Shown here one piece after another: positions 1-61,949 of a DNA stretch of 61,949 nucleotides. The notes beneath the pieces were generated by a model. The model saw only the letters and a list, made by a program, of their open reading frames with translations. It made no database searches and had not been told where the DNA came from. Positions within the stretch are counted from its first letter, which is position 1. The number at the start of each line of letters is the position of its first letter. The translations under genes and the position numbers were made by a program. The stretch comes from a virus, in IMG/VR virus record IMGVR_UViG_3300015245_000719, positions 1 to 61,949 of that record; one strand, written 5' to 3'.

Positions 1-219
1 ATGCGCGCCCTCCTCTCCATCCTTACCCTCGCGCTCGCGAGTTGCGCCAGCGTGGACAGCGTGGATCTGAGCAAGGTTGACCAGGCGTGCGGGCGCGCGT
101 GCACCCAGGACTACTCTACCTGCAACGACAAGTGGAGCTTCACGCCGGTCATGCGCCACAACGAATGCGTCGGCGCGCTAAAGGCATGCGTCTCGACGTG
201 CCCGTCCCGTCACTCCTGA
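1..219 (+). CDS. Small Cys-rich lipoprotein
   Basis: This 72-residue protein begins with a short lipoprotein signal peptide. A hydrophobic stretch (residues 4-14) is followed by a lipobox-like L-A-S-C at residues 12-15, so the mature protein would start at Cys15 and be anchored in a membrane. The remaining part is polar with six more cysteines, which suggests disulfides in the periplasm. It is convergent with the giant virion gene and overlaps its 3' end by 10 bp. Its place beside late genes and its lipoprotein nature allow an outer-membrane spanin or a superinfection-exclusion role, but it is not proline-rich like Rz1, so no function is assigned. The ATG is the first base of the window, so an upstream start cannot be excluded. 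Confidence 0.6.
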   Translation: MRALLSILTLALASCASVDSVDLSKVDQACGRACTQDYSTCNDKWSFTPVMRHNECVGALKACVSTCPSRHS

Positions 220-3200
220 GTATCTTCCCTCGGCGGCCTGAGTAGGGACGCCACCTCGCCGCGCAGCGGTCGCGGCGCCAGCTTGATACTGCGGACGTCC
301 GGCGACATGCCGGCGAGCTGGAGGCGCCTGCGCATGGCCTGCGGCGTGATCACGATCGGCATGGTCGGGTTGGACTTGTTCCACGAGGCGATCTTCCGGC
401 GCACGCTCTCGATGTCGTCCCGGTCTCCGCTCCTGATGGCGTTCACGAACTCGTCCATCAAGGCGGACTTGGTAACGGCGATGAAGTTCTCGTCGTTCCG
501 GATCTCCCCCGTCACCCTCTGGCGATCAGCCACCGCGTTCGGATTGAACCCGGCCGCCTTGCCGACCGCCTCGAGCGGCGAGACCTTCGCCGTGAACTGG
601 CCGCGGGTGTCGCGCGCCTCGCCGCGGGCGAGCATTTCCGACCCCTTCACGAAGTTCTGAGCGGCCGTAGGCAGCGCGCTCTTGGCCGCGCCCAGGAAGT
701 CGCCATGGAAGGCGCGCTCGAGGCCCGTGGCGGCCCCGTAGAGCAGCCCTGCGGCCGGACCGATCAGGTCCCGGACATCCTTGAACTTGTCCGTCTCGCT
801 CACCTTGGCGAAGGCGGTCCCGGGGATCAGGTTGCCCATGGAGAGCCGCTGGCTGACGTCGAACGGGCTCACCGCGCTCGGGAGCCCCTGGACGAAGGCG
901 TTCCCGAGGAACTGGCCCAGGATCCTCTTCGACTGCTTGTCGAGCCACTTCTTGCTGTTGGTCGTCAGGCCGAGGTCGGGGAAGCGCTGACCGATCGTGT
1001 CGATCAGGTCCTCCAGGTCCTCGGCGAATGGCAGTCCCTCGACGCCGGCGGCGAGCAGGAGCAGCACGACCATGTAGACGCGTTGTTGCATTGGCATGCG
1101 GTGCAGCAGCTCGAGCACGTTGATGCTGAACTGCTTGAACGTCATCAGCGTGGACCCGAGCGCGCCGCGGCCCAACACCGGCCTGTTGCCCTTGTTGTAA
1201 AGGAACTGCGTCTCGTAGACGGCGTTCTCGGCGAACTTGTGCGGATCCCCCAACTGCTCGTTGGCCTCAGCGATCTTGTGGGCAGCGATGTAGGCCACGC
1301 GCCGGTTGAACGTCTCGGCGTATCCGAACATGGAACCCCACGCTTTGAGGAAGGATTCCGAATACTTGTTGCCCGCGAGCTTCGAGCCAGAGGCCACGCC
1401 CATCATTTGAAACACCTCTTGCGAGGCGGTCGTTCCGTCCTCCTCGGCCTTGCGAAGGTTGTCCCACAGGCGCCCGGTATGCACGAAGTCGCCGTTCAGT
1501 TTCTTCGAGAACGGGTCGAGTACGGCGTCCTTCGCCGCTCCGGTCAGGCGTGCAAGCACGTCTGGCAGGGATGCGAACTTCGTTAGGAACGGCCCCGTGA
1601 TAAGCGGAGTCTGAGTCAGGTTCGTGACGGCGGACGCGAGCGAGCCACCGATGAAGTGGAAGAACAGGTAGCCGCGCAGCTTGTGAGCCTCTTCCACCGG
1701 GTCGCGCAGGTACTTGTAGAGCGAGACCGCGTGGTCGCGCAGGTCGCCGTCCTCGATGTCCATGACGGCCTTCCCCATTCCAGGGAAGTTGTCGTTCGCG
1801 CTGGCGGCGCGCGAGTTCGTCATGATGAAGTCGGCCAGACCGCGGTAGGCGTCCTGCGAGAAGCCTGGCACGCCCTTCCGGTTAATGAATCGCTTCATCA
1901 TGGACCGGCTGGAGAACAGCTCCTTGTACGCCTCCTGGTACACCTCGTCATTCGCCACGCCCAGGTGCTCCGCGAATAGCTCTAGCGCGTCCAGGTTGAG
2001 CCCGTCGTACATGCGGAACGAGTTCTTGCTGATCGTGCCGGTCTCGATCTTGTACGCGTTAGGGAACTTGGCGCGCATGCGCGTCTCTTCGCGGTTCGAC
2101 TTGATGTTTGCCACGTGGCTCGTCAGGCCCTCGTGCAGGGAGAAGTGAGACGAGTTGCCGTCCTCGTAGTCCTTCTGCGTCTTGTACACCGCGACGTAGT
2201 GCGTTCCGAAGCGCGACAGCGGGAAGTAACCCTGATTGGACAGCTCGTTCACACGCTGAACGAGCTCTCCGATCTTGGCTACGCTCTTCTGGTCGGCGCG
2301 GACGGACGCCTTCAACTGCTCTACCCTGAACTCGAAGCCGGGCGGCTGCGCCTGCCGCAAGGTGTCGATGTTGCCCTTGGCCTCGGCGATGCGCTCCCCG
2401 AGCTGGAGCTCGATGTCGGCCGCGAAGTCCTCCATGTTGAGGTCCCTGTTCATGCTGACGCCAGTTTTCTTCGCCTCGCGCGCGATGAACGAATTAGCCT
2501 GCGTCTCGAGGGCTTGACGGACGGACGCATGCGCCTCGTGGTACATGCGGACCTGGGGCTCGGTGAGTGGCGTGAGAACCTTGTCGCCGTCCGGCGTGTT
2601 CACCGTGGGGCCGGAGCGAAGCTGCTCGTCCGAGAACACCTTGTTCAGCAGCGTGCCGTGCAGGAGGTACTGCGATGCGGCGTCGGCGTCCTTGCGGTTG
2701 ATGCCCTGCAACCATCCGCGCTTGAACCACGTCGGCGCTACCTTCTCGGCAGCGCTGGCGTTACGCCAGATGTCGGAGAGGAAGTTCTGCCCCCACTCGA
2801 ACACGTGTCGGAACTGAGTGTTGTTCTTGGCGAGGTTGAACTGTGTGCCGATCGTCTTGCTCCACATGCCGACCTTCGAGTCGGACTTCGTAACCTCGTT
2901 GATCCAGTCTCCCATGCGGCTGTAGAGCGGGGAGTTTGAGAACGCGTCGGCGTCCGGCGCCAGGGAAGCTGGCGCGCCCTGCTCCACCGTGCGCGCTGCC
3001 GGCGCAAGGAACTGGCGGATGATCTCCGCGTCCGTGATCTTCTGCTTGGACAGGATGCCGTGGTCGCGCAGCCATTGCGTGATGGCCGCGATGGCGCGCC
3101 GGACGAACCCGAGCTTGGGTTCGGACTGAGCCATGATGGCCAGCAGCTCCTCGGCCATCCTCGAGCGGTTCTCGGGGGTGTTCGGCATCCCCTGGGCCTT

Positions 3201-6200
3201 GAGGAGAGCTGCTACCTGCGAGGCCCGCGCGGTGGCGATCTGATCCAGGATCTCGGCGAGGCCGCGACCGAAGGTCTTGCGCAGCCCGTAGTGCCCCTTG
3301 ACCTCGTGGACCAGCGTGAACTTGGCGCCCGCGGCGTCGAGGTTCTGAGCGACTAGGTACACCTTGCCGCCGAAGAACACGCCCCCTACGTCCGTGGCGT
3401 TCTCGCGCTCGATCTGCTCGCGCACCTGCTGAGGGAGGTCCGCCAGGGTGGCAACCACCTCGACGTCCGGAGCGTCCGTCCAGTTGGCCTTCAGGTCGTT
3501 CACGGCCTTCTGGACCTCCCACACCTGACCGGCCTTGTCCTGGGCGCCGCGCGAGAAGGCCGCGCCCTCATACTTCTTCTCGTACTTGGACATGAACTTC
3601 TGCGCGGTTGTGGTCTGCGACTCGTTGACGTACAGACCCTTTCGCTCCGCGACCCACTTGATCGCCGCCTTGATGCGGTCGGGGTCGCGCATGTTCACTC
3701 GGAACGAGCTCTTCCCCTGCGCTGCCAGGTCGCCGGTGATTGCCACCAGCTCCTTGCTCTCGTACAGCTTCTTCGCGCCCGGGACGCGCTGGATGATCAG
3801 GTCCACCCACGGGCCAGCCGAGTCACCGACGAAGCGGACCATGTTGTCGTTGCTCGCCACGCCAAGCTGCTCGACGCCCTGCATGTCCTGGTAGGACAGG
3901 CGGTCGCGGGCGAAGGATGGCGACGTGAGGTAGTCGTAGATGCCGTCCACGTACTGCGCACCGTAGCGCGCGCGGTTAGACAGGAACACGTCCTGGTTCT
4001 GGACCATGGACGGCGTGAAGTTCTTCGGCAGCAGCAGCCCTTGCCGGCGCTCTCCGCCCTTCATGGTGAAGGTCACCACGTCGCCTACGTTGTTGGCGGC
4101 GCCGTAGCCTGCCGGGATGTTCCCGAGAACGTAGTAGCGCATTTCGCGCGGCTTCTCCCCGCTGATCTCACCCTTCTGCGGCTTGAACAGGAAGTCGAGG
4201 TCGTCCGAGCTCGTGTCCCGGAGAGCCTGGTCCAGGATGTTGTCGCGGATGATCTTCGAGAGCGGGATGGACGCGCGCCTGTTCTCGTTGTTGATCATGA
4301 AGTTGATTACGAAGTTCGACGGCGACCACGGATTGCCAGCTGACGGGAGGTTCGATTTGATGCCGATGATCACGCCCTGTGGCAGCGCGCCGTCGTCAAG
4401 GGCGAGACGCGCGTGATAGCCGATCTTCATCTGGCGCAGGTTCGCCAGGGTGTTCCGGCGCACGCCCTCGAAGTTGGCGATCTTCTTCTGAGTCGCCTGG
4501 ACATGGGCCGTGAGGTCCCGGCGACGCGCGTCCGAAATTGTTTCGTCCTTTAGCTGGTCGTTCAGGCCGCCAGCCCCCTCGATCTTGTTGAACTCGGCGG
4601 CCTTTGCCTGCTCGAACGGAGCCGTGCGCTCGTCCTCGAGGGCCTGGAGGATTTGTTCCGGCGTGCGGCCGTTCAGAGCCTCAGCGATAGCGCTCTTGAC
4701 CTCCTCCGGGCTCGGCCTGGTGCCCTGGACGAACATAGACATGTGGGTGAGGCTGGACGGCCTGGTGAAGATGCTGGAGCCGTCCCCGGAGGTGAGCTCC
4801 TGCTCGTGCTCGGGGATCGCCTCGGTGTCCAGGTCGCGAACGACCAGCTTGTTCGTGCCGGATTCGTTCTTCATGTTGATGATGGCGTTGTAGGCGTGCT
4901 CGACCTGATCGTAGAAGTCCTTCTGGTCGGCGACGGACAGGAGCGCGACGCGTCCGCTTGCTGCGAGCGCAACGCCCTCAGTGGATTTCTCGTCTCCGAT
5001 CTCCACGTTCACGAAGTCGGCCACGTCCTCGTGCTCGCGCAGGTACTCGGTCACGGCCTCGTCGCCGTAGAGGTTGATGAAGTCGATCGCCTGGACGTCC
5101 GTGGCTGACGACTGCCCGCTGGTGGTGTTCGACAGCAGGCTAGTCATCTTCTTCTTGAGGACAGCCATAGGGCGCTTCTCGGACGGGAGCGCGGTAGCCA
5201 GGACCGTGTAGTCCGGGGCGACGATCTGACCGGTGCGGTGCACGCGGCCCAGGGTTTGCTGGAACACGCTGATGTCGCCGGCGGCCTGGAGGATGATCAT
5301 GTGCCGCGCGCGCTTGTCAGCGAATTCCACGGACGCGTGCATGCTGATGCCGGTCGAGCCGGCGGAGTTCAGGATCACTGCGTCGATTGACCCGTCGTTG
5401 AAGCCGCGGACTGTGCCAATGCGATCGGCCTCCTCCTTGTTCCGGTTGCTGAGGACAGCCTTCCCGGTGGAGTAGTCCACGATGTTCGTGCGGCCGGTGA
5501 TCTCCGACACGCGCAGGGGCCGCAGCTTCTTGCCGCCCGACTCAGTGAACTTGACGTACTTGCGCTCGGGGTTGCCGTTCGCGTCCTCGTTGCCGGTGAA
5601 GTAATAGCCGTACTGGTTCAGGCGCGACCGCATGTAGTCGATCGGCGAGGCGGAGAGCGGCGTCTCCAGCTTGCTGATGACCTCGGACGCCTCGGTGAAC
5701 ACCCGGACCAGGTGCGACGGCATGCGCGCCATGGGCACGCTGATCTCCAAAGCCTTGCCGCCATGGGGCGGCTTGTACTTGAATGCGCGCCGGCGCTCGA
5801 GCGCCTTCATCAGGAGGGGATTCCAGCTGTAGTCGTCGAGCGCGTCACCCTGCTGTAGGGCCATGGAGCCGATGTAGTGGTCGAGCGCGGACTCCATGGT
5901 GTTCTCCAGCGGGATGATCACCTTTTGGTTGGTGTTGAGCTGGTTGATAGCCTTGTCCACCGCCCGATCCGCCTTAGTGGCCAGGAGGAGCTGCTTGACG
6001 TAGTTGTGCACGACGGACGTGAACGGGGTGTGCGTCAGGCTTTGCTGCTCGCCCTTCTTGTTGCGCACGATCTCGCTGCCGGGCGGCAGAAGATCCTGGA
6101 GCCTGTCAGCGTTCTGCTTGAACCACTGAATGAACTCCCGGTCGGCCCTGACGATCGTGCGCAGGGCGTTCGTGGCCTCGTCCATCAGGCGCGTGTCGCG

Positions 6201-9200
6201 CGCCAGGTTCTCATCGTCCACCTCGAAGTTGACCTTGAGCATGGACATGTCCTTCTCGCGGCGGGACATCTGGCCGTCCTCGACCAGCATGTTCGCCAGC
6301 ACGCTCTGCATCTGCGGGCCGCCGGTCGAGAGCATTTCCACGAGCTGCGCCGGGTCCTGCGCCAGCAGGCCGATGTTCGTGCGCATGTAGATCGGCATGT
6401 TGTTCGTGCGCTTGGCGTAGGTCGCCGACAGGTACACGACGGGCGGCGCGTAATCTGAGAACTGCCCCTGCATCCACTCGCCGACGCCTGAGTCGCCGCT
6501 TGCATTGTGGGACTCGTCGAGGATCAGGACGGCCTTCCCGGTCGAGAACAGCTTCGCCAGCGCGGAGCGGCGCGCGTTCTCCTGGTTGATCTGCGCGTAG
6601 GTCGTGAAGATCGCCGAACGGCCCTCCGGGAGGGTGCCGGTATTGACGATATGCTCGACTCCCTGCTTCGCTGCGCCCTTCTTGTTCGTGAAGAGCTTCG
6701 TCTTGCCGCTCGGGTCGCGTGGGTCGATGACCTCGCCATCCGTGTTCGTGAGGAACGGCGAGATCTCCGGATGCCCGATCGCGATCATGTCGCGGTACAT
6801 GTCGCTGTACAGGGTGTCGCTGTAGGACATGAACACCGGAACCTTATCGTTGCGGATGGACCAGTTGATCAGGGAGGCGGCCTGCCGCCCCTTGCCGACG
6901 CCGGTAGCGTCTCCGATGATCATGCCGCGGCCGTCCTTCAGCTGAAGGACGGCGAGCGCGATGTTGTCGATCTGGTAGCCGGACAGGGCGTCGAACATCT
7001 TCTCCTTCGTCCCGTACCCGAGCTCCTTCTGCACGAAGTCGTCGATGCTCTCGGAGCCCTGCTCGTGGATCTTGTCCTCGGCCACGTCCAGGGCGTCGCG
7101 CAGCGCGCGCGCCTGGTTGCGCGGCACCAGGATGCCGAGGTTCTGTCCCTGCGACTTGCCCTCGTACACCGTCTGGTTGTTGTTGTCGTGCCCGACGTCG
7201 GAAGGAGACATGACCTTCGAGGGCGGGTACATCTTGTCGAGGATGTACACCTTCGCGTATTTCTGGATTCCCTCGATCGCCTCGCCGAAGCGCTGAGAGA
7301 CGATGCGCTTGAACTCGAGCACAGCTCGCGTGGCGTCTGCAACCTTGGCGCGAATGGCCTGCCAGACGTTCTCGAACACCTTGCGAAGCTGCTGGTAGAT
7401 GGTTGCATCGACGGTCCCGAGCGCTTCTTCGTACAGCTTCCTGCTGAACACGGCTCCTCCGCTGTCTTTCTCGCCGATGATCTTCTTGATCTCGTCGAAT
7501 TCTTTTGAAAAATCCAGGCCGAGCGAACGCTCAGCCGCGGTTACATTCGAGCTGCTTTTCGGTGCGCGCTTGCCACCTCCGCGAGGACCGCGTGGTGGGC
7601 CTTTCGGTCCGGGGTTGCCCTCGACGGGCGCCCCGGTCTTTTCGTCAGGTACTAGGACCGACTCATCGTTGAAGATGCGGTCGATGTCCTCCGGCGAGAG
7701 ACCTTCTAGGCCGGTATCGCTTCCAGAAACTCCGACAGGTCCAGGCTGCTGCTCGCCTCGATTGCTTCCTTCCGGAGCTCCGGGTTCGTTTCCGGTTCCG
7801 CCGACGCCGGATCCCCCGCTTGCACCAGGGTTCCCACCCGGCCGCTCGACATCAGCCCCTCCACCCACCCCTGCGGGAACTCCGCCCACAGGATGCTGTT
7901 TTCCTCCGCCTCGAGGTTCGTTTCGACGAGGGCCTTGGCCTCCTTCTTTCCCGCCTTCAGGAGCAGCGACTCCAGCTTCTCCCTGATTGCTTCCCGGTAC
8001 GGCTGGCCCTGCGGGACCACCAACGCCGCTGCGTGGCTCGGCCGGTCCAGCTTCGGAACCCACATTGGCGTTGCCGGTGACAACGGCTTCGCTTGCTCGT
8101 TTTGCGTCCTCGTACTGCCTGTAGAGTGCATCGTACCCCTCCGTTACGCTGTAATTTACGCGCGTGATCGTACCACTGGCCGGCGCAACCTGCGCGGAGC
8201 GCCCGCGGCCGGCAATCGTGATGACTCGAATCGGCCACGCCGCGCCTTGGCGCTCGTAGAAAGAGCCGTCTACCTCGAAGTGCGAAGCGACATTGTAGTG
8301 GCCGTAGAGCCAGTTGAAGAATGGTTTCTCCCGGGAGTTGATCTCCCCTGGAATCCTGTTGGCGCCGATGATCAGCACGGCGCGCCCCTTGTCGAACATG
8401 GCCTCGAGCGCCCGCGCGATGATCAGCTGGTCGATCCTCGTGACCTGGTAGCCGTCCGCGAGCGCGGGCGCCTCCAGCTTCCCGAACGGAGGATTCGCGA
8501 GCACCGCGTCGGCCTCGTCCTTGCCGAATACGTTCTCTTCCTTCGCCTTCACCGCGTCCTTCTGCGTGACGCGCGGGAAGCCGAGGAGCTTCAGATTGAG
8601 CGCCCTGTGCTCGTCCAGCTCGTTCGCGATGACGTTCTTGGGCGTCGCGGTGATGGTGAGCAGCCCGTTCCCGGCAGTGGGCTCGTACACCTTGGTATCG
8701 ACTCCAACGCGCGCGAGCAGCCCGGCCATGTAGGCGATCGGGAGCGGCGTCGAGTATTGCTGCAAGGACGAGCTGGTGGACGTGCGGATGTTCAGCTTCG
8801 GCTGCTTGCGGTACATATCCACCAGGTTGTCGAAGATGCCGCGCTCGTTCGTGCCGGTCGCGCGCCAGTCGATGATCTTCTGCGCGGCGAACTGTCCGAG
8901 GGCTGCCTCGAAGTCCTCCTGCCCCTTCTTCTGAAGGATCAGGTTGCCCTCTACCTCTGTGGGGTCGAGGCGGTGCGCTTGCGCTACCCAGGAGAGCAGG
9001 TCCTTGCCGCTCTCAGGGAACCATCCTTTTCGCAGGTGGAAGAACATGCTCTCGACCATGGAGTCGTTCTTGACCTCGGGGTATTGCACGAGGCCCATGT
9101 CCTCCATGATCTTGTCGATGCGGCCTGAGATCTCCTTGGCCTGCTCGCGCCCGACGGCAATCCTCATCTGCTCGACGTTCTTCGCGCCTTCCTTGACGCG

Positions 9201-12200
9201 CACACCCTCTGGAGTGAACTCCAGGCCAGCGAAGAAGTTCTTGTAGTCCTGGGCGAACAGGCGCCGCTCTTCAGCCTGCGGGTATGCGGTTCCCTTGTAG
9301 CCGTTCGTTTTCGTCATAGCTCCTTCTCGAACGAGAGGTCCGACGAGGTACGGCGATCCGCCCTTCACGAGGTCGAAGAGGTACGCTTCCTCTCCGCGCG
9401 CCACCATTTCTGCGCCCTTCGAGTAGTACGGGTCTGAGCCGTGATCCAGCTTTTGCGCTTCGTTGAGGTAGATGGTGTTCCGCAGCAGACCGCCGCGGTA
9501 TTCCGGGCTCTTCCAGTCAGAGGTCCCTTTCTCGTTCAGCCAGTTGAGGACGCGCTCGCGCGGTGGAACATTGCGGTTCTGGTAGTCGGCGTCTCCGACC
9601 AGGAGCTCGCGGACCTTCGCCTCCATCTTGGCGAAGTTGAAGTATTGGTTGAGAACGTGACGAAGCGCCTCTGAGTACAGCCTCGCTCCGTCCTGCTCGG
9701 AGTGGATCAAGTAGTGCTCGAGCGCGTGCATCCACTCGTGCGAGACGGTACCGTTCCCATTCGTCTTGGTGAGATTGATCACCTCTCCGCCGATGTGGCT
9801 GGTTTCGAAGTGGGCGGCGGCCTTGCTGATCTTCTGCCCGCGCGAGCCGAACGCCAGCGCGAGCTTCCCGCCGAGTCCAACCACCTTCGGGTCGATCCCG
9901 AGGTTGTCGGACATGTCCATCAGGGAGTCGTAGGCTAGGTTCAGGTTCTCCTGGCGCTCGAGCTGGTTGACCCACTCGCCGAACTCGACCTCGCGGAAGC
10001 CGAACGCGGACTTGAAGTCGGCCTCGTTGACGTTCTGGCCCTTTCGGTAGTCCTTCATCCCGACGCGGGTGATGTTCTCCAGGCGAGGCGGGACCTTCGG
10101 GTCCTTCTTGACCACGCGGTTCGTCTGGTCGATCTCGTTCTCGTTCGGCTGGAATGCTTTCAGGTAGTAGTCGAGCATCGCGTACAGATCGTTGCTCATC
10201 ATGCGCTGAAGCTCGCTGCCGAATTTCGTCGCGGTGTGCGTACTTCCGTAGCTATTCGCCTCGCCCTCTGTGAACGCTTCGTTCTTGATTGCAGCGTTCG
10301 CCTCGGCAACGTTCTTGGCGTCCTTCGTCAGCTCTTCCAGCTTGGAGAGCATCCCGATATAGCGCTCGGCCTGCGCCTTGACTTCGGAGTATTCCGTGTC
10401 GATCAACGCCTGCTTGAGGCTCTTGCCCCACCGCGTATTGCCCTGCTGGCCGCCGAAGCCTGGGCCTGCGAATTCGAGGAACGTTTTCAGCTTCTCGCGA
10501 ACAGCCTCGAGGTAGAGCATCGTCCCGAAGGTCGCGTCGGGGCGCTCGATCGTGAAGTGGTTCGCGACCTTCGCCTCGTCGATCAGCTTGTCGATGTCCT
10601 TCTCTCCCTCGCCGGTTGGCTCGGAGAGACGCAGAGTTCCGCCAGCAGGCTTGCCTCCGACGACGCCCGTGTCATGGATGTCGCTCTTCTGCGGCCGGTA
10701 CATCGTGTAGAGCTGGATGCGCGCGACGCCCTGCTCGGGCTGGAGCCGGTCCGTGACCTTGAAGCCCATCTTCTTCATCACGCTCTCGATGGGCTTCTGG
10801 TTCTCGACCGTCACGGACATCTGGACGATTCCCTCGTCGAGGATGGTTGCGCCGTCCTCGAAGGTGGGCGTGAGCTCGGCGGCGCCGTAGATATGATCGG
10901 TGAGCGCCTTGTTGTTGCGCTCGGCGATCATCTTCACCAACGGGTCCACCGGCGGCTTCGGCGCCTTCGGGGCCTTTGGCTCTTTCGGCGCCTTCGGTTC
11001 CTTGGGCGCCTTCGTCTCCTCCGGTGTGGCAGGCGGCTGCTCGCCGGGCGTCTCGGGTGTCGCCGGCGCCTCGGGCGTCGCGGGCGCGCCGGGCGCTTCT
11101 CCGCCGGTCACGCCCTCGTTGTTGCCGTGGATCTTCTTCGCGTTCTGTGCTACGCGCTCCAGGCGGTCCAGGTTCTCGCCGAACGGCGCCTCCTGGCCGA
11201 TGCGCTTGCGGATGTTCGCGGCCCGGCGCTCGTCGCCGATGCTGTCGTAGATCTTCGCGATGCTCTCGAGCCGCTGGTCGCGCTCGCTCAGTTGTACACC
11301 GCCGTTGGGTGCCTCCGCGGCGGGCGTGGCAGGCCCCCCTTCGACATGCTCCGGCGCTTCTGGTCCAGCGCTATTGCCACCGCCTGTTTGTCCGCTTTCT
11401 CCTTCCCGAACTTGTCCTGTGTCCGCTGGTACGTGTTCCCCTGGTGCAGCTCCTCGATGTTCTGGCCCACCACCTTGTTCGACGTTCCCTTCTCCAACGG
11501 CATTGCTCTCTCCCTGTGATTGCGGGGCCGCGCCGCCTTCAACGCCGGCGCCCTCCCCTTGTTGTTGGGTCCCGCCTTCCTGCGATTCAGCGGGCGCGCC
11601 CGGAGCTACAGGTTCCGCAGCCGGGGCCTCCGGTAGTTCCGGCGTCTGTTCGGCGCCGGCCGGTAGTCTCGGTGTCTTGCTGAATGTTCCCGCCGCGATG
11701 GCGGCCTTGAATTCCGGTACGGACAGCTGACGCATGCTGCCGAAACCTTTCCATCCCGCCTCGTAGTTCGCGAGGTAGCCCTTCTTGGCTGCGCGCGCGG
11801 ACTGGAAGCCGACCATGATCTTGTACTCGTCGTGATCGCCGCTCTCGGGGTCCACCTGGTCGATGGCGAACACGGTCGAGCTGTTCGGGTGCGGCCCGAT
11901 GAACACGTCCACCTTGTCGCCGTCGCTGCCGACAGTGCCCTCGATCTCGCCGTAGTGGTTGGCCATCGTGACGGACCACTCCTTGCCGGTCTTGTCCGTC
12001 CCGCGGCGCACGCTCCCCTTCGGGTTCTCTATAGCGATGTCGAGACCGTGGAAGTTGACGACGCCCTTGTTGTACTTGCCGGTATCCTTCTCCTCCTCGG
12101 TGGGGTTCTTGTCGGTGAATCCTGCGGCGTTCTCGACGTCCGCCTTCGTAGGCGCGCCCTGCTCGGGCGCCGCCGGAGCTGCTGGCGCGGGCTCGGCTTG

Positions 12201-13802
12201 CGGAGGTGTCTCCGCAGCTGGTGCCGGAGCTGGCGGCGGAGGCGGAGCGGCGTGCTCGCCGCCGCCCGTCATCGCACCGAAGCCGGCGCCGGTCGGGGCC
12301 GCGGCAATAGCGCTCCCGATGGAGTTGTTCCATACGCCATCCATCAGGTCCTTGCCTGGGTTCGCGTGCTGCTGCTCCGCTACGTTCGAGAGGAACTGCT
12401 CGAACCATCCCTGCGTGAGCTCGGTTGGCGTCTCGATCGCGAGGCCGTGCATCGCCTCCTTGAAGCGCGTCATGCCCGAGCCGCCGCGCGTCATCACCTT
12501 CGCGACCTGGGAGCCGACGTAGCCATCGAAGCCTGCGCCAAGGAGCGCGGTAGCCGCGCCGACCTGCCACAGGGTTTGGATGCCGGCGGAGTTCGAGATC
12601 TCGGCGCGCGCCTTCGCGCGGTCGCCGTGGGACTTCACGAGCGCAGCCTGGTACTCCGGAGCCTGCTCGAGCACGCTCTCCGGGAGCTTCGCGATGGAGT
12701 CCTCGACCTGCTGCCCCTGCTGGCCGCCGGCGATCAGGCCCTCGCCCGCGCCCCCGAGTGCGATGGCGCTGTACGTCGCAGCCTTGATCGCCGCCTTCTC
12801 TGCGGCTGCCCTCGCTGCGAGGGCCGACAGGCCCAACGTCTGCGACTTCGCGAGGGACGTGCGGAAGGCGACAGTTGCGGCGAACTTCGCGCCGACGCCC
12901 GCCACCGGGAGCGTAGCCAACGTGGACGGCAGCGAGTTGACGATGCCAGAGTAGTACGCGCGCGGATCTGACCACGCCTCTCCGAAGGTCTCGCCCTTCT
13001 GGCTCGAGATCCATTCTTTCTGCGACGCGTCGCGCATGTCCGGCGACAGCTTGTCCCCGTAGTAGTCGGAGACGTCCTGCATGATGCCAGACAGGCTACG
13101 GCCAAGATGCTCTTCCGAGAGCCGGTTGATCTCGCCGCCGCTCACCTTGTCGGCGGCGTATGAGAGCCCCTGCACGGCCTGCGCTGACCCCTGGCCGAGC
13201 AGGTTCAGGGTGTCAGAAATAATGCCCGGTTTTTCTGACGGAGCAGCCTTGACTGGCTCCTCCGGGTCCGCTACGAAGTCGGTGAACGCGCCGGACTGCG
13301 CCGGCCCGGCGATGTTGCGGTTGACGCCGGCGACGTACTGCGGCACAGAAACGCCGTTGCCGTCGCGGATGTGCCCCATGCGGCTCACGTCGCCGCCGTA
13401 CTGGTCGATCAGCTTGGGGTCGGTGAAGTAGGCGGCCGTCTGCGCGTCGGGGTTGCTCGGGTAGCGGTCGGCGTTCTGCTTGATCAGCTTCGCGGCGGCG
13501 CGCGCGTTGTCGTTCGGGTCGTCGATGTTGCCGTCGGGCATGAGGCCGCCGAACGTGGCGGGCATGACCTGGAAGCCGCCGCGTGCGCCGTTGACGCTCG
13601 TGCGCGGGTTGCGCCCGCTCGAGCTCTCCATCTGCCAGTGCGCGAGGACGCGCTGAGGATCTGCGCCCTCTTCCTTCGCGATGCGGATTACGTCATCGCG
13701 CGTGATGCTCGTGGGGGTCTGAGCCTGCGATACGGGGGAAGAGACCGGCGCGTCGGGCGAGCCTGGGACGTTCTCGACGAAATCGGTGAAGCCGGTTGAC
13801 AT
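210..13802 (-). CDS. Giant polyvalent virion protein (transglycosylase, zincins, methylase, SF2 helicase)
   Basis: A protein of about 4530 residues, probably packaged and injected with the DNA. In order: a lytic transglycosylase (SLT) domain near residues 20-150 with catalytic Glu in QMESS; a hydrophobic segment near 300-370; a region resembling the pyrophosphatase-like domain of phage polyvalent proteins near 570-700 (VDVFIGP); long Pro/Ala/Lys linkers with KAPKEP repeats; an LPD1-like region followed by zincin motif HEWMH near 1355; an N6-adenine methylase motif NPPF near 1770; a Strawberry-notch/SNF2-like helicase with Walker A GDATGVGKG near 2290, DESH near 2429 and QTLGRVHRTGQ near 2848; a second zincin-like HEVKGH near 3499; and hydrophobic stretches near 4040. 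The family knowledge is of DarB-like and polyvalent proteins that protect incoming DNA. The start at 13802 is preferred because GGGAGAAG precedes it at good spacing, while the ORF extends 10 codons further upstream. Confidence 0.93.
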   Translation of the reverse strand: MSTGFTDFVENVPGSPDAPVSSPVSQAQTPTSITRDDVIRIAKEEGADPQRVLAHWQMESSSGRNPRTSVNGARGGFQVMPATFGGLMPDGNIDDPNDNARAAAKLIKQNADRYPSNPDAQTAAYFTDPKLIDQYGGDVSRMGHIRDGNGVSVPQYVAGVNRNIAGPAQSGAFTDFVADPEEPVKAAPSEKPGIISDTLNLLGQGSAQAVQGLSYAADKVSGGEINRLSEEHLGRSLSGIMQDVSDYYGDKLSPDMRDASQKEWISSQKGETFGEAWSDPRAYYSGIVNSLPSTLATLPVAGVGAKFAATVAFRTSLAKSQTLGLSALAARAAAEKAAIKAATYSAIALGGAGEGLIAGGQQGQQVEDSIAKLPESVLEQAPEYQAALVKSHGDRAKARAEISNSAGIQTLWQVGAATALLGAGFDGYVGSQVAKVMTRGGSGMTRFKEAMHGLAIETPTELTQGWFEQFLSNVAEQQHANPGKDLMDGVWNNSIGSAIAAAPTGAGFGAMTGGGEHAAPPPPPAPAPAAETPPQAEPAPAAPAAPEQGAPTKADVENAAGFTDKNPTEEEKDTGKYNKGVVNFHGLDIAIENPKGSVRRGTDKTGKEWSVTMANHYGEIEGTVGSDGDKVDVFIGPHPNSSTVFAIDQVDPESGDHDEYKIMVGFQSARAAKKGYLANYEAGWKGFGSMRQLSVPEFKAAIAAGTFSKTPRLPAGAEQTPELPEAPAAEPVAPGAPAESQEGGTQQQGEGAGVEGGAAPQSQGESNAVGEGNVEQGGGPEHRGAAPGEHVPADTGQVREGESGQTGGGNSAGPEAPEHVEGGPATPAAEAPNGGVQLSERDQRLESIAKIYDSIGDERRAANIRKRIGQEAPFGENLDRLERVAQNAKKIHGNNEGVTGGEAPGAPATPEAPATPETPGEQPPATPEETKAPKEPKAPKEPKAPKAPKPPVDPLVKMIAERNNKALTDHIYGAAELTPTFEDGATILDEGIVQMSVTVENQKPIESVMKKMGFKVTDRLQPEQGVARIQLYTMYRPQKSDIHDTGVVGGKPAGGTLRLSEPTGEGEKDIDKLIDEAKVANHFTIERPDATFGTMLYLEAVREKLKTFLEFAGPGFGGQQGNTRWGKSLKQALIDTEYSEVKAQAERYIGMLSKLEELTKDAKNVAEANAAIKNEAFTEGEANSYGSTHTATKFGSELQRMMSNDLYAMLDYYLKAFQPNENEIDQTNRVVKKDPKVPPRLENITRVGMKDYRKGQNVNEADFKSAFGFREVEFGEWVNQLERQENLNLAYDSLMDMSDNLGIDPKVVGLGGKLALAFGSRGQKISKAAAHFETSHIGGEVINLTKTNGNGTVSHEWMHALEHYLIHSEQDGARLYSEALRHVLNQYFNFAKMEAKVRELLVGDADYQNRNVPPRERVLNWLNEKGTSDWKSPEYRGGLLRNTIYLNEAQKLDHGSDPYYSKGAEMVARGEEAYLFDLVKGGSPYLVGPLVREGAMTKTNGYKGTAYPQAEERRLFAQDYKNFFAGLEFTPEGVRVKEGAKNVEQMRIAVGREQAKEISGRIDKIMEDMGLVQYPEVKNDSMVESMFFHLRKGWFPESGKDLLSWVAQAHRLDPTEVEGNLILQKKGQEDFEAALGQFAAQKIIDWRATGTNERGIFDNLVDMYRKQPKLNIRTSTSSSLQQYSTPLPIAYMAGLLARVGVDTKVYEPTAGNGLLTITATPKNVIANELDEHRALNLKLLGFPRVTQKDAVKAKEENVFGKDEADAVLANPPFGKLEAPALADGYQVTRIDQLIIARALEAMFDKGRAVLIIGANRIPGEINSREKPFFNWLYGHYNVASHFEVDGSFYERQGAAWPIRVITIAGRGRSAQVAPASGTITRVNYSVTEGYDALYRQYEDAKRASEAVVTGNANVGSEAGPAEPRSGVGGPAGPAVPGSNQGEAGVAAPEGGKEGGQGPRRNEPRGGGKQHPVGGVPAGVGGGADVERPGGNPGASGGSGVGGTGNEPGAPEGSNRGEQQPGPVGVSGSDTGLEGLSPEDIDRIFNDESVLVPDEKTGAPVEGNPGPKGPPRGPRGGGKRAPKSSSNVTAAERSLGLDFSKEFDEIKKIIGEKDSGGAVFSRKLYEEALGTVDATIYQQLRKVFENVWQAIRAKVADATRAVLEFKRIVSQRFGEAIEGIQKYAKVYILDKMYPPSKVMSPSDVGHDNNNQTVYEGKSQGQNLGILVPRNQARALRDALDVAEDKIHEQGSESIDDFVQKELGYGTKEKMFDALSGYQIDNIALAVLQLKDGRGMIIGDATGVGKGRQAASLINWSIRNDKVPVFMSYSDTLYSDMYRDMIAIGHPEISPFLTNTDGEVIDPRDPSGKTKLFTNKKGAAKQGVEHIVNTGTLPEGRSAIFTTYAQINQENARRSALAKLFSTGKAVLILDESHNASGDSGVGEWMQGQFSDYAPPVVYLSATYAKRTNNMPIYMRTNIGLLAQDPAQLVEMLSTGGPQMQSVLANMLVEDGQMSRREKDMSMLKVNFEVDDENLARDTRLMDEATNALRTIVRADREFIQWFKQNADRLQDLLPPGSEIVRNKKGEQQSLTHTPFTSVVHNYVKQLLLATKADRAVDKAINQLNTNQKVIIPLENTMESALDHYIGSMALQQGDALDDYSWNPLLMKALERRRAFKYKPPHGGKALEISVPMARMPSHLVRVFTEASEVISKLETPLSASPIDYMRSRLNQYGYYFTGNEDANGNPERKYVKFTESGGKKLRPLRVSEITGRTNIVDYSTGKAVLSNRNKEEADRIGTVRGFNDGSIDAVILNSAGSTGISMHASVEFADKRARHMIILQAAGDISVFQQTLGRVHRTGQIVAPDYTVLATALPSEKRPMAVLKKKMTSLLSNTTSGQSSATDVQAIDFINLYGDEAVTEYLREHEDVADFVNVEIGDEKSTEGVALAASGRVALLSVADQKDFYDQVEHAYNAIINMKNESGTNKLVVRDLDTEAIPEHEQELTSGDGSSIFTRPSSLTHMSMFVQGTRPSPEEVKSAIAEALNGRTPEQILQALEDERTAPFEQAKAAEFNKIEGAGGLNDQLKDETISDARRRDLTAHVQATQKKIANFEGVRRNTLANLRQMKIGYHARLALDDGALPQGVIIGIKSNLPSAGNPWSPSNFVINFMINNENRRASIPLSKIIRDNILDQALRDTSSDDLDFLFKPQKGEISGEKPREMRYYVLGNIPAGYGAANNVGDVVTFTMKGGERRQGLLLPKNFTPSMVQNQDVFLSNRARYGAQYVDGIYDYLTSPSFARDRLSYQDMQGVEQLGVASNDNMVRFVGDSAGPWVDLIIQRVPGAKKLYESKELVAITGDLAAQGKSSFRVNMRDPDRIKAAIKWVAERKGLYVNESQTTTAQKFMSKYEKKYEGAAFSRGAQDKAGQVWEVQKAVNDLKANWTDAPDVEVVATLADLPQQVREQIERENATDVGGVFFGGKVYLVAQNLDAAGAKFTLVHEVKGHYGLRKTFGRGLAEILDQIATARASQVAALLKAQGMPNTPENRSRMAEELLAIMAQSEPKLGFVRRAIAAITQWLRDHGILSKQKITDAEIIRQFLAPAARTVEQGAPASLAPDADAFSNSPLYSRMGDWINEVTKSDSKVGMWSKTIGTQFNLAKNNTQFRHVFEWGQNFLSDIWRNASAAEKVAPTWFKRGWLQGINRKDADAASQYLLHGTLLNKVFSDEQLRSGPTVNTPDGDKVLTPLTEPQVRMYHEAHASVRQALETQANSFIAREAKKTGVSMNRDLNMEDFAADIELQLGERIAEAKGNIDTLRQAQPPGFEFRVEQLKASVRADQKSVAKIGELVQRVNELSNQGYFPLSRFGTHYVAVYKTQKDYEDGNSSHFSLHEGLTSHVANIKSNREETRMRAKFPNAYKIETGTISKNSFRMYDGLNLDALELFAEHLGVANDEVYQEAYKELFSSRSMMKRFINRKGVPGFSQDAYRGLADFIMTNSRAASANDNFPGMGKAVMDIEDGDLRDHAVSLYKYLRDPVEEAHKLRGYLFFHFIGGSLASAVTNLTQTPLITGPFLTKFASLPDVLARLTGAAKDAVLDPFSKKLNGDFVHTGRLWDNLRKAEEDGTTASQEVFQMMGVASGSKLAGNKYSESFLKAWGSMFGYAETFNRRVAYIAAHKIAEANEQLGDPHKFAENAVYETQFLYNKGNRPVLGRGALGSTLMTFKQFSINVLELLHRMPMQQRVYMVVLLLLAAGVEGLPFAEDLEDLIDTIGQRFPDLGLTTNSKKWLDKQSKRILGQFLGNAFVQGLPSAVSPFDVSQRLSMGNLIPGTAFAKVSETDKFKDVRDLIGPAAGLLYGAATGLERAFHGDFLGAAKSALPTAAQNFVKGSEMLARGEARDTRGQFTAKVSPLEAVGKAAGFNPNAVADRQRVTGEIRNDENFIAVTKSALMDEFVNAIRSGDRDDIESVRRKIASWNKSNPTMPIVITPQAMRRRLQLAGMSPDVRSIKLAPRPLRGEVASLLRPPREDTQE

Positions 13803-13896
13803 CTTGTTCTTCTCCCGGCCTGCGCTGCGCAAAGGCGCGCGCCGTCACCGCGGTAGTTGATCTTCCACTCTACCGGGCGACGCAGTGTTACCTAAA

Positions 13897-15678
13897 TCAG
13901 GGTTTCAGAGCCCTCTCGCGCACTGCCTCTTGATTCACGAGGCCGGAATACCTCTCCATGGCTGCCTTGTGGGCTGCCTGGAGTTTCGCGATCTCGGCGC
14001 GAACACGTGCGGCGCCGGCATAGTCGTACTTCAGCGCGCTGTTGTTGATGTCATGCAGCTTGCCATTGGCCTCAGAGATAGATTTCCGCAGGCTATCAAC
14101 TTCCTGCCCTGCTGCCTCTGCCTCTTTAGGCGACGCCACGCGAGGCGGCGGCGGCTTCGGCAGGCTGGCCTGGACTGGCGCCGGAGCTGCCGCTGGTGTT
14201 GCGGCCGGCGCCGGTGCGCGCGCTGCCGCGGGGGGCGCTGCGGGGCCGGGCTGCGGAGCTGCCACGGCCGGCTTGGCGACGGGGCTGATTCCGTACACGA
14301 CCTCGTTGCGGCCCTTCCCGTAGCGCACGGCGTTCCACTGCTGGCCGTTCAGCATCGCGACGCCGACCTTCGCGTCCGGGTCGCCGTCCTGGATGGCCTC
14401 GGCGATCTTGACGGCCTCCGGAGCGTTCTTCCCTAGCGCGTCGTTGTTGATGAAGAGCGACTGCGCGACGCCGGCGGTCTTGGATTGGTCGTAGGGCTTC
14501 ACTTCCTTGCCGAGAGCTGCTTCGTTCTGACGCGCCGTAGCGTTGCGCCCGACGAGCGTCATGATCTGCGAGATACCCTTCGTCTGCTCTTGCGACATGC
14601 GTCCTTCGCGCCCTCCGGCGCTCTTGACATTTGTCTCGCCGGTCTTGAGGTTCGTGGTCACGATGTCGCCATTGCGATTCATCGAGGTCGAGTACCGGTT
14701 GCCCTCCTGGAGTTTGTTGACCGTGCCGGTCGGGCCGATCTGGTACACGTCCTCGTCCGTCTTGAACGCCTTGATTCCGGGCGGCGCAATGACGCCAAGC
14801 GCCATAGCAGCGTGGAGCATGTCGAAGCCCTGGAACGGGCGCTGCGAGCCATCCGGCATCACTGAGAGCCCGCTGTACTTCCCTGCGCCGTCGTAGCGCA
14901 GGCTGCCCGGGGCGACGCGCCATGTCCCGTTGGCGTTCGCGATCTCCTCGAGCTTTCTGGTGTTCGTTGGGTCCATCATCGCCTGGTGCGCGAGCTGGCC
15001 GAACCCCTCCTTCTCCAGCATGTCCTTCGTCTGTATGATCTGCTGCGCGCGCCCGGCGTCTCCGCGCTGGTTCGCTTTCTGCGCGAGGACGTCGAGTAGC
15101 CCTGCACGCCCACCAGCCGGTTGGCCGGGGGCGGCGGGCGCCGCCGCCGCAGGCATGGATGGCCGCGGCGGGGTGGGGAGAGCTGTACCTGGCTGGCCGG
15201 CGACCGGCGCGGCCACGGAGGCGTCAGGCTTGGGTGCCTGTGGCGCCGGCGCGGCAGGGATGGGTGCTGGCGATGCCTGGAGGGTCACCCCGGGCACTGC
15301 GCTCGGGGGCATGGGTTGCGCGGGAGCTGGCGCCGGAACTGCTGGAGCCGCGGCAGGAGCGCCTTCCGGCGCGGCCTCCGGGGCAGCGACAGGCGCGGCG
15401 GCTGCTGGCGCAGCCTGGGGCTGCTGGAAGCCAGGGTAGCCCGGCGCCGCGGCCTTGTAGTAATCCGCCGTCGCGCCACGTTCCTCTGCCTCAGCGGCAC
15501 GTTGCCGCTGGAGCTGGTCGGCCTGGTCGCGTCCGATGTCGAGCCGCTGGCGCGCAGCGGCGACGTCCGCCTGACGACCTTCCTGCTCGGTATCGAAGCG
15601 CTCCTCCTCCTGCCGGTAGTCGCGCGCCGACTTCAGCGCATGACCGGCGTAGGAGAGCCCGCTGAGGCTGAGACCCAT
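13897..15678 (-). CDS. Ala/Pro-rich internal virion protein, unknown
   Basis: A 593-residue protein. The N-terminal part (about residues 15-70) is a charged, Arg/Gln/Glu-rich predicted coiled coil. Residues 70-190 are a low-complexity Pro/Ala linker, and the central part is more globular. A second Pro/Ala linker lies near residue 470 before a helical C-terminus. There is no enzymatic motif I recognise. It starts where the upstream gene stops (TAATG overlap) and precedes the giant virion gene, so it is probably co-translated with tail and ejection proteins. An internal or ejected virion protein is the best inference from context and composition. Confidence 0.8.
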   Translation of the reverse strand: MGLSLSGLSYAGHALKSARDYRQEEERFDTEQEGRQADVAAARQRLDIGRDQADQLQRQRAAEAEERGATADYYKAAAPGYPGFQQPQAAPAAAAPVAAPEAAPEGAPAAAPAVPAPAPAQPMPPSAVPGVTLQASPAPIPAAPAPQAPKPDASVAAPVAGQPGTALPTPPRPSMPAAAAPAAPGQPAGGRAGLLDVLAQKANQRGDAGRAQQIIQTKDMLEKEGFGQLAHQAMMDPTNTRKLEEIANANGTWRVAPGSLRYDGAGKYSGLSVMPDGSQRPFQGFDMLHAAMALGVIAPPGIKAFKTDEDVYQIGPTGTVNKLQEGNRYSTSMNRNGDIVTTNLKTGETNVKSAGGREGRMSQEQTKGISQIMTLVGRNATARQNEAALGKEVKPYDQSKTAGVAQSLFINNDALGKNAPEAVKIAEAIQDGDPDAKVGVAMLNGQQWNAVRYGKGRNEVVYGISPVAKPAVAAPQPGPAAPPAAARAPAPAATPAAAPAPVQASLPKPPPPRVASPKEAEAAGQEVDSLRKSISEANGKLHDINNSALKYDYAGAARVRAEIAKLQAAHKAAMERYSGLVNQEAVRERALKP

Positions 15679-16601
15679 TACGCCGCCCTACGAGGCCGGG
15701 AGAACGACGGGAGCTTCCCACGCCGCGCTACAGGCGCGGTACGCAGGTTGTTGGCAGGCTTGCCGTCCAGACCGTTGCCGGCGGTGTCCTGACCCGCGAA
15801 GGACGGGACCATGCGACCGCTTGAGGTGACTCCGGTTGAAGGGACGCCGCCTGGCTGCGAGAGCGGGATTGGCGCGTTGCCACCGAGCAGGCCGCCGTTT
15901 CCGCCGTTGGCCGGCGCGGACGTGTTGGCCTCGTTCCCGAGCGGCTTGACGACGCGGCCTTTGTCCGAGCCGTGACGATTCACTTTGCCGCCGGACGCAT
16001 ACCCGTTTTCTTGCGCCATGCCGCCGGTCACCGCGCCGCCAGACTTCAGGCCGCCCTCGAAGCGCAGACCAAGCCGCGCGCGCGAGCCGGCTTTGCCTGG
16101 CGAGTCCTTGTGCTGCTCCATGTACGCGTGCGTCGATTCGCCATCTGCCTTCGCAGCAGCCTTCTCCACGCCCGGGTGCTTGACCGCTCCCTGGATCCAC
16201 TTGTCGCCGCCGACTTGACCGCCCTTGGCGTACCGGCGCCCGACGTCCATCTTGTTCTGCTCGACGTCTGACATGGCCTTGCCTGCGGACGTGCTCATGT
16301 TCCCGCGGGGAGCACCACCTGTGGCTGCGACGCCCACCGTCATCGGGGTGCCCTTGATGATCTTCCCCTGCTTCGGGGCAGCGGAGCTGCGCGGCGTCTC
16401 GCTCGCGTAGCCTGCTTTCCCCTCCTGCCCGGCTGGCGGAGTTCCGGCGCGGATGCCCTTCATCGGCGTGATCTCCTTGGTGTTCTGCTTGGGGGCTGCG
16501 CCGGAGGTCGTGACCGCGCGATGCGGTGCGGACGGCATGGCGACGCCGCGAAGAGGCGGAACGTGGCCGTCGGTCTGGTCTGGTTTTGAGTGCTTCTTCA
16601 T
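15678..16601 (-). CDS. Gly-rich basic virion-associated protein, unknown
   Basis: A 307-residue, basic protein very rich in Gly, Ala, Ser and Lys, with short KGG and SGG turns such as YAKGGQV and YASGGKVN. Similar glycine-loop motifs occur in the 440-residue protein encoded at 17560. No transmembrane segment, catalytic motif or clear domain is visible, and much of it is probably disordered. The ATG at 16601 is preceded by an AAGGAGAAG Shine-Dalgarno. The gene lies between the cupin gene and the 593-residue protein gene, inside the tail/ejection block, so an internal virion role is inferred. Confidence 0.75.
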   Translation of the reverse strand: MKKHSKPDQTDGHVPPLRGVAMPSAPHRAVTTSGAAPKQNTKEITPMKGIRAGTPPAGQEGKAGYASETPRSSAAPKQGKIIKGTPMTVGVAATGGAPRGNMSTSAGKAMSDVEQNKMDVGRRYAKGGQVGGDKWIQGAVKHPGVEKAAAKADGESTHAYMEQHKDSPGKAGSRARLGLRFEGGLKSGGAVTGGMAQENGYASGGKVNRHGSDKGRVVKPLGNEANTSAPANGGNGGLLGGNAPIPLSQPGGVPSTGVTSSGRMVPSFAGQDTAGNGLDGKPANNLRTAPVARRGKLPSFSRPRRAA

Positions 16602-16617
16602 GTGCTTCTCCTTGAAA

Positions 16618-17001
16618 TTAGTTGCCCGTGTTCTTCTCGATCACGAGCTCGTCCTCGAGCGCTTCCTTCGGCAAGCCGTGCGTGTTGTGGATGCAGTACA
16701 TCACCGTGTTGTCCTCGAGTGCGACGAACTTGTGGAAGCATCCGGCCAGGATCTTGATCCCGGTCGGCGCCACGAAGTCTCCGATAAACTTGTCGTCGCG
16801 CCACGCGCGCACTGCGCCGGTCGCGAGCATCGACGTATGGTCGTAGGTGTGCTTGTGCCCTGGCACGCCGTAGCCTTGCTTCTTGAGCTGGATCTGGCGG
16901 ATGTAGATGCCGTCCGCATCGTCGTAGATCTCCACGAGCTCGGGCTGCTCAGCGACGGGGAGCGCTTCGGACATATCGGGTGCTGCGATCTCAGAACGCA
17001 T
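16618..17001 (-). CDS. Cupin-fold protein
   Basis: A 127-residue protein with a cupin-like core. The sequence PGHKHTYDHTSMLATG fits the first cupin motif, with two His and an Asp/His available as metal ligands, and a second His (CFHKFVAL) lies about 30 residues on. The ORF is open to 17073, but the ATG at 17001 gives an 11 bp overlap with the upstream oxygenase gene, typical of translational coupling; an ATG at residue 10 is also possible. It directly follows a 2-oxoglutarate oxygenase-like gene, which suggests the two act in the same modification or sensing step. Substrate unknown. Confidence 0.75.
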   Translation of the reverse strand: MRSEIAAPDMSEALPVAEQPELVEIYDDADGIYIRQIQLKKQGYGVPGHKHTYDHTSMLATGAVRAWRDDKFIGDFVAPTGIKILAGCFHKFVALEDNTVMYCIHNTHGLPKEALEDELVIEKNTGN

Positions 17002-17560
17002 TGCCCACCCCGCGCGTCTTGATGTCGGCGACCAGGTGAACGCGCGGCGTAGCTCCGCGGTTGTGCACCTCATGCTCCTTCGTGTAGTCCACCCACCATA
17101 CCTCGCCGCTCTTCATGTTCACGCTCTCGTCGCCGCAGATGAACTCCGACTTGTCGTTGCTCGCGAGGACGAGGTGGAACCTGTCGTAGTACGCCGCAGA
17201 TCCGCCGGTGTCGCTGTGCCGGTCGATCTTTCCGCCGGCCGCCAGCTTGTTGATCATCACGCGCCCAAGCCGCTCGCCCTCGACCTCATGCATCAGGTCG
17301 AAGATAACAGGGCGGATTTCGTGCCCCAAGCTGTTCATCGCTGGCTCGTCGAAGCACTCGAACGGATCGGCCTCCGGTACGCGCGTGTCGAGCCAGGGAC
17401 GCTTGTCCGGGAAGCGAAGGTAGATCGTGTCCACGTCACCGAACTTGGTGTTCGGGTAATTCTTCCAGAACGTGTCGAGTTCGAACAGCTCCGGCTGATC
17501 CTTGAGGGCGGCCATGATGCGGCCCGCGGGAGCGTGGAATGGGAGGCGCTTGATGTTCAT
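16991..17560 (-). CDS. Aspartyl/asparaginyl beta-hydroxylase-like 2OG-Fe(II) oxygenase
   Basis: A 189-residue protein with the double-stranded beta-helix signature of the aspartyl/asparaginyl beta-hydroxylase family. The iron-binding facial triad can be read as H115-x-D117 (DRHSDTGG) and a distal His at 163 or 166 (EHEVHNRG), followed by the 2-oxoglutarate-binding Arg173 (TPRVHLV). The family hydroxylates Asp/Asn or related side chains using Fe(II), oxygen and 2-oxoglutarate. The gene follows the 440-residue virion protein and overlaps the cupin gene, so it is expressed late with virion proteins. Modification of a virion or host-surface protein is an inference. Confidence 0.82.
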   Translation of the reverse strand: MNIKRLPFHAPAGRIMAALKDQPELFELDTFWKNYPNTKFGDVDTIYLRFPDKRPWLDTRVPEADPFECFDEPAMNSLGHEIRPVIFDLMHEVEGERLGRVMINKLAAGGKIDRHSDTGGSAAYYDRFHLVLASNDKSEFICGDESVNMKSGEVWWVDYTKEHEVHNRGATPRVHLVADIKTRGVGNAF

Positions 17561-18864
17561 TAGTCCCTCACTCCGCCCTGCGGGACGTTGAATCGGTTCG
17601 CGTCCGGGCGACGCAGAATCAGCTGGCGAAGCTGCTCCTTCTGAGCCGGCGACATGGGACGCTGCGCGGTCATCCCCTGGCTCGTGCGCTCGGGCTGAGC
17701 CTCGGGCGCGCGTGGCACCGAGTTCGGGTCATCCTCGTCGTCGAGGCGCTTGATGGCCACCTGCGTTTGCGCGCTGATTCCGCCGCTGGCGAGCTTCGTG
17801 GTCGGCTCGACGTGCACGCCGTTCTTCATCTTGCTGCCCTTCGGCAGACCGCCGAGGTTCATGCGGTCGAGCTTCTTCAGGCCGATCTTCTTGGTCGCCT
17901 TCGCGTTCATGACGTACTCTCCATTGGAGAGCGCGCCCGGCCTGCCCGCGATGCTCACGGGAATAGAATCACTGGTGCCTGTACCTGGGCCTTTCACACT
18001 GCCGCCCTTGAGGTAGTCGTGCGTTCGGCTCGGCGGACGGGGCAGCCGCACACGCCCCCCCTTCTTGTACGCTCCGGACCCCGAGTAGTCCGCGTACACA
18101 GTGTTCGCGTCGTTGACGGCGCCGGTGTACACGTTGGGGTCGATGTTCCCCGATCCGACTCCGGAATTCGCCGGACTCGAGAACGACGGGAGCGAGACAC
18201 CTTTCGAGAGAGAGCCCACCGCGCCGGCGAGCTGCCCGACGCCTGCGGCTTCGTTCGCCAGGATGTCAGACGAGCGCGCCGCGTTCGCGCCGGCAATTCC
18301 GGCCGCGCTCGCCGCGCCGTTCTCGGCGCTTACAGCCGTACCCGGAAGGCCCTTACCTACGTCTGCCGCGGCGATTTTGGCGTTCAGCCCATACGCGCGC
18401 TCCGCTTCGCGCGCGGTATTCGCCGCGCCCGCGACGGAGCCAGCTTTGGCGATGGAGTTCATGCGCTCCTGCTCCTGCGCATTCCCCGAGTCGGGTCGGA
18501 TCCCCAACTGGTCGTTCTGAAGCTGACGCGCCTTGTCGGCGTTGTCGTAGGCAGCGCCTACGGTCGAGCCGGCCTCTGCGGCCTTCTGTTCCTGCATCGC
18601 AGGAGAGCCAGCCTGCTGAGCGTCGTTGACGAGGCTCGACTCAAGAGGGCGATAGGTGCTCTTGTAGTAATCGAAAAGGTCCTGGGAATTCTTCGTCTGC
18701 GCGTCCGAAGCCCGAGCCGCAGCTTCGGAAGCATCGTTCTCCTGAGCAGACGGACCGCCGCTCTTCCCGCCAATAAGTCCCGTCTCCTTGGCGGCGATGA
18801 GCGCAGTCGAGCCTGCCGCTACCCACCCGGCAAATCCACGCTGAAACCGAAGGCTCCTTACCAT
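17560..18864 (-). CDS. Gly-rich tail/ejection-associated protein, unknown
   Basis: About 434 residues. A short hydrophobic N-terminus (GFAGWVAAGSTALIAA) is followed by an Ala/Gln/Asn-rich helical region, then a Gly-rich C-terminal part containing GPGTGTSDSIPVSIAG and LSNGEYVMNAKA. I have seen this pattern in other phage internal virion proteins. ATGs at 18882, 18879 and 18864 are in frame. The one at 18864 has GGGGAAAGAG at proper spacing, whereas those at 18882/18879 lie 2-5 nt past a good -10 box. It overlaps the oxygenase gene start and is the first gene after a promoter at 18885-18913. Confidence 0.78.
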   Translation of the reverse strand: MVRSLRFQRGFAGWVAAGSTALIAAKETGLIGGKSGGPSAQENDASEAAARASDAQTKNSQDLFDYYKSTYRPLESSLVNDAQQAGSPAMQEQKAAEAGSTVGAAYDNADKARQLQNDQLGIRPDSGNAQEQERMNSIAKAGSVAGAANTAREAERAYGLNAKIAAADVGKGLPGTAVSAENGAASAAGIAGANAARSSDILANEAAGVGQLAGAVGSLSKGVSLPSFSSPANSGVGSGNIDPNVYTGAVNDANTVYADYSGSGAYKKGGRVRLPRPPSRTHDYLKGGSVKGPGTGTSDSIPVSIAGRPGALSNGEYVMNAKATKKIGLKKLDRMNLGGLPKGSKMKNGVHVEPTTKLASGGISAQTQVAIKRLDDEDDPNSVPRAPEAQPERTSQGMTAQRPMSPAQKEQLRQLILRRPDANRFNVPQGGVRD

Positions 18865-18884
18865 GCGCTCTTTCCCCATCATTT

Positions 18885-18913
18885 CTTATACGCCAAGGGG
18901 CAAAGTGCGGCAA
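18885..18913 (-). promoter_or_regulatory. Promoter for the 440-residue protein operon
   Basis: On the minus strand TTGCCG (18908-18913) is followed after exactly 17 nt by TATAAG (18885-18890), in an intergenic gap of about 35 bp. The surrounding -35 sequence TTTTTGCCGCAC is almost the same as that of the promoter at 22470-22498. The expected transcription start falls between the first ATG (18882) and the ATG at 18864. Confidence 0.6.
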
Positions 18914-18916
18914 AAA

Positions 18917-19180
18917 CTACGGAGTATTCATTCGAGCAATCAAGGTATTGAGCGTGCGCTCGATGTCGCCCACGCGGGCAATGAGCTGATTCAGTTCCAC
19001 TGTCGTTGCGACATTGGTCCCGGTCCCGGCCGCGACGTCGATCCCAACCGACGGGCTAGGCACGCCCTTCGTGAGCGCGATCGCTCCCCCGACGCGTCCG
19101 GAGAAGATTTCGATGTTCTCCTTCAGGGCCTTGAGGATGGACGGGATTGGCAGCTGCGTGTCGATTCCAGGCTTCTTCAT
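18917..19180 (-). CDS. Small structural protein, tandem paralogue A
   Basis: An 87-residue protein closely similar to the N-terminal part of its neighbour at 19184. Shared blocks are the start (MKKPGIDTQ versus MRKQDIDLS), the middle (SPSVGIDVA followed by GTNVA) and the end (IERTLNTLIARMN versus IERALNALITRLN). No known domain is recognised. The two genes are 3 bp apart and in tail context, so they probably arose by duplication and are co-expressed. It lacks the 40-residue C-terminal extension of its partner. Confidence 0.75.
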   Translation of the reverse strand: MKKPGIDTQLPIPSILKALKENIEIFSGRVGGAIALTKGVPSPSVGIDVAAGTGTNVATTVELNQLIARVGDIERTLNTLIARMNTP

Positions 19181-19183
19181 GAC

Positions 19184-19591
19184 CTACCTCAGAAGGCTTC
19201 CTCCGACGGGGATCTCACCGAAGTACCACGCCCCGTATTCACCGTGGTCAGCCTGGTGCGAGAGAAGGAGTGCGTTGAACGCCTGATTTACGGTGATCGG
19301 AGCTACATTCGATGCCGCCGGCGATGGCGTCCCTGCGTTGAGCCTCGTGATCAGCGCGTTGAGCGCGCGCTCGATGTCCGCAACGCGACGGATAAGTTGA
19401 GTCAGCTCCGAGGTCTTGGCTACATTCGTGCCAGTTGCGCTCGCGACGTCGATTCCTACAGACGGAGACTTGAGCCCTTTGGTGGAGGAAATCTTCCCGC
19501 CGAGCCGCCCGGTCAAAATATCGACGGTCTCCTTCATGGCTCGAAGCACCACAAGAATAGGGCGCGAAAGGTCGATGTCTTGTTTCCGCAC
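19184..19591 (-). CDS. Small structural protein, tandem paralogue B
   Basis: A 135-residue protein. Residues 1-88 align without gaps that matter to the 87-residue protein encoded just downstream, and the extra C-terminal 45 residues (ending GEIPVGGSLLR) are unique. No enzymatic motif is seen. It lies 6 bp after the 603-residue tail protein gene. The shared SPSVGIDVA-x-GTNVA block suggests a common binding surface, perhaps to the tail complex. Function unknown. Confidence 0.75.
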   Translation of the reverse strand: MRKQDIDLSRPILVVLRAMKETVDILTGRLGGKISSTKGLKSPSVGIDVASATGTNVAKTSELTQLIRRVADIERALNALITRLNAGTPSPAASNVAPITVNQAFNALLLSHQADHGEYGAWYFGEIPVGGSLLR

Positions 19592-19597
19592 GGCTCA

Positions 19598-21409
19598 TTA
19601 CTGCTGGTCCATGGCCTTCGCGTTCTCCCCGAGCTGCACAGAGAATACGTCCACGTTGCCGAACACCTCGATTTCGTACATGTCCGACTTGTAGCCGCTG
19701 GTCATCTTGTGCACGTTTCGGTCTGTGAAGGAGCGGCCGTAACGCAGCTTGCCGTCCGCGTACACGTTGACGTTGACGAACCTCGTGGCGAGGGTGAGCG
19801 GAGAGCCCACCAGCCTGCTGCCGGCGAATGTAATCTCGCCATACGCGTCCCTGCCGATCTGACCACCTTCCTTGTTGGTGCTGAGAATGGTAGCGTTCGT
19901 CGCCTGGTTCTGCGCCAGGACAGCTTGCTGAGCAGCGCCAGCCTGCATAGCAGGGTAGTCTGCATCCACGCGGATCGCGCCGTAGTTCAGAGGCTTCTTC
20001 TCGAGGAGGATCTTCGACTTCCAGTCGAAGCCTACGTTGTTGTTCGGGTCAGAATCGAACTGCACGATGTCGCCGTTCACGATCAGATAGAGAAGGCCGG
20101 TCGTTGGGTCGAGCCATCGCCCGGTCGCGAAGTCAGTGAGTTGCCGAAGTCCGAAGTCTCCAGCCCGGTCAGTGACCAGGCCGGCTCCAGTCTGAACGCC
20201 GTTCAAGATGAACTTATTGAACCCGTGATAGAGCCCCTGGTAGATAGCGGCGAAAATTGTGTCGGGGAAGAATGTCGGCTTCCAGTTCTTTGCTAGGACG
20301 GTGGAGGACGTGACGATCTCCGCGGTGTCGGAGAGCGCGTTCGCAAGCCCGTTCGGCGAGGCGTACATGACACCCCATCCAACGTCAACGACGCTGCGCT
20401 TCGAGAGGCAAGGCTCCGGAACGCGCGCCTTGTTCGGCGCCATGGCGGATGGATTGCTCCCTGTGAACACGTATGGATTGGCGGTCGTGCACACGGCAAT
20501 AGAGCTGCCGTTCGCGGCCATGCCAACGATGGGGAAGTCCACGCTGTAGCGGTTGCCGATCGGCCACGCGTGCGGCTGGAATGGCTCGGAAATGCACAGC
20601 TGGTTGTTGACGAAGCCGGCCATGGAGCCGTTCGGGAGCGCGATCAGACCTTGCATCCCTGACGGAGGCATCGACCAGGTGGTGCTCGGGAGCACCGTGC
20701 CGCCGATCAACGTGACGTCGAGCGCCGCGTCGGCGAAGCTCGCGGTAGCGAGCGTGATACCGCTCGCCACAAGCAAGAACGACGAGGTGCCGTCGGTACC
20801 GGTGACGGTGCGGTAGAGGTTCTTCGTAGCGATCTGGAATGTACCGCCGCCAGGTTGCGTCACCTGCGGCAGGTTAACGTTCCAGGTCGCGTCCGACTTG
20901 CCAGTCCCGAGGACAGGGGCGCTAGGGGCGCCCTCCTCCCCCCACAGACTGACCAGCGTGTACACGTAGGCGCGGGTCTGATTCACCGCAACACCGCCGG
21001 TGATAGTGCCGATGGTGGGCGCTGTCGGGACGGGAACGCCGAGGGTGAACGACGCAAGTGGGTAGTTCGTCCCGATCCCCTGGGTCGCGTTGACGTCGTT
21101 CGTGACCTTGGGCTCGCTGTCGCCAGTGTAGTAATACCTGTTGAAAGCGTCGTTCGCGAGCTGGCTCTTCACGACGTCAACGTCGGTGATCCAGTGCAGC
21201 CAGTAATCGACGCTGAGGTAGTTGATCCTGTACATCGAGATCTTCGTACCGGCTTTGGTCGGCGTGACGACCTTCAGGGCCTTGCGGTAGGGCGAGATCA
21301 CTCCGTTCGTAGCGCGGCAGCCCTGGGCCTTCTGGCCGAGCTGCTGAGGAAGCAGGTGCGCGTCGAGCGCCGGCTTAATGCCCCCGAAAACGTTGAGCAG
21401 GATCCCCAT
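19598..21409 (-). CDS. Tail hub/DNA-stabilisation-like structural protein
   Basis: A 603-residue protein of mostly beta character with many Gly/Asn/Thr/Val segments. It begins MGILLNVFGGIKPALDAHLLP and continues with repeated short strands such as GMQGLIALPNGSMAGF, GSSIAVCTTANPYVF and GVMYASPNGLANA, which look like blades of a beta-propeller. Podovirus tail accessory proteins such as P22 gp10 have this character, so a tail hub or packaged-DNA stabilisation role is inferred. It lies between the tail-fibre-like gene and small structural genes. No cleavage or enzymatic motif is visible. Confidence 0.72.
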   Translation of the reverse strand: MGILLNVFGGIKPALDAHLLPQQLGQKAQGCRATNGVISPYRKALKVVTPTKAGTKISMYRINYLSVDYWLHWITDVDVVKSQLANDAFNRYYYTGDSEPKVTNDVNATQGIGTNYPLASFTLGVPVPTAPTIGTITGGVAVNQTRAYVYTLVSLWGEEGAPSAPVLGTGKSDATWNVNLPQVTQPGGGTFQIATKNLYRTVTGTDGTSSFLLVASGITLATASFADAALDVTLIGGTVLPSTTWSMPPSGMQGLIALPNGSMAGFVNNQLCISEPFQPHAWPIGNRYSVDFPIVGMAANGSSIAVCTTANPYVFTGSNPSAMAPNKARVPEPCLSKRSVVDVGWGVMYASPNGLANALSDTAEIVTSSTVLAKNWKPTFFPDTIFAAIYQGLYHGFNKFILNGVQTGAGLVTDRAGDFGLRQLTDFATGRWLDPTTGLLYLIVNGDIVQFDSDPNNNVGFDWKSKILLEKKPLNYGAIRVDADYPAMQAGAAQQAVLAQNQATNATILSTNKEGGQIGRDAYGEITFAGSRLVGSPLTLATRFVNVNVYADGKLRYGRSFTDRNVHKMTSGYKSDMYEIEVFGNVDVFSVQLGENAKAMDQQ

Positions 21410-21420
21410 AGGTCACGACT

Positions 21421-22464
21421 CTATGGGGCTACTCTATCTGCCCGCAGGAACCCACCCTTATTGAGTCGGGTAATGATTGCTGAAACGATACCCGGAGCCC
21501 ACGTGAATGTGAGGTTACCTGGCGTCGCTCCGTTGACAACGTTCAAACGGAGTTCGAACGCAGGATTGATCGACTGCGCGCTACCTCCGCCGGTTGCAAT
21601 AATAACAGGGTTCGCAGGGCTCGCCTGGCTCTTAAAGGTGCAAGCAGCAGCCGATGAATTTCCTAGAACAAAACCCCATGCGCGACCACCGGCACCTGCT
21701 GGAATCGTAACTCCAACTTGGAGACCACACCCGCTCGAGCTCTGTGTGTCGAAGTCTACGAAGATAGAGACAACCCATTCCTCGTTAGCTGCCATCGGGA
21801 ATTGAAGATCTGTCTCAGTCTGAGTTGCGTTTGTGCTTGCGACTGAATGATCAGCTGTCAGTCTCTTAACGAAGGACGTCGGAGCTGACTTTGGAATCGC
21901 ATTCAGCAATACGAAGTTCGTGCCGTCGTACTTGAACATCGCCTCCTTCGGAATCTGACCAGCGAGCAACGCGGCTCCGCCGTTGAGCACGATCGTTGTC
22001 GCGCCCAATCCGTTCAGGTTTAGGGTCGGCGCGGCGACCGTGTTCGTGTTCGCCAGGGTGACGTGGTACACGATTCCGGTCACATACCCGCGAAGGACCG
22101 GCGAGTAAGTGCCGGTGTAGGTGTCGGTTCCCGAGCCCGTGACCGATACGTTTGCTTCCTGTTGGAACTGCTGTAGAGACTCCCTGATCAGCACGCAGCG
22201 CACCGTGTCGCCGTTCGAGTAGGCGAATGCGGTGGATCCGCCAACGCCTCTTCCGCCGGCCGGGATGACGAGGTTGCTCCCCGAGACGCCCGTGCAGATG
22301 AAGAACTCGAGCTGGTTCGAGGCGTTGACGATCGCCCCGTAGAGGTAGTCGCCAGCAGCCATTCCTGGGACCGCGGCCACGCTCGCTACCGGAAGCAGCA
22401 GGTCGGTAGCGAGGATGTTAGAGGTCAGGGTGGTGACGTAGTTGTTCGCGATTTTTTGGGCCAT
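21421..22464 (-). CDS. Tail fibre-like protein
   Basis: A 347-residue, Thr/Asn/Ala/Gly-rich beta protein. Residues 1-120 contain repeated short strands and the segment VRCVLIRESLQQFQQEANV, followed by GTGTYSPVLRGYVTGI-type repeats common in tail fibres. The C-terminal 140 residues (starting near SFVKRLTADHSVAS) look like a separate receptor-binding beta domain. The ATG lies only 5 nt after a -10 box and the AGGGG before it is too close to act as a normal Shine-Dalgarno, so the mRNA may be leaderless. It is the first gene of a tail transcription unit following a terminator. Confidence 0.72.
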   Translation of the reverse strand: MAQKIANNYVTTLTSNILATDLLLPVASVAAVPGMAAGDYLYGAIVNASNQLEFFICTGVSGSNLVIPAGGRGVGGSTAFAYSNGDTVRCVLIRESLQQFQQEANVSVTGSGTDTYTGTYSPVLRGYVTGIVYHVTLANTNTVAAPTLNLNGLGATTIVLNGGAALLAGQIPKEAMFKYDGTNFVLLNAIPKSAPTSFVKRLTADHSVASTNATQTETDLQFPMAANEEWVVSIFVDFDTQSSSGCGLQVGVTIPAGAGGRAWGFVLGNSSAAACTFKSQASPANPVIIATGGGSAQSINPAFELRLNVVNGATPGNLTFTWAPGIVSAIITRLNKGGFLRADRVAP

Positions 22465-22469
22465 CCCCT

Positions 22470-22498
22470 GTTATACAACTTTGTATAGGGTGCGGCAA
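22470..22498 (-). promoter_or_regulatory. Promoter for tail genes with internal palindrome
   Basis: On the minus strand TTGCCG (22493-22498) is followed after 17 nt by TATAAC (22470-22475), and the ATG of the tail-fibre-like gene is 5 nt further. The palindrome ATACA-ACTT-TGTAT (22473-22486) fills the spacer and overlaps the -10 box, where a repressor would block RNA polymerase. The -35 region lies next to a terminator hairpin of the lysis genes. Confidence 0.65.
22473..22486. promoter_or_regulatory. Candidate operator, ATRCA-N4-TGYAT site 1
   Basis: A 14 bp perfect palindrome in its two 5-base arms (ATACA and TGTAT, spacer ACTT). It matches, with one purine/pyrimidine change per arm, the ATGCA-N4-TGCAT sites at 25629 and 52480. 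It sits between the -35 and -10 boxes of the tail promoter. Confidence 0.5.
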
Positions 22499-22524
22499 AA
22501 AAAGGCCCGCTCTCGGCGGGCCTT
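22496..22524 (-). terminator. Rho-independent terminator after holin gene
   Basis: The 9 bp stem AAGGCCCGC / GCGGGCCTT (22502-22510 with 22516-22524) has a 5 nt loop and runs into an A-tract on the plus strand, which is a U-tract in the minus-strand transcript. It ends the lysis transcript 27 bp downstream of the holin stop and immediately before the tail promoter. Confidence 0.85.
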
Positions 22525-22550
22525 AACGCATTGAACGGCCGGTGGTTCTT

Positions 22551-23135
22551 CTACTGCGTGCCCCCTGCCCTTGCTTCGAAAATGTCCCTGATCAGCGGCG
22601 CGACGTTCTTGATGGCCCGCTCACCGAACAGCACGACGAACACCAGCACGCTGGCCGTCATGAGGAGGCGGCTCTGCATTTCGGTCATGGCCCCGAGGCC
22701 GCCGGTCAGCCACAGGTAGTCCATGAACGCTGTCCCGTAGCCGATGATGATGCGCTGCGCCCCGCGCAAGAACAGCATGATCGGCCCGAGTACCGGGATG
22801 CCCTTCAGGTCGGAGGCGGTGCCCTCCAGCTCGGCGATGCGGTCCGTGAGCGCCTTGTCGGCGTCCAGGTCGGCCTGGGCATCGTCCTTGGCCCGCTGCG
22901 CCGCGACCTGCTCGAGCTGGACCTTGCTGTCCATGACCGCCTTCCTGAACTGTAGGGCGAGATTCGGGTCGGCGTTGATAGCTGACATCGCATCGTCCGA
23001 CGTCGCCTTGCCGGTGATGGCCTTTGCGATCTTGCATACGTCGTCCGCTACGGCACCTTTGGAAACGTCTCCGCCGATGAACAGATGCGTGATCTCGGGG
23101 ATTACTGACAGAATTGCGGGAATCAGGGCGAGCAT
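22551..23135 (-). CDS. Holin-like membrane protein (3-TM type)
   Basis: A 194-residue protein with a hydrophobic N-terminus (LALIPAILSVIPEITHLFIGG), a long central charged coiled-coil region (residues about 65-110), and two C-terminal hydrophobic segments near 110-135 and 155-170 (LLMTASVLVFVVLFG). The pattern fits the three-TM holin family related to gene transfer agent release holins. It lies 3 bp downstream of the endolysin gene and ends just before a strong terminator, as expected for a lysis cassette. It would permeabilise the inner membrane to release the endolysin. Confidence 0.8.
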   Translation of the reverse strand: MLALIPAILSVIPEITHLFIGGDVSKGAVADDVCKIAKAITGKATSDDAMSAINADPNLALQFRKAVMDSKVQLEQVAAQRAKDDAQADLDADKALTDRIAELEGTASDLKGIPVLGPIMLFLRGAQRIIIGYGTAFMDYLWLTGGLGAMTEMQSRLLMTASVLVFVVLFGERAIKNVAPLIRDIFEARAGGTQ

Positions 23136-23138
23136 GTC

Positions 23139-23558
23139 CTATGCCTCCGGGTTTTGAAAGTGCGGCATTTCCTTGAACGGTGCGCTCGGCGCGCCGTACC
23201 ACTTCAGACCCACGGCCATGCCGTGCTGGCCGATGATCTGCCAAACCGGGTGGTCCTCCCACACCAGTTTGCCGTTTTCGAGGATGGCGAGGTCGTAGGC
23301 TTCGGCGCAGGGCTGCGCGGCCTTGTCCATCGCGTTGTGCTTCGACTGTCCGCCCTTCGCGTTCGTGACGATCGGGCCGGGCTTCGAGCGCCCCTGCGCG
23401 TACAGCGCGTCCTGCTCGCTCGGGCTGCGGTAGGTGCACGTCAGGAACACGTGCACGCTTCGCTCGCGCAGCTCGTCGTTGTTCGCGAGCGCCGCCATGT
23501 GCTTGTAGTACAACTCCCGCACTGCGGGCGAAAGGTCCAATGGATCTCGTGATGCCAT
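23139..23558 (-). CDS. Endolysin, M15 (VanY-like) peptidase
   Basis: A 139-residue single-domain peptidase of the D-Ala-D-Ala carboxypeptidase/L-Ala-D-Glu endopeptidase M15 family. The zinc motif appears as S72-K-H74 with the following Asp at 89 (AEAYDLAI) and a C-terminal His133 (EMPHFQ). The CTYRSPSEQDALYAQGR segment is a hallmark of phage M15 endolysins. It would cleave peptide cross-links or stems in peptidoglycan. No signal peptide is present, so export depends on the holin encoded next to it. Confidence 0.9.
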   Translation of the reverse strand: MASRDPLDLSPAVRELYYKHMAALANNDELRERSVHVFLTCTYRSPSEQDALYAQGRSKPGPIVTNAKGGQSKHNAMDKAAQPCAEAYDLAILENGKLVWEDHPVWQIIGQHGMAVGLKWYGAPSAPFKEMPHFQNPEA

Positions 23559-23567
23559 GTGCGTCTC

Positions 23568-25145
23568 CTACGCTTTGTAGCGTCCGTCGATGATGTTGAT
23601 GAGGGTTCTCTTGCCGTTCTGGTAGAGCAGCCCGTGGGTATGGAGCCACGAGCTCGGGCCGCGGTTGTACGAGAGGCGCAGGCGCGAGCTGGTGCCGACC
23701 TGGTACACGCCGTCCTCGATGCCCGGGCTATGGGCGTGCCCGATGAAGGTCTTGACGCCGATCTTCCCGAACGCCTTGCGCGTGCCGCGCGCTCCATTCG
23801 GCCCCACGTGCCCGTGGAATCCCATTTCCACCCCGAGCATGAAGAAGCTCTCGTCCTGGTGGAGGAACACGGTGTCCTGGTGCTTGAGCCACTGCTTTCC
23901 CCAATACGAGAAGATGTCGAGGGTGCTCGCGCCGCCGGTGCCCATCCTCGAGAGCTGGCACATGGCCACGTAGCTCTGCGCCCAAAAGATCGCGTTCTCT
24001 GGGTCCTTCTTCGGGTCGGTGTCGTTCACCCACCGCCACAGGTGGTCGTTCGGGTGGTTGGACGGAACCACCACGTTCTTCGTGTGTGCCGGCGTGTGCT
24101 CGTCCATGAAAGTGAAGCACTCCATCAGCTCGCGCGACACGTTGCCGGCGCCCGAGTGGTGCTTCACGTAGTTGATGACCGCCTTGTCGCGGTCGTGGTG
24201 GCTGCCGGAGTAGCAGTCGAAAACGTCGTGCCACACCAGAACCTCCGGCTTCAGGCTGTCTATGATGCCGCCATTGCCGAAGGTGGCCTTCACCACCTGC
24301 GGGTCCACGAACTTGACGTGCGTGTCGCCCATGACAAGCGCTGCTGCGCGCGGGACGCGCTTGTAGTCGTCTCCGCTGTACTCCCACTCCATGTCCATGA
24401 AGCTGCCGTTCCTGATGGCGTTGATCTGGCGCATGTGGAACAGCTCGCCCTCCTGCTCGAGGACGCACGCGCCGAACGTGTGGTGGTGCTCGCCTTTCTT
24501 CCCGGCCTTCGTCTGGAGGTAGTTCATCACCGTCACAGCGCCGGTGGTGGTGATGATCTTTGGCAGCTTGTGGCCGGGCGTCGCGACCGTCTTGAGCTCC
24601 AGCTTCGGGTGCCCGATGATGGCGCTCCTGCTCCCGCTGATCGTCTCGAACCCCTGGAGCGGGCTGCTCGCTGTCGGCTGCGTCTTGATGTCGCCGAGCA
24701 CGACGAGGTGCCGGTTGATCTCCCATCGCTGGTCGAGGATGTACGGAGCCAGCTCGGGCGCCCACCAGTCGTCGCTATTCGCCTTCTTCGACCAGATCGC
24801 CGTCGGGTTCTTGTACCGGTACGGGATGACGACGAGCTGCGCGTTCTTGTGCTTGCAGTAGGTCAGCAGCGACGCGAAGAACGCCTTGTTGATCGGGGTC
24901 GCGTTCTGCGCCGAGGTGATGACGTAGCGCTTGACGTCCCTCTTGTCGAACTTCAGCTTGCGGTGCAGCTTTTTCACCGTGGCGGTGTCGATGCCCTTCG
25001 CCTCGGCAGACTCGACTCCGACAGGGTTGTGCCCGTTCCAGCAGTACGTCCCGTTTCTTTTGTGCCCGCAACTCCAGCGCTGCTCTCCAGCTCTGCCGGT
25101 GCCGCGCTTCACGACGGGTTTCCCACACTTGGGACAGCTAGGCAC
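23568..25145 (-). CDS. Calcineurin-like metallophosphoesterase, T5 A1-like
   Basis: About 525 residues. The N-terminus has a zinc-ribbon-like region (CPKCGKPVVKRG followed by CGH and TYC). The C-terminal half carries metallophosphoesterase motifs: MGDTHVKF, WHDVFDC, VPSNHPNDHL and IGHAHSPG supply the Asp, His and Asn ligands for two metals. The arrangement resembles the A1 protein of phage T5, which is involved in host DNA degradation and second-step transfer; that similarity is from memory. The ORF is open to 25178. The GTG at 25145, which overlaps the upstream stop (GTGCCTAG) and follows GGGTGGGAAG, is preferred. Confidence 0.8.
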   Translation of the reverse strand: MPSCPKCGKPVVKRGTGRAGEQRWSCGHKRNGTYCWNGHNPVGVESAEAKGIDTATVKKLHRKLKFDKRDVKRYVITSAQNATPINKAFFASLLTYCKHKNAQLVVIPYRYKNPTAIWSKKANSDDWWAPELAPYILDQRWEINRHLVVLGDIKTQPTASSPLQGFETISGSRSAIIGHPKLELKTVATPGHKLPKIITTTGAVTVMNYLQTKAGKKGEHHHTFGACVLEQEGELFHMRQINAIRNGSFMDMEWEYSGDDYKRVPRAAALVMGDTHVKFVDPQVVKATFGNGGIIDSLKPEVLVWHDVFDCYSGSHHDRDKAVINYVKHHSGAGNVSRELMECFTFMDEHTPAHTKNVVVPSNHPNDHLWRWVNDTDPKKDPENAIFWAQSYVAMCQLSRMGTGGASTLDIFSYWGKQWLKHQDTVFLHQDESFFMLGVEMGFHGHVGPNGARGTRKAFGKIGVKTFIGHAHSPGIEDGVYQVGTSSRLRLSYNRGPSSWLHTHGLLYQNGKRTLINIIDGRYKA

Positions 25146-25617
25146 GCTTCCCACCCTTGGCTTTCCAAACCGTGACACGGCCGTTCAGATCCATCGAGTA
25201 GAAAGGCCCCGCGGTGTTCTCGTCGATCTTCGAGGCGGCCACGACCGCCTCCAGTGGGCTCAAGCCGAGGAACTTCATCGCGTACATCGCGACATCGCGC
25301 CCCGAGCCGATCGCCATGAATTTGTCCTTCAGAGGGAAGCGGAATAGCGCCTGGTCCAGCAGGAACATGCCTTTCGCAGTCAGCTCGAGCACCACGAAGT
25401 CCTCGCCCTCCTTCTTGGAGAACGCAGGTTCGTCCGTTGGCGTAGCGCCGCGCGAGAGCCACTTGATCACCTTGCTGGATCCTGTGCCACCGGCCTCGCC
25501 GTAGATGGACTCGCCGAAGTGGTGCAGCTTGTTCGACAGGAAGGCGAAGCTCCCGTCGTCTGAGGAGCATTTCGAGTCGGCCGCGATCTCGCGTCCGTTG
25601 CAGGCGACAGTAGTCAT
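25138..25617 (-). CDS. HslV/proteasome-like Ntn hydrolase
   Basis: A 159-residue protein that starts M-T-T-V-A-C-N-G, so removal of Met1 would expose Thr2 as the N-terminal nucleophile as in HslV. Asp14 (AADSK) and Lys30 (SNKLHHFG) occupy the expected catalytic positions, and GSGRDVAMYAMK followed by LSPLEAVVAASKID matches the C-terminal HslV core. HslV needs an HslU ATPase, and none is visible here. The gene has its own promoter with an operator-like palindrome, the ATG is 8 nt from the -10 box, and there is no Shine-Dalgarno. A role in host takeover or virion maturation is possible. Confidence 0.8.
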   Translation of the reverse strand: MTTVACNGREIAADSKCSSDDGSFAFLSNKLHHFGESIYGEAGGTGSSKVIKWLSRGATPTDEPAFSKKEGEDFVVLELTAKGMFLLDQALFRFPLKDKFMAIGSGRDVAMYAMKFLGLSPLEAVVAASKIDENTAGPFYSMDLNGRVTVWKAKGGKRA

Positions 25618-25625
25618 CGGTTGAG

Positions 25626-25655
25626 ATTATGCATCATTGCATAACCCACCGTAAA
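25626..25655 (-). promoter_or_regulatory. Promoter of HslV-like gene
   Basis: On the minus strand TTTACG (25650-25655) and CATAAT (25626-25631) are separated by 18 nt. The -10 box is embedded in the palindrome at 25629-25642. The ATG (25617) is 8 nt after the -10 box, so transcription should start at or within a base or two of the start codon. Confidence 0.6.
25629..25642. promoter_or_regulatory. Candidate operator, ATGCA-N4-TGCAT site 2
   Basis: ATGCA-TCAT-TGCAT is a perfect palindrome that extends outward by TT/AA to 25627-25644. It overlaps the -10 box of the HslV-like gene promoter. The same arms recur at 52480-52493 in the immunity region. Confidence 0.65.
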
Positions 25656-25665
25656 GGGGGAAATG

Positions 25666-25878
25666 CTAATGCCGGATTACTGCTTGAACGCCGTGGTACG
25701 CAGCCGTGCCGGCCGCGGAGACCAGGGTGACCCATTTCGCGACGGCGCCGACGATCTTGAAGCTGCGCACCATGGCGTGAATGTCCAGCGTCAGCTCGGT
25801 GTTCTTCTTGACCTCGGCTTTGAGCTCTTCGAACTCGGTGCGGGTCACCGGCGCCCCGCCTGCTCGCCTTTCTTCCAT
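25666..25878 (-). CDS. Small membrane protein, XhlA-like
   Basis: A 70-residue protein with a charged helical N-terminus (residues 13-35, FEELKAEVKKNTELTLDIHA) and one transmembrane segment near residues 42-60 (IVGAVAKWVTLVSAAGTAA). This coiled coil plus C-terminal TM layout resembles haemolysin XhlA-type holin accessory proteins. GGAGGTTGTC gives a good Shine-Dalgarno for the ATG. It lies between head-tail adaptor genes and the HslV/lysis region, so a lysis accessory or membrane-tethered tail role is possible. Confidence 0.68.
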   Translation of the reverse strand: MEERRAGGAPVTRTEFEELKAEVKKNTELTLDIHAMVRSFKIVGAVAKWVTLVSAAGTAAYHGVQAVIRH

Positions 25879-25888
25879 GACAACCTCC

Positions 25889-26560
25889 CTACCACCGAGC
25901 TACGCCGTGCGCGCGGTTGCGCAGGGCTGCCCGGGTGAATGATTTCGAGGACTCGACGCGGGCAACTGCGATCCCGTCGTCGAACAGCTTCTTGTGCGCG
26001 AGAGCGGCGTTGCCGTTGCTCCACGGCTGGCCAGTGATCATCTGCATGCGCGAGATCGCGCCGTGGCTGATCACCTCCAGGTAGCGCTCGAACGACCAAT
26101 CCGGCACGCCAGCTGTCTGCGCCCTGGTCGGCTTTTGGGCGATGTAGAAAAAGAGCGCATTGACGTTCCCTACGGGAACCGACGCCACGCTAGGAATAGG
26201 GAGCAGAAGTACCGTGTAGTCTCCCCTTCCGATGAACCTACATGGCCTCGTGCCTGTTTGGGTGAGCCAGAGCGGGTAGTCACGGAAAGCGTCCGCGCGC
26301 GTGATCGGGTGGATTTCCATGTTGTTGTACACGCCGTAGAGGACCTTCGCGATGGCGAAATTCGGGTCTACAGAGGTGAGCTGATACGCCTGCGTGTTCG
26401 CGATCAGCGCGAGAGGTGCTGACTGGTGAATGTCCACCCACGAGCGGTCGAAGAACTCGATCGCTGCGTCGCGAATCGCGTTGATGACCTGAAGCTCTGG
26501 CGCGCCCTGGACGTGCGGCATGACCTCCGGCAGGAACGCCTGGTAAGTGACGTTGGCCAT
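25889..26560 (-). CDS. Head-tail adaptor/tail tubular-like protein
   Basis: A 223-residue protein of mixed alpha/beta type, with an early helical segment (GAPELQVINAIRDAAIEFFD) and then beta strands. Podovirus head-tail adaptors and the T7 gp11/P22 gp4 families have similar sizes, start with comparable helices and lie between the capsid and tail genes. The start codon overlaps the stop of the upstream 238-residue gene (TAATG), which implies coupled translation. No enzymatic motif is seen. The assignment rests on context and general features. Confidence 0.68.
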   Translation of the reverse strand: MANVTYQAFLPEVMPHVQGAPELQVINAIRDAAIEFFDRSWVDIHQSAPLALIANTQAYQLTSVDPNFAIAKVLYGVYNNMEIHPITRADAFRDYPLWLTQTGTRPCRFIGRGDYTVLLLPIPSVASVPVGNVNALFFYIAQKPTRAQTAGVPDWSFERYLEVISHGAISRMQMITGQPWSNGNAALAHKKLFDDGIAVARVESSKSFTRAALRNRAHGVARW

Positions 26561-27276
26561 TAGTAGGAGTCCGCGCTACCGATCGCTTGCGCCTGGCTCG
26601 CGGTCGGGTTGACTGGTGGAACGACCTTGGGCGAGGATCCCGCGCGCGATGGCGCGTCGCTGTCCGTCGTCGTCTTGGTCTTGGCGGACACGCCGAGGCT
26701 CGCGTTGAACGCCTCGAGGAAGAGGACCGCCCGCGGCGAGCTCACGAACTCGTCATCGCGCGACTCCGCGCGCCAGACCATGTAGTCCTCGATCACCGGC
26801 TTGTACACGTCGGCGATCGGGATCTGATCCGTCGTGATCGCCAGAGCCGTTGGACTCTTCGCCCATTGGCCGGTGAGGATTGTGGCCCCGGGCGCCTGCG
26901 GGTACACGTAGAAGGCCACCGGGTCGCGCGGATGGCGCATCCAGTTCTGCGAGACGTCGGCGGTGTCGAGGTGCCAGTTGACGTTGAAGGAGTCGAAGTC
27001 GTCCGGGTCGGCTTCCTTCACCGCCCTGCCCCCCTTGACGCGGACGATCTGCATCAGGCGGATAGCGCCGGAGGGGAGCTTCTGGAACGTTTCGCCAGCG
27101 GTGAGAGGGATGTCGCCGAAGAACGAGAAAAGGTCTGGCCGGCGGAGCGCGACCTCGTAGAGGGCGTCGTTCGCGTAGTCGATCAGGTCGGCGTCGGCGT
27201 AGCGCAGCGCGGTGACGTCGGTGTCCTGGAGGACGCCCCGCACGCCGGTCAAAAGCTGGCCTAGCGTGACAGCCAT
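26560..27276 (-). CDS. DUF6682-like head-tail adaptor
   Basis: A 238-residue protein. The N-terminal segment with RYADADLIDYANDALYEVA and RPDLF resembles the family of podovirus head-tail connector proteins related to T7 gp11 (DUF6682 from memory). The middle is beta-rich (VAFYVYPQAPG). A helix follows (VIEDYMVWRAESRDDEF), and the C-terminus is a Pro/Ser/Thr linker. It is directly coupled to the next adaptor gene. The likely role is to join the portal to the tail tube. Confidence 0.75.
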   Translation of the reverse strand: MAVTLGQLLTGVRGVLQDTDVTALRYADADLIDYANDALYEVALRRPDLFSFFGDIPLTAGETFQKLPSGAIRLMQIVRVKGGRAVKEADPDDFDSFNVNWHLDTADVSQNWMRHPRDPVAFYVYPQAPGATILTGQWAKSPTALAITTDQIPIADVYKPVIEDYMVWRAESRDDEFVSSPRAVLFLEAFNASLGVSAKTKTTTDSDAPSRAGSSPKVVPPVNPTASQAQAIGSADSY

Positions 27277-27282
27277 GGCCGC

Positions 27283-27693
27283 TTACCCCGCTTGCTTTTG
27301 GGCGAGGCCCTTGAGGTAGTTTCGGACCTGCACTTCGTCGTGCGTCGGGTCCAGCTTGACGTTCGCCTGCTTCGCGAAGGACTCGAGGCCCTTCATGTCG
27401 AGCTCGTCGAGGAACGCGAGCGGGTCCGCGTTCTTCTCCTCTTCGGCTACGGCTGGCGCCGAGGCGTCGGCGACGACCTGCGCGAGCAGAGCGCGGGACG
27501 CGTCGTCGTAGGGCTCGTAGGCCGAGTCGATCGCGAGCAACGTGCGGGCGTCGCCCTCGTCGGCCACGTCGGCGACGTGCTTGCTTGACGTCGCTGTCGG
27601 CTGGAAGTTGTACTCCCGGTAGTCAGGCTTCCCGGGGTAGGAGAACGTAACGAGCGACCCGCCGGGCCGCTCGTACTTGCATCGGATCAACAT
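27283..27693 (-). CDS. Small structural protein, unknown
   Basis: A 136-residue acidic protein. The first 35 residues form beta strands (LIRCKYERPGGSLVTFSY), and the rest is helical and rich in Ala, Asp and Glu, with KNADPLAFLDELD near the C-terminus. No motif is recognised. It lies between the 223-residue decoration-like gene and the adaptor genes, so a capsid completion role is likely but not shown. Confidence 0.7.
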   Translation of the reverse strand: MLIRCKYERPGGSLVTFSYPGKPDYREYNFQPTATSSKHVADVADEGDARTLLAIDSAYEPYDDASRALLAQVVADASAPAVAEEEKNADPLAFLDELDMKGLESFAKQANVKLDPTHDEVQVRNYLKGLAQKQAG

Positions 27694-27719
27694 GCCAGAC
27701 TCCTGTCAGGCGACGCTGC

Positions 27720-28391
27720 TTACGCGCCGAAAACTTGGTTGCGGTAGCGCGCGGTGAGGCCCACGACGATGGAAATGCAGGTCCAGGTCAGGCCGTTGTC
27801 GGCCGTGGTCTGCGCGGTCGTGGTGTTCCACTCCGGCTGCGACGCGATCGGCGAGCTGACTGTGCCGCCGCCGCCCGTGACCTTGAACATGGAGCCGTTG
27901 GCCAGGGTGATGGTGTCGCCGGTCTGGTACACGGTGCTCGGCTGCCAGGCGCCCTTCAGGGCTCCCGAGGCGGTCGGTGTGGTTGCCGTTGCCGGGCCGG
28001 TTTGCGCCAGGACCAGGAGGAATCGGTCGTAGGGCTTCGAGGTCAGGCGCGGTGTGTCCACGCCGGTCGGGCGGAACTCGCCGCCGGCCTTCGACTGCGC
28101 GCCGGTCGTCGCCAGAAGGACCGGTCCGAGAAGTGCCGTTCCGGCTGCGTTCGCGATGCCCACCTGGAGCACGGCGGTAGGAGCCGCGTTCGAGTCCAGC
28201 GAGTCCAGGTCGAGGATCAGGTCCTCGAGCACCGTGTTCGCCGGCAGCTTGACCATCTGGAAGGTGTCGTTCAGCACCAGGGCGCCCACGAGGGCGATAG
28301 GCGCGCGAACCGACACTGCTTGACCGGCCTGTGAAAGGCTGACCGGCGGACGTGCCCCTTGGGATTGGGGGCTCTTGTAGGCTGTGGACAT
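27720..28391 (-). CDS. Capsid decoration-like protein
   Basis: A 223-residue beta-rich protein made of short strands separated by Gly/Thr/Asn turns, for example IALVGALVLNDTFQMVKLP, ENLTLDLDSLDS-like segments and GDTITLANGSMFKVTGGGG. It follows the major capsid gene with an AGGAGAAAG Shine-Dalgarno before its ATG. Decoration or head-stabilising proteins commonly lie here in podoviruses with an N4-type capsid protein. No sequence signature confirms this. Confidence 0.65.
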   Translation of the reverse strand: MSTAYKSPQSQGARPPVSLSQAGQAVSVRAPIALVGALVLNDTFQMVKLPANTVLEDLILDLDSLDSNAAPTAVLQVGIANAAGTALLGPVLLATTGAQSKAGGEFRPTGVDTPRLTSKPYDRFLLVLAQTGPATATTPTASGALKGAWQPSTVYQTGDTITLANGSMFKVTGGGGTVSSPIASQPEWNTTTAQTTADNGLTWTCISIVVGLTARYRNQVFGA

Positions 28392-28436
28392 GTTGCTTTC
28401 TCCTGAAAAATGGTCTCGTCGTCGCTACGGCTCGGA

Positions 28437-29561
28437 TTACGGAGCCACCGCGGCCACGTCGTTCGCGATCACGCCGAAGTCGTTCTGGCCGTTCGCGGTC
28501 GTGAACGTGCACTTCTTGATGCCGAAGATCGTGTTGGTGCTGATCACGATTTCGTTCCCGTTGTCACGGGTCTCCTCGTGCCAGTCGAACCGCAGGCCGG
28601 TGCCCGGCGAGCCGAAGGCGCACACTGCCGCCTGCGAGCCGAGGAAGAGGCCACGCACGGCGGAGACGTTTGCGCCCGCGCCGTAGTTGTTGAACTGGAT
28701 GAGCGCCTTGTGGCTCTGGAGCACGACGTTGTTGTACATGCCCAGGGCGCCGTTGAAGATCGGGTTCTTGCGACCCTCGGCAGCAGCCGCAGCCTTCTGG
28801 ATGTCGAGCCACTGGCCGGCGGAGCTGTTCGTCCGCAGGTCGAACTCCATCCAGGGGTTCATCAGGTAGACGAAGTGGTCCTCGCCGTCGATCTTGATCG
28901 GCTGGATCTGCGGGATCTGCGTGGTGCCCCCGCCCATCATGTAGGCAGTTGCGAGCAGCCGGTCGATGACCGTCAGGTTCAGCTTGTCGGCCGCGACCAT
29001 CGCGTTCGCCGCGGTTGGTGCGCCGGCGGCGTTGTACTGTTTCAGGTGGTTCGTGTCGGGCGACGTCAGCGGGTTGTTTGCGAACCCGGTGTAGGTCGTC
29101 GCGAACACGTAGTCGGTGTTGACTCCGCGCGCGCCCGAGAGGTACATGAAAAACAGTTCGTCGAACACCCGCGCCCACCAGTCGGCCTGGCGCTTCTTGC
29201 TGATCTGCCGGATGTCGTGGAGCGTGCGCTTGCGCGTCATACGGCCACCGCCGTTGACACCGCCGCGCATTTGGTCCACGTACACGTTGTCCGTGTAGAA
29301 CTTCAGGTCCTCTTCGAGACCTTCGAGGGTGTTGTCGCCCTCGACTGGCTGCATCGCCAGCTGCATGTTCAGGTCGTACACGATCTGCTCGCCAGCGTCC
29401 GACTCGAGGTCGGTGAGCATGTGGACAGGCGCCGACGCGTCCGCGCCGTAGCCCATCATCTTCTTGTTGAAGTAGCTGGTGCGGCCGATGTCCACGGCGA
29501 GCGCCGCGGAATACTTCTTGACCGCTTTCGGATCGTTGAGGCCGACGATTGTCTTTGACAC
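28437..29561 (-). CDS. Major capsid protein, N4-gp56 family
   Basis: A 374-residue protein of the N4-gp56 major capsid family (DUF4043). The N-terminal block KKYSAALAVDIGRTSYFNKK is characteristic, and RTLHDIRQISKKRQADWWAR and FVYLMNPWMEFDLR fit the shell-forming core. The ORF is open to 29597. The GTG at 29561 is preferred because AAGGAG lies 8 nt before it, and the protein then starts with V/M-SKTIVGLNDP. It lies after the scaffold and a small CsrA-like gene, as usual in head operons. Confidence 0.93.
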   Translation of the reverse strand: MSKTIVGLNDPKAVKKYSAALAVDIGRTSYFNKKMMGYGADASAPVHMLTDLESDAGEQIVYDLNMQLAMQPVEGDNTLEGLEEDLKFYTDNVYVDQMRGGVNGGGRMTRKRTLHDIRQISKKRQADWWARVFDELFFMYLSGARGVNTDYVFATTYTGFANNPLTSPDTNHLKQYNAAGAPTAANAMVAADKLNLTVIDRLLATAYMMGGGTTQIPQIQPIKIDGEDHFVYLMNPWMEFDLRTNSSAGQWLDIQKAAAAAEGRKNPIFNGALGMYNNVVLQSHKALIQFNNYGAGANVSAVRGLFLGSQAAVCAFGSPGTGLRFDWHEETRDNGNEIVISTNTIFGIKKCTFTTANGQNDFGVIANDVAAVAP

Positions 29562-29680
29562 GGGTGCGTCTCCTTGAATTTTCCAAGGTGGTCGCACTCA
29601 TGCGCTTCCGATCCTTGCTGCGTGGCGCCCTTTCGAGAGCGCCGGTTACCATTGAAGCCTACCCTAACGGGCAGAGTTCC

Positions 29681-29869
29681 CTAAATCTTGCTGCGGTCCT
29701 GCTTGTTCGGCGGAGTCAGCTTCACGCTATGCGGCGCCGTCACTACGATTCGAGCTCCAGAACCCCCACGCTTTTTCCCGAGCGCGATGTGAATCTCGCA
29801 CCCTTCGGAAGATGGCGGGACCGTCGCGACGACGGCCTCGCCAACCTTCAGGTCGCAGGACATGCCCAT
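29681..29869 (-). CDS. CsrA-like small protein
   Basis: A 62-residue protein that aligns over its length with the CsrA/RsmE RNA-binding fold: KVGEAVV matches the RVGE strand of CsrA, EIHIALGKKRGGSGAR matches the central strands with two extra residues, and IVVTAPHSVKL matches the conserved G-x-x-AP-x-x-V strand. CsrA normally binds GGA motifs in mRNA leaders as a dimer. Here the catalytic-equivalent Arg (R44 of VHRE) is replaced by LTPP, so RNA binding is doubtful. It starts 4 bp after the scaffold gene. It may be a decoy, a repurposed structural protein or a CsrA antagonist. Confidence 0.6.
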   Translation of the reverse strand: MGMSCDLKVGEAVVATVPPSSEGCEIHIALGKKRGGSGARIVVTAPHSVKLTPPNKQDRSKI

Positions 29870-29873
29870 GGCA

Positions 29874-30875
29874 CTATTGCGCCAGGTACCGCGCGCGCTG
29901 ATCTGCTGTCAGGCGCGCGATGGCATTTTCGTACTCCATGCCCTCGAGCTCGTCGATCTTCGCGAACTCGTTCTTCGTGTCGATGTTGTCCGCAGCCGCC
30001 GGCTTGCCAGCCAGCGTCTCGGGAAGATCCACGCTCGCGATCTGCGGCGCGGGCTTGCCGGGCTTCGCCTCGGTCGCGTTTGCCACTGGCGCTCCGATGC
30101 CGAACAGCTTGCGCACTTCGCGGCCGGCGGCGTTCAAGAACTGCATGTCGCCGTAGTCCTTGAACTGCGGGTCGGAGTACATCGTCTCGAGCTGCGCCTG
30201 CATTGCGGCCCACACGCGCGGGTCATCGCGGATGATCTCGTTCCCTGGCGTCCTGAAGAACGATTCCTGGCGCGCGGCCCACGCTGCCTCCTCGTTCGCC
30301 ACGGTGTTCTGCTGAGCCATGTCGCTCTGGAGTTTCGAGCGCGACAGCTTGTCGTTCTCGATCATGAACTCCGCGGTCTTGACCTCGCCGTCCTCGAAGC
30401 GCTTGGCGAGCGCAGCTTGCGCTGCGGCGTGCTCTTCGTCGGTGACCGTCTTGGCGCTCACCTTCGCGAGCGTGGGGTTCGGGTCCTGTGCATCCGGAAT
30501 CCCGTCGTCGGCGCCTTGCGCCGGCGCAACAGCAGCGGGCTTCGCAGCCTCTCCTGGTTTCGCCGCAGCGGCGGCTTCGGCGGCCTTTGCAGCGTCCGCA
30601 GCCTTCGCGGCCTCTGCCGCCTTCGCTGCGTCCGCCGCTTTCGCCGCCTCCGCGGCTTCGGCCGTCTCTTTCGCGCGCGCTGCTTCAGCAGCAGCTTTCA
30701 GGTCCGTGTCTACGAACTCGGACGGCCCTTTGTCGTCCAGCTCGGCGCCGATCGCTTCGCGCTCGGCCGGGCTCATCATAGCGAGTTCCGCCTCGGTGTA
30801 ACCGGCCGGTGCCTCGACAACGGTTTCGTTCTCTTCTTCCTGCGCAGCTTTCGCCGCGGCTCCTGTCGCGCTCAT
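29874..30875 (-). CDS. Scaffold protein
   Basis: A 333-residue, highly charged helical protein. Residues 60-110 form an Ala/Lys/Glu low-complexity repeat of the kind AAKAAEAAKAADAAKAAE, a long amphipathic helix or coiled coil. The C-terminal 40 residues are acidic, then basic (ENAIARLTADQRARYLAQ), as scaffold tails that contact the coat protein often are. It is immediately upstream of the CsrA-like and capsid genes. It would direct prohead assembly and then leave or be degraded. No protease domain is visible. Confidence 0.8.
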   Translation of the reverse strand: MSATGAAAKAAQEEENETVVEAPAGYTEAELAMMSPAEREAIGAELDDKGPSEFVDTDLKAAAEAARAKETAEAAEAAKAADAAKAAEAAKAADAAKAAEAAAAAKPGEAAKPAAVAPAQGADDGIPDAQDPNPTLAKVSAKTVTDEEHAAAQAALAKRFEDGEVKTAEFMIENDKLSRSKLQSDMAQQNTVANEEAAWAARQESFFRTPGNEIIRDDPRVWAAMQAQLETMYSDPQFKDYGDMQFLNAAGREVRKLFGIGAPVANATEAKPGKPAPQIASVDLPETLAGKPAAADNIDTKNEFAKIDELEGMEYENAIARLTADQRARYLAQ

Positions 30876-30891
30876 GTGCTTGTCCTCATGG

Positions 30892-31308
30892 TCAATAATC
30901 GTCCTCGATTAAACGAAGAACCAGGGCTACCAGTTCGTCATCGTCAAGTTCCATTGATACAGGATCATCCAAAGTGACGGAAATCCCAGGGAACTCGACC
31001 TGCACGCGCCCCGGCGCGATGTGCCGCACGACGCCAGAGGGCAAAAACTCGCGCTTTTTGCGCTGTTTCTTGCGCTTTCCAGGCGTCCCGCCGCCAGTTG
31101 GCCCGGGCGGCAGCTGAAACACCGACGGTGGCGGCGTGACGTCGATCGGGAGCGCGCCGTCGCCCTGCGGGCTGAAATAGCGCGGCCCGTAGTAGAACTC
31201 GGCGAAAAACCGGTGGCCGAAGTAGCCGCCACCGGTCGCATCCTGGCCGACGCCGCCGAAGTAGCGCGGCCCGTAGTAGACCGCGCCGAAAAAGGCGCGC
31301 CCGAACAC
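30892..31308 (-). CDS. Aromatic/Gly-repeat virion protein, unknown
   Basis: A 138-residue protein with an unusual N-terminus of Phe/Tyr/Gly repeats: AFFGAVYYGPRYFGG and FFAEFYYGPRYFSPQ are two copies of a unit with YYGPRYF. A Pro-rich linker leads to a Lys/Arg cluster (GKRKKQRKKREF) and then an acidic tail. The start is a GTG at 31308, next to the stop of the upstream gene. The function is unknown; similar YF-G repeats occur in short phage structural proteins. Confidence 0.65.
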   Translation of the reverse strand: MFGRAFFGAVYYGPRYFGGVGQDATGGGYFGHRFFAEFYYGPRYFSPQGDGALPIDVTPPPSVFQLPPGPTGGGTPGKRKKQRKKREFLPSGVVRHIAPGRVQVEFPGISVTLDDPVSMELDDDELVALVLRLIEDDY

Positions 31309-31309
31309 G

Positions 31310-32896
31310 TTACGTCACGTCTGTAGTGACCGCGGAGCGGTTTCCGCTAGCGTCCACGGTCGCGGTGATGCGGTTCTTCGTGTCCGCGAGGTCGCGGAAG
31401 TGGACCGTGGTGGTCGCCATGCCGTCAGCCTTACCGGCGAGGGCGGAATTCCACAGGCGCGCGGCCTGACGCGCGGTGAACGTGCCATCCACCACCTCGT
31501 CCCAAACGGCGTGGACCGCTCCGACGGTGAGCGCCATGGCATCGCCGGTCGCAGCCGGTGCCGCAGGCAGATTCGTGGTCTTGGAGTTGATTGCCGCGAT
31601 GTCCGCCGCCAGCGAGGCGCCAGCCGGCGCTCCGAGACGGGTGTAGATAGCGCCCGCGCCCGTGTTCACGTCCGTCAGAATGGTGCCCGTGTCGGACTTG
31701 ATCGCCGCGATGTCTGCGGAGACCGAAGCTCCCGCCGGCGCGCCCAGGCGAACGAAGGCATCGCCGGTGATGAAGTCGGTAAGGCGCTTGCCGATGCTGC
31801 CTGCGGTCGTCAGCGCGCTGGTCAGCGCGTCCCAAATGGCTTGGACACCGGCACCAGACAGAGCGTAGCCGGTCTTGTCGTTGTTCGTCCCTACCGTGAC
31901 CGCTCCTCCCGAAAGCGTAATCGACGCGGACGCCAGGCGAGAGCTCACCGTGGCGTTGAGGTTGTTGCCGACGATGTTTCCTGCCGAGCCAGCACCGTAT
32001 GCTCCAGGGAGCGCGGTCAACCATGGGTCGCCAGCGGACCCGGCGCCGTTCAGCGCCGCGCCGGTCGTCCCTGCGGTCAGGTGACCCGAGAGAACAGCGT
32101 CCCAAACGGCGTTGGTCACTGCCGCGGACGTGAGGTCGTTGAAGCCGGTGATGTTCGTGGTCTTGGCCAGCACCAGCGGGGTCGAGGTGGCGTTGAAGTC
32201 CTGCCCCGAGCCTGCCTTCACGAGGGTCAGGCCGTTCCCGTTGCCGCTCCCGTTGACCTTCATCCCGTCGTTGCCGGACACCGTGGTCGTGCCGCCCGCG
32301 GTGATGTTCGCACCCTCGGCAGCTCCGTTCGTGGTCGCCGCGCCGGCGCCGCCGGTCGCTTTGATCGCCGCGGCAGCGGTACCGCCGCCCGTGGTTGAGG
32401 CTGCTCCGCCAGCCAGCGTCAGCGCCGCGGTCGCTGCCGCAGCTCCAGCTGCGGCCGTGCCGTTGATGGTGACCGCCGCGTTCGTTCCGGCGATGAACAC
32501 CCCGCCGGCTGCGCCCGGGGTCGCGTTCGGCAGCGCCGTGAGGCCCGCGCGCACGCTGTCCGAGAGGTCAACTGCGTGCTCGGCGCTCGCGTTGCCGTAG
32601 GTCTCGATGATGAACATCTGGTCCTCGACCGCCTTCGTCGCGGAATCGACCACCGTGATCATGACCTGTGCGGCCTGCATTTCGGTCGCGGTAAGGCTGA
32701 AGTCCCACATCGCGCCATTACCCATAGTAATAGCGGTCGGCAGGTTGGTGACGTTCGCAGCGGCGCCGCCGTCCTTGGAGATCTTCACGTCGCCAGCGGC
32801 CGGCGTCCAGTCCGCGCTCACGGCGAAGTCCACCACCGCGCGCTTGATGACCGGTACATAGATATGGCGTGCGACGCCGTATTTGGAAAGGAACAT
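31310..32896 (-). CDS. Ala/Gly/Thr-rich fibre-like virion protein
   Basis: A 528-residue protein. The N-terminal 100 residues form a beta domain (KRAVVDFAVSADWTPAAGD), followed by long Ala/Gly/Thr repeats. Two copies of RLGAPAGAS-[VL]-[SA]-ADIAAI occur near residues 385-440, and ALTVGAVHAVWDEVVDGTF near 465. Such repeats form trimeric rods in phage fibres. It lies between the portal-side genes and the scaffold, so it may be a head fibre or collar appendage. No enzyme motif is present. Confidence 0.65.
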   Translation of the reverse strand: MFLSKYGVARHIYVPVIKRAVVDFAVSADWTPAAGDVKISKDGGAAANVTNLPTAITMGNGAMWDFSLTATEMQAAQVMITVVDSATKAVEDQMFIIETYGNASAEHAVDLSDSVRAGLTALPNATPGAAGGVFIAGTNAAVTINGTAAAGAAAATAALTLAGGAASTTGGGTAAAAIKATGGAGAATTNGAAEGANITAGGTTTVSGNDGMKVNGSGNGNGLTLVKAGSGQDFNATSTPLVLAKTTNITGFNDLTSAAVTNAVWDAVLSGHLTAGTTGAALNGAGSAGDPWLTALPGAYGAGSAGNIVGNNLNATVSSRLASASITLSGGAVTVGTNNDKTGYALSGAGVQAIWDALTSALTTAGSIGKRLTDFITGDAFVRLGAPAGASVSADIAAIKSDTGTILTDVNTGAGAIYTRLGAPAGASLAADIAAINSKTTNLPAAPAATGDAMALTVGAVHAVWDEVVDGTFTARQAARLWNSALAGKADGMATTTVHFRDLADTKNRITATVDASGNRSAVTTDVT

Positions 32897-32897
32897 G

Positions 32898-33620
32898 TCA
32901 GTGCCTCATGTGCGAAAGGACGCCGCGACACACGCCGCGAACGTTGCGCTCGAGCTCCGGGTACGTGATGGTGGGACCGCCGCCCGAGCCGGCTTCCTTG
33001 TACGTGGCAATGAACGCGATGGAGTCGGTAACGCTTCCGGTAACGGTGATGCTCGTTGCCGTAGTGAGCGTGGACGTCACCAGGCGAGTGCCCATGGCGC
33101 CCGTCATGAAGTTAGCTCCGTCCTGCTGCTCGCGCTGGAGCGTGAACGTGTTGCCGAACGTGTGCACGATCGTTCCGCTGGAATCCTCGCAGCTGAAACC
33201 GATCAGAAGCTCGTTGGTGACCGTGGTCGTGATGCTCGGCGACGTGTACGGACTCGTCGAGTCCACGTTGCCGCCGCTTTGGTCCAGCGGAGCTGTCGTG
33301 TCCGCGCCGGTGATCTCGACACCGAAGATCGTCGCGTAGGTGGCGGAGCTAAGGTTGATGGTCTGCGTGTGGCTCGCCCCGCCCGTCCCGTTGATCTTCT
33401 GGTCCTGCCTGCCGTCGGAGCCCGCTCCCGATGTCTGCGTCGTCCCGATCTGCGCGTAGGTGTTCCCTTTGGCGTCGCTCCAGCTCGAGAACTTGCCGGT
33501 GCCGAAGGCACCGCCCAACCAGAACGTGCTTCCGCTAACCTGAGTCGTGACTCCGGGAGTCGTTACGAAAGTAGCGGAGCCAGTCGAGGCAGTTGCCGTC
33601 GAGCCGATCGCGATGGCCAT
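32898..33620 (-). CDS. Beta-rich virion protein, possible adhesin domain
   Basis: A 240-residue protein, very rich in Thr, Ser, Gly and Ala, with alternating short strands (GSTFWLGGAFGTGKF, HTQTINLSSATYATIFGVEI). The pattern resembles a jelly-roll or immunoglobulin-like adhesion domain on phage heads or tails. It is co-transcribed with the 125-residue gene upstream (1 bp gap) and the 528-residue gene downstream. There is no signal peptide, so the protein is a virion component rather than secreted. Function inferred from composition. Confidence 0.6.
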   Translation of the reverse strand: MAIAIGSTATASTGSATFVTTPGVTTQVSGSTFWLGGAFGTGKFSSWSDAKGNTYAQIGTTQTSGAGSDGRQDQKINGTGGASHTQTINLSSATYATIFGVEITGADTTAPLDQSGGNVDSTSPYTSPSITTTVTNELLIGFSCEDSSGTIVHTFGNTFTLQREQQDGANFMTGAMGTRLVTSTLTTATSITVTGSVTDSIAFIATYKEAGSGGGPTITYPELERNVRGVCRGVLSHMRH

Positions 33621-33621
33621 G

Positions 33622-33999
33622 TCACACCAGCGTCAGCGTGCCGCTCGCGATCTGGAGCGGTTGCGGATTGTCGAAACGAACCTTGAACAGAGCACCCTGC
33701 GGAACGAACGGCGTGCCGTCGCCCGTCTGTACGGACGCCTTGAAGAACCAGTTGCGCGTCGGGTTCCCGGCCTTGTCGAACAGGCCGGGGCCGATCCCCG
33801 CCGCGCCGAATTGGTCGAAGGTGGCTCCGCCGTCGCGGCTGATCCACTGCGAGAACACGAAAGTCGCGTTCGCCGGGAACGCGGAGAACGTGACCTGGAG
33901 CCCGAGCTCGCTGAAGGCGACCGGAGCCTGGCGCGCAGGGGTCTCGAAGCTCCCGACGGGGATGCTGGTCTGCGGGATCTGGAAGGAGTTGGCGGCCAT
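33622..33999 (-). CDS. Small beta-rich structural protein, unknown
   Basis: A 125-residue protein of beta character (TFVFSQWISRDGGATFDQFG, NWFFKASVQTGDGTPF). The ATG overlaps the portal stop (TAATG), so translation is coupled to the portal. It lies between the portal and fibre-like genes, so a portal-associated or head-vertex part is likely. No family is recognised. Confidence 0.62.
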   Translation of the reverse strand: MAANSFQIPQTSIPVGSFETPARQAPVAFSELGLQVTFSAFPANATFVFSQWISRDGGATFDQFGAAGIGPGLFDKAGNPTRNWFFKASVQTGDGTPFVPQGALFKVRFDNPQPLQIASGTLTLV

Positions 34000-36770
34000 T
34001 ACTTCTTCTCCGCAGGCTTCCCATCGCCTTCGTGGTTCACCTCGAACTCGATGTTGCCGGTCTGCTTGTTCTTCACGATCTTGCCCGTGCGGCGCCCGCT
34101 ACCGCCCTGCGGATGGACGTGCACGGCGATGTTGAGCGGCTGGCCCGAGGCGCCCGTCTGCTCTTTCGATGCCTGCTCCTGCTTCGCCTGCTGGTCCTTC
34201 AGCTCCTTGGCGTGCTTGTCCTGGAGAGCCTTGCTCTCCTTGTCGGCCTTATCCTTCGCCGCCGTCTCGTCCTTCACGCGCTTTTCCTCCGATGCCTGCT
34301 TTTCCTTAGCCTGCTTGTCGGCGAGCGCCGCCTGGTCCTTGCGCGCTGCCTCGTCCTGTTGGCGCTGCTTCTCCGCGTCCTTCGTCGTGCGGTCGCGCTC
34401 GCCCTTGTGGAAGTCAACCTGCGACTGGAGGGCCGCGAGCTGGTCGGCGGTCTCGCCGGCGGCAGCCGTCGCCTCGATGTTCGCGCCGGCTTGGATGCGC
34501 GCGACCTCGATCTCGGAGGCGCCCTTGTCGGCTGCGCCCTTCGTCTCCGCTGCCGCCTTGATCTCGGCGACCTTGATCTCGGTCTCGGCCTTCTTGTCGA
34601 TCTCGTAGCGCCGGTTCTGAATTTCCTGACGGTTCTTGTTGATCTCCTCGTTGAGGGTGGCCTGGTCGATGCGCGCCTTGTCCTCGACCGCGCGCAGCTT
34701 CGCTTCCATTTCGCCTCGGACCTTGCCGTCCACGCCCAGGGTCGGGATCTCCGCGCGGATGCGCTCGGCCTCCGCCGTCGTCTTGTCGATCTTCGATTGC
34801 TTCTCTGCGAACTCGAGCTGGATGGCCTTCTGCGCGACGGCCGCTTTCTGCTGGTCGGCCTGCGCCTGCTCCGTCGCGCGCTGCTTGTCGGCTGGCGTCA
34901 TCTGCTCGGGCGGTGGCATTTCGCCGTTGATCTTGCGGATGCGCGCGACCAGCTCGTTCTTGCCCGGGAAGTCGGACAGGTCCACCACCGCGTCGAGCAG
35001 CTTGATGGAGATCTGTGGGTCCATCTTCGACACGGCGTCCATGAGCGATTCGTACATGGCCTGCTTCATCGTGTCGCGGAAGTCCTGCTCCGAGACGATG
35101 TAGTCCATCTGCGTCGCCGTGATGTCGTTGAGGCCGCCCTCCTGGTTGATGTCGTGCCACTGGATCGCGCCGCGGTCGCCCGTGATGCGGATCGCCATCG
35201 GCTGATCAATGAACTGCTCGGCAACGGACAAAAGGATCTCGCCAGCGTGCTGCCGCGCCTGGCGGATGTTGTCGAACAGCTCGGCCGAGACGACCGAGCC
35301 CTGCGTCTGCTTGGCCAGCACCGCGCGGCCCGAGATCGCATTGGTGTCGCGCCCAAGATTCTCGGACGTGACCCCTGAAATTTCCTGAATGTGCAGCCCG
35401 TCGTGCTCGACCAGCTTGACCTGCTCTTCGGCGAGCGCAGTCTCCGTGTGGATGTCGAAGCGCGCCTTCGGCGTGTCGAGAAGCAGCTGAGCATCCGGCC
35501 GTGCCACTTCATCGCGCATGGATTCCCAATCCTGGACCGCGTTGCGGTCGGCGATAATGCGGGTCGAGGACAGCAGGAACAGCGCCTTCGAGTAGCGCTT
35601 GTTCAAATCCTCCTGCGGGTCGCGGCAGTTGCGCACCACGCCGTATGGCTCGTGGAACTTGCCCTTGCGGTACGCCCAAAGCGGGATGAACGGGAACCGG
35701 TTGTGGTGGTACGGCGAGCACATGTTCTGCAACAGCGTGTTCTCGCAGAACACCGCGCAGTAGACCTGCATGACCACAGCGTCGTAGACCGAGGCGACGC
35801 CGTCGCTGATCTCGTTGTTCAGCTCGAACATCATCCGCTGGTTCTTCAGGTTCACGATGCGGCCGTGGTGCCTGCCGCCGCTCACCTTCTGCCCCTTCGT
35901 CGGGAGTCGGTACCAGCATTCGACCAGGCGGACGCGCTCGCGCCGGTTGTTGACCTGCGTGCTCACGAAATCGGTGTAGCTCGGGATGCCGAGAGCGTTC
36001 CCGTGCCGGTCGCGGTGCGAGAAGCGCTGCCCGAGGTAGAACTCGTCGTCGTCGTTGGTCGTGAGGTCCGTACTCACGCTCGTCGCGCAGGTCTTGAGCT
36101 CCATCGCGCGGTTCGGGAACATCGCTTGCCCGATGTCGAGGTCGATCCACTTTGACCGGAACACGTAGCGCCAGTCGGAGGTGTCCTTCTTCGTGCCCAG
36201 GGCGTCGTACCACATGTTCCGCCACGACTCCTGGCCGAGGTAGATCGGCATTTCCTGGTTGTCGCCGCGGACTCCGACCTCGATCCAGCCCAGGCCGGAG
36301 ATAAACGCCTCGCGTGAGGCGTCGGAGAAGGCGAATTGACCCTTGGAGACGTCGTTGATGTACTTCATGACGTCTTTCTTCATCTGCGCGCTTGCTTCCT
36401 GCCCCTTCTTGCGCGGCAGCACGTTGAAATCGACGCGCGTGCGCCGCTCCGTGCCGATCAGCCAGTCGATGACGGGCTTGGTCTTGTTGAAAACGAGCGC
36501 GGCCTGCCCTACGTCCTCGAGTGCGCGCCTGTCCTCCGCGGTGAACTGGTCGCCGTGGTAGAAGCACTCGTCAATGTCCATATCCAGGCGCACGAGGGAC
36601 TGCGCCTCGCGTGCTTGGACCCACCACTCCAGGATCTTGCGGAAGATCTCCTGGTTCTGCTCCGACTCCATCGGGTTCTTGGCCGGCCCGGTGTTCGAAG
36701 TGCGCTCGGCGATGAGCGGCTTCGCGGTCTTGGACCAGTCGGGATAGCGAGTGCGGGTAGCGGACGACAT
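33999..36770 (-). CDS. P22-like portal protein with long coiled-coil tail
   Basis: A 923-residue protein. Residues 1-560 match the P22 gp1 portal type: an early block EWWVQAREAQSLVRLDMDIDE-like, then FNKTKPVIDWLIGTERR and DASREAFISGLGWIEVG, then QIDQPMAIRITGDRG-like stem sequence. Residues about 620-880 are a very long charged helical region (Glu/Lys/Ala/Gln) that would extend a helical barrel into the head. The last 50 residues end in EVNHEGDGKPAEKK. It would form the dodecameric DNA gate. It is coupled to the downstream gene. The tail is longer than in the P22 protein. Confidence 0.9.
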   Translation of the reverse strand: MSSATRTRYPDWSKTAKPLIAERTSNTGPAKNPMESEQNQEIFRKILEWWVQAREAQSLVRLDMDIDECFYHGDQFTAEDRRALEDVGQAALVFNKTKPVIDWLIGTERRTRVDFNVLPRKKGQEASAQMKKDVMKYINDVSKGQFAFSDASREAFISGLGWIEVGVRGDNQEMPIYLGQESWRNMWYDALGTKKDTSDWRYVFRSKWIDLDIGQAMFPNRAMELKTCATSVSTDLTTNDDDEFYLGQRFSHRDRHGNALGIPSYTDFVSTQVNNRRERVRLVECWYRLPTKGQKVSGGRHHGRIVNLKNQRMMFELNNEISDGVASVYDAVVMQVYCAVFCENTLLQNMCSPYHHNRFPFIPLWAYRKGKFHEPYGVVRNCRDPQEDLNKRYSKALFLLSSTRIIADRNAVQDWESMRDEVARPDAQLLLDTPKARFDIHTETALAEEQVKLVEHDGLHIQEISGVTSENLGRDTNAISGRAVLAKQTQGSVVSAELFDNIRQARQHAGEILLSVAEQFIDQPMAIRITGDRGAIQWHDINQEGGLNDITATQMDYIVSEQDFRDTMKQAMYESLMDAVSKMDPQISIKLLDAVVDLSDFPGKNELVARIRKINGEMPPPEQMTPADKQRATEQAQADQQKAAVAQKAIQLEFAEKQSKIDKTTAEAERIRAEIPTLGVDGKVRGEMEAKLRAVEDKARIDQATLNEEINKNRQEIQNRRYEIDKKAETEIKVAEIKAAAETKGAADKGASEIEVARIQAGANIEATAAAGETADQLAALQSQVDFHKGERDRTTKDAEKQRQQDEAARKDQAALADKQAKEKQASEEKRVKDETAAKDKADKESKALQDKHAKELKDQQAKQEQASKEQTGASGQPLNIAVHVHPQGGSGRRTGKIVKNKQTGNIEFEVNHEGDGKPAEKK

Positions 36771-36778
36771 TTCCGCTC

Positions 36779-37156
36779 CTAGTGCAGCGTGATCAGGCGC
36801 TTGCCGTGGTCAAACTCGGCTTGGAGAGGCGCGCCCAGGCGCTCGAGCTCGGCTTCGGAGGGCTCGGGGGCCATCTTCACCAGGTCCTCAAGGCACTCGA
36901 GGATCACGTCGGCGATGTTCTTGGCCGCCTGGCGCTCGTTGTGCATGCCGAAGTGGTCCGCGATGCGCGCAGACTGCGCGACAAGGAACGGGATCTCGGC
37001 GTACTTCCACGCGGCCGACAGGCAGATGACGAACGCGGACTTCGTTCCGAGGTGCTGGCGCAGCAGGCACATGGCAGGCTCGCCATTCACCCACTGGAAG
37101 GAGACGATGAAGCCCTTGAGTTGCCGCGTTTTCGCGATGAATTTGCGGCTGAGCAT
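36779..37156 (-). CDS. Unknown small protein between terL and portal
   Basis: A 125-residue mostly helical protein with a basic N-terminus (MLSRKFIAKTRQLKGF), a short hydrophobic patch (SAFVICLSAAWKYAE) and an acidic C-terminal helix (PEPSEAELERLGAPLQAEF). No domain is recognised. It lies between terminase large subunit and portal genes with no long gap, so it probably takes part in head assembly or DNA packaging. Confidence 0.68.
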   Translation of the reverse strand: MLSRKFIAKTRQLKGFIVSFQWVNGEPAMCLLRQHLGTKSAFVICLSAAWKYAEIPFLVAQSARIADHFGMHNERQAAKNIADVILECLEDLVKMAPEPSEAELERLGAPLQAEFDHGKRLITLH

Positions 37157-37187
37157 CCCCTATTGAACCTCGCGCGGCCAATGTGCC

Positions 37188-38609
37188 CTAAACCGTTCGC
37201 CAGTTCCGCCGGGACGGGAGACCGGAGCGCTGCGCCGGTTGGTAGGCGGCGATCTGCATCCCGGTCAGCACGAAGTAGCGCATGCAGTCCATCAGGTGAT
37301 CGCGCTTCTTGACAATCAGCCCCTTCTCGTCGCGGTGGTACAGCGGGAACTCCTGCTGCCAGTTCGGGCACGCCTTGCGGAACACCTTGATACGTCCAGT
37401 CGAGAGCCGGCTCCAGGTCTCGTGGATGCCGGCGTCCACCGCGTTGTTGGCGTTCACGAGGTTCATGCCCTCGCCCTGGTAGACGGTCATCAGCTGCTCG
37501 CCGTCCTTCTGGCTCCGGCCGTTCGCGCTCGGGTCGATGCAGCCCGGGATCCACACCCCGCGCGCCTTGACCGCGCTCGCGTGCAGCGGCGGCTCCTTCT
37601 GGCCCTCGTAATACTCGGAGTAGAAGTAGATCGTGTCCGACTCCTGGTCGATCGCGCCCCACAGCGCCGCGGTTTTCTTCCAGCCAACGTCGAAGGCGAA
37701 CGCCTTGCGCCAGGCGCGCGGGACCGGGAAGTCGTCCACCAGGACCTCGTCCATGATGACCGGGAAGATGCGGCCCGACCCGATCACCGGGATGCCCTTC
37801 GAGCGCGCGTCGCGCTCCGCCGGCGTGTATGACTTCCACATTTCGTCCTTCATACGCTCGGTCAGGTGCGGCACGTCGTCCCACGTGATGCCGAGAAGGA
37901 ACTTGTGGTCAGGCAGCGGCTTCTCCATGAACGCGAAGATGACATCCCCGATGCCGCGAAGTGGCGTGAACGTGCACATGATCATGCCGTTCACCGTCAT
38001 GGTCCGAGTCAAGCACTCCGAGTAGATGTCCTGCGGCGGCTCTTCGTCCAACCAGATCAAGTCCTGCTCTGTGCCCTGGAAGGACTCGCGCTTCTGGTCG
38101 TAGGACTTGAAGGTCAGGTACGAGAGACCCCCGGAGACGTGGCGCACGACCACCTGGTCAACGGCCTCCGCGACGTTCCGCTTGGGCGTGTACCGGACAA
38201 TGTGCTCCGCGCGAATGAGCCCGGTACCGAAGCTGCCCCACTCGCCAAGGAGCTTCTTCTGCAAGATGTCGCGCACGGTTAGGGATGTGTCGCCCGCGCA
38301 CCACGCCTTGATCGGGCGCTTGAACACGCGCCCGGGCCACCACTTCGGGTAGACGCCGGTCAGGTGGCACGCGGTCTCGTAGCCGCCGATGCCCTCGGTC
38401 TTGCCGACGCGGTTGGCCGCCATGGCCATGCGCTCGAGCTTCGAGGTGCCAGCGGTGAAGAACTCCAGCGACTTCGGGTAGAGCTCCCGGCGCAGCGGTC
38501 CCTCGTCCGGGTAGTACCAGTCGATGCGGTTGGTCTTGCGGCGCCGGATGGCCTCCTGCAAAAACAGGGCCTCCTGCGCCTTCGGCGAAAGGTCTGCGAT
38601 CAGGCTCAT
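37188..38609 (-). CDS. terL: Terminase large subunit
   Basis: A 473-residue packaging motor. The ATPase domain has Walker A ANRVGKTEG (residues 64-72) and Walker B LIWLDEE (184-190), followed by motif III (MCTFTPLRG). The RNase H-like nuclease domain has Asp in AFDVGW (near 307), Asp in CIDPSANG (near 368) and an Asp in KKRDHLMDC (near 440). It cuts and pumps DNA into proheads with the small subunit and portal. It follows the zinc-knuckle gene by 1 bp and is part of the late operon. Confidence 0.94.
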   Translation of the reverse strand: MSLIADLSPKAQEALFLQEAIRRRKTNRIDWYYPDEGPLRRELYPKSLEFFTAGTSKLERMAMAANRVGKTEGIGGYETACHLTGVYPKWWPGRVFKRPIKAWCAGDTSLTVRDILQKKLLGEWGSFGTGLIRAEHIVRYTPKRNVAEAVDQVVVRHVSGGLSYLTFKSYDQKRESFQGTEQDLIWLDEEPPQDIYSECLTRTMTVNGMIMCTFTPLRGIGDVIFAFMEKPLPDHKFLLGITWDDVPHLTERMKDEMWKSYTPAERDARSKGIPVIGSGRIFPVIMDEVLVDDFPVPRAWRKAFAFDVGWKKTAALWGAIDQESDTIYFYSEYYEGQKEPPLHASAVKARGVWIPGCIDPSANGRSQKDGEQLMTVYQGEGMNLVNANNAVDAGIHETWSRLSTGRIKVFRKACPNWQQEFPLYHRDEKGLIVKKRDHLMDCMRYFVLTGMQIAAYQPAQRSGLPSRRNWRTV

Positions 38610-38610
38610 G

Positions 38611-38796
38611 TCAGTGGAGGAGCGGGTCCTCGTCGAGCTCGCCGAAGAGCGGGACCGGATCGTTTGCGTCGGTGTCGAGCCAGGAGATCACCCCGCACTC
38701 GCTCGGGTGCTGGTTGCAGCTCTTCCCGAGCTCGAGCAGGTCGCTGAAGCTGTTGCAGGTCTCCCCGCACTGGTCGCACTTGCAGGGGAATTTCAT
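38611..38796 (-). CDS. Small zinc-knuckle protein
   Basis: A 61-residue protein that begins MKFPCKCDQCGETC, with four Cys at residues 5, 7, 10 and 14, and two more in GKSCNQHPSEC. This can bind one zinc ion as a small knuckle or ribbon. The acidic C-terminus ends LFGELDEDPLLH. Its ATG overlaps the stop of the metallopeptidase gene (TGATG), and it ends 1 bp before terL. It may help DNA or protein recognition during packaging. Confidence 0.72.
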   Translation of the reverse strand: MKFPCKCDQCGETCNSFSDLLELGKSCNQHPSECGVISWLDTDANDPVPLFGELDEDPLLH

Positions 38797-39224
38797 CAGC
38801 CCTGCCCCAGGCTCAAGGCGAGCGTTGTCGGCTTGTGGAGGATCGCGTCGCGCGCGCCGCTCATGGAAATCATCTTTCCGTATAGCGGCGAGCACAGCCG
38901 CCCGGCGACGGCGTTCAGGAACCTCGCGCGGGCGTTGCGATCTATGTTCCGCCTGCAAAACGCCTGATACTCGGCGCGGTGCGCTGGAATCTCTTCGGCG
39001 AGACGGAAATTCGGGTCCGCGATGTAGCGGCGCCACCAGATAGTCGGCTCCCCGCGCTGGCGCCATCCGTGCACTTTCTCGTGAGCCATCAGGTCGAGCG
39101 AAATATCCGCGTCCTCGGGGTTGTAGATCGTGTCGTCCCAAGCGAAGATGACCGGCTGCCCGGCAACGTGGAACTCGGCGTCGATCTCCTTCCACAGTGG
39201 GGGCCTGGCGATGACGATCTTCAT
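38796..39224 (-). CDS. Zincin-type metallopeptidase
   Basis: A 142-residue protein with a HExxH motif (AHEKVHGW, residues 47-54) and a downstream Glu-rich helix (AEEIPAHRAEYQAF, residues 76-89) that can supply the third ligand. The fold would be a small zinc metalloprotease. The ORF is open to 39371, but the ATG at 39224 overlaps the upstream stop (TGATG) and fits the neighbouring coupling pattern. It lies between terS and terL, an unusual position for a protease. It may process a head protein or act on the host; no signal peptide is present. Confidence 0.75.
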   Translation of the reverse strand: MKIVIARPPLWKEIDAEFHVAGQPVIFAWDDTIYNPEDADISLDLMAHEKVHGWRQRGEPTIWWRRYIADPNFRLAEEIPAHRAEYQAFCRRNIDRNARARFLNAVAGRLCSPLYGKMISMSGARDAILHKPTTLALSLGQG

Positions 39225-39397
39225 CAGCGGTCCAGGAAGGTGATCCAATAGCCGTGGCTGAGCAGGTCGTGCCGGTTGACCTGGCCACTGTCGTTTTCGA
39301 CAAGCGCCTCGCCATTGAAAATGGCGAGGCACACTCCTTCGTAGCCCCACGAGCTCGACTGGATCTTGCACGGGCGCGGGAATGGAATGGCGTTCAT
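39224..39397 (-). CDS. Small protein of 57 residues, unknown
   Basis: A short ORF starting at ATG 39397 (MNAIPFPRPCKIQ) and ending HGYWITFLDR, with its stop overlapping the metallopeptidase ATG. It contains one Cys pair and aromatic residues but no recognisable fold. The tight coupling (TGATG) and lack of a gap support it as a real gene. The Shine-Dalgarno is weak (GACGGGG). Function unknown. Confidence 0.6.
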   Translation of the reverse strand: MNAIPFPRPCKIQSSSWGYEGVCLAIFNGEALVENDSGQVNRHDLLSHGYWITFLDR

Positions 39398-39428
39398 TCG
39401 TCGGCCCCGTCCATGCGGCGTCCGGTGT

Positions 39429-39788
39429 TCATATCAGGTAGATCGGAGCGAGGACACCGAAGCAGGTGAACGCAGCCCCGGTCCAGTCCTGCTCCGCGCC
39501 CTTGGGGTCGGGGCCTGCGTTCCAGAGGAAGTAGCCGATGAACATCGGCACCGGAAGCCAGAACCACGCGCCGTAGGCGACCATGACCGCGGCGGTGACG
39601 CCCTGGCACCCGACGGCCGCGACGTGCCCGGCAGTCTCCTTCGTGTTCGGGTCCCGGACCGGAGCCGTGTACGGCGTCTCGAGTACGGGGTGGTCCTGGA
39701 AGCCCGGATGCATCGTGTCGTTCGCCGCGCGCGCGGGCAGCACGAAGAGCAGCAGAGCTACGACGAGGCTAGTGCAAAGAGCCCTCAT
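39429..39788 (-). CDS. Membrane protein with signal-like N-terminus
   Basis: A 119-residue protein with a classical signal peptide or first TM (ALCTSLVVALLLFVLPARAA, residues 3-22) and two hydrophobic segments near residues 56-70 and 74-88. The mid part is polar. It overlaps the 3' end of terS by 20 bp. Signal-like proteins in this place could be lysis or membrane-anchored packaging helpers. No family is recognised. Confidence 0.65.
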   Translation of the reverse strand: MRALCTSLVVALLLFVLPARAANDTMHPGFQDHPVLETPYTAPVRDPNTKETAGHVAAVGCQGVTAAVMVAYGAWFWLPVPMFIGYFLWNAGPDPKGAEQDWTGAAFTCFGVLAPIYLI

Positions 39789-40389
39789 GTGTTTCTCCTT
39801 GTTGTTGTTTTTCTGCGGAGACTTTCTCGGGCAGCGCGAACACGCCGTCCGGTCCCGGGATGAGGTCGATGGACGCCCGCTCGTCGATGAGCCGCTTGAT
39901 GCGGTTGTCCAGCTCCTCGTTGGTGAGGCCCTTCAGCTCGTGCTCGATGGTGATGCGCTTCTCGTCGGTGAACATGGCGTGCCGGCGGCCCAGGAGCTCG
40001 AGGGCCTTGTTCGCGCCCTGCGCGTTGAACTCCCACTCCCCTGTCGGCATGTTCTCGACCTTACCGGTCTCGGGATTCAGGCGCCGCTCGAACACAGGCT
40101 CCTTCTGCATGCACCGCTCGACCACCTCGACCAGGCGCTCCTCGACGTACTTGGCGCTTGAGACCGCGCGCCGGGACAGCTCGGCGAGCCGCGTGTCGAT
40201 CGCCGTGGCGATCTCCGGGACGCGGAGCATGCGCGCCCCGACCGTGCTGGCGGTCTCCTCGCTCCAGGTGCCGACGCGCCGCACTGCCGCCGCGGCGTCG
40301 AGGTCAACGGTGTACTCCTCGACGAAGCGCAGCTCCTTGTCCGTGAGGACCCGCTGAAATCCGGTGGTCAGGTCGCCGGGTTTAGGCAC
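39769..40389 (-). CDS. terS: Terminase small subunit
   Basis: About 206 residues. The segment LTDKELRFVEEYTVDLDAAA followed by AVRRVGTWSEETASTVGARM has the helix-turn-helix-like pattern of terminase small subunits, which bind the packaging site. The ORF is open to 40470, but a GTG at 40389 with GGAGGGG 6 nt upstream is the likely start; the longer version would add a Phe/Gly-rich segment. The C-terminus ends in a Gln/Glu-rich tail that may contact the large subunit. It is the first gene of the late minus-strand block. Confidence 0.88.
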   Translation of the reverse strand: MPKPGDLTTGFQRVLTDKELRFVEEYTVDLDAAAAVRRVGTWSEETASTVGARMLRVPEIATAIDTRLAELSRRAVSSAKYVEERLVEVVERCMQKEPVFERRLNPETGKVENMPTGEWEFNAQGANKALELLGRRHAMFTDEKRITIEHELKGLTNEELDNRIKRLIDERASIDLIPGPDGVFALPEKVSAEKQQQGETHEGSLH

Positions 40390-40404
40390 GCGGAACCCCT
40401 CCGG

Positions 40405-40478
40405 AAAAAAGCCGCCGGAAAAAAGAGACGACCCGCCGAAAAAAAATCCCGCGTGGGACTGACACCCCATCGTGGGGT
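40405..40478. promoter_or_regulatory. A-tract cluster and hairpin upstream of terS
   Basis: Runs of 6, 6 and 8 A lie at 40405-40410, 40419-40424 and 40439-40446, separated by about 14 and 20 bp, which could bend DNA. A 6 bp hairpin (ACCCCA/TGGGGT, loop TCG) lies at 40464-40478. On the minus strand TCCC-ACGC-GGGA runs into T8 (40439-40456), which is also weakly terminator-like. Packaging-site or attenuator functions are possibilities. Confidence 0.35.
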
Positions 40479-40700
40479 ACCCGGAGAGATTTTCCCTTCA
40501 GACCCCTAGCCCCCACCCCCCACCCACCCCGCCCTCGCTCTTGACCGCGCGCGCGCTCGGGCAGTAGGAAACCTGCGAGCCGGAGCTGCGTGCGTGCCTC
40601 GGGCTGTCGAGTTGTAGATTTCGATGTCGGCATACGTTTCAACAAGTCTTTCGGCAAGGCTCTCCCGGCACCGCGCGCAAGTCGTTGACCTGCATCGCGT

Positions 40701-40726
40701 GTTGTAGAAATACACATTTCTACAAC
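40701..40726. repeat. 26 bp perfect inverted repeat
   Basis: The arms GTTGTAGAAAT and ATTTCTACAAC (11 bp each) flank a 4-base spacer ACAC. Half-sites recur at 40611-40621 (GTTGTAGATTT) and 40950-40959 (ATTTCTACAA). The latter is in the spacer of the promoter for the accessory operon. The layout suggests a dimeric regulator binding site. Confidence 0.7.
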
Positions 40727-40945
40727 TTGAGGCCGAATAGTCACTTTTGCACCACTTTGGGGCATCCAGAACACGCTAGGCGCCTCGATCCCACCTCGGT
40801 TGATACCCCGGCACGAGGCACCTATGCATAGAAGTCGCACATCCAGACGCACGCGGAGGCGAGGCAGGAGCGACCTAAAACCGTCAGTTTCATAGGCCGA
40901 GCGTGGCAGAGTTGGCAGGGTGACGCAATTTATTTCAATCCACTA

Positions 40946-40973
40946 TTGCATTTCTACAAGTCATTGGTATATC
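40946..40973 (+). promoter_or_regulatory. Promoter of the accessory operon
   Basis: TTGCAT (40946-40951) and TATATC (40968-40973) are 16 nt apart in an AT-rich patch that stands out from the GC-rich background. The half-site ATTTCTACAA at 40950-40959 overlaps the -35 end and spacer. The first gene (41020) follows with an AAGGAG Shine-Dalgarno. Confidence 0.55.
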
Positions 40974-41019
40974 ATTTTCGCATAGGCCGAGCCATCCACC
41001 ACTGCACAAGGAGACGCAC

Positions 41020-41157
41020 ATGAAAGACACGATCTGGCTGGACACGGACGGGCAAGACGAGCGTGATGATCTGCATAGCGCGCGAGGCATCATCAACGCG
41101 CTCGCCGTTAGCGTGGTCTTGTGGTTGCTGATGTACGCACTCACGGCGTTGCACTGA
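41020..41157 (+). CDS. Small single-TM protein, 45 residues
   Basis: The ATG at 41020 has AAGGAG 6 nt upstream. The product starts with a charged 22-residue segment (MKDTIWLDTDGQDERDDLH) and ends with one transmembrane helix (INALAVSVVLWLLMYALTAL). It is the first gene of the plus-strand operon. The function is unknown; a small inner-membrane protein expressed early could alter host physiology or lysis timing. Confidence 0.65.
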   Translation: MKDTIWLDTDGQDERDDLHSARGIINALAVSVVLWLLMYALTALH

Positions 41158-41166
41158 GAGCGCGCC

Positions 41167-41382
41167 ATGGCAATGCTCACACACTTGCGCGCACGTGGTT
41201 TCGATCTCTCGAAGCACGTGCCATTCACGAAACTCTACAACGTGCGCTGCTCCTCCTGCGTCGCGATGGTCATCAACAGCACCGCGACGCACGAACGCGG
41301 TTGCCCCAACGCGATGTCGGAGTGCAACGGCTGCAACGCACTCATCCCGACCAATCAACGCTACTGCGCGGAGTGCCAATGA
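41167..41382 (+). CDS. Zinc-ribbon-like protein
   Basis: A 71-residue protein with four Cys pairs: CSSC near residue 28, CPNAMSEC and CNGC in the middle, and CAEC at the C-terminus. These could build two small zinc ribbons, a pattern common to phage proteins that bind nucleic acid or RNA polymerase. The N-terminal part (LRARGFDLSKH) is basic and helical. The gene follows the 45-residue membrane gene by 9 bp. Function unknown. Confidence 0.68.
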   Translation: MAMLTHLRARGFDLSKHVPFTKLYNVRCSSCVAMVINSTATHERGCPNAMSECNGCNALIPTNQRYCAECQ

Positions 41383-41401
41383 CAACATTGGGAGAGATCA
41401 G

Positions 41402-41680
41402 ATGAACACGAAACATACGCAAGGACCGTGGATTGTGGACACGCAAGCCAAAACTATCTACAGCCCCTCAGAAGATACGACGGTCGCAAGCGTCGGAGAA
41501 GCTGATTCGCACGGAGCTTTCCCGGAAGCTGATGCCCGCCTGCTCGCTGCCGCGCCCGAGTTGCTCGCCGCATTGCAATGGGCAATCGACGAACTGTGCG
41601 AGGCATGGGATGAACCGCGCGAGAAAGCTATCCCTGCCCATGTACTCGCCGCCATCGCCAAGGCGACGGAGCGCGCATGA
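41402..41680 (+). CDS. GPW/AAAPELL-motif phage protein 1
   Basis: A 92-residue protein with HTQGPWIV near the start and ADARLLAAAPELLAALQWAI in the middle. This pair of motifs is common in small phage accessory proteins of unknown role. The ATG at 41402 has GGGAGAG upstream; the ORF extends further in frame but without a signal. It is followed by an overlapping gene (ATGA) and has a paralogue at 42018. Confidence 0.7.
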   Translation: MNTKHTQGPWIVDTQAKTIYSPSEDTTVASVGEADSHGAFPEADARLLAAAPELLAALQWAIDELCEAWDEPREKAIPAHVLAAIAKATERA

Positions 41681-42021
41681 CCACTTACAACGACGACACC
41701 AACACGACCATGCCGGAGTGGATTGCAGCGCGCGCGTTGACTTGGGTGCGCACGCACTACGTCGCATACGTCACATCTGGCAGCGAGATCGTTGCGCAAG
41801 TGTGGCGCACGGGACTCGACCGTGGACTGACTTCTAAGCAGCGCGACGAGGAAACGCTCGCGAACGCGCACCTGATAGCAGCAGCGCGCGAGTTGCGCAG
41901 CGCGCTTCGGGTGATGGTGAATCACGCGCAGGAGACGTATCCGCACTTCGAGAGCGAGCGTGGACAGCGCGACATCGCAGCAGCGATTGCTGCGCTCCGC
42001 AAGTCGGAGGACGGCCAGTGA
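41677..42021 (+). CDS. Unknown 114-residue protein
   Basis: A 114-residue protein. A middle segment LANAHLIAAARELRSALRVM resembles the AAAPELL helix of its neighbours, so it may be a distant relative of the GPW/AAAPELL proteins. The start overlaps the previous stop (ATGA), and its stop overlaps the next start (GTGA). Function unknown. Confidence 0.68.
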   Translation: MTTYNDDTNTTMPEWIAARALTWVRTHYVAYVTSGSEIVAQVWRTGLDRGLTSKQRDEETLANAHLIAAARELRSALRVMVNHAQETYPHFESERGQRDIAAAIAALRKSEDGQ

Positions 42022-42317
42022 ACGGCTACACACCGGGACCGTGGAAGGTCAGCGCATTGGGCAGTGGGTTGCTGATAGAGAACGCAGCGGGCTACGTGAT
42101 CGCAAGGATTTCCGTACTACTCGCATATCGGAGACAGCATCGAGCCAACGCTCGCCTGATCGCGGCCGCACCGGAGTTGCTCCAAGCGCTGCAATCCTTG
42201 TCCGAGTACGTCTACCGCGACATGGAAAGCAATGCGCCGAATTGGGCGCCCATGGACGTGCCTGAATACGCCGCAGCGAGCGCTGCCCTCGCCAAAGCCA
42301 AGTGGGGAGCCGCGTGA
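42018..42317 (+). CDS. GPW/AAAPELL-motif phage protein 2
   Basis: A 99-residue protein starting at GTG 42018 (overlap GTGA). YTPGPWKV and NARLIAAAPELLQALQSLSE match the 92-residue protein at 41402, so the pair are paralogues. The C-terminus is helical and Ala-rich. No enzyme motif is present. Its position in a tightly coupled operon of small early genes suggests a host-interaction role. Confidence 0.7.
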   Translation: MNGYTPGPWKVSALGSGLLIENAAGYVIARISVLLAYRRQHRANARLIAAAPELLQALQSLSEYVYRDMESNAPNWAPMDVPEYAAASAALAKAKWGAA

Positions 42318-42487
42318 ACAACTGCGCATGGTTCGCCCTCTGCCGTAGCGCCGCGACCACCACGCGACCACACCCGATCCTTGGGAATGTTCCCATCTGC
42401 ACGCGATGCAACTCGAAGATGGATCGCATCGAGGCGATGCCGCGCGCGACTGCCACACCCGAAGTCAACCACAGGAGACCAGCATGA
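42314..42487 (+). CDS. Small Cys-motif protein, 57 residues
   Basis: Starts at GTG 42314 with a GTGA overlap. Cys occur in NNCAWFALC and in PICTRCNSKMD, which could build a zinc ribbon. The C-terminus is basic. Translation coupling to the neighbours supports it. Function unknown. Confidence 0.62.
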   Translation: MNNCAWFALCRSAATTTRPHPILGNVPICTRCNSKMDRIEAMPRATATPEVNHRRPA

Positions 42488-42915
42488 AACGCACGCTTAT
42501 CGAATCCCTCAAGCACGTCCGCGACCAAGCACGCGCCGACAAACTCGGCGCGATGGGGCGCGGAGGCTGCGTCTACGAGGACCGCGACACGGGACGCCAC
42601 TGCGGCATCGGCTGCCTCATGCCACGCGACCTTCTCGACAGGATTCACGCCGCTGACGTGAACCTACTCCCCCTCACTGTCCTCGTGTTCGAGGACCTGG
42701 GGATCGCCGACTTCCTGCGCGACAACGGCCTCACCAAACTCGAAGCGAAGGCCGTCCAGCAGGCGCACGACAAGGAAGCACTCGCAGACAAGGACGACGG
42801 CGGGAACCGCGTAGCCACGACCTTCCCCGACGAACTCGACGGTGTGATCGCCGAACTCGAACGCCAAGGCAGTACGCACTACCGCGACACCTTTTTCTCA
42901 ACCACCTGCGCATAG
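42484..42915 (+). CDS. GCVYED/CxIGCL-motif phage protein 1
   Basis: A 143-residue protein with a helical start (TLIESLKHVRDQARADKLGA) and the motif GGCVYEDRDTGRHCGIGCLM. A similar gene follows at 43189 (EGCVYEDDRGRKCAIGCLL). The motif recurs in hypothetical phage proteins and contains three Cys that could bind metal. It overlaps the previous stop (ATGA). Function unknown. Confidence 0.7.
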   Translation: MKRTLIESLKHVRDQARADKLGAMGRGGCVYEDRDTGRHCGIGCLMPRDLLDRIHAADVNLLPLTVLVFEDLGIADFLRDNGLTKLEAKAVQQAHDKEALADKDDGGNRVATTFPDELDGVIAELERQGSTHYRDTFFSTTCA

Positions 42916-42939
42916 CGGGTAACGAAAGGAGCAGGAGCA

Positions 42940-43110
42940 ATGCAGAACATCGACATCAAGATCAACGGCAACCTCGCCACGCTCACCATCGACCTCAGCA
43001 AGAACTTAGGGCCGAGCAAGAGCGGCAAGTCCACGATCATCGCCACCACCGGGGGCAACGTGACGATTCCGGGGACGAGCGTGAAGTTGGGACTCAACGC
43101 CTACAAGTAG
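42940..43110 (+). CDS. Small beta protein with SGKSTIIAT motif
   Basis: A 56-residue protein starting after a GGAG-type Shine-Dalgarno (AGCAGGAGCA). Sequence features IDLSKNLGPSKSGKSTIIAT, then GGNVTIPG and KLGLNAYK. Short proteins of this kind are widespread in phages. The SGKST piece looks like a P-loop fragment, but the protein is too short to be an ATPase. It lies between the two GCVYED paralogues. Confidence 0.7.
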   Translation: MQNIDIKINGNLATLTIDLSKNLGPSKSGKSTIIATTGGNVTIPGTSVKLGLNAYK

Positions 43111-43123
43111 GGACCCATTCCTC

Positions 43124-43152
43124 AAGCGCGCCCTTTGAAAGGAGGGGCGCTT
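43124..43152 (+). other. Intergenic stem-loop
   Basis: AAGCGC (43124-43129) and GCGCTT (43147-43152) pair, and CCCT/AGGG-like pairs extend the stem inward with one bulge. No U-run follows, so it is not a typical terminator. It may stabilise mRNA or slow ribosomes between two genes of the operon. Confidence 0.45.
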
Positions 43153-43188
43153 ACGAAATGAGTCCCACCCACTGAAAGGAGAACGGCA

Positions 43189-43578
43189 ATGCGAACACTC
43201 AGAGAGACGATCACCCACATCCGCGACGAGGCGGTAGCGGGGCGCCTTGGCGCTCACGACGCCGAGGGCTGCGTGTACGAGGACGACCGTGGCCGCAAGT
43301 GCGCCATCGGTTGTCTCCTCACCCTCGACCAACTCACCTTCATCCACACGCACCACCTCAACTCTGGCTGCGGTGCGCCCCACCTCGAAGATGAACTCCA
43401 CTTCGTCGCCGATCTCGGTCTCGAAGTGGATCAGGCGCAAGCCCTGCAACACCTCCACGACGAGGACGACATGCCGCGCTTGATCCGCCGCCTCGACTCC
43501 ATACTCGCCGAAGGCGAGGGCACGCTGCGCGCCAACGGACTCAACGTGTGGTTCAACCTGGGCGGGCTGCGGACATGA
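43189..43578 (+). CDS. GCVYED/CxIGCL-motif phage protein 2
   Basis: A 129-residue protein homologous to the one at 42484. The shared block is a helical start (TLRETITHIRDEAVAGRLGA) and EGCVYEDDRGRKCAIGCLL. The C-terminal half is acidic and has DLGLEVDQAQALQHLHDEDD, like LGIADFLRDNGLTKLEAKAV in its partner. AAAGGAGAACGGCA gives a Shine-Dalgarno. Probably a tandem duplicate that has diverged. Confidence 0.7.
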   Translation: MRTLRETITHIRDEAVAGRLGAHDAEGCVYEDDRGRKCAIGCLLTLDQLTFIHTHHLNSGCGAPHLEDELHFVADLGLEVDQAQALQHLHDEDDMPRLIRRLDSILAEGEGTLRANGLNVWFNLGGLRT

Positions 43579-44042
43579 GAAAGCCTGTCAAGAACATGGC
43601 GGGCGAGACGCTGCTCACCCTCGACGTGAAGCTGTCCGTAGCGATTGGCGTCGCGATCGACGAGAGCGCGCCGCTCACGCGTGACGGCATCGCCGAACTG
43701 ACGCGGGATTACCTGCGACAACTCACAGTTGCGGAACTGCGCGGATTCGTCATCGACTCCGTGTCCGTCATCGACCCCGTGCACACCGACCTGCTCGACC
43801 GCGAAGGGGGCCATCCGCTTGGCGAATGGCAGTCCTTCCGCGACAGCAGCACGCGCGCGAACCCCACCATCACCGTAACCGTGTGGGGAGGCTCCGTGCA
43901 GGACGTGTGCGGCCTTCGGCCCGGAGCCACCGTCTACATTCACGACTACGACGTTGACTGCTGCGACGACAGCGAACTCGAAACGGACGACGAGGGCGAG
44001 AAGTACGTCCTCACCGTCTACCGTGGCGGAGAGTCCGCATGA
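43575..44042 (+). CDS. Unknown 155-residue protein
   Basis: Starts at ATG 43575, overlapping the previous stop (ATGA). A mixed alpha/beta protein with IAELTRDYLRQLTVAELRGF in the middle and acidic C-terminal residues (DYDVDCCDDSELETDDEGE). No motif is recognised. It is coupled to both neighbours and therefore probably real. Confidence 0.7.
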   Translation: MRKPVKNMAGETLLTLDVKLSVAIGVAIDESAPLTRDGIAELTRDYLRQLTVAELRGFVIDSVSVIDPVHTDLLDREGGHPLGEWQSFRDSSTRANPTITVTVWGGSVQDVCGLRPGATVYIHDYDVDCCDDSELETDDEGEKYVLTVYRGGESA

Positions 44043-44443
44043 GCAACCTACGCGGCTACGCGAAAGCAATCAGCCTCGCGACAGGCGTCACCGATCCGAA
44101 CGTGCTGGCCGAGATCGAGGCAGTCATGCGTCACACGATATTCCATTCCACGCTCGACTGGCAGACAGCGCGCGAGCTACAGGAGGGAGCGCGGCAGGCG
44201 TACACCGTCTACCGGCAGATGAGGAAGCTACCGCCCGATACCCAGGGGAGGAACAAGGAGCGTGCTGAGTGGGCTGGCAAGGCCCTGCACACATTCCGGA
44301 GCGCCACGGACTCCGACTTCCACGACGCTGCGTGCGATCTGCTCTGCGACCTTATGCACTGGTGCGACGAGGAAGGATTCAAGTTCGACAGTGAACTGCG
44401 CCGCGCTCGTGAGAACTACGCAGCCGAAACCCAACCCGACTAA
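44039..44443 (+). CDS. Unknown 134-residue helical protein
   Basis: Starts with an ATGA overlap at 44039. Mostly helical, with a Trp/Cys-rich C-terminal segment (DFHDAACDLLCDLMHWCDEE). No known domain. Its neighbours are other small early genes of unknown role. Confidence 0.68.
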   Translation: MSNLRGYAKAISLATGVTDPNVLAEIEAVMRHTIFHSTLDWQTARELQEGARQAYTVYRQMRKLPPDTQGRNKERAEWAGKALHTFRSATDSDFHDAACDLLCDLMHWCDEEGFKFDSELRRARENYAAETQPD

Positions 44444-44461
44444 CTCAAGGAGCAAATCCGC

Positions 44462-44845
44462 ATGTGCATCGACTATCACCGCACCATCACACTTCGCAAG
44501 CCGCGCACCGTCTACAAGGTGGTGCGCGTGTCGCGCAGCGGGAGGTTCCTCTCGCCGATGCCTGTAAAGAACCGCGACCCCCAATCTGGATACGATGGCC
44601 CCGTAGGGGAGGTGCTTCAGTACACCCTTCGCAAGAAGATGACCGCCCCCTTCCTCGACACGGCTGGCTTCTATTGCTTCCGTAGATTCAAGGAGGCAGA
44701 CGGTTGGAGGTATGGCCGCCAGTACGCTGTTCTCGTTTGCAGCGTCCCCGCTGGCGCTCAACTCAGGGGCAGCACTGACTTCGACGGAAAGCTGGCCGTC
44801 TCCGCCCTAACGCCTCTGCGCGTAGCGAAGAAGGGGAAGTCATGA
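44462..44845 (+). CDS. Unknown 127-residue protein
   Basis: Starts MCIDYHRTITLRKPRTVYKV after AAGGAGCAAA. The protein is basic and beta-rich with YGRQYAVLVCSVPAGAQLRG near residue 90. It might be a small nucleic-acid or host-protein binder, but nothing specific is seen. It overlaps the next start by 4 bp (ATGA). Confidence 0.7.
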   Translation: MCIDYHRTITLRKPRTVYKVVRVSRSGRFLSPMPVKNRDPQSGYDGPVGEVLQYTLRKKMTAPFLDTAGFYCFRRFKEADGWRYGRQYAVLVCSVPAGAQLRGSTDFDGKLAVSALTPLRVAKKGKS

Positions 44846-45426
44846 GCGCCTCCATCATCAACACCAACTGCGTGGAGGGTCTGATCTGCCCGAAGTGCAA
44901 GCACAGCGGGCGCTTCTTCATCGACGCCACCGCACAGGTTACGGTAGAGCCGCAAGGCGTCATCGACGTTAGCGACTTCACCTGGGACGAGGACTCGGCG
45001 ATCACCTGCCCCAAGTGCGATCACTGCAACACCGTTCTCATGTTCCACGAGGACGCGATCCCCGACAACAAACCAGCGCGCGCGCAATTCCTGCAAGACG
45101 TCATGACCACAGCCATCGAGGGCGGCGTCTCGTATTGGGCGCTCGCCAACAACGTAAAGCGCGGAGGCGACGACGGTCTCGACTACCTCTCCTACGAGCT
45201 GTGCGACATGGAGGAGGACGAGGAGACGCGGACATGGGATCGAGTTGACCCCGCCGTGATCGAGCTAGGCATCAAGCGCCTGATCGACGGCAAGGTCAAG
45301 GTCCGCATGGACATCATCGGTTCCATCGCAGCAGGGAGCGCACAGAACGACGCGGGGAATATCGACGCGACCTGCGCCGACTGCATCGTTCAGGCTGCCA
45401 TCTTCAACGACATCATATTCGGGTGA
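44842..45426 (+). CDS. Zinc-ribbon protein, 194 residues
   Basis: Two Cys pairs near the N-terminus, LICPKCKHSG and TCPKCDHCN, frame about 35 residues of beta strands, the layout of a zinc ribbon. The rest is acidic and helical (YELCDMEEDEETRTWDR). It may bind nucleic acid or RNA polymerase. The ATG overlaps the previous stop (ATGA). Function unknown. Confidence 0.7.
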   Translation: MSASIINTNCVEGLICPKCKHSGRFFIDATAQVTVEPQGVIDVSDFTWDEDSAITCPKCDHCNTVLMFHEDAIPDNKPARAQFLQDVMTTAIEGGVSYWALANNVKRGGDDGLDYLSYELCDMEEDEETRTWDRVDPAVIELGIKRLIDGKVKVRMDIIGSIAAGSAQNDAGNIDATCADCIVQAAIFNDIIFG

Positions 45427-45429
45427 GCC

Positions 45430-45657
45430 ATGGGCGGAATCGACAGATACGAAGCTGAGAACATCGCGGAGCGCGCCGCAGACAAGGCGCTTCGCGAGGC
45501 CAAGAGCGACGCAGACTTCGAGCTACAGCGCGCGCTTCGCGACATTCGCTCCGAAATGGCGCGCGAGATTCGCGAGGCTGTCAGCGAGGCTGTCAGCGAG
45601 GCTGTCAGCGAGGCGATCCGCCATCACGTCTACAAACGTCATCAGGTAGAGGAGTAG
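45430..45657 (+). CDS. Small coiled-coil protein with tandem repeat
   Basis: A 75-residue helical protein with charged heptads (AERAADKALREAKSDADFE). The stretch EAVSEAVSEAVSEA near the C-terminus is coded by three perfect 12 bp repeats (45574-45609), so the repeat number may vary between relatives. The ending is basic (RHHVYKRHQ). It may form a trimer or dimer. Function unknown. Confidence 0.65.
   Translation: MGGIDRYEAENIAERAADKALREAKSDADFELQRALRDIRSEMAREIREAVSEAVSEAVSEAIRHHVYKRHQVEE
45574..45609 (+). repeat. Three 12 bp tandem repeats in a coding region
   Basis: GAGGCTGTCAGC occurs three times in a row, in frame, followed by a partial GAGGC copy. Each unit adds EAVS to the coiled coil. 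Confidence 0.9.
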
Positions 45658-45660
45658 CGC

Positions 45661-45900
45661 ATGTTGATCAACGAGTTTGTGCACCAAATCACGCGTCTTG
45701 CGCTCGCGTGCGGAGACGTGGAGGTCGTGATCGACGACGGGATGAGCGACCGTTTGAGCGTCATCGAGCGCGTCGAATCCGCTATCTGCACGCACAACGG
45801 AGGCGAGAGACGGATCGTGGTCTCCGTTGTTCGCAAAAACGAGCAGGCCGGAGTGAAAGTAAAAGGCTTTAGCGACGGACATTACGGAGAACTGACATGA
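45661..45900 (+). CDS. Unknown 79-residue protein
   Basis: A mixed alpha/beta protein starting MLINEFVHQITRLAL and ending FSDGHYGELT. Beta strands EVVIDDG and RRIVVSVV frame a loop. It is 3 bp after the coiled-coil gene and overlaps the next start (ATGA). No family recognised. Confidence 0.66.
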   Translation: MLINEFVHQITRLALACGDVEVVIDDGMSDRLSVIERVESAICTHNGGERRIVVSVVRKNEQAGVKVKGFSDGHYGELT

Positions 45901-46223
45901 CCTATTCCTGCTGCGACTTCACCGACGACGTATTCAACGCATTCGAGAAGGGCGGTGTCGTCAACCACGAGACGTGCGACTACGGCGACAACCTCGACCA
46001 AAACGGGCAACTCCTGCTCGACGCCTTCTACGCCTATTTCCCCACGAAGGACTCGACCAACATGGAGCGCGCGGAAGCGGCGTTGAAGCACCTGACGGCG
46101 GCGCGCGACCTGCTCAAGGCCGCTGGAGCGGACCGCACGCTAGAGTGCGTGCGCCACGCCATCAGCAGCGCCAAGGGCGGTGTGCGTGCTGCGCAGTACC
46201 GGGACAGGAGGGCCAGCAGGTGA
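45897..46223 (+). CDS. Unknown 108-residue protein
   Basis: Starts MTYSCCDFTDDVFNAF. The middle part is helical and alternates Ala/Leu (AEAALKHLTAARDLLKAAGA). No known domain. The ATG overlaps the previous stop and the stop overlaps the next GTG. Function unknown. Confidence 0.66.
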   Translation: MTYSCCDFTDDVFNAFEKGGVVNHETCDYGDNLDQNGQLLLDAFYAYFPTKDSTNMERAEAALKHLTAARDLLKAAGADRTLECVRHAISSAKGGVRAAQYRDRRASR

Positions 46224-46519
46224 GCGTCAAGCTGGAGAAGGAAATCACCCGCGAGACCAACCTTCGGTGCAAGGGCCGCAAGATCATGATGACCCTCGGA
46301 CCGAGCGCCATCACGTTCTGGCTGAAGGGCAAGCGCGAGACGTTCACCCTCACGCTGGAGGAAGCATTCACGCGCTCTACCTTCGGCATGGAGCGCGCCG
46401 TAATCGAGCAGGCGCGCGCTCCTGGCCGAGACCCGATGCTTGTGACGCCACGCGTGGAGCAGCAGGTAGACGTTGCCGCCTTGGAACAGTGCATGAAGGA
46501 CCTCAACAATGCTCGCTGA
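46220..46519 (+). CDS. Unknown 99-residue basic protein
   Basis: Starts at GTG 46220, overlapping the previous stop, with GGACAGGAGGG a little upstream. The N-terminal half is beta and basic (CKGRKIMMTLGPSAITFWLKG), and the C-terminal half is helical. It ends overlapping the wall-hydrolase start by 11 bp. Function unknown; the basic beta half could bind nucleic acid. Confidence 0.66.
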   Translation: MSVKLEKEITRETNLRCKGRKIMMTLGPSAITFWLKGKRETFTLTLEEAFTRSTFGMERAVIEQARAPGRDPMLVTPRVEQQVDVAALEQCMKDLNNAR

Positions 46520-46916
46520 GGCCGCACTGTGCATGGCGTTGAACATTTACCACGAGGCCGACCTGCTGCACGAGCCGTTTTCTGGCCGTCTCGCAATCGG
46601 TTTCGTCACGAAGAACCGCGCAGACCTGCATGGGACGACGGTCTGTTGGGAGGTCATGCGCTACAAGCAGTTCTCGTGGACGCTCGACCCGATGAACCTT
46701 CGCGCGATCCCCGGCGGGCAGGCGTGGAACGAATCCATCCAGGCCGCGGAGCTAGTGCTCTCCGGACTTCCAGACATCACCAGCGGCGCCACGCACTTCC
46801 ACGCGACCTACGTCAGCCCGGTGTGGATCAAGGGAATGCGCCGCATCGGACGATTCGGCAGTCACATTTTCTACAAGGAGAAGTCCGTCATACATGCCTT
46901 CGGGAAACTTCAATGA
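46509..46916 (+). CDS. SleB-type cell wall hydrolase
   Basis: A 135-residue protein of the Hydrolase_2/SleB family. The early Glu is in NIYHEADLL (near residue 16), with GRLAIGFVTKNRA following, and YKQFSW, SGATHFHATYVSPVW and FGSHIFYKE complete the family pattern. SleB enzymes cleave peptidoglycan glycan chains as lytic transglycosylases. No signal peptide is seen, so it would need a holin or act from the virion. Its position in the early operon, away from the lysis cassette, is unusual. Confidence 0.85.
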   Translation: MLAEAALCMALNIYHEADLLHEPFSGRLAIGFVTKNRADLHGTTVCWEVMRYKQFSWTLDPMNLRAIPGGQAWNESIQAAELVLSGLPDITSGATHFHATYVSPVWIKGMRRIGRFGSHIFYKEKSVIHAFGKLQ

Positions 46917-47482
46917 GCGAAGGCAAGGCCAGAGTGCCGACCGAGAAGGAGCGCAAGCGCCTGTTCGAGCTGGAGAGCGCGCAGCTTCGCAACACCGCGA
47001 TGCTGTACCTCAGCTACGGCTGCGGACTACGCGTGCACGAGATCGCCAAGCTGAACCTCGGGAGCGTGATCGACGAGGACGGCGACGTAATCGACTCGTT
47101 CTCCATCAACGGCAAAGGCGAGAAGGTGCGCGACGTGTACCTGAACAACAAGAAGGTGCGCGACGCGCTGGCCGAGTACGTGGCCCACCTCCGAACGAAG
47201 GGCGACGTGTACCTCGACCGCCCCCTATTCATGTCGTATCGGCGCGAGCGGATGTCTCCGAACACTTTGCAGCAGGTGTTCGCGTGGATGTACGAGCGCG
47301 CCGGACTGAAGGGATGCAAGTCGCACAGCGGACGGCGCTACTTCGCGACGAAGCTGCTGAACGAAGGCATCGACATCAGGAGCGTGCAGGCCCTAATGGG
47401 GCACGCGAACATCAACCAGACCGCCGAGTACGCCGACACCGATCCGGTGAAGCTGAAAGCGGTCGTTGCAAAGGTGATCTGA
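46913..47482 (+). CDS. Minimal tyrosine recombinase
   Basis: A 189-residue protein that is only the catalytic domain of a tyrosine recombinase. Residues R40 (CGLRVHEIAKL), H138-x-x-R141 (SHSGRRYFATKL), H164 (LMGHANI) and Y173 (TAEYADTD) fit the R-H-R-H-Y signature, with a Lys near 68-71. The N-terminal core-binding domain of typical integrases is missing. The ATG overlaps the hydrolase stop (ATGA); the long ORF upstream in this frame has no start signal and overlaps the hydrolase gene. It may be the integrase or a resolvase. No attachment site is evident nearby. Confidence 0.85.
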   Translation: MSEGKARVPTEKERKRLFELESAQLRNTAMLYLSYGCGLRVHEIAKLNLGSVIDEDGDVIDSFSINGKGEKVRDVYLNNKKVRDALAEYVAHLRTKGDVYLDRPLFMSYRRERMSPNTLQQVFAWMYERAGLKGCKSHSGRRYFATKLLNEGIDIRSVQALMGHANINQTAEYADTDPVKLKAVVAKVI

Positions 47483-47484
47483 CC

Positions 47485-47880
47485 ATGGCATTGAGCAAGC
47501 ACGACATCATCCGGTGGCTTGAGGACCTTCCCTCGGACACCTTCGTCGGCATCGACGACGGCGGTCTCGCCCTGGTGGTGGTAGGCGACACCCAGGAGAT
47601 CGAATCCACCGCGGCCTACCTCGAAGTTGGAGGGTTCCCGTTGAAGCCTGAAGCCCTACCCCTACGCGACCAACTGCGGTCAGCGAGGGACGCGCTGTTC
47701 CCGAGGGACGACAACGCGCTTGGCTGCGGGAAAAAGAAACGCTACATCGACTGCACCGAAGCCGAGCGCGTGAGGAACACGCGCGCACGCGTTACGGGCC
47801 TTCAGCTTTGGAAGTACGAGTGCTCAGAATGCAGCGGATGGCACCTATCCAAACTACAACCAGCACAGGACAACCGATGA
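47485..47880 (+). CDS. Unknown protein with zinc-ribbon C-terminus
   Basis: A 131-residue protein. Residues 1-50 are alpha/beta (DIIRWLEDLPSDTFVGIDDGG). The C-terminal half has CGKKKRYIDC and YECSECSGWHLSK, which could bind zinc. It starts 3 bp after the recombinase. A DNA-binding accessory role is possible but not supported further. Confidence 0.68.
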   Translation: MALSKHDIIRWLEDLPSDTFVGIDDGGLALVVVGDTQEIESTAAYLEVGGFPLKPEALPLRDQLRSARDALFPRDDNALGCGKKKRYIDCTEAERVRNTRARVTGLQLWKYECSECSGWHLSKLQPAQDNR

Positions 47881-48131
47881 CACGCAAGCTGACCAACGAG
47901 CAAATCCACGAGATCCACGCGCATCTGTGCGGCACCTGCGGCGTCAGCATCGACAGCGAGCTGGAGCCGCTTGGCCTCACCGAGGACGACCTCACCATAG
48001 AGGACCTTCGGGAGATCGACGAGGCGATGATGGTCTGCCCGAACTGCGGCTGGTGGTGCGACACGGACGAATTCGGCGACAACGAGGAGTCCGGTGAGCT
48101 GTGGTGCGACGAGTGTCTGAGGGACAGGTAG
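47877..48131 (+). CDS. Zinc-ribbon protein, 84 residues
   Basis: Starts at ATG 47877 (ATGA overlap). Cys pairs occur in CGTCG, CPNCGWWC and CDEC, enough for two zinc sites. The middle is acidic and helical (LTEDDLTIEDLREIDEAMM). Function unknown. Such small zinc proteins are frequent in this operon. Confidence 0.68.
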   Translation: MTRKLTNEQIHEIHAHLCGTCGVSIDSELEPLGLTEDDLTIEDLREIDEAMMVCPNCGWWCDTDEFGDNEESGELWCDECLRDR

Positions 48132-48367
48132 TGACTGATCTAATCAGACCGATTCGCGAGGCGCCCCCTGTTGCGCCCGAGCCCCAGGCCATCAAGAGGC
48201 TGCTGAAGGAATACGGCGTGAAGCGGGCGAGCGCCGCGCGCATCTGCGGCGTGACCGAGCCGCACTTCAACCGCTACTGCCTTCCGCGCACAAGTGCATG
48301 GCACAAGGAGATCCCGCTTCTGCGTTGGAACGAACTCGTGCGGCGCGTGCAGGAGCTCGCCAAGTGA
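48131..48367 (+). CDS. Small HTH-like protein
   Basis: A 78-residue protein with a possible helix-turn-helix (ASAARICGVTEPHFNRYCLP, near residues 40-60), preceded by LLKEYGVKR. The start is GTG 48131, one base into the previous stop. It might be a weak DNA-binding regulator of the operon end. The assignment is tentative. Confidence 0.6.
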   Translation: MTDLIRPIREAPPVAPEPQAIKRLLKEYGVKRASAARICGVTEPHFNRYCLPRTSAWHKEIPLLRWNELVRRVQELAK

Positions 48368-48477
48368 GCGTCATCCTCTACGTTGGCGGGATCGCTCTGT
48401 TTGGCGTGGTTGTCGCCCTCCTCGTGCCCCGGCGCAAAGTGCATCGCCCAGGCGACGCCAAGCGGCCACCTCGCTAG
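48364..48477 (+). CDS. Tiny single-TM protein, 37 residues
   Basis: The start is GTG 48364 (GTGA overlap). The product has one TM helix (ILYVGGIALFGVVVALLV) and a basic tail. It overlaps the 3' end of the minus-strand gene 48371-48910 on the opposite strand by 107 bp, so the two operons converge here. The coupling pattern supports it but it is short. Confidence 0.5.
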   Translation: MSVILYVGGIALFGVVVALLVPRRKVHRPGDAKRPPR

Positions 48478-48910
48478 AGGGCATCCTGTACCGTGGGTAG
48501 CGCGTGGACTGCCCCGAGATCACGATGGACCCGCGCGCTTCGAGTACGTCCAGTTCCGCCTGCACCATCCGACGCGTCACCTTCTCCTTGCAGATAATCG
48601 CCAGCACGAGCCGGATGTCGCGGTTCGACACCGGGCGCGGCGCGTTCATGATGGTCTCGACCACCACCTGCTTGCAGAATGGGAGCGACGCGGCTTGAAG
48701 GAGCTGCGGCGAGGGAGCGAAGCGGTAGCACTTCCCGTGGTGCCAGTTGTCCACGCGGCTGGACGTGAGCAGGCCCAGGCCCGCTAGGTACTGACACTCC
48801 TTCGATGCTGCTGGCCGTTTGGTGCCCGCAGGCATCACCTCCAGCAGCTCGCGAACCAGGCGCGGCTTACCGTCCTGGAAGATCCTGACGATGTTCTTTC
48901 TGACTGTCAT
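48371..48910 (-). CDS. Winged-helix-like protein at end of replication operon
   Basis: A 179-residue basic protein. Residues 1-140 have two helix-rich repeats that look like winged helices (RKNIVRIFQDGKPRLVREL and VSNRDIRLVLAIICKEKVTR), and the last 35 residues are Arg-rich and may be disordered. It starts 44 bp inside RusA. The function is likely DNA binding, perhaps replication or late regulation. The tail overlaps the opposite-strand 37-residue gene. Confidence 0.62.
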   Translation of the reverse strand: MTVRKNIVRIFQDGKPRLVRELLEVMPAGTKRPAASKECQYLAGLGLLTSSRVDNWHHGKCYRFAPSPQLLQAASLPFCKQVVVETIMNAPRPVSNRDIRLVLAIICKEKVTRRMVQAELDVLEARGSIVISGQSTRYPRYRMPSSEVAAWRRLGDALCAGARGGRQPRQTERSRQRRG

Positions 48911-49334
48911 TGTTCTTCTTGTTTTCCAGTCGTTGAAGATGCACTTCGAGCCTGCCGTCCTTGACGACCATCAGCTCACCCTCGGGCGTGACGCCCCACT
49001 CACCAGCCAGGAGGAACACCTCGCTGTCATCACCGAACGCGACGCCCTTCAGCGCGTCCAGCAAAGCCTTGCCGCAGAAGTTGTCGAGGTCGCGGCGTCT
49101 CCGGTCGGGCGGGTAGAGCTCGACCGCGAGCTGCACGCGGCCCGGCAGCGGCAGGCCCGGGACGTGGGCGAGCAGCGCGCGGACCCACTCCTTGTACTTC
49201 CGTCCGCCGGCTGAGATCACCATGCGGTTTCTGAACTTCCGGTAGTACGTGTTCGTGCTCGGCGGGAACGGCAGCGTGAACCAATGCCCTCCTTCGAGGA
49301 GGGCACGCTGTTCCGCTGTGCTGAAGGCGCTCAC
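48867..49334 (-). CDS. rusA: RusA-like Holliday junction resolvase
   Basis: A 155-residue RusA-family endonuclease. PFPPSTNTYYRKFRN at residues 22-36 and RRRDLDNFCGKALLDALKG at 79-97 contain the acidic residues (D82, D84) and Lys of the active site, and GDDSEVF at 101-107 adds another Asp. It resolves Holliday junctions and recombination intermediates during replication. The ORF is open to 49544, but GTG 49334 overlaps the upstream stop (GTGA), so the short form is preferred. Confidence 0.87.
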   Translation of the reverse strand: MSAFSTAEQRALLEGGHWFTLPFPPSTNTYYRKFRNRMVISAGGRKYKEWVRALLAHVPGLPLPGRVQLAVELYPPDRRRRDLDNFCGKALLDALKGVAFGDDSEVFLLAGEWGVTPEGELMVVKDGRLEVHLQRLENKKNNDSQKEHRQDLPGR

Positions 49335-49876
49335 GCGAACTCGAGGTCGAGCTGGCCGCGCAGCTCCGCGGCGCGCTGCTTCGCTGCTCCGATCACCCGG
49401 GCCGCGGTCGAGGCGGCACGTTCCCGCAGGCATTCGAGCGCCCGGGACAGGTGCGGCCAGATGAGGTTGCGAGATCCCTGGAAGGTCGGGCGGCGAAGGA
49501 GTGTCTGGAACTGCACGTCGGTCAGCCCGAGCCAGCCAAGCCACATGGAGCGTGACTTCCGGTAGTAGTCCTCGGTCAGGAACCGGGCGGCGGCGATCGC
49601 CTCCTCGTCGGGCTCCTGGACCACAGGGGTCTCCACGGCGTTCACAGCGCGCCCTGCGCCGCCCCCGGGTCCCTCGCCCTGGTCGAGCACGCTGAACTCC
49701 AGGCCCAGGTCCAGGAACGCCTGTTGGAACACGAACCCGGCCAGCTTCTTGTACCCCGCATCGTTCCTGCCCGGGTCCCGGTCCGCAGCTCCGCTCTCGC
49801 TGATCTGGCCGGTGAACCGTCCCGGTCCGAACGCCCCGGCAAGCCCTGCCACGCTACCCTTCACCACCTGTCCCAT
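49331..49876 (-). CDS. Unknown replication-operon protein
   Basis: A 181-residue protein starting at ATG 49876 after GAGGAGGGTG; an upstream in-frame start is possible (49918). The first half has Gly/Ala-rich sequence, and a helical part near ARFLTEDYYRKSRSMWLGWLG follows. It lies directly next to the origin-like region and RusA. A role in origin recognition or loading is possible but no motif supports it. Confidence 0.6.
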   Translation of the reverse strand: MGQVVKGSVAGLAGAFGPGRFTGQISESGAADRDPGRNDAGYKKLAGFVFQQAFLDLGLEFSVLDQGEGPGGGAGRAVNAVETPVVQEPDEEAIAAARFLTEDYYRKSRSMWLGWLGLTDVQFQTLLRRPTFQGSRNLIWPHLSRALECLRERAASTAARVIGAAKQRAAELRGQLDLEFA

Positions 49877-49895
49877 CGTCACCCTCCTCGAAAAG

Positions 49896-49904
49896 TTATC
49901 CACA
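49896..49904 (+). promoter_or_regulatory. DnaA box
   Basis: TTATCCACA matches the consensus TTATNCACA exactly. It lies about 80 bp from the iteron array in an AT-rich pocket (GAAAAGTTATCCACAGTTTG). Confidence 0.8.
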
Positions 49905-49977
49905 GTTTGAAAAATCAAATCCCGCCCGGTCGCGCGCCCTCGCGCGCCAGAACGGGCGCTAGGGGGTTATAGGGGGG

Positions 49978-50100
49978 TTCGGCGCGCGCGGTTCGGCGCG
50001 GTTCGGCGCGCTGTAGAATCAACGACTTAACCCTATTCGGCGCGATTCGGCGCACTATTCGGCGCACATTACAAATCAAGGACTTAACCCTATTCGGCGC
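49978..50100. repeat. Iteron array
   Basis: Seven copies of TTCGGCGC in one orientation, clustered as three plus three plus one. The last two clusters are each preceded by the near-identical sequence GACTTAACCCTA, forming the 27 bp direct repeats. Spacing (14, 10, 34, 10, 12, 35) is mixed rather than a single helical period. Confidence 0.8.
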
Positions 50101-50160
50101 ACCCCTACGAGTAGTATGGTTATTCATTTTTGCTCATTTTTTAAGCACCTCGCCAGCACC

Positions 50161-52197
50161 CTAGACCGACTTCTTGACGAGGCGAGAAGGTGTCCTCGTG
50201 AACACCTCCTTGAGCTTGCGATCGGGCGTCCTGAACTGGCCGCGGTGCACCCTCCCCTCGTCCACGAGCCGAAGCAGCACGCGCGCTAGGGCGTCCGGCC
50301 CTAGCCCCTTGGGGAAGTCCTGCACCAACCTCATGGAGTGGAAGGCGGTGTAGTGGCCGTTGATGGCGGTGTTGACGACGATCCCGTTCTTGTCGCAGTA
50401 GTCCAGGCAGGCGATCACCTGCGCGTCCTGAGAGCTCGTCCTGATCGCGTCGGCAGCCTGCTTGCCCACGTTCTCGCGCTCACCGGCCAGGATCGGCACG
50501 CCCTCGATCCACTCTAGGGTCACGGGCGCCGCGCGCGGCCCCAGGTTCGCCTTGGCGTGATAGAGGGTCATCGTGCCCGCTTCCTCGTCTGGAATGAGCG
50601 CCAGGCGCGACCGGACGCTGTTGTGCCAGGCGGTGCTGCCCGAGTAGGCTTCCGGGTCGGCCCGGGCTCCGTTCTTCGCGCTCTCCTTGTTGATGTGCGC
50701 GAGGAGCAGCACGGCCCTCTTGGGGCGGGCGAGGCGGCTCCGCAGAGAGCGGATGAACGCCCGCACGCGCGGGCGCTTGATCTCGTCGTCGTCGAACGCG
50801 TCGGAGGCGTTGTCCACGATCACGAGGCCCCCATCGACCAGCCGTTCGACCAGCTCCGAGAGCGCGGCCATCATCGGGGTCTCGAGGTCGGCCGAGAGCA
50901 TTGCGCCGCGGCGGTCCCGGTGCAGGGCGGAATCCAGGTCAGAGGCATCCAGCACGGACAAGCGCCCCTTCAGCTCGTTCGGGTCGATGTCCAGGCTTAT
51001 GCAGATGCGAAACACCCGGTTCCTGATGATCTGCGCGCCGTCCTCGGCCGAGAAGAACAGCACCGGGGCTGCGCGGGTTTCGATCCCGAACACCGGGCGC
51101 CCGAGCGCGACGTGCACGGCGATCAGGAGCGCGATGTAGGACTTCCCTCCCCCGCCGTGCCCGGCGAGGAGCGTCACCTCGCCCTCGGGAATCCAGTCGT
51201 GCACGAGGTAGCGCTGCGGCTCCTCGCGGTCCAGAGCGTCGAGGCTCACGATGTACTGCTCCAGGCCCTCGATCTTCGGGGGCTCAAGCGGCACGGCAAC
51301 GTGATTTCGTTCTTCGTGCGTGCGCTTGACCGATGCGATAGTGGTGTTCAGCTCCGCGTCGGAGAGCGACTGCGGGTTGTTCGCGTTCCAGTCATCCAGA
51401 ATCTTCTTCGTCTCGCGGAGCGACAGCCCACGTTGAAACGCGGTTCCCGCCAGGGACGCAGCGGCGTTGTTCCGCCCGCCCACCGGCACCTGCTGGTCGA
51501 AGCGCGCTGGCTCGTGCACGCGGTCCGCGTCGAAGCCGGCGAGGTTCCCCTTCCCTACTGGCGTAGCGGCTCCGATGTTCGCGCGCCGGTAGCCCTCGAT
51601 CGCAGCGACCTGCGCGGCCTCGAGCATGGGAAGATCGGACGCAGTGACGTGGTTGATCTCGGGGTCGATCTCGTCCGTGTAGTAATTGCCCGAGCTGTGC
51701 CGCGAGCCGCCGGCGACGACGTAGCCTCCCAGGCCGCGCGTGTCGATCTTCGCGTGCGGGTCGGCGCTGTTCCGGATCTCGACGAATGGGTTGCGCCGAT
51801 AGTAGAAGTGCATGCCCTTGCCGGTCTTGACGCGCCAGGGCGTGTGCGGAAGGCTCGTGCGGCACCAGCTCACCGACTCCGCGCTGTCCGCGTCCACGAC
51901 GATCAGCTCGCCGCAGGCAAGGCCGATGTTCGCTTCGGGCCACTGCGTCCACCACGCGCGCACCATCGACTCGGTGGGCGCCTCGGTCTGGTACGGCTTC
52001 CATGCGACGCGCGGCTGCTTAGGCCATTCGGCTGTCGCCTCCGCTATGTCCCCTTCGAAACGGTCCTTGATAATCCATACAGGTGGCGCCTCGCCGTAGG
52101 CCCCGAGCGGGAAGATATGCAGTCCCTTATCCAGTAGCTCAAGGGCGCGCTCCATGAGGAGGCCCTTGTTTTGCTCTTTTGAATCAGGGGTATGCAT
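50161..52197 (-). CDS. Prim-Pol primase/RepA-like helicase
   Basis: A 678-residue fusion. Residues 15-210 form a bifunctional primase-polymerase (PF09250-like) domain, with metal-binding Asp in LIVVDADSAESV (near 100) and KTGKGMHFYYRRNP. A PriCT-like linker with AASLAGTAFQRGLSLRETKK follows. Residues 335-550 form a RecA-like helicase (RepA/AAA_25) with Walker A LLAGHGGGGKSYI (near 343-355), LFFSAEDGAQ and VIVDNASDAFDDDE. It would prime and unwind at the adjacent origin. ATG 52197 lacks a Shine-Dalgarno and is near a TAAAAT box; an internal ATG at 52155 is an alternative. Confidence 0.88.
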   Translation of the reverse strand: MHTPDSKEQNKGLLMERALELLDKGLHIFPLGAYGEAPPVWIIKDRFEGDIAEATAEWPKQPRVAWKPYQTEAPTESMVRAWWTQWPEANIGLACGELIVVDADSAESVSWCRTSLPHTPWRVKTGKGMHFYYRRNPFVEIRNSADPHAKIDTRGLGGYVVAGGSRHSSGNYYTDEIDPEINHVTASDLPMLEAAQVAAIEGYRRANIGAATPVGKGNLAGFDADRVHEPARFDQQVPVGGRNNAAASLAGTAFQRGLSLRETKKILDDWNANNPQSLSDAELNTTIASVKRTHEERNHVAVPLEPPKIEGLEQYIVSLDALDREEPQRYLVHDWIPEGEVTLLAGHGGGGKSYIALLIAVHVALGRPVFGIETRAAPVLFFSAEDGAQIIRNRVFRICISLDIDPNELKGRLSVLDASDLDSALHRDRRGAMLSADLETPMMAALSELVERLVDGGLVIVDNASDAFDDDEIKRPRVRAFIRSLRSRLARPKRAVLLLAHINKESAKNGARADPEAYSGSTAWHNSVRSRLALIPDEEAGTMTLYHAKANLGPRAAPVTLEWIEGVPILAGERENVGKQAADAIRTSSQDAQVIACLDYCDKNGIVVNTAINGHYTAFHSMRLVQDFPKGLGPDALARVLLRLVDEGRVHRGQFRTPDRKLKEVFTRTPSRLVKKSV

Positions 52198-52205
52198 GTA
52201 TGCTT
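52192..52205. promoter_or_regulatory. Candidate operator, near match at primase start
   Basis: ATGCA-TGTA-TGCTT matches ATGCA-N4-TGCAT in nine of ten arm bases. It covers the primase ATG, so binding would block transcription start or elongation at the gene. A TAAAAT -10-like box follows at 52207-52212 on the minus strand, 9 nt from the ATG, but no good -35 was seen. Confidence 0.4.
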
Positions 52206-52224
52206 GATTTTATTCCGGGAAGGT

Positions 52225-52440
52225 CTACAATCTGCGCAACGGTCGGGAGATCAGGACGCTTGGGTCAGATTTCATGACACGATCATATAGAGTGAGCAGC
52301 GTTGAGCCGACGGAGTACCGCGGCTCGCTCCCGGAGCGCATCCGACTCACCGTTGATTGGCTGCATCCGAGTGCCGCGGCTAGAGAACGTTCGGTGTACC
52401 CGCCACGCTCGAGTAAATACGGGATGATTTTTTCGAACAT
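52225..52440 (-). CDS. Cro-like HTH regulator
   Basis: A 71-residue protein with a helix-turn-helix (YTERSLAAALGCSQSTVSRM, residues 15-34). Size, orientation opposite to the repressor, and location at the head of the replication operon fit a Cro analogue. The promoter at 52452-52480 places the transcription start only a few bases before the ATG, and no Shine-Dalgarno is evident. The primase starts 27 bp downstream. Confidence 0.75.
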   Translation of the reverse strand: MFEKIIPYLLERGGYTERSLAAALGCSQSTVSRMRSGSEPRYSVGSTLLTLYDRVMKSDPSVLISRPLRRL

Positions 52441-52451
52441 GAACGTTGTCC

Positions 52452-52480
52452 AAAATACAGGAGTCCGTAGTGTTCGTCAA
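52452..52480 (-). promoter_or_regulatory. PR-like promoter of cro-primase operon
   Basis: On the minus strand TTGACG (52475-52480) and TATTTT (52452-52457) are exactly 17 nt apart. The palindrome ATGCA-N4-TGCAT (52480-52493) abuts the -35 box, sharing one base. The ATG (52440) is 11 nt past the -10 box. The block ATGCAA-N4-GCATTGACG is repeated at the other early promoter (53305-53323). Confidence 0.75.
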
Positions 52481-52493
52481 TGCACAGTTGCAT
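52480..52493. promoter_or_regulatory. Candidate operator, ATGCA-N4-TGCAT site 3
   Basis: ATGCA-CAGT-TGCAT, a perfect palindrome in the 71 bp gap between cro-like and repressor genes. It overlaps the -35 end of the PR-like promoter and lies just before the repressor Shine-Dalgarno, so it could serve both directions. Confidence 0.75.
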
Positions 52494-52511
52494 AACGGGA
52501 GAGCAAACCAA

Positions 52512-52928
52512 ATGGCTAAAGCCACGCAAGAGCCGGAGCTTGGCCCGCTCGCGAGAAGCCTCGCTCGCTTGATGGCCAGTCATCTGGTGAAGGGAAAGCC
52601 GATTTCTGCGAATGAGCTGTCGAAGCGGAGCAAGGTTCCGCAATCGACGATCACCAGGATGCTCTCGGGGTATGTGACAGATCCCCGCGCGAGCTCGCTG
52701 GAGCGGATCGCTGCTTACTTCAACGTCACGCTCGCCGCGTTGCGCGGTGAGGATGTAGTGCCGGTTGTCGCCGGTCAGCAGCTACTTCACCGGCTCTCGC
52801 CGGACGAGCTCGAGCTGCTGATGATCTACCGTTCCGCGAACCCCACGGGGCAGGTCGCCATCGCCGGCGCTGCCTCGGGGATCGCAAGCGGCGTAAAAGC
52901 CGCGGAGGTAGTTAAGAAGATACGCTAG
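52512..52928 (+). CDS. Phage repressor, HTH type without S24 peptidase
   Basis: A 138-residue protein. The HTH lies at residues 33-52 (ANELSKRSKVPQSTITRML), followed by helices to about residue 80 (LERIAAYFNVTLAALRGEDV) as in XRE-type CI proteins. The C-terminal 45 residues (from L95) are helical with no Ser/Lys peptidase dyad, so RecA-dependent autocleavage is not expected. The ATG at 52512 has GGGAGAG upstream; a TTG at 52446 would extend the ORF through the operator and is not believed. It likely represses the early promoters through the ATGCA palindromes. Confidence 0.82.
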   Translation: MAKATQEPELGPLARSLARLMASHLVKGKPISANELSKRSKVPQSTITRMLSGYVTDPRASSLERIAAYFNVTLAALRGEDVVPVVAGQQLLHRLSPDELELLMIYRSANPTGQVAIAGAASGIASGVKAAEVVKKIR

Positions 52929-52931
52929 TAG

Positions 52932-53219
52932 TTAGGCAACCTTCGGAACGAGTCGAAGCACAAAGCCGCCTACCAGGGCGGCTTTTTGTTGCGGGTACTT
53001 CACCGCGATGCACTGCGCCGTTGCGATGATCGACTCTTGTACGTGCGGTAGCGCACCGCGGTAGGTCTGAATCAGCTCCGCTTCCTGCGGAGTCAGTAAT
53101 CTCATTTCTGCCAAGATTTTTCTTACGCCCACGACCGCCTCCCGTGTTGAAGGTGAACCAGCAAACTCCGTAGTTATTGTGGTTGCTGTGGTGTCGCTAG
53201 ATTGCGACACTCTCGTCAT
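52932..53219 (-). CDS. Repressor C-terminal-like protein, possible antirepressor
   Basis: A 95-residue protein. Residues 42-61 share L-[ST]-P-x-E-x-E-L-x3-Y-R-x-A-x-P-x2-Q with the repressor C-terminus (residues 95-114) at identical spacing, so it resembles the repressor oligomerisation part without an HTH. It converges with the repressor gene and could form mixed oligomers that inactivate it. The ATG at 53219 lies 4 nt after TAGATT of a consensus promoter and lacks a Shine-Dalgarno. The 53252 TTG start would lie inside the -35 box and is rejected. Confidence 0.7.
   Translation of the reverse strand: MTRVSQSSDTTATTITTEFAGSPSTREAVVGVRKILAEMRLLTPQEAELIQTYRGALPHVQESIIATAQCIAVKYPQQKAALVGGFVLRLVPKVA
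52962..52987 (+). terminator. Rho-independent terminator of repressor gene
   Basis: A 9 bp stem AAAGCCGCC / GGCGGCTTT (52962-52970 with 52977-52985) and a TTTTT run, 34 bp downstream of the repressor stop. The hairpin lies inside the coding sequence of the convergent 95-residue gene. Confidence 0.88.
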
Positions 53220-53223
53220 TGGG

Positions 53224-53252
53224 AATCTACGCCCAAGGTATGCCAGTGTCAA
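53224..53252 (-). promoter_or_regulatory. Promoter of the repressor-C-terminal-like gene
   Basis: On the minus strand a perfect TTGACA (53247-53252) and TAGATT (53224-53229) are separated by 17 nt. The ATG (53219) follows after four bases (CCCA), so the mRNA should be leaderless. No ATGCA palindrome overlaps it. Confidence 0.75.
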
Positions 53253-53304
53253 CAGTCCGCTCGGCGATTACCTTACAGAAAGGTTTCATTTGTTTCATGC
53301 GCTA

Positions 53305-53318
53305 ATGCAAATACGCAT
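53305..53318. promoter_or_regulatory. Candidate operator at recombination-operon promoter
   Basis: ATGCA-AATA-CGCAT matches the operator consensus at nine of ten arm bases and abuts TTGACG exactly as the site at 52480 does. The composite ATGCAA-N4-GCATTGACG is shared with the PR-like promoter (16 of 19 bases identical). Confidence 0.65.
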
Positions 53319-53346
53319 TGACGGTGACCACGTCCTATGCGAACAT
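53318..53346 (+). promoter_or_regulatory. PL-like promoter of recombination operon
   Basis: TTGACG (53318-53323) and GAACAT (53341-53346) are 17 nt apart, and TG one base before the -10 box makes it an extended -10 promoter (TGC-GAACAT). ATG 53354 lies 7 nt after the -10 box. A second, overlapping ATGCA/TGCAT pair (53345-53355) covers the expected transcription start. Confidence 0.55.
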
Positions 53347-53353
53347 GCATTGC

Positions 53354-53929
53354 ATGAGAGGGACACTCGCGAAGCGCATCAGGATGATGTGCAAAGAGAT
53401 CGGACCAACGATCTCGAAGAAAGCAGCTAAGAAGCTCTGGCGCTCAATCGTTCGCGGAAATAGTGCCAGCGAACCGAAGTCTCTCCCTACGAGGGGTGTA
53501 AGGAAAACACTACACGCCTTTCTCGGTTTCCGCGGCTTCCCGGATCACAACGATCCCTCGTGCACCTTCGAGGAGCGTCGCCAGTGGGAGCCAGGCCCCG
53601 TCATCACCGTCCGATCCATCTACGGCGGGATGGTTCCCGCGGGCCGCAGACTACCTCCAAAGCCTGACGAAACGTCAGAGAAGAAACGTGACGGATTCAC
53701 GGACGCCAGCACCCGCAAGGGTCTCCTGGAGCGTCTGGACGACCGCCAGAAGCAGCTCAGTTCCTTCTTCGAGCGGTTCGTAGCCGTATTCGCAGCAAAG
53801 GCGAGCACACCCGGGAAAGCGCACGTCAAGAAGGCGCCACGAGTGTACCCGCATTCATCCACGCGGCAGCACACGCGCCTCGCGCGTCGCATCGCCCGCG
53901 CCTACCCCGAGCACTTCACCGTCCACTGA
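53354..53929 (+). CDS. Basic protein of unknown function, first in recombination operon
   Basis: About 191 basic residues with an N-terminal RGTLAKRIRMMCKE, a central Phe/Asp region (FRGFPDHNDPSCTF) and a helical C-terminal part (RLDDRQKQLSSFFERFVAVF) ending in an Arg-rich tail. The start is uncertain: ATG 53354 fits the likely transcription start, and ATG 53345 is 9 bp upstream. No Shine-Dalgarno precedes either. It is the first gene of the rightward early operon, a place often used for host-takeover or antitermination proteins, but no motif supports either. Confidence 0.6.
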   Translation: MRGTLAKRIRMMCKEIGPTISKKAAKKLWRSIVRGNSASEPKSLPTRGVRKTLHAFLGFRGFPDHNDPSCTFEERRQWEPGPVITVRSIYGGMVPAGRRLPPKPDETSEKKRDGFTDASTRKGLLERLDDRQKQLSSFFERFVAVFAAKASTPGKAHVKKAPRVYPHSSTRQHTRLARRIARAYPEHFTVH

Positions 53930-53931
53930 CC

Positions 53932-54468
53932 ATGCCAAGAGAACGTATGCCACACCAAGACCACACCGCCGACACCATGGGCTACGAGTGCGCGACCCCG
54001 CAGCAGCTCAGCGCCACAGAGGACGCCAAGAACACCGTCTCCGCTGCGGAGGAGAGCGCCCGCATGATCGCGGACGTCATGCTCGACATGGCCGCCACGC
54101 TGGAGAAAGCGCAGAGCCAGATCGGCAAGCCGCACACGCCCGACGTCGGGCTCACCGGCAGGTTGATGAAGGACGCGGGAAGGTACCTCATCGGCTCCGA
54201 CGTGTCGGTCAGCAATGCATTTATGGGCCACCCCAAATCCAAGTGCCGCGAGTACGTCAATAGCGAAATCGGCTACCGCCTCGGGGGCGAGATCGCCAAG
54301 AAGCTGAACCTCGATCTCTCGCCGAAGCGCGACGAGTACCACTGCGACTGGTATGCGACCGGCTGGAGCACAACGTTCACCGCCAGAGTCTACGTCCTCA
54401 CCGATTCCGAACTTCGCGCACTGATCTACGACGCGATCAAGCGCGCCACCACACCAGGGAGCCTCTAA
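53932..54468 (+). CDS. Unknown 178-residue protein
   Basis: A protein starting MPRERMPHQDHTADTMGYE. The N-terminal third is helical (AEESARMIADVMLDMAATLE), and the C-terminal part is mixed (EIGYRLGGEIAKKLNLDLSP). It is directly before a Sak4-like ATPase gene (stop and start are adjacent). It may be a recombination accessory protein. No family is recognised. Confidence 0.64.
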   Translation: MPRERMPHQDHTADTMGYECATPQQLSATEDAKNTVSAAEESARMIADVMLDMAATLEKAQSQIGKPHTPDVGLTGRLMKDAGRYLIGSDVSVSNAFMGHPKSKCREYVNSEIGYRLGGEIAKKLNLDLSPKRDEYHCDWYATGWSTTFTARVYVLTDSELRALIYDAIKRATTPGSL

Positions 54469-55224
54469 ATGGCAGTCAGTCTCGCAAGTCTGAAGAGGGG
54501 TCGCAACGTCCGGCCGCCCCGCATCGTCATCTACGGACCGCACGGCCTGGGCAAGTCATCGTTCGGCGCGAGCGCGCCGGCCCCGGTGTTCATCCAGACC
54601 GAGGACGGCCTGGGCACGCTGGACGTGACGTCATTCCCGCTCGCGCAGACCTTCGCCGACGTGAACGGCGCGCTGTCCACGCTCTACACCGACGACCACG
54701 AGTTCAGCACCGTGGTCATCGACTCCGCCGATTGGCTCGAACCGCTCATCTGGAAAGAGACCTGCGCGCTTCACGGCAAGGCCGACATCGAGGAGTTCGG
54801 CTACGGCAAGGGCTACGGATTCGCGCTCGACCAGTGGCGCAGCGTGCTCAGCGGTCTCAACGCTCTGCGCGACACGAAGAACATGGCCTCCATCGTCACC
54901 GCGCACTGCCAGATCAAGCGCTTCGACTCACCCGAGGTCGAGCCCTACGACCGCTACACGCCGAAGCTGCATAACTCGGCCTCCGCGCTGTTGCAGGAGT
55001 GGGCCGACGCGGTGTTCTTCACCAACTGGAAAACCGTCATCCAGAAGGAGGACGTCGGCTTCAACAAGAAGGTGGCGCGCGGCGTCACCACCGGGCAACG
55101 GATGATGTACACGACCGAGAAGCCCGCGTACCTCGCCAAGAACCGATACAGCCTCCCCGAGGAAATGGATCTCTCGTGGCAGGCATTCGCCGACGCGCTC
55201 ACCGCCTCGGCCGCGCAAACGTAA
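54469..55224 (+). CDS. Sak4-like RecA-fold ATPase
   Basis: A 251-residue protein with Walker A YGPHGLGKSS (residues 22-31), TEDGLGTLDV after it, and a Walker B-like strand TVVIDSADWLEPL. The family (phage nucleotide-binding AAA_24, Sak4) anneals or pairs single-stranded DNA with an SSB partner. The next gene encodes a DUF669-like protein, the usual Sak4 companion. It is therefore likely a phage recombinase. Confidence 0.85.
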   Translation: MAVSLASLKRGRNVRPPRIVIYGPHGLGKSSFGASAPAPVFIQTEDGLGTLDVTSFPLAQTFADVNGALSTLYTDDHEFSTVVIDSADWLEPLIWKETCALHGKADIEEFGYGKGYGFALDQWRSVLSGLNALRDTKNMASIVTAHCQIKRFDSPEVEPYDRYTPKLHNSASALLQEWADAVFFTNWKTVIQKEDVGFNKKVARGVTTGQRMMYTTEKPAYLAKNRYSLPEEMDLSWQAFADALTASAAQT

Positions 55225-55256
55225 CCCTTTCACCACAACAGGAGCTCAGCACAGCA

Positions 55257-55775
55257 ATGGCAAATCTCACAGGTTTCGATGCAAGCACCAAGGGCGACAT
55301 GCTCGACTTCGACGCTTTCCCCGAGTGCAAGGCGCTCGGGATGATGGTCGCGTCGCAGATGAAGCCCACGAAGGACGGCACGGGCCAGTACCTCGAGTGC
55401 GAATTCTCGGTGCTCGACGGCCCGCACAAAGGTCGGCGCCTGTGGACGCGCCTCAACCTCGTCAACAAGAACAAGCAGGCCGTGGACATCGCCGAGCGCG
55501 AGCTGGCCGCGATCTGCAAGGCCGTCGGCAAGCCGCGACCGAGCGATTCGAACGAGCTGCACAGCATCCCCCTGCTGCTCGACATCGGCTACGAGCCCGC
55601 CAAGGCCGCCGACCCGGTGAAGAACAAGCCGGCGCGCAAGGCGGAGAACTACTTCAAGGGCTACCACCCCGCCTCCGCCGCGGCGCAGGTGAGCGCCGCC
55701 GCCACCACGGCTCCGGTCCCGCAGGCTCCGGCGGCTCCGGCCCCGCGTCCCTCGACTCCGCCCTGGGCGAAGTAA
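55257..55775 (+). CDS. DUF669-like ssDNA-binding protein
   Basis: A 172-residue protein. MKPTKDGTGQYLECEFSVL and GPHKGRRLWTRLNLVNKNKQ-like strands fit the DUF669 OB-like core, with AERELAAICKAVGK following. The C-terminal 45 residues are Ala/Pro-rich and end in PPWAK, comparable to the flexible tail of SSB, though not acidic. The ATG at 55257 has AGGAG upstream (ACAGGAGCTCAGCACAGCA). It probably coats ssDNA for the Sak4-like ATPase. Confidence 0.82.
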   Translation: MANLTGFDASTKGDMLDFDAFPECKALGMMVASQMKPTKDGTGQYLECEFSVLDGPHKGRRLWTRLNLVNKNKQAVDIAERELAAICKAVGKPRPSDSNELHSIPLLLDIGYEPAKAADPVKNKPARKAENYFKGYHPASAAAQVSAAATTAPVPQAPAAPAPRPSTPPWAK

Positions 55776-55782
55776 AGGTCAC

Positions 55783-55850
55783 GCCCCGCGCCTGCCGCAC
55801 ACCGTAACGCCGGTTTCCTTCCTTTCCCGGCGGTGCGCAGGTCGCGGGGC
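55783..55850 (+). other. Long imperfect stem-loop between operon segments
   Basis: GCCCCGCG (55783-55790) pairs with CGCGGGGC (55843-55850), CTGC with GCAG, and GCAC with GTGC inside it, giving a stem of about 16 bp with small mismatches and a loop rich in T and C. No T-run follows, so it does not look like a standard terminator. It separates DNA-metabolism genes from the secreted/membrane genes. Confidence 0.55.
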
Positions 55851-55874
55851 TCCCACTAAAGCCAGGAGGCTTAC

Positions 55875-56243
55875 GTGAGAAACATGATTCTGTATCTGCT
55901 CTACACCATGGCGGTGTGGCTAGGCGTGGTGGCGCTCATCTTGATATGCGCGCAGGCCGCCAAGGCGGACACGATGTTCGTCAAGAACGGCGGCGGCGGA
56001 TGGATGGTGCTGTTCGAGCACAAGTGCACCATCAAGGAGTTGGACGCCGAGGGCCGGAAGGAAGTGTACTCGTTCACCCGCGACGAGGAATTCTTCGGCT
56101 GTTGGGCTCTGGTGGACGGGCTGGTCACCGTCTACTGGATGGACGGCGACACCACTGTCGCGCCGTTCTCGCAGTTCAGGACGCTCCAGCCGTGGATGAT
56201 TCCCTATCAAGAGTACCTGGAAGTCCATGCGCCGGCTCGCTGA
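55875..56243 (+). CDS. Exported or membrane protein, unknown
   Basis: A 122-residue protein starting at GTG 55875 with GCCAGGAGGC upstream. A signal peptide or TM spans residues 5-28 (ILYLLYTMAVWLGVVALILI), followed by AQAAKADT as a possible cleavage site. The mature part is soluble (GGWMVLFEHKC and FFGCWALVDG with two Cys). Periplasmic location is inferred. It may be a moron that modifies the host envelope. Confidence 0.66.
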   Translation: MRNMILYLLYTMAVWLGVVALILICAQAAKADTMFVKNGGGGWMVLFEHKCTIKELDAEGRKEVYSFTRDEEFFGCWALVDGLVTVYWMDGDTTVAPFSQFRTLQPWMIPYQEYLEVHAPAR

Positions 56244-56334
56244 CATCGCCGCCGCTATTTTCTGCGCGCCGAGCCGCGTGCTCGACTCGTTCTTCGGTCT
56301 GATCGAAACCTACAAACGCATGAGGGGGTTCTGA
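56227..56334 (+). CDS. Tiny protein, 35 residues
   Basis: ATG 56227, overlapping the previous gene by 17 bp. Sequence MRRLADIAAAIFCAPSRVLD then FFGLIETYKRMRGF, an amphipathic helix pattern. It is part of a run of coupled small genes. Weakly supported. Confidence 0.4.
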   Translation: MRRLADIAAAIFCAPSRVLDSFFGLIETYKRMRGF

Positions 56335-56335
56335 A

Positions 56336-56470
56336 ATGCCACCGCTTTTTCTTCGCTACGTCTGGTACATCCCGTTCCTCTCCGCCGTGTGGCTAACCAA
56401 GCGTGACACACAGGAGATCTACACGCGGGGGTTCTACATCTTCGGCGTCCGGGTGGGCGTGTGGTCGTGA
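56336..56470 (+). CDS. Small hydrophobic protein, 44 residues
   Basis: ATG 56336 follows one base after the previous stop. Hydrophobic residues 4-20 (LFLRYVWYIPFLSAVWL) may insert in the membrane. The stop overlaps the start of the outer-membrane-like protein gene (GTGA). Possible membrane helper. Confidence 0.5.
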   Translation: MPPLFLRYVWYIPFLSAVWLTKRDTQEIYTRGFYIFGVRVGVWS

Positions 56471-57003
56471 GGGTCATCTACGCCATCCTCGTCTACGTCG
56501 CCGTCATCGTGGCGATAGTGTTCGGCGCTTCGAGCGTCGCGCACGCCGACACCTGGGTATCGCTCGGAGGCGTCTCGCATCACTTCGAGCGCTCCACGCC
56601 GCACAACGAGGAGAACTACGGCATCGGCCTCGAGCAGGACACCAGCGTTGCGCACCTGCGGCTGATCGTCGGCGAGTACAAGAATTCCTTCTGGCGGGAG
56701 TCGTTCTACGCCGGCTTCTCCTACACGCCGCTGTCGTTGGGGCCTGTGCGCTTCGGCCTCATGGGAGCAGCCCTAACAGGCTACGGGAACATGACCTGCG
56801 AGACGCACCAGTCTGGACCAACCGCCACCGCGAGCCCAATGACCACCACCACCACGAGCTGTGCCTACCACGAGCGCGTGCGCGCCTACGGCGTCCCGTT
56901 CGCGCAGATCGAGGGCGAGCGCTTCGGGGTCAACATGCTCGCCGCTCCGCCCATCGCAGGCAAGGGCGGCGTCGTGGCCGTCCAGTTCAAGGTGAAGTTC
57001 TGA
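56467..57003 (+). CDS. Secreted beta-barrel-like protein
   Basis: About 178 residues. A signal peptide is visible (YAILVYVAVIVAIVFGASSV, cleavage near AHADT). The mature part has beta strands ending in aromatic residues: EENYGIGLEQD, NSFWRESFYAGFSY, GPVRFGLMGAALTGYG and a C-terminal strand VVAVQFKVKF. This pattern fits a small outer-membrane barrel and partly resembles PagP-like lipid A acyltransferases, but the catalytic His/Asp/Ser set is not clear. As an early secreted protein it could alter the host surface. Start at GTG 56467 (GTGA overlap). Confidence 0.65.
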   Translation: MRVIYAILVYVAVIVAIVFGASSVAHADTWVSLGGVSHHFERSTPHNEENYGIGLEQDTSVAHLRLIVGEYKNSFWRESFYAGFSYTPLSLGPVRFGLMGAALTGYGNMTCETHQSGPTATASPMTTTTTSCAYHERVRAYGVPFAQIEGERFGVNMLAAPPIAGKGGVVAVQFKVKF

Positions 57004-57254
57004 TGAAAGCGACAGTCGTGAACCTGGACGATACCCCGGTCGAGATCATCGCCGAGAGCATCAAGACCGTCGCGGATGGTGTCCGCAAGCTGCGCGCAGG
57101 GCCGCTCAGCGACCGCGCTCTGCTCCTGCTGATCCAGCACGCCGCGCCGCGCGATCGCCGCGGGCAGACCGTCTCTCTCGGAGAGATCAAGCGCGTGTTC
57201 GACGGGATAGACTCGCTCGAGCACGAGTACCTGAAGAAGAAGCCTAAGTCATGA
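57003..57254 (+). CDS. Unknown 83-residue protein
   Basis: Starts at ATG 57003 (TGATG overlap). An alpha-helical protein with a PVEIIAESIKTVADGVRKLR segment and RALLLLIQHAAPRDRRGQTV in the middle. Its C-terminus is basic (YLKKKPKS). No family recognised. Confidence 0.66.
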   Translation: MKATVVNLDDTPVEIIAESIKTVADGVRKLRAGPLSDRALLLLIQHAAPRDRRGQTVSLGEIKRVFDGIDSLEHEYLKKKPKS

Positions 57255-57373
57255 GCGCGAAGCAGACCTACGACAAGAAGGACCCGCGCTTCCCGTGGAC
57301 CGCGCGTCAGCGCCGGCGCCTGACTGGCTCGCGCAAACAGCGCAAGGTCACGCGCCACGATAAGAAGCGCTGA
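57251..57373 (+). CDS. Highly basic small protein, 40 residues
   Basis: Starts ATG 57251 (ATGA overlap). About 45 percent of residues are Lys or Arg (ARQRRRLTGSRKQRKVTRHD). It probably binds nucleic acid. It ends at the ATG of the nuclease gene (TGATG), so it is coupled with it and may be a nuclease cofactor. Confidence 0.55.
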   Translation: MSAKQTYDKKDPRFPWTARQRRRLTGSRKQRKVTRHDKKR

Positions 57374-58515
57374 TGGCCGCGCTACCCGAGAAGCAGTTCA
57401 CCACCGTTGTCAAGATCTACGAGCACTGGTCCAAGGCGACGAACCAGGACCCGAGGCCGCACCTGGGCGCGTCCATCATCGGCAAGGAATGCCGGCGCGC
57501 CCTTTGGTACGACTTCCGGTGGGCGACGCGGCGCGTGTTCGAGGGCCGCATGCTGCGCCTGTTCGACACGGGGCAGCGCGAAGAGGGGCGACTCGTCGCC
57601 GACCTGCGCAACGCTGGCGTGACGGTGTACGACCGCGATCCGGAGACCGGCAAGCAGTTCCGGTTCCTGGACCACGGAGGCCACTTCTCCGGCTCAATGG
57701 ACGCCTCGCTCAAGGGACTCGTCGAGGCGCCCTCCACCTGGCACGTAGGCGAGTTCAAGACCCACAACACCAAGTCGTTCGACGCGTTCAAGAAGAACGG
57801 GGTGAAGGCGTCAAAGCCGGTGCACTGGCACCAGATGAACACCTACATGGGCTGGTCCGGCATGAAGCGCGCCGCCTACTTCCCGGTATGCAAGGACAAC
57901 GACGAGATCGACCTCGAGCGCGTCGAGTTCGACAAGGACGCCTTCGAGCTGGACCGGGCCAAGGCCAAGACCATCATCGAGGCGCCGGAACCGCTCTCCA
58001 AGATCTCGGAGGACCCGTCCTTCTACGAGTGCAACCTCTGCGACCACAGGGGCACATGCCACGGCGGTCGTGCCCCGGCCATGAGCTGCCGCACCTGCGC
58101 GCACTCCACGCCGATCACCGACCAGCCTGCGCGCGAGGAAGCGCCCTGGGGCTGCGCTCGGTACGGGTGCTCCCTCAGCTACGCGGAACAGCTCAAGGGC
58201 TGCGTGACGCACGTGTTCATCCCCGCGCTGCTGCCCTGGGCCGAGCCGCTTGTGGCCGGCGACGATTGGGTGATCTACCGGAACAAGCTGAACGGCCGCA
58301 ACTTCTGCAACCACAGGCGCGTCGCTGACGAGCCCTTCCCTGATGGATTGGAAGGGGCGCTCGTCGAGCACGGCGTCATCTGCATGTACTCGAGCGCCGA
58401 GCTGAACGGCTGCCCGCCAAGGCTCGTCGGCGACCCGGGCGTGGACGCGCTCAAGGTCGAGGCTGACGCCACCGTCAAACCGCAACCACAGGAGATCGCA
58501 CGTGAACCCGCATGA
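57373..58515 (+). CDS. Cas4/RecB-like PD-(D/E)XK nuclease
   Basis: A 380-residue protein. The nuclease core has D110 (GSMDASL) and E127-x-K129 (WHVGEFKTHN). An early Cys in GKECRRALWYD (C40) and three later Cys in YECNLCDHRGTC have the one-plus-three spacing of the iron-sulphur cluster in Cas4/AddB-like nucleases. A C-terminal extension has more Cys (CRTCAHS, GCARYGCS). It could be a DNA exonuclease for recombination with the Sak4-like ATPase. No Cas genes are present. Confidence 0.84.
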   Translation: MAALPEKQFTTVVKIYEHWSKATNQDPRPHLGASIIGKECRRALWYDFRWATRRVFEGRMLRLFDTGQREEGRLVADLRNAGVTVYDRDPETGKQFRFLDHGGHFSGSMDASLKGLVEAPSTWHVGEFKTHNTKSFDAFKKNGVKASKPVHWHQMNTYMGWSGMKRAAYFPVCKDNDEIDLERVEFDKDAFELDRAKAKTIIEAPEPLSKISEDPSFYECNLCDHRGTCHGGRAPAMSCRTCAHSTPITDQPAREEAPWGCARYGCSLSYAEQLKGCVTHVFIPALLPWAEPLVAGDDWVIYRNKLNGRNFCNHRRVADEPFPDGLEGALVEHGVICMYSSAELNGCPPRLVGDPGVDALKVEADATVKPQPQEIAREPA

Positions 58516-59218
58516 ACTCACCGGACTGATCAAAGCATTTCACGAAAACGCGGGCTTCGAGGAATTCCCAAAGATCCCGCGGCTGTCCCGCACGTGCACC
58601 GTGACCGAGAAGCTGGACGGCACGAACGCGCAAATCCTCATCGAGGAGCCTCTTCCCGGCGTGTTCGTCACGCGCTTCGGGTCGCGCTCCCGCTGGCTCA
58701 TGCCCGGAAAGGAGCACGACAACTACGGGTTCTGCGCGTGGGGCGACGCTCACCTTCAGCAACTCATCGCCGGGCTCGGAGCGGGACGCCACTACGGCGA
58801 GTGGTGGGGCGGCGGCATTCAACGCGGGTACGGCCTGAAGGAGAAGCGCTTCAGCCTCTTCAACACGGGCCGGTGGGCCGAGCCCGACGCAATCCTGGGC
58901 CTGGACGATCCGCGCACGCCAGCGCCGAAATGCTGCTCGGTAGTGCCGGTGATCTACGAGGGTCCGTTCGACACCGCTGCGGTCGATGCCGCGCTCGACG
59001 GCATGCGCCGCTGCGGCAGCTACGCGGCGCCTGGGTTCATGCGCCCCGAGGGCATCGTCGTGTACCACCACGCGATGAACGGCTACTTCAAGAAAACGCT
59101 GGAGAAGGACGCCGCTCCGAAATCCAACGCGTTCGACGACGCGCTATTCGACGGCATCCTCGAGTTCGGCAGGCACGCAGCCCAAGGCAGCGGTCGCGGT
59201 CGCGTGGAGCTGCCGTAG
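58502..59218 (+). CDS. RNA ligase-like nucleotidyltransferase
   Basis: A 238-residue protein with the ligase motif I K37-L-D-G-T-N (TVTEKLDGTNAQ). HYGEWWGGGIQRGYG and KRFSLFNTGRW fit motif III/IIIa, RPEGIVVYH fits motif IV, and YFKKTLEKD fits motif V. The family (RNA_ligase, PF09414-like) seals nicked RNA, often tRNA cleaved by host defence. It starts at GTG 58502, overlapping the nuclease gene by 14 bp. A polynucleotide kinase partner is not visible in the window. Confidence 0.84.
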   Translation: MNPHELTGLIKAFHENAGFEEFPKIPRLSRTCTVTEKLDGTNAQILIEEPLPGVFVTRFGSRSRWLMPGKEHDNYGFCAWGDAHLQQLIAGLGAGRHYGEWWGGGIQRGYGLKEKRFSLFNTGRWAEPDAILGLDDPRTPAPKCCSVVPVIYEGPFDTAAVDAALDGMRRCGSYAAPGFMRPEGIVVYHHAMNGYFKKTLEKDAAPKSNAFDDALFDGILEFGRHAAQGSGRGRVELP

Positions 59219-59340
59219 GAATTCCGCTGGACGGCCGCGCCCGGTCGTAGACGAGTACCCGTTTAGCGGCGGGGCTCTAAGGGCGCTAGGGGTTGACCGA
59301 TCCCCACGTGAACAAACCAAAACGGCTCTCAGTAGGCGTA

Positions 59341-59389
59341 GGTGGCGGCGCTAACTCTTGACCTTAGTTTTGGTCGCGTTGCCGCCACC
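59341..59389 (+). other. Structured RNA element upstream of nucleotidase
   Basis: GGTGGCGGC (59341-59349) pairs with GCCGCCACC (59381-59389). Inside it AAC pairs with GTT and GACC with GGTC, giving a 16 bp stem with small internal loops and an 8 nt AT-rich loop. It lies 29 bp before the start codon at 59418. No T-run follows. It could be a leader regulatory hairpin. Confidence 0.5.
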
Positions 59390-59417
59390 GCCGCCGAACG
59401 GACAACTGGAGATTTGA

Positions 59418-60011
59418 ATGAGCATAGTGAAGCGGTGGGGCATCGACATCGACGGCGTGATGTACCAATGGGACAAGACCGCGCGCTACATGTTGCGCGA
59501 GATCCTTCCGAACAGCCCCTACAAAAAAGACGGTCCGCTCGGGACCGAGTGCACGCACTGGAACTACATCCAGGACAACGTTCACGCCGACGACTGGAAA
59601 TGGCTGTGGAAGGAAGCCGTGCGGCTAGGGCTGTTCCGCCACGGGCATCTATATCCCGGAACGATCAAGGCGATCCGCAAGCTGGCAGAGCTAGGCGATG
59701 TCGTGGTGATCACGCACCGTCCGAAGCAGGCCGTAACGGACACGCTGGCGTGGTTGGCCTACCAGCAGCTCCCGCTCGCAGGCATTCACGTGCTGACGGA
59801 CCAAGAGCCGAAGTCAAGCGTCGTTCCGCAGTGCGACGTGTACCTGGACGACAAGCCGGAGAACTGCGAGGACCTTGCCGCGAACACGAAGGGCCGCGTG
59901 TTCATGTGGGACAGGCCGTGGAACCAGCACTCCACGTTCTCGCCGCGTATTCACTCGTGGGGCCAGTTCGAGCGTTGCGTGATGGACGTTTTCTACAGGA
60001 CTGGAACATGA
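59418..60011 (+). CDS. 5'(3')-deoxyribonucleotidase-like HAD phosphatase
   Basis: A 197-residue HAD-fold protein with IDIDGVMYQWD (nucleophile D10, acid D12) near the start, VVVITHRPKQA (motif II Thr) and CDVYLDDKPENC (motif IV). The pattern fits 5'-nucleotidases of the NT5C type. It would release nucleosides from dNMPs. It is followed by genes for dNTP-cleaving enzymes, so the set probably controls nucleotide pools. Confidence 0.83.
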   Translation: MSIVKRWGIDIDGVMYQWDKTARYMLREILPNSPYKKDGPLGTECTHWNYIQDNVHADDWKWLWKEAVRLGLFRHGHLYPGTIKAIRKLAELGDVVVITHRPKQAVTDTLAWLAYQQLPLAGIHVLTDQEPKSSVVPQCDVYLDDKPENCEDLAANTKGRVFMWDRPWNQHSTFSPRIHSWGQFERCVMDVFYRTGT

Positions 60012-60466
60012 ACGCGCTCGACCAGAAGCTCAGCAACCCGAAAGACGTTATCGGCAGCGACAAGCTGCCTCTGCACCTTATCCCGACCCCGGCGCTCGCC
60101 GAGGTGGCGCTCGCCTTCCTCGAGGGCGCTCTCAAGTACGGCACCGCCAACTGGCGCGTCGCCGGAGTGCGCGCGTCCATCTACCGCAGCGCGGATCAGC
60201 GCCACGGGCAGAAGTGGTGGAACGGCCAGAACCGAGACCCCAAGACCAGGGTTCACCACCTCGCGTCCCTGATCGCCTGCTACATGATCGTGCTCGACGC
60301 GGAACTGGCTGGAAAGTTGACCGACGACCGTCCTCCGTCCTTGGACGCAGCGGCGCATATCGACGCGCTGGAGACCACCGTCAAGCACCTGAAGGAGCTG
60401 TTCAAGGAGCACAACCCGCACCACTACACGATCGCCGACACGCAGACCAAGCCGGAGCCAGCGTGA
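60008..60466 (+). CDS. dATP/dGTP diphosphohydrolase-like protein (DUF5664)
   Basis: A 152-residue protein with HLIPTPALAEVALAFLEGA, KYGTANWRVAG, RHGQKWWNGQNRDPKTR and HHLASLIACYMI. The pattern matches the family annotated as dATP/dGTP diphosphohydrolase N-terminal domain (PF18909 from memory), HD-like helical bundles that act on purine dNTPs. The start is ATG 60008 (ATGA overlap). The following gene encodes a MazG-like enzyme. Confidence 0.8.
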   Translation: MNALDQKLSNPKDVIGSDKLPLHLIPTPALAEVALAFLEGALKYGTANWRVAGVRASIYRSADQRHGQKWWNGQNRDPKTRVHHLASLIACYMIVLDAELAGKLTDDRPPSLDAAAHIDALETTVKHLKELFKEHNPHHYTIADTQTKPEPA

Positions 60467-60759
60467 TGACGACGGACATCAACTTCATCGCGCGCCAGCA
60501 CCACGCCTGGGTGGAGCTCATGGGCTGGCACAAGAGCGGCACCGTACTAGAGCGGCTTGCCCTCGTCGCTTCTGAAGTAGGCGAAGCTGTCAACGAATGC
60601 AGGGGAGAGAAACCCACTCCGGCATTCGGCTCAGAGCTGGCAGACATAATTCTTCGCGTCCTAGATTTGGCCGAGTGCCACGGCATAGACATGGCCGAAG
60701 AGATCGGCGCGAAGATGGTCCTCAACGAGCATCGCGGAAATCGCGGACGCCTGAAGTGA
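60466..60759 (+). CDS. MazG-like NTP pyrophosphohydrolase
   Basis: A 97-residue MazG-fold protein. RLALVASEVGEAVNECRG has the E-x2-E metal motif, and GSELADIILRVLDLAECHG has a second acidic pair (E/D) on a helix. MazG proteins hydrolyse dNTPs or ppGpp to monophosphate plus pyrophosphate. The ATG overlaps the previous stop (TGATG). It ends at the helicase start (GTGA). Confidence 0.85.
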   Translation: MTTDINFIARQHHAWVELMGWHKSGTVLERLALVASEVGEAVNECRGEKPTPAFGSELADIILRVLDLAECHGIDMAEEIGAKMVLNEHRGNRGRLK

Positions 60760-61949
60760 ACCTCCGCGGCTACCAGCGTGAGGCCATCGACGGCCTCTAT
60801 ACGTGGTTCGCCTCGAAAGAGGGCAACCCGCTCCTCGTGCTCCCGACAGCGGCCGGGAAGAGCGTCATCCAGGCCAAGTTCACCCATGAGGCGATCGACC
60901 TGTACCCGAGTACCAGGGTCCTCCTGGTCTCGCACGTAAAGGAGCTGCTGGAGCAGAACACGCACAAGCTGCTTAAGATCTGGCCCGAGGCCCCCATCGG
61001 CATCTACAGCGCGGGGCTCGGCAGCCGCGACGTCGGCTACCAGATCACCGTGGCAGGCATCCAGAGCGTGCACCGCCGGGCCGCAGAGCTAGGCGCGTTC
61101 GACCTGGTGATGGTGGACGAGTGCCATCTGATCCCGCCGGCAGGCGACGGCATGTACCGGCGCTTCATGGTGGAGCAGCGCGCCCTCAACCCGAAGGTCA
61201 AGGTCATCGGCATGACGGCCACGCCCTACCGCCTGAAAACTGGACGGCTGGACAGTGGCGACGAGAAGCTGTTCGACGGCGTGGCCTACGAGGTGACCGT
61301 TCGCCGGCTGATTGACGAAGGCTTCCTGTCGAACCTGATCTCCAAGCGCGGCCTGGTCACGCCCGACCTGTCCGGCGTGGGCACGCGCGGCGGCGAGTTC
61401 ATCCCCGACCAGCTCAACGACGCCATGGACAAGGGCGCCCTCACCACCGCGGCGGCTGACGAAATCGAGAAGCTGTGCAAGGACCGCCGCAGCTGGATCA
61501 TCTTCTGCTCCGGGGTCGAGCACGCGCACCACGTCCGCGACGAGTTCCGCCGGCGCGGGTACGCCGCGCAGACCGTCACGGGCGATACACCGGACCGCGA
61601 GCGCGCTGACACGCTGGCTAAGTTCAAGTCCGGCGACATCCGCGTCCTCACGAACTGCGACGTCCTCACCACCGGATTCGACGCTCCGCCCATAGACGCT
61701 CTGATCATGCTGCGTCCCACGAAGAGCGCTGGCCTATACGTCCAGATCGTCGGCCGTGGGATGCGCCTCTCGCCGGAGACGGGTAAGAAGAACTGCCTCG
61801 TGCTCGACTTCGCCGGGAACATCGAGCGCCACGGCCCGATCGACCAGGTTCAGGTCCGCGACCGCCCCGGGCCTGGCGAGCCCGGCGTCACGGGAGCGCC
61901 AGTCAAGGCGTGCCCGGAGTGCCAGACCATCGTCCCTATCAGCGTCATG
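60756..61949 (+). CDS. SF2 DNA helicase, cut by window end
   Basis: Starts at GTG 60756 (GTGA overlap) and reads open to the end of the window (398 codons, no stop). Walker A is LPTAAGKS (residues 29-36), DECH is in MVDECHLIPP, motif III is MTATPYR, and motif VI is QIVGRGMRLS. The pattern is the UvrB/RecQ-like DEAD/DEAH phage helicase. A zinc ribbon begins just at the cut (ACPECQTIV, with the second Cys pair expected beyond). Probably a replication or recombination helicase. Confidence 0.88.
   Translation, partial: MNLRGYQREAIDGLYTWFASKEGNPLLVLPTAAGKSVIQAKFTHEAIDLYPSTRVLLVSHVKELLEQNTHKLLKIWPEAPIGIYSAGLGSRDVGYQITVAGIQSVHRRAAELGAFDLVMVDECHLIPPAGDGMYRRFMVEQRALNPKVKVIGMTATPYRLKTGRLDSGDEKLFDGVAYEVTVRRLIDEGFLSNLISKRGLVTPDLSGVGTRGGEFIPDQLNDAMDKGALTTAAADEIEKLCKDRRSWIIFCSGVEHAHHVRDEFRRRGYAAQTVTGDTPDRERADTLAKFKSGDIRVLTNCDVLTTGFDAPPIDALIMLRPTKSAGLYVQIVGRGMRLSPETGKKNCLVLDFAGNIERHGPIDQVQVRDRPGPGEPGVTGAPVKACPECQTIVPISVM

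Follow-up and report, generated by a model that had tools for sequence, protein, structure and literature searches.

One palindrome at both early promoters of a predicted phage immunity switch resembling that of lambda in mirror image

The closest described counterparts of the locus reported here are the immunity regions of lambda and 434. In lambda, the repressor gene lies between two outward early promoters that have one operator sequence in common, cro is the first gene of the replication operon, the recombination genes belong to the other operon and the promoter PRE is antisense to cro; each side carries three operators, with about 2.3 kb between the two sets, and the repressor has an S24 autocleavage domain. 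Phage 434 uses a 14-bp operator, ACAA-N6-TTGT, bound by a repressor of the XRE/HTH_3 fold with Gln first in its recognition helix. More than two repressor sites across a genome, some of them at promoters, are found with the P1 c1 operators and the L5-type stoperators of mycobacteriophages, the latter being asymmetric, numbering in the tens and lying within genes (PMC9283540, PMC6550527). In the CI-Mor systems of TP901-1 and phi13, Mor binds the N-terminal domain of CI (PMC11149083). The virus studied here is predicted to have a lambda-like on/off switch in which a single repressor could shut two outward early promoters by means of one palindrome.

The DNA analysed, referred to as the window, is a stretch of 61,949 bp from an uncultivated virus of bacteria (IMG/VR record IMGVR_UViG_3300015245_000719, positions 1 to 61,949). 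As in lambda, its switch has a repressor gene between two outward early promoters with a common operator sequence, a divergent Cro-like gene whose product has a related recognition helix, replication and recombination genes divided between the cro side and the opposite side, respectively, and a PRE-like candidate promoter antisense to cro. Unlike lambda, it has one operator on the left and two plus a half-site on the right, rather than three on each side; the operators are about 0.83 kb apart; a convergent extra gene is present rather than rexAB; the repressor, of 138 aa, has no S24/LexA-type domain; and the first right-hand gene gave no match to an N homolog in family scans. The orientation is also mirrored, with cro and replication leftward and recombination rightward, so that PR has its counterpart on the cro/primase side and PL on the recombination side. 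Since the operator triplets and the S24 repressor are absent, we do not file the locus as a lambdoid immunity region, but the view that it would work like the lambda switch in mirror image is well supported as a mechanism. The original prediction of a PL/PR pair stands as far as a repressor-controlled pair of early promoters flanking the repressor gene is concerned, which is well supported, whereas the mirrored order, the operators beyond the pair and the missing lambdoid hallmarks depart from it. With 434 the locus shares 4-bp arms, N6 spacing, the XRE/HTH_3 fold and the leading Gln of the recognition helix; it differs in having ATGC arms, in lacking the C-terminal protease domain and in showing no close sequence relation. 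Compared with the L5-type stoperators, its sites are few, symmetric and located at promoters.

The starting point was a 19-bp block, ATGCAA-N4-GCATTGACG, said to occur leftward at 52475-52493 (-) and rightward at 53305-53323 (+) with 16 of 19 bases identical, its palindrome ending in a -35 box that is followed by a 17-nt spacer. The coordinates and the identity proved exact, and the two blocks were the sole exact matches in the 61,949 bp searched; the promoter register also held at both, the -35 box being TTGACG in each case. We found that the core common to the blocks is a 434-type dyad, ATGC-N6-GCAT, whose last T is in both copies the first T of the TTGACG box, with 17 nt then leading to the -10. 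Four exact copies of this dyad were present in the window, against 0.72 expected, a number reached in none of 200 simulations, and three of them fell within the 1.4-kb switch, where 0.03 were expected; one is at the left promoter, two are at the right promoter and one is in a promoter at 25.6 kb. A site weight matrix was built from these four sites, so that the ranking of sites is descriptive, while the dyad count and the permutation tests are independent of it. Promoters were ranked with a sigma-70 weight matrix over the whole window, and a separate consensus scan was also run. In a genome of 64% G+C, AT-rich dyad repeats near promoters are partly expected, a point addressed by the permutation and spacer controls given below.

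The left early promoter (TTGACG-N17-TATTTT, 52452..52480, -; -10 TATTTT at 52457-52452), predicted to drive the cro/primase operon, ranked second in the window and was also listed by the consensus scan. Its -35 shares one base with the left operator O1 (CAATGCACAGTTGCATAA, 52478..52495), an exact dyad with its core at 52480-52493, the right-hand half of which, TTGCATAA, is the half-site of the repressor family. The leftward operon encodes a 71-aa Cro-like HTH protein (52225..52440, -; HTH_3 3e-5, phrog_6831 2.7e-11) with the helix QSTVSRMRSG, followed by a Prim-Pol/AAA primase-helicase (50161..52197, -; Prim-Pol 2.1e-24, AAA_25 5.3e-31). The PRE-like candidate (TTGATT-N16-TACAAT, 52204..52231, +), located beyond cro and pointing at the repressor gene, ranked third in the window and also appeared in the consensus scan; a one-mismatch dyad at 52192-52205 overlaps its -35. 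No CII gene was identified to accompany this strong-looking promoter.

On the right, the operator O2 (TAATGCAAATACGCATTG, 53303..53320; exact dyad, core 53305-53318), with an additional ATGC half-site beside it at 53297-53300, stands to the right early promoter (TTGACG-N17-GAACAT, 53318..53346, +) in the register seen at the left. This promoter ranked twelfth in the window and was absent from the consensus scan that lists the left one; its -10, GAACAT (53341-53346), matches the consensus at 3 of 6 positions and is preceded by a TG-N extension, which may rescue it in part. In a further exact dyad, O3 (CTATGCGAACATGCATTG, 53335..53352; dyad 53337-53350), which lies 32 bp from O2 centre to centre, the N6 is the -10 hexamer itself. 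O3, the remote operator O4 described below and the one-mismatch copies all come in addition to the two blocks originally predicted. The first gene of the rightward operon (53354..53929, +) has its ATG at the predicted transcription start and no ribosome site; searches of Pfam, NCBIfam and phage homologs gave none, and a weak match to phrog_34614 was seen. The recombination genes of this operon (54469..58515, +) encode a Sak4-like annealase (phrog_124, 1.1e-44), an SSB-like protein (phrog_6015, 2.6e-32) and a Cas4-domain exonuclease (phrog_1990, 2e-95). No ribosome site precedes the genes beginning at 25617, 53354 and 52440, which lie behind operator-bearing promoters, and their first codons coincide with the predicted transcription start or are only a few bases away from it; the early mRNAs from these promoters may accordingly be leaderless.

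A repressor had been predicted between the twin promoters, and an XRE gene is indeed located there (52512..52928, +; HTH_3 1.1e-7), with a GGGAGAG ribosome site at its start and divergent from the Cro-like gene. Its product carries an N-terminal HTH whose recognition helix, QSTITRMLSG, is nearly the same as that of the Cro-like protein, and the two proteins scored 32.1 and 24.4 bits, respectively, with HTH_3, both above the curated cut-off of 23; family scans of the 138 aa matched HTH models only. A candidate weak promoter for the repressor (TTGTCC-N16-TAGTGT, 52446..52473, +; a low-scoring match of 4.4 bits) has its predicted start at the edge of O1, and autoregulation of the repressor is therefore possible. 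Downstream, a G+C-rich hairpin followed by TTTTTG (52954..52993, +; an inverted repeat with a fold z of -2.5) is likely to be the repressor terminator, although it was missed by a simple terminator scan; it falls within the 3' end of the convergent open reading frame (ORF) discussed below. An Rfam search of the region gave no match.

Single-sequence searches with the repressor, the convergent ORF, the Cro-like protein and the first right-hand gene, covering viral contigs, GTDB contigs, phage records and the PDB, gave no relatives or HTH-domain matches only. A whole-genome search in a proteobacterial class yielded a single homolog whose alignment spans most of the repressor (locus L111); it too has a divergent Cro-like gene, and the DNA separating the two genes was found to hold TAATGCATGAACGCATTA, which contains the dyad (chance 0.014 in 180 bp). 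The dyad hypothesis was fixed at this point, and an alignment of the two proteins was then used to find further relatives. Among the five new loci, four had an exact dyad between the repressor and Cro-like genes (TTATGCGTTTTTGCATAA in three and TTATGCACTACCGCATAA in one), whereas none of the 23 permuted letter orders of the arms gave an exact match in the five; in each of the four, the full TTATGC-N6-GCATAA occurred once in the 15-20 kb fetched, at the switch. The fifth, L139 (genome G337), is the closest relative by E-value and has no dyad upstream; there, however, the gene for the homolog is embedded in a CRISPR array and lacks a Cro-like partner. Within positions 1-1700 of L139, this gene (738-1163) lies between CRISPR repeats, and a fragment resembling the C-terminal region of another repressor precedes the array. 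Overall, the dyad, mostly as TTATGC-N6-GCATAA, is present at five of the six loci in bacterial genomes that encode full-length relatives of the repressor. The six full-length proteobacterial homologs (L129/L135 and L130-L134) are about 130-140 aa long, with a helix of the type QxTIxRI and a divergent Cro-like partner, and have the dyad between the two genes in 5/6; their neighbour genes differ from those of the window, and neither the twin arrangement nor remote sites nor the second ORF were found at these loci. The dyad was missing from sixteen repressor loci that are more distant, almost all of them of S24-type length. Because the dyad is conserved beside homologous repressor/Cro-like pairs, the assignment of TTATGC-N6-GCATAA as the operator is well supported, and it is these palindromes beside the genes of related repressors that make the operator readable from sequence alone.

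Several other comparisons were set aside. A dyad in genome G007 was within coding-like A+T-rich sequence. Loci with related Sak4, primase, RusA or terminase genes had unrelated switches and were rejected as switch relatives; the order primase(-)/switch/Sak4(+) was common among them, being kept in ten IMG/VR contigs (L034-L058) despite unrelated switch genes, and we read this boundary as a module junction at which immunity cassettes may be exchanged. The contig IMGVR_UViG_3300012944_000048 (L087) is 100% identical to positions 27191-41291 of the window and, judged from this identity, belongs to the same phage population; its fetched part covers 27-41 kb only and offered no divergence for comparison.

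The predicted operator set extends past the two early promoters. The remote operator O4 (TTATGCATCATTGCATAA, 25627..25644), a TTATGC-N6-GCATAA perfect to the family consensus, is the best site and the most symmetric copy in the window and sits in a 48-bp gap between genes of the structural region; it is overlapped by a sigma-70-like promoter of rank 8 (TTTACG-N18-CATAAT, 25626..25655, -), with the next ATG (25617) 8 nt past the -10. The fifth best site is a one-mismatch operator (CAATCCACTATTGCATTT, 40936..40953) between divergent promoters at 40927-40956 (-) and 40946-40975 (+), which ranked fourth and fifth. A dyad with at most one mismatch overlaps five of the ten best sigma-70-like promoters in the window (the left early promoter, the rightward one at 52204, the divergent pair at 40.93-40.98 kb and the one at 25.6 kb) and six of the top 15. 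In the arm control, by comparison, the best of 23 other letter orders overlapped one of the top ten promoters, and in the spacer control the best other length overlapped two of the top 20, against six for N6. The site at 25.6 kb and the weaker ones at 40.94 kb and 52.2 kb suggest that the same repressor may shut other promoters. A second repeat family was also noticed near the divergent pair, comprising a perfect inverted repeat, GTTGTAGAAAT/ATTTCTACAAC, at 40701-40726 and an extra exact ATTTCTACAA at 40950-40959, within the spacer of the + promoter at 40946; with six copies of at most one mismatch against 0.45 expected, it is possibly the site of another regulator of the 40.9 kb divergent promoters.

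That the blocks are similar by coincidence, as chance words in AT-rich promoter DNA of a G+C-rich genome, is hardly credible. In Markov simulations of two 140-bp flanks that preserved dinucleotide content, the 16/19 identity was reached in 2 of 3000 runs, which taken alone is about 1 in 1500, and the 9-bp exact word common to both blocks, reached in 7%, is unremarkable alone; but the dyad counts and the permutation and spacer controls speak against chance, which the footprint in independent loci had already disfavoured. It is more conceivable, if still improbable, that the early promoter and operator function at the left block alone, while the right one has no promoter and acts as a decoy or in looping. 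The weak right -10 and its omission from the consensus scan would fit, whereas the identity of operator, -35 and spacer register with those at the left, the TG extension, the centring of a second dyad exactly on that -10 and the start of the recombination operon with an ATG at the predicted start all argue for a promoter. The dyads might also be real operators that serve mainly the Cro-like protein or some other phage regulator, with the 138-aa protein having a different site or role. The Cro-like helix nearly equals that of the repressor and the Cro-like gene adjoins the site in all footprinted loci, as such a reading would have it, but we consider it unlikely: the dyad tracks the repressor/Cro-like pair as a unit, both helices match and the switch yielded no third HTH gene. 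In lambda and 434, repressor and Cro both bind the same sites.

The original prediction had also placed a second regulator between the promoters, and here it was overconfident, this being the least certain part of the lambda-like reading. An ORF is present, convergent to the repressor gene (52932..53132, -; 66 aa from a GTG at 53132 with a GGGAGG site, or 95 aa if from the ATG at 53219), but a regulatory role for it is weakly supported; family scans gave neither an HTH, or any other recognisable DNA-binding domain, nor a family match. Three weak genome matches to it were located in unrelated genes and were rejected, and AlphaFold models, made from single sequences, were of low confidence and were kept out of fold searches. 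Its promoter (TTGACA-N17-TAGATT, 53224..53252, -) is the best sigma-70-like site in the whole window, also listed by the consensus scan, and has no operator dyad on it, so that the ORF could be expressed in the lysogen. Just downstream of this promoter lies a distinct perfect dyad, GTGTCGC-N6-GCGACAC (53191..53210), possibly the site of another regulator. One tentative interpretation, which we regard as possible but doubtful, is that the product of the ORF duplicates the C-terminal region of the repressor without its HTH and serves as an antirepressor or co-repressor; it would be made in the lysogen from the operator-free promoter and pair with the repressor. It is favoured by that promoter, by an ungapped alignment over 31 aa to repressor residues 95-125 (42%, score 57, shuffle P 2e-4), by a smaller match to the L139 relative (P 0.005) and by a helical model, of low confidence, with helices at matching places. 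However, one unrelated Arg-rich reading frame scored 58 in the same alignment test, the repressor family profile scored the ORF at about the 1% level of shuffles, the coding score was borderline, homologs were found in no collection searched and the 3' end of the ORF contains the likely repressor terminator. The proposal resembles CI-Mor in that a small second protein would act on the repressor; here, though, the ORF resembles the repressor C-terminus and lies convergent, and the interaction is putative. Still more speculative, and in our opinion improbable, is a combined scheme in which the 434-type operators run by the repressor form a small genome-wide set, at the two early promoters, at the structural-region promoter and, at 40.9 kb, at the divergent late/accessory pair, while the HTH-less C-terminal copy expressed in the lysogen tunes the repressor by mixed pairing.

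Taken as a whole, the locus very probably serves a temperate podovirus-like phage as its immunity switch, with repressor dimers on the dyads silencing both early promoters. The sequences themselves show the dyads, their register to promoter-like sequences, the gene order and the conservation of the dyad by homologous repressor/Cro-like pairs; binding, repression, Cro competition and a temperate life style are inferred. The XRE repressor would bind (TT)ATGC-N6-GCAT(AA) as a dimer, covering the -35 of the leftward promoter from 52480-52493 and both the -35 and the -10 of the rightward promoter from 53305-53318 and 53337-53350, so that both early operons would be silent in the lysogen. The Cro-like protein, because its recognition helix is almost identical, would be expected to compete for the same sites and take them after induction. 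A temperate life style is suggested by the tyrosine integrase gene (46913-47482; PF00589, 1.5e-27), immediately upstream of which is a gene for a cell wall hydrolase (46509-46916; PF07486, 2.5e-14). About a fifth of the window is occupied by a single reading frame of 4,540 codons (210-13832, -), presumably a giant virion-type protein as in some podoviruses.

These results give a concrete operator code, TTATGC-N6-GCATAA, supported across independent loci, for short phage-type repressors of a non-S24 family with no match in the solved-structure set. They also predict a multi-promoter regulon in an uncultivated phage, and the convergent HTH-less ORF is a specific candidate for what inactivates repressors that are so short and have no autocleavage domain.
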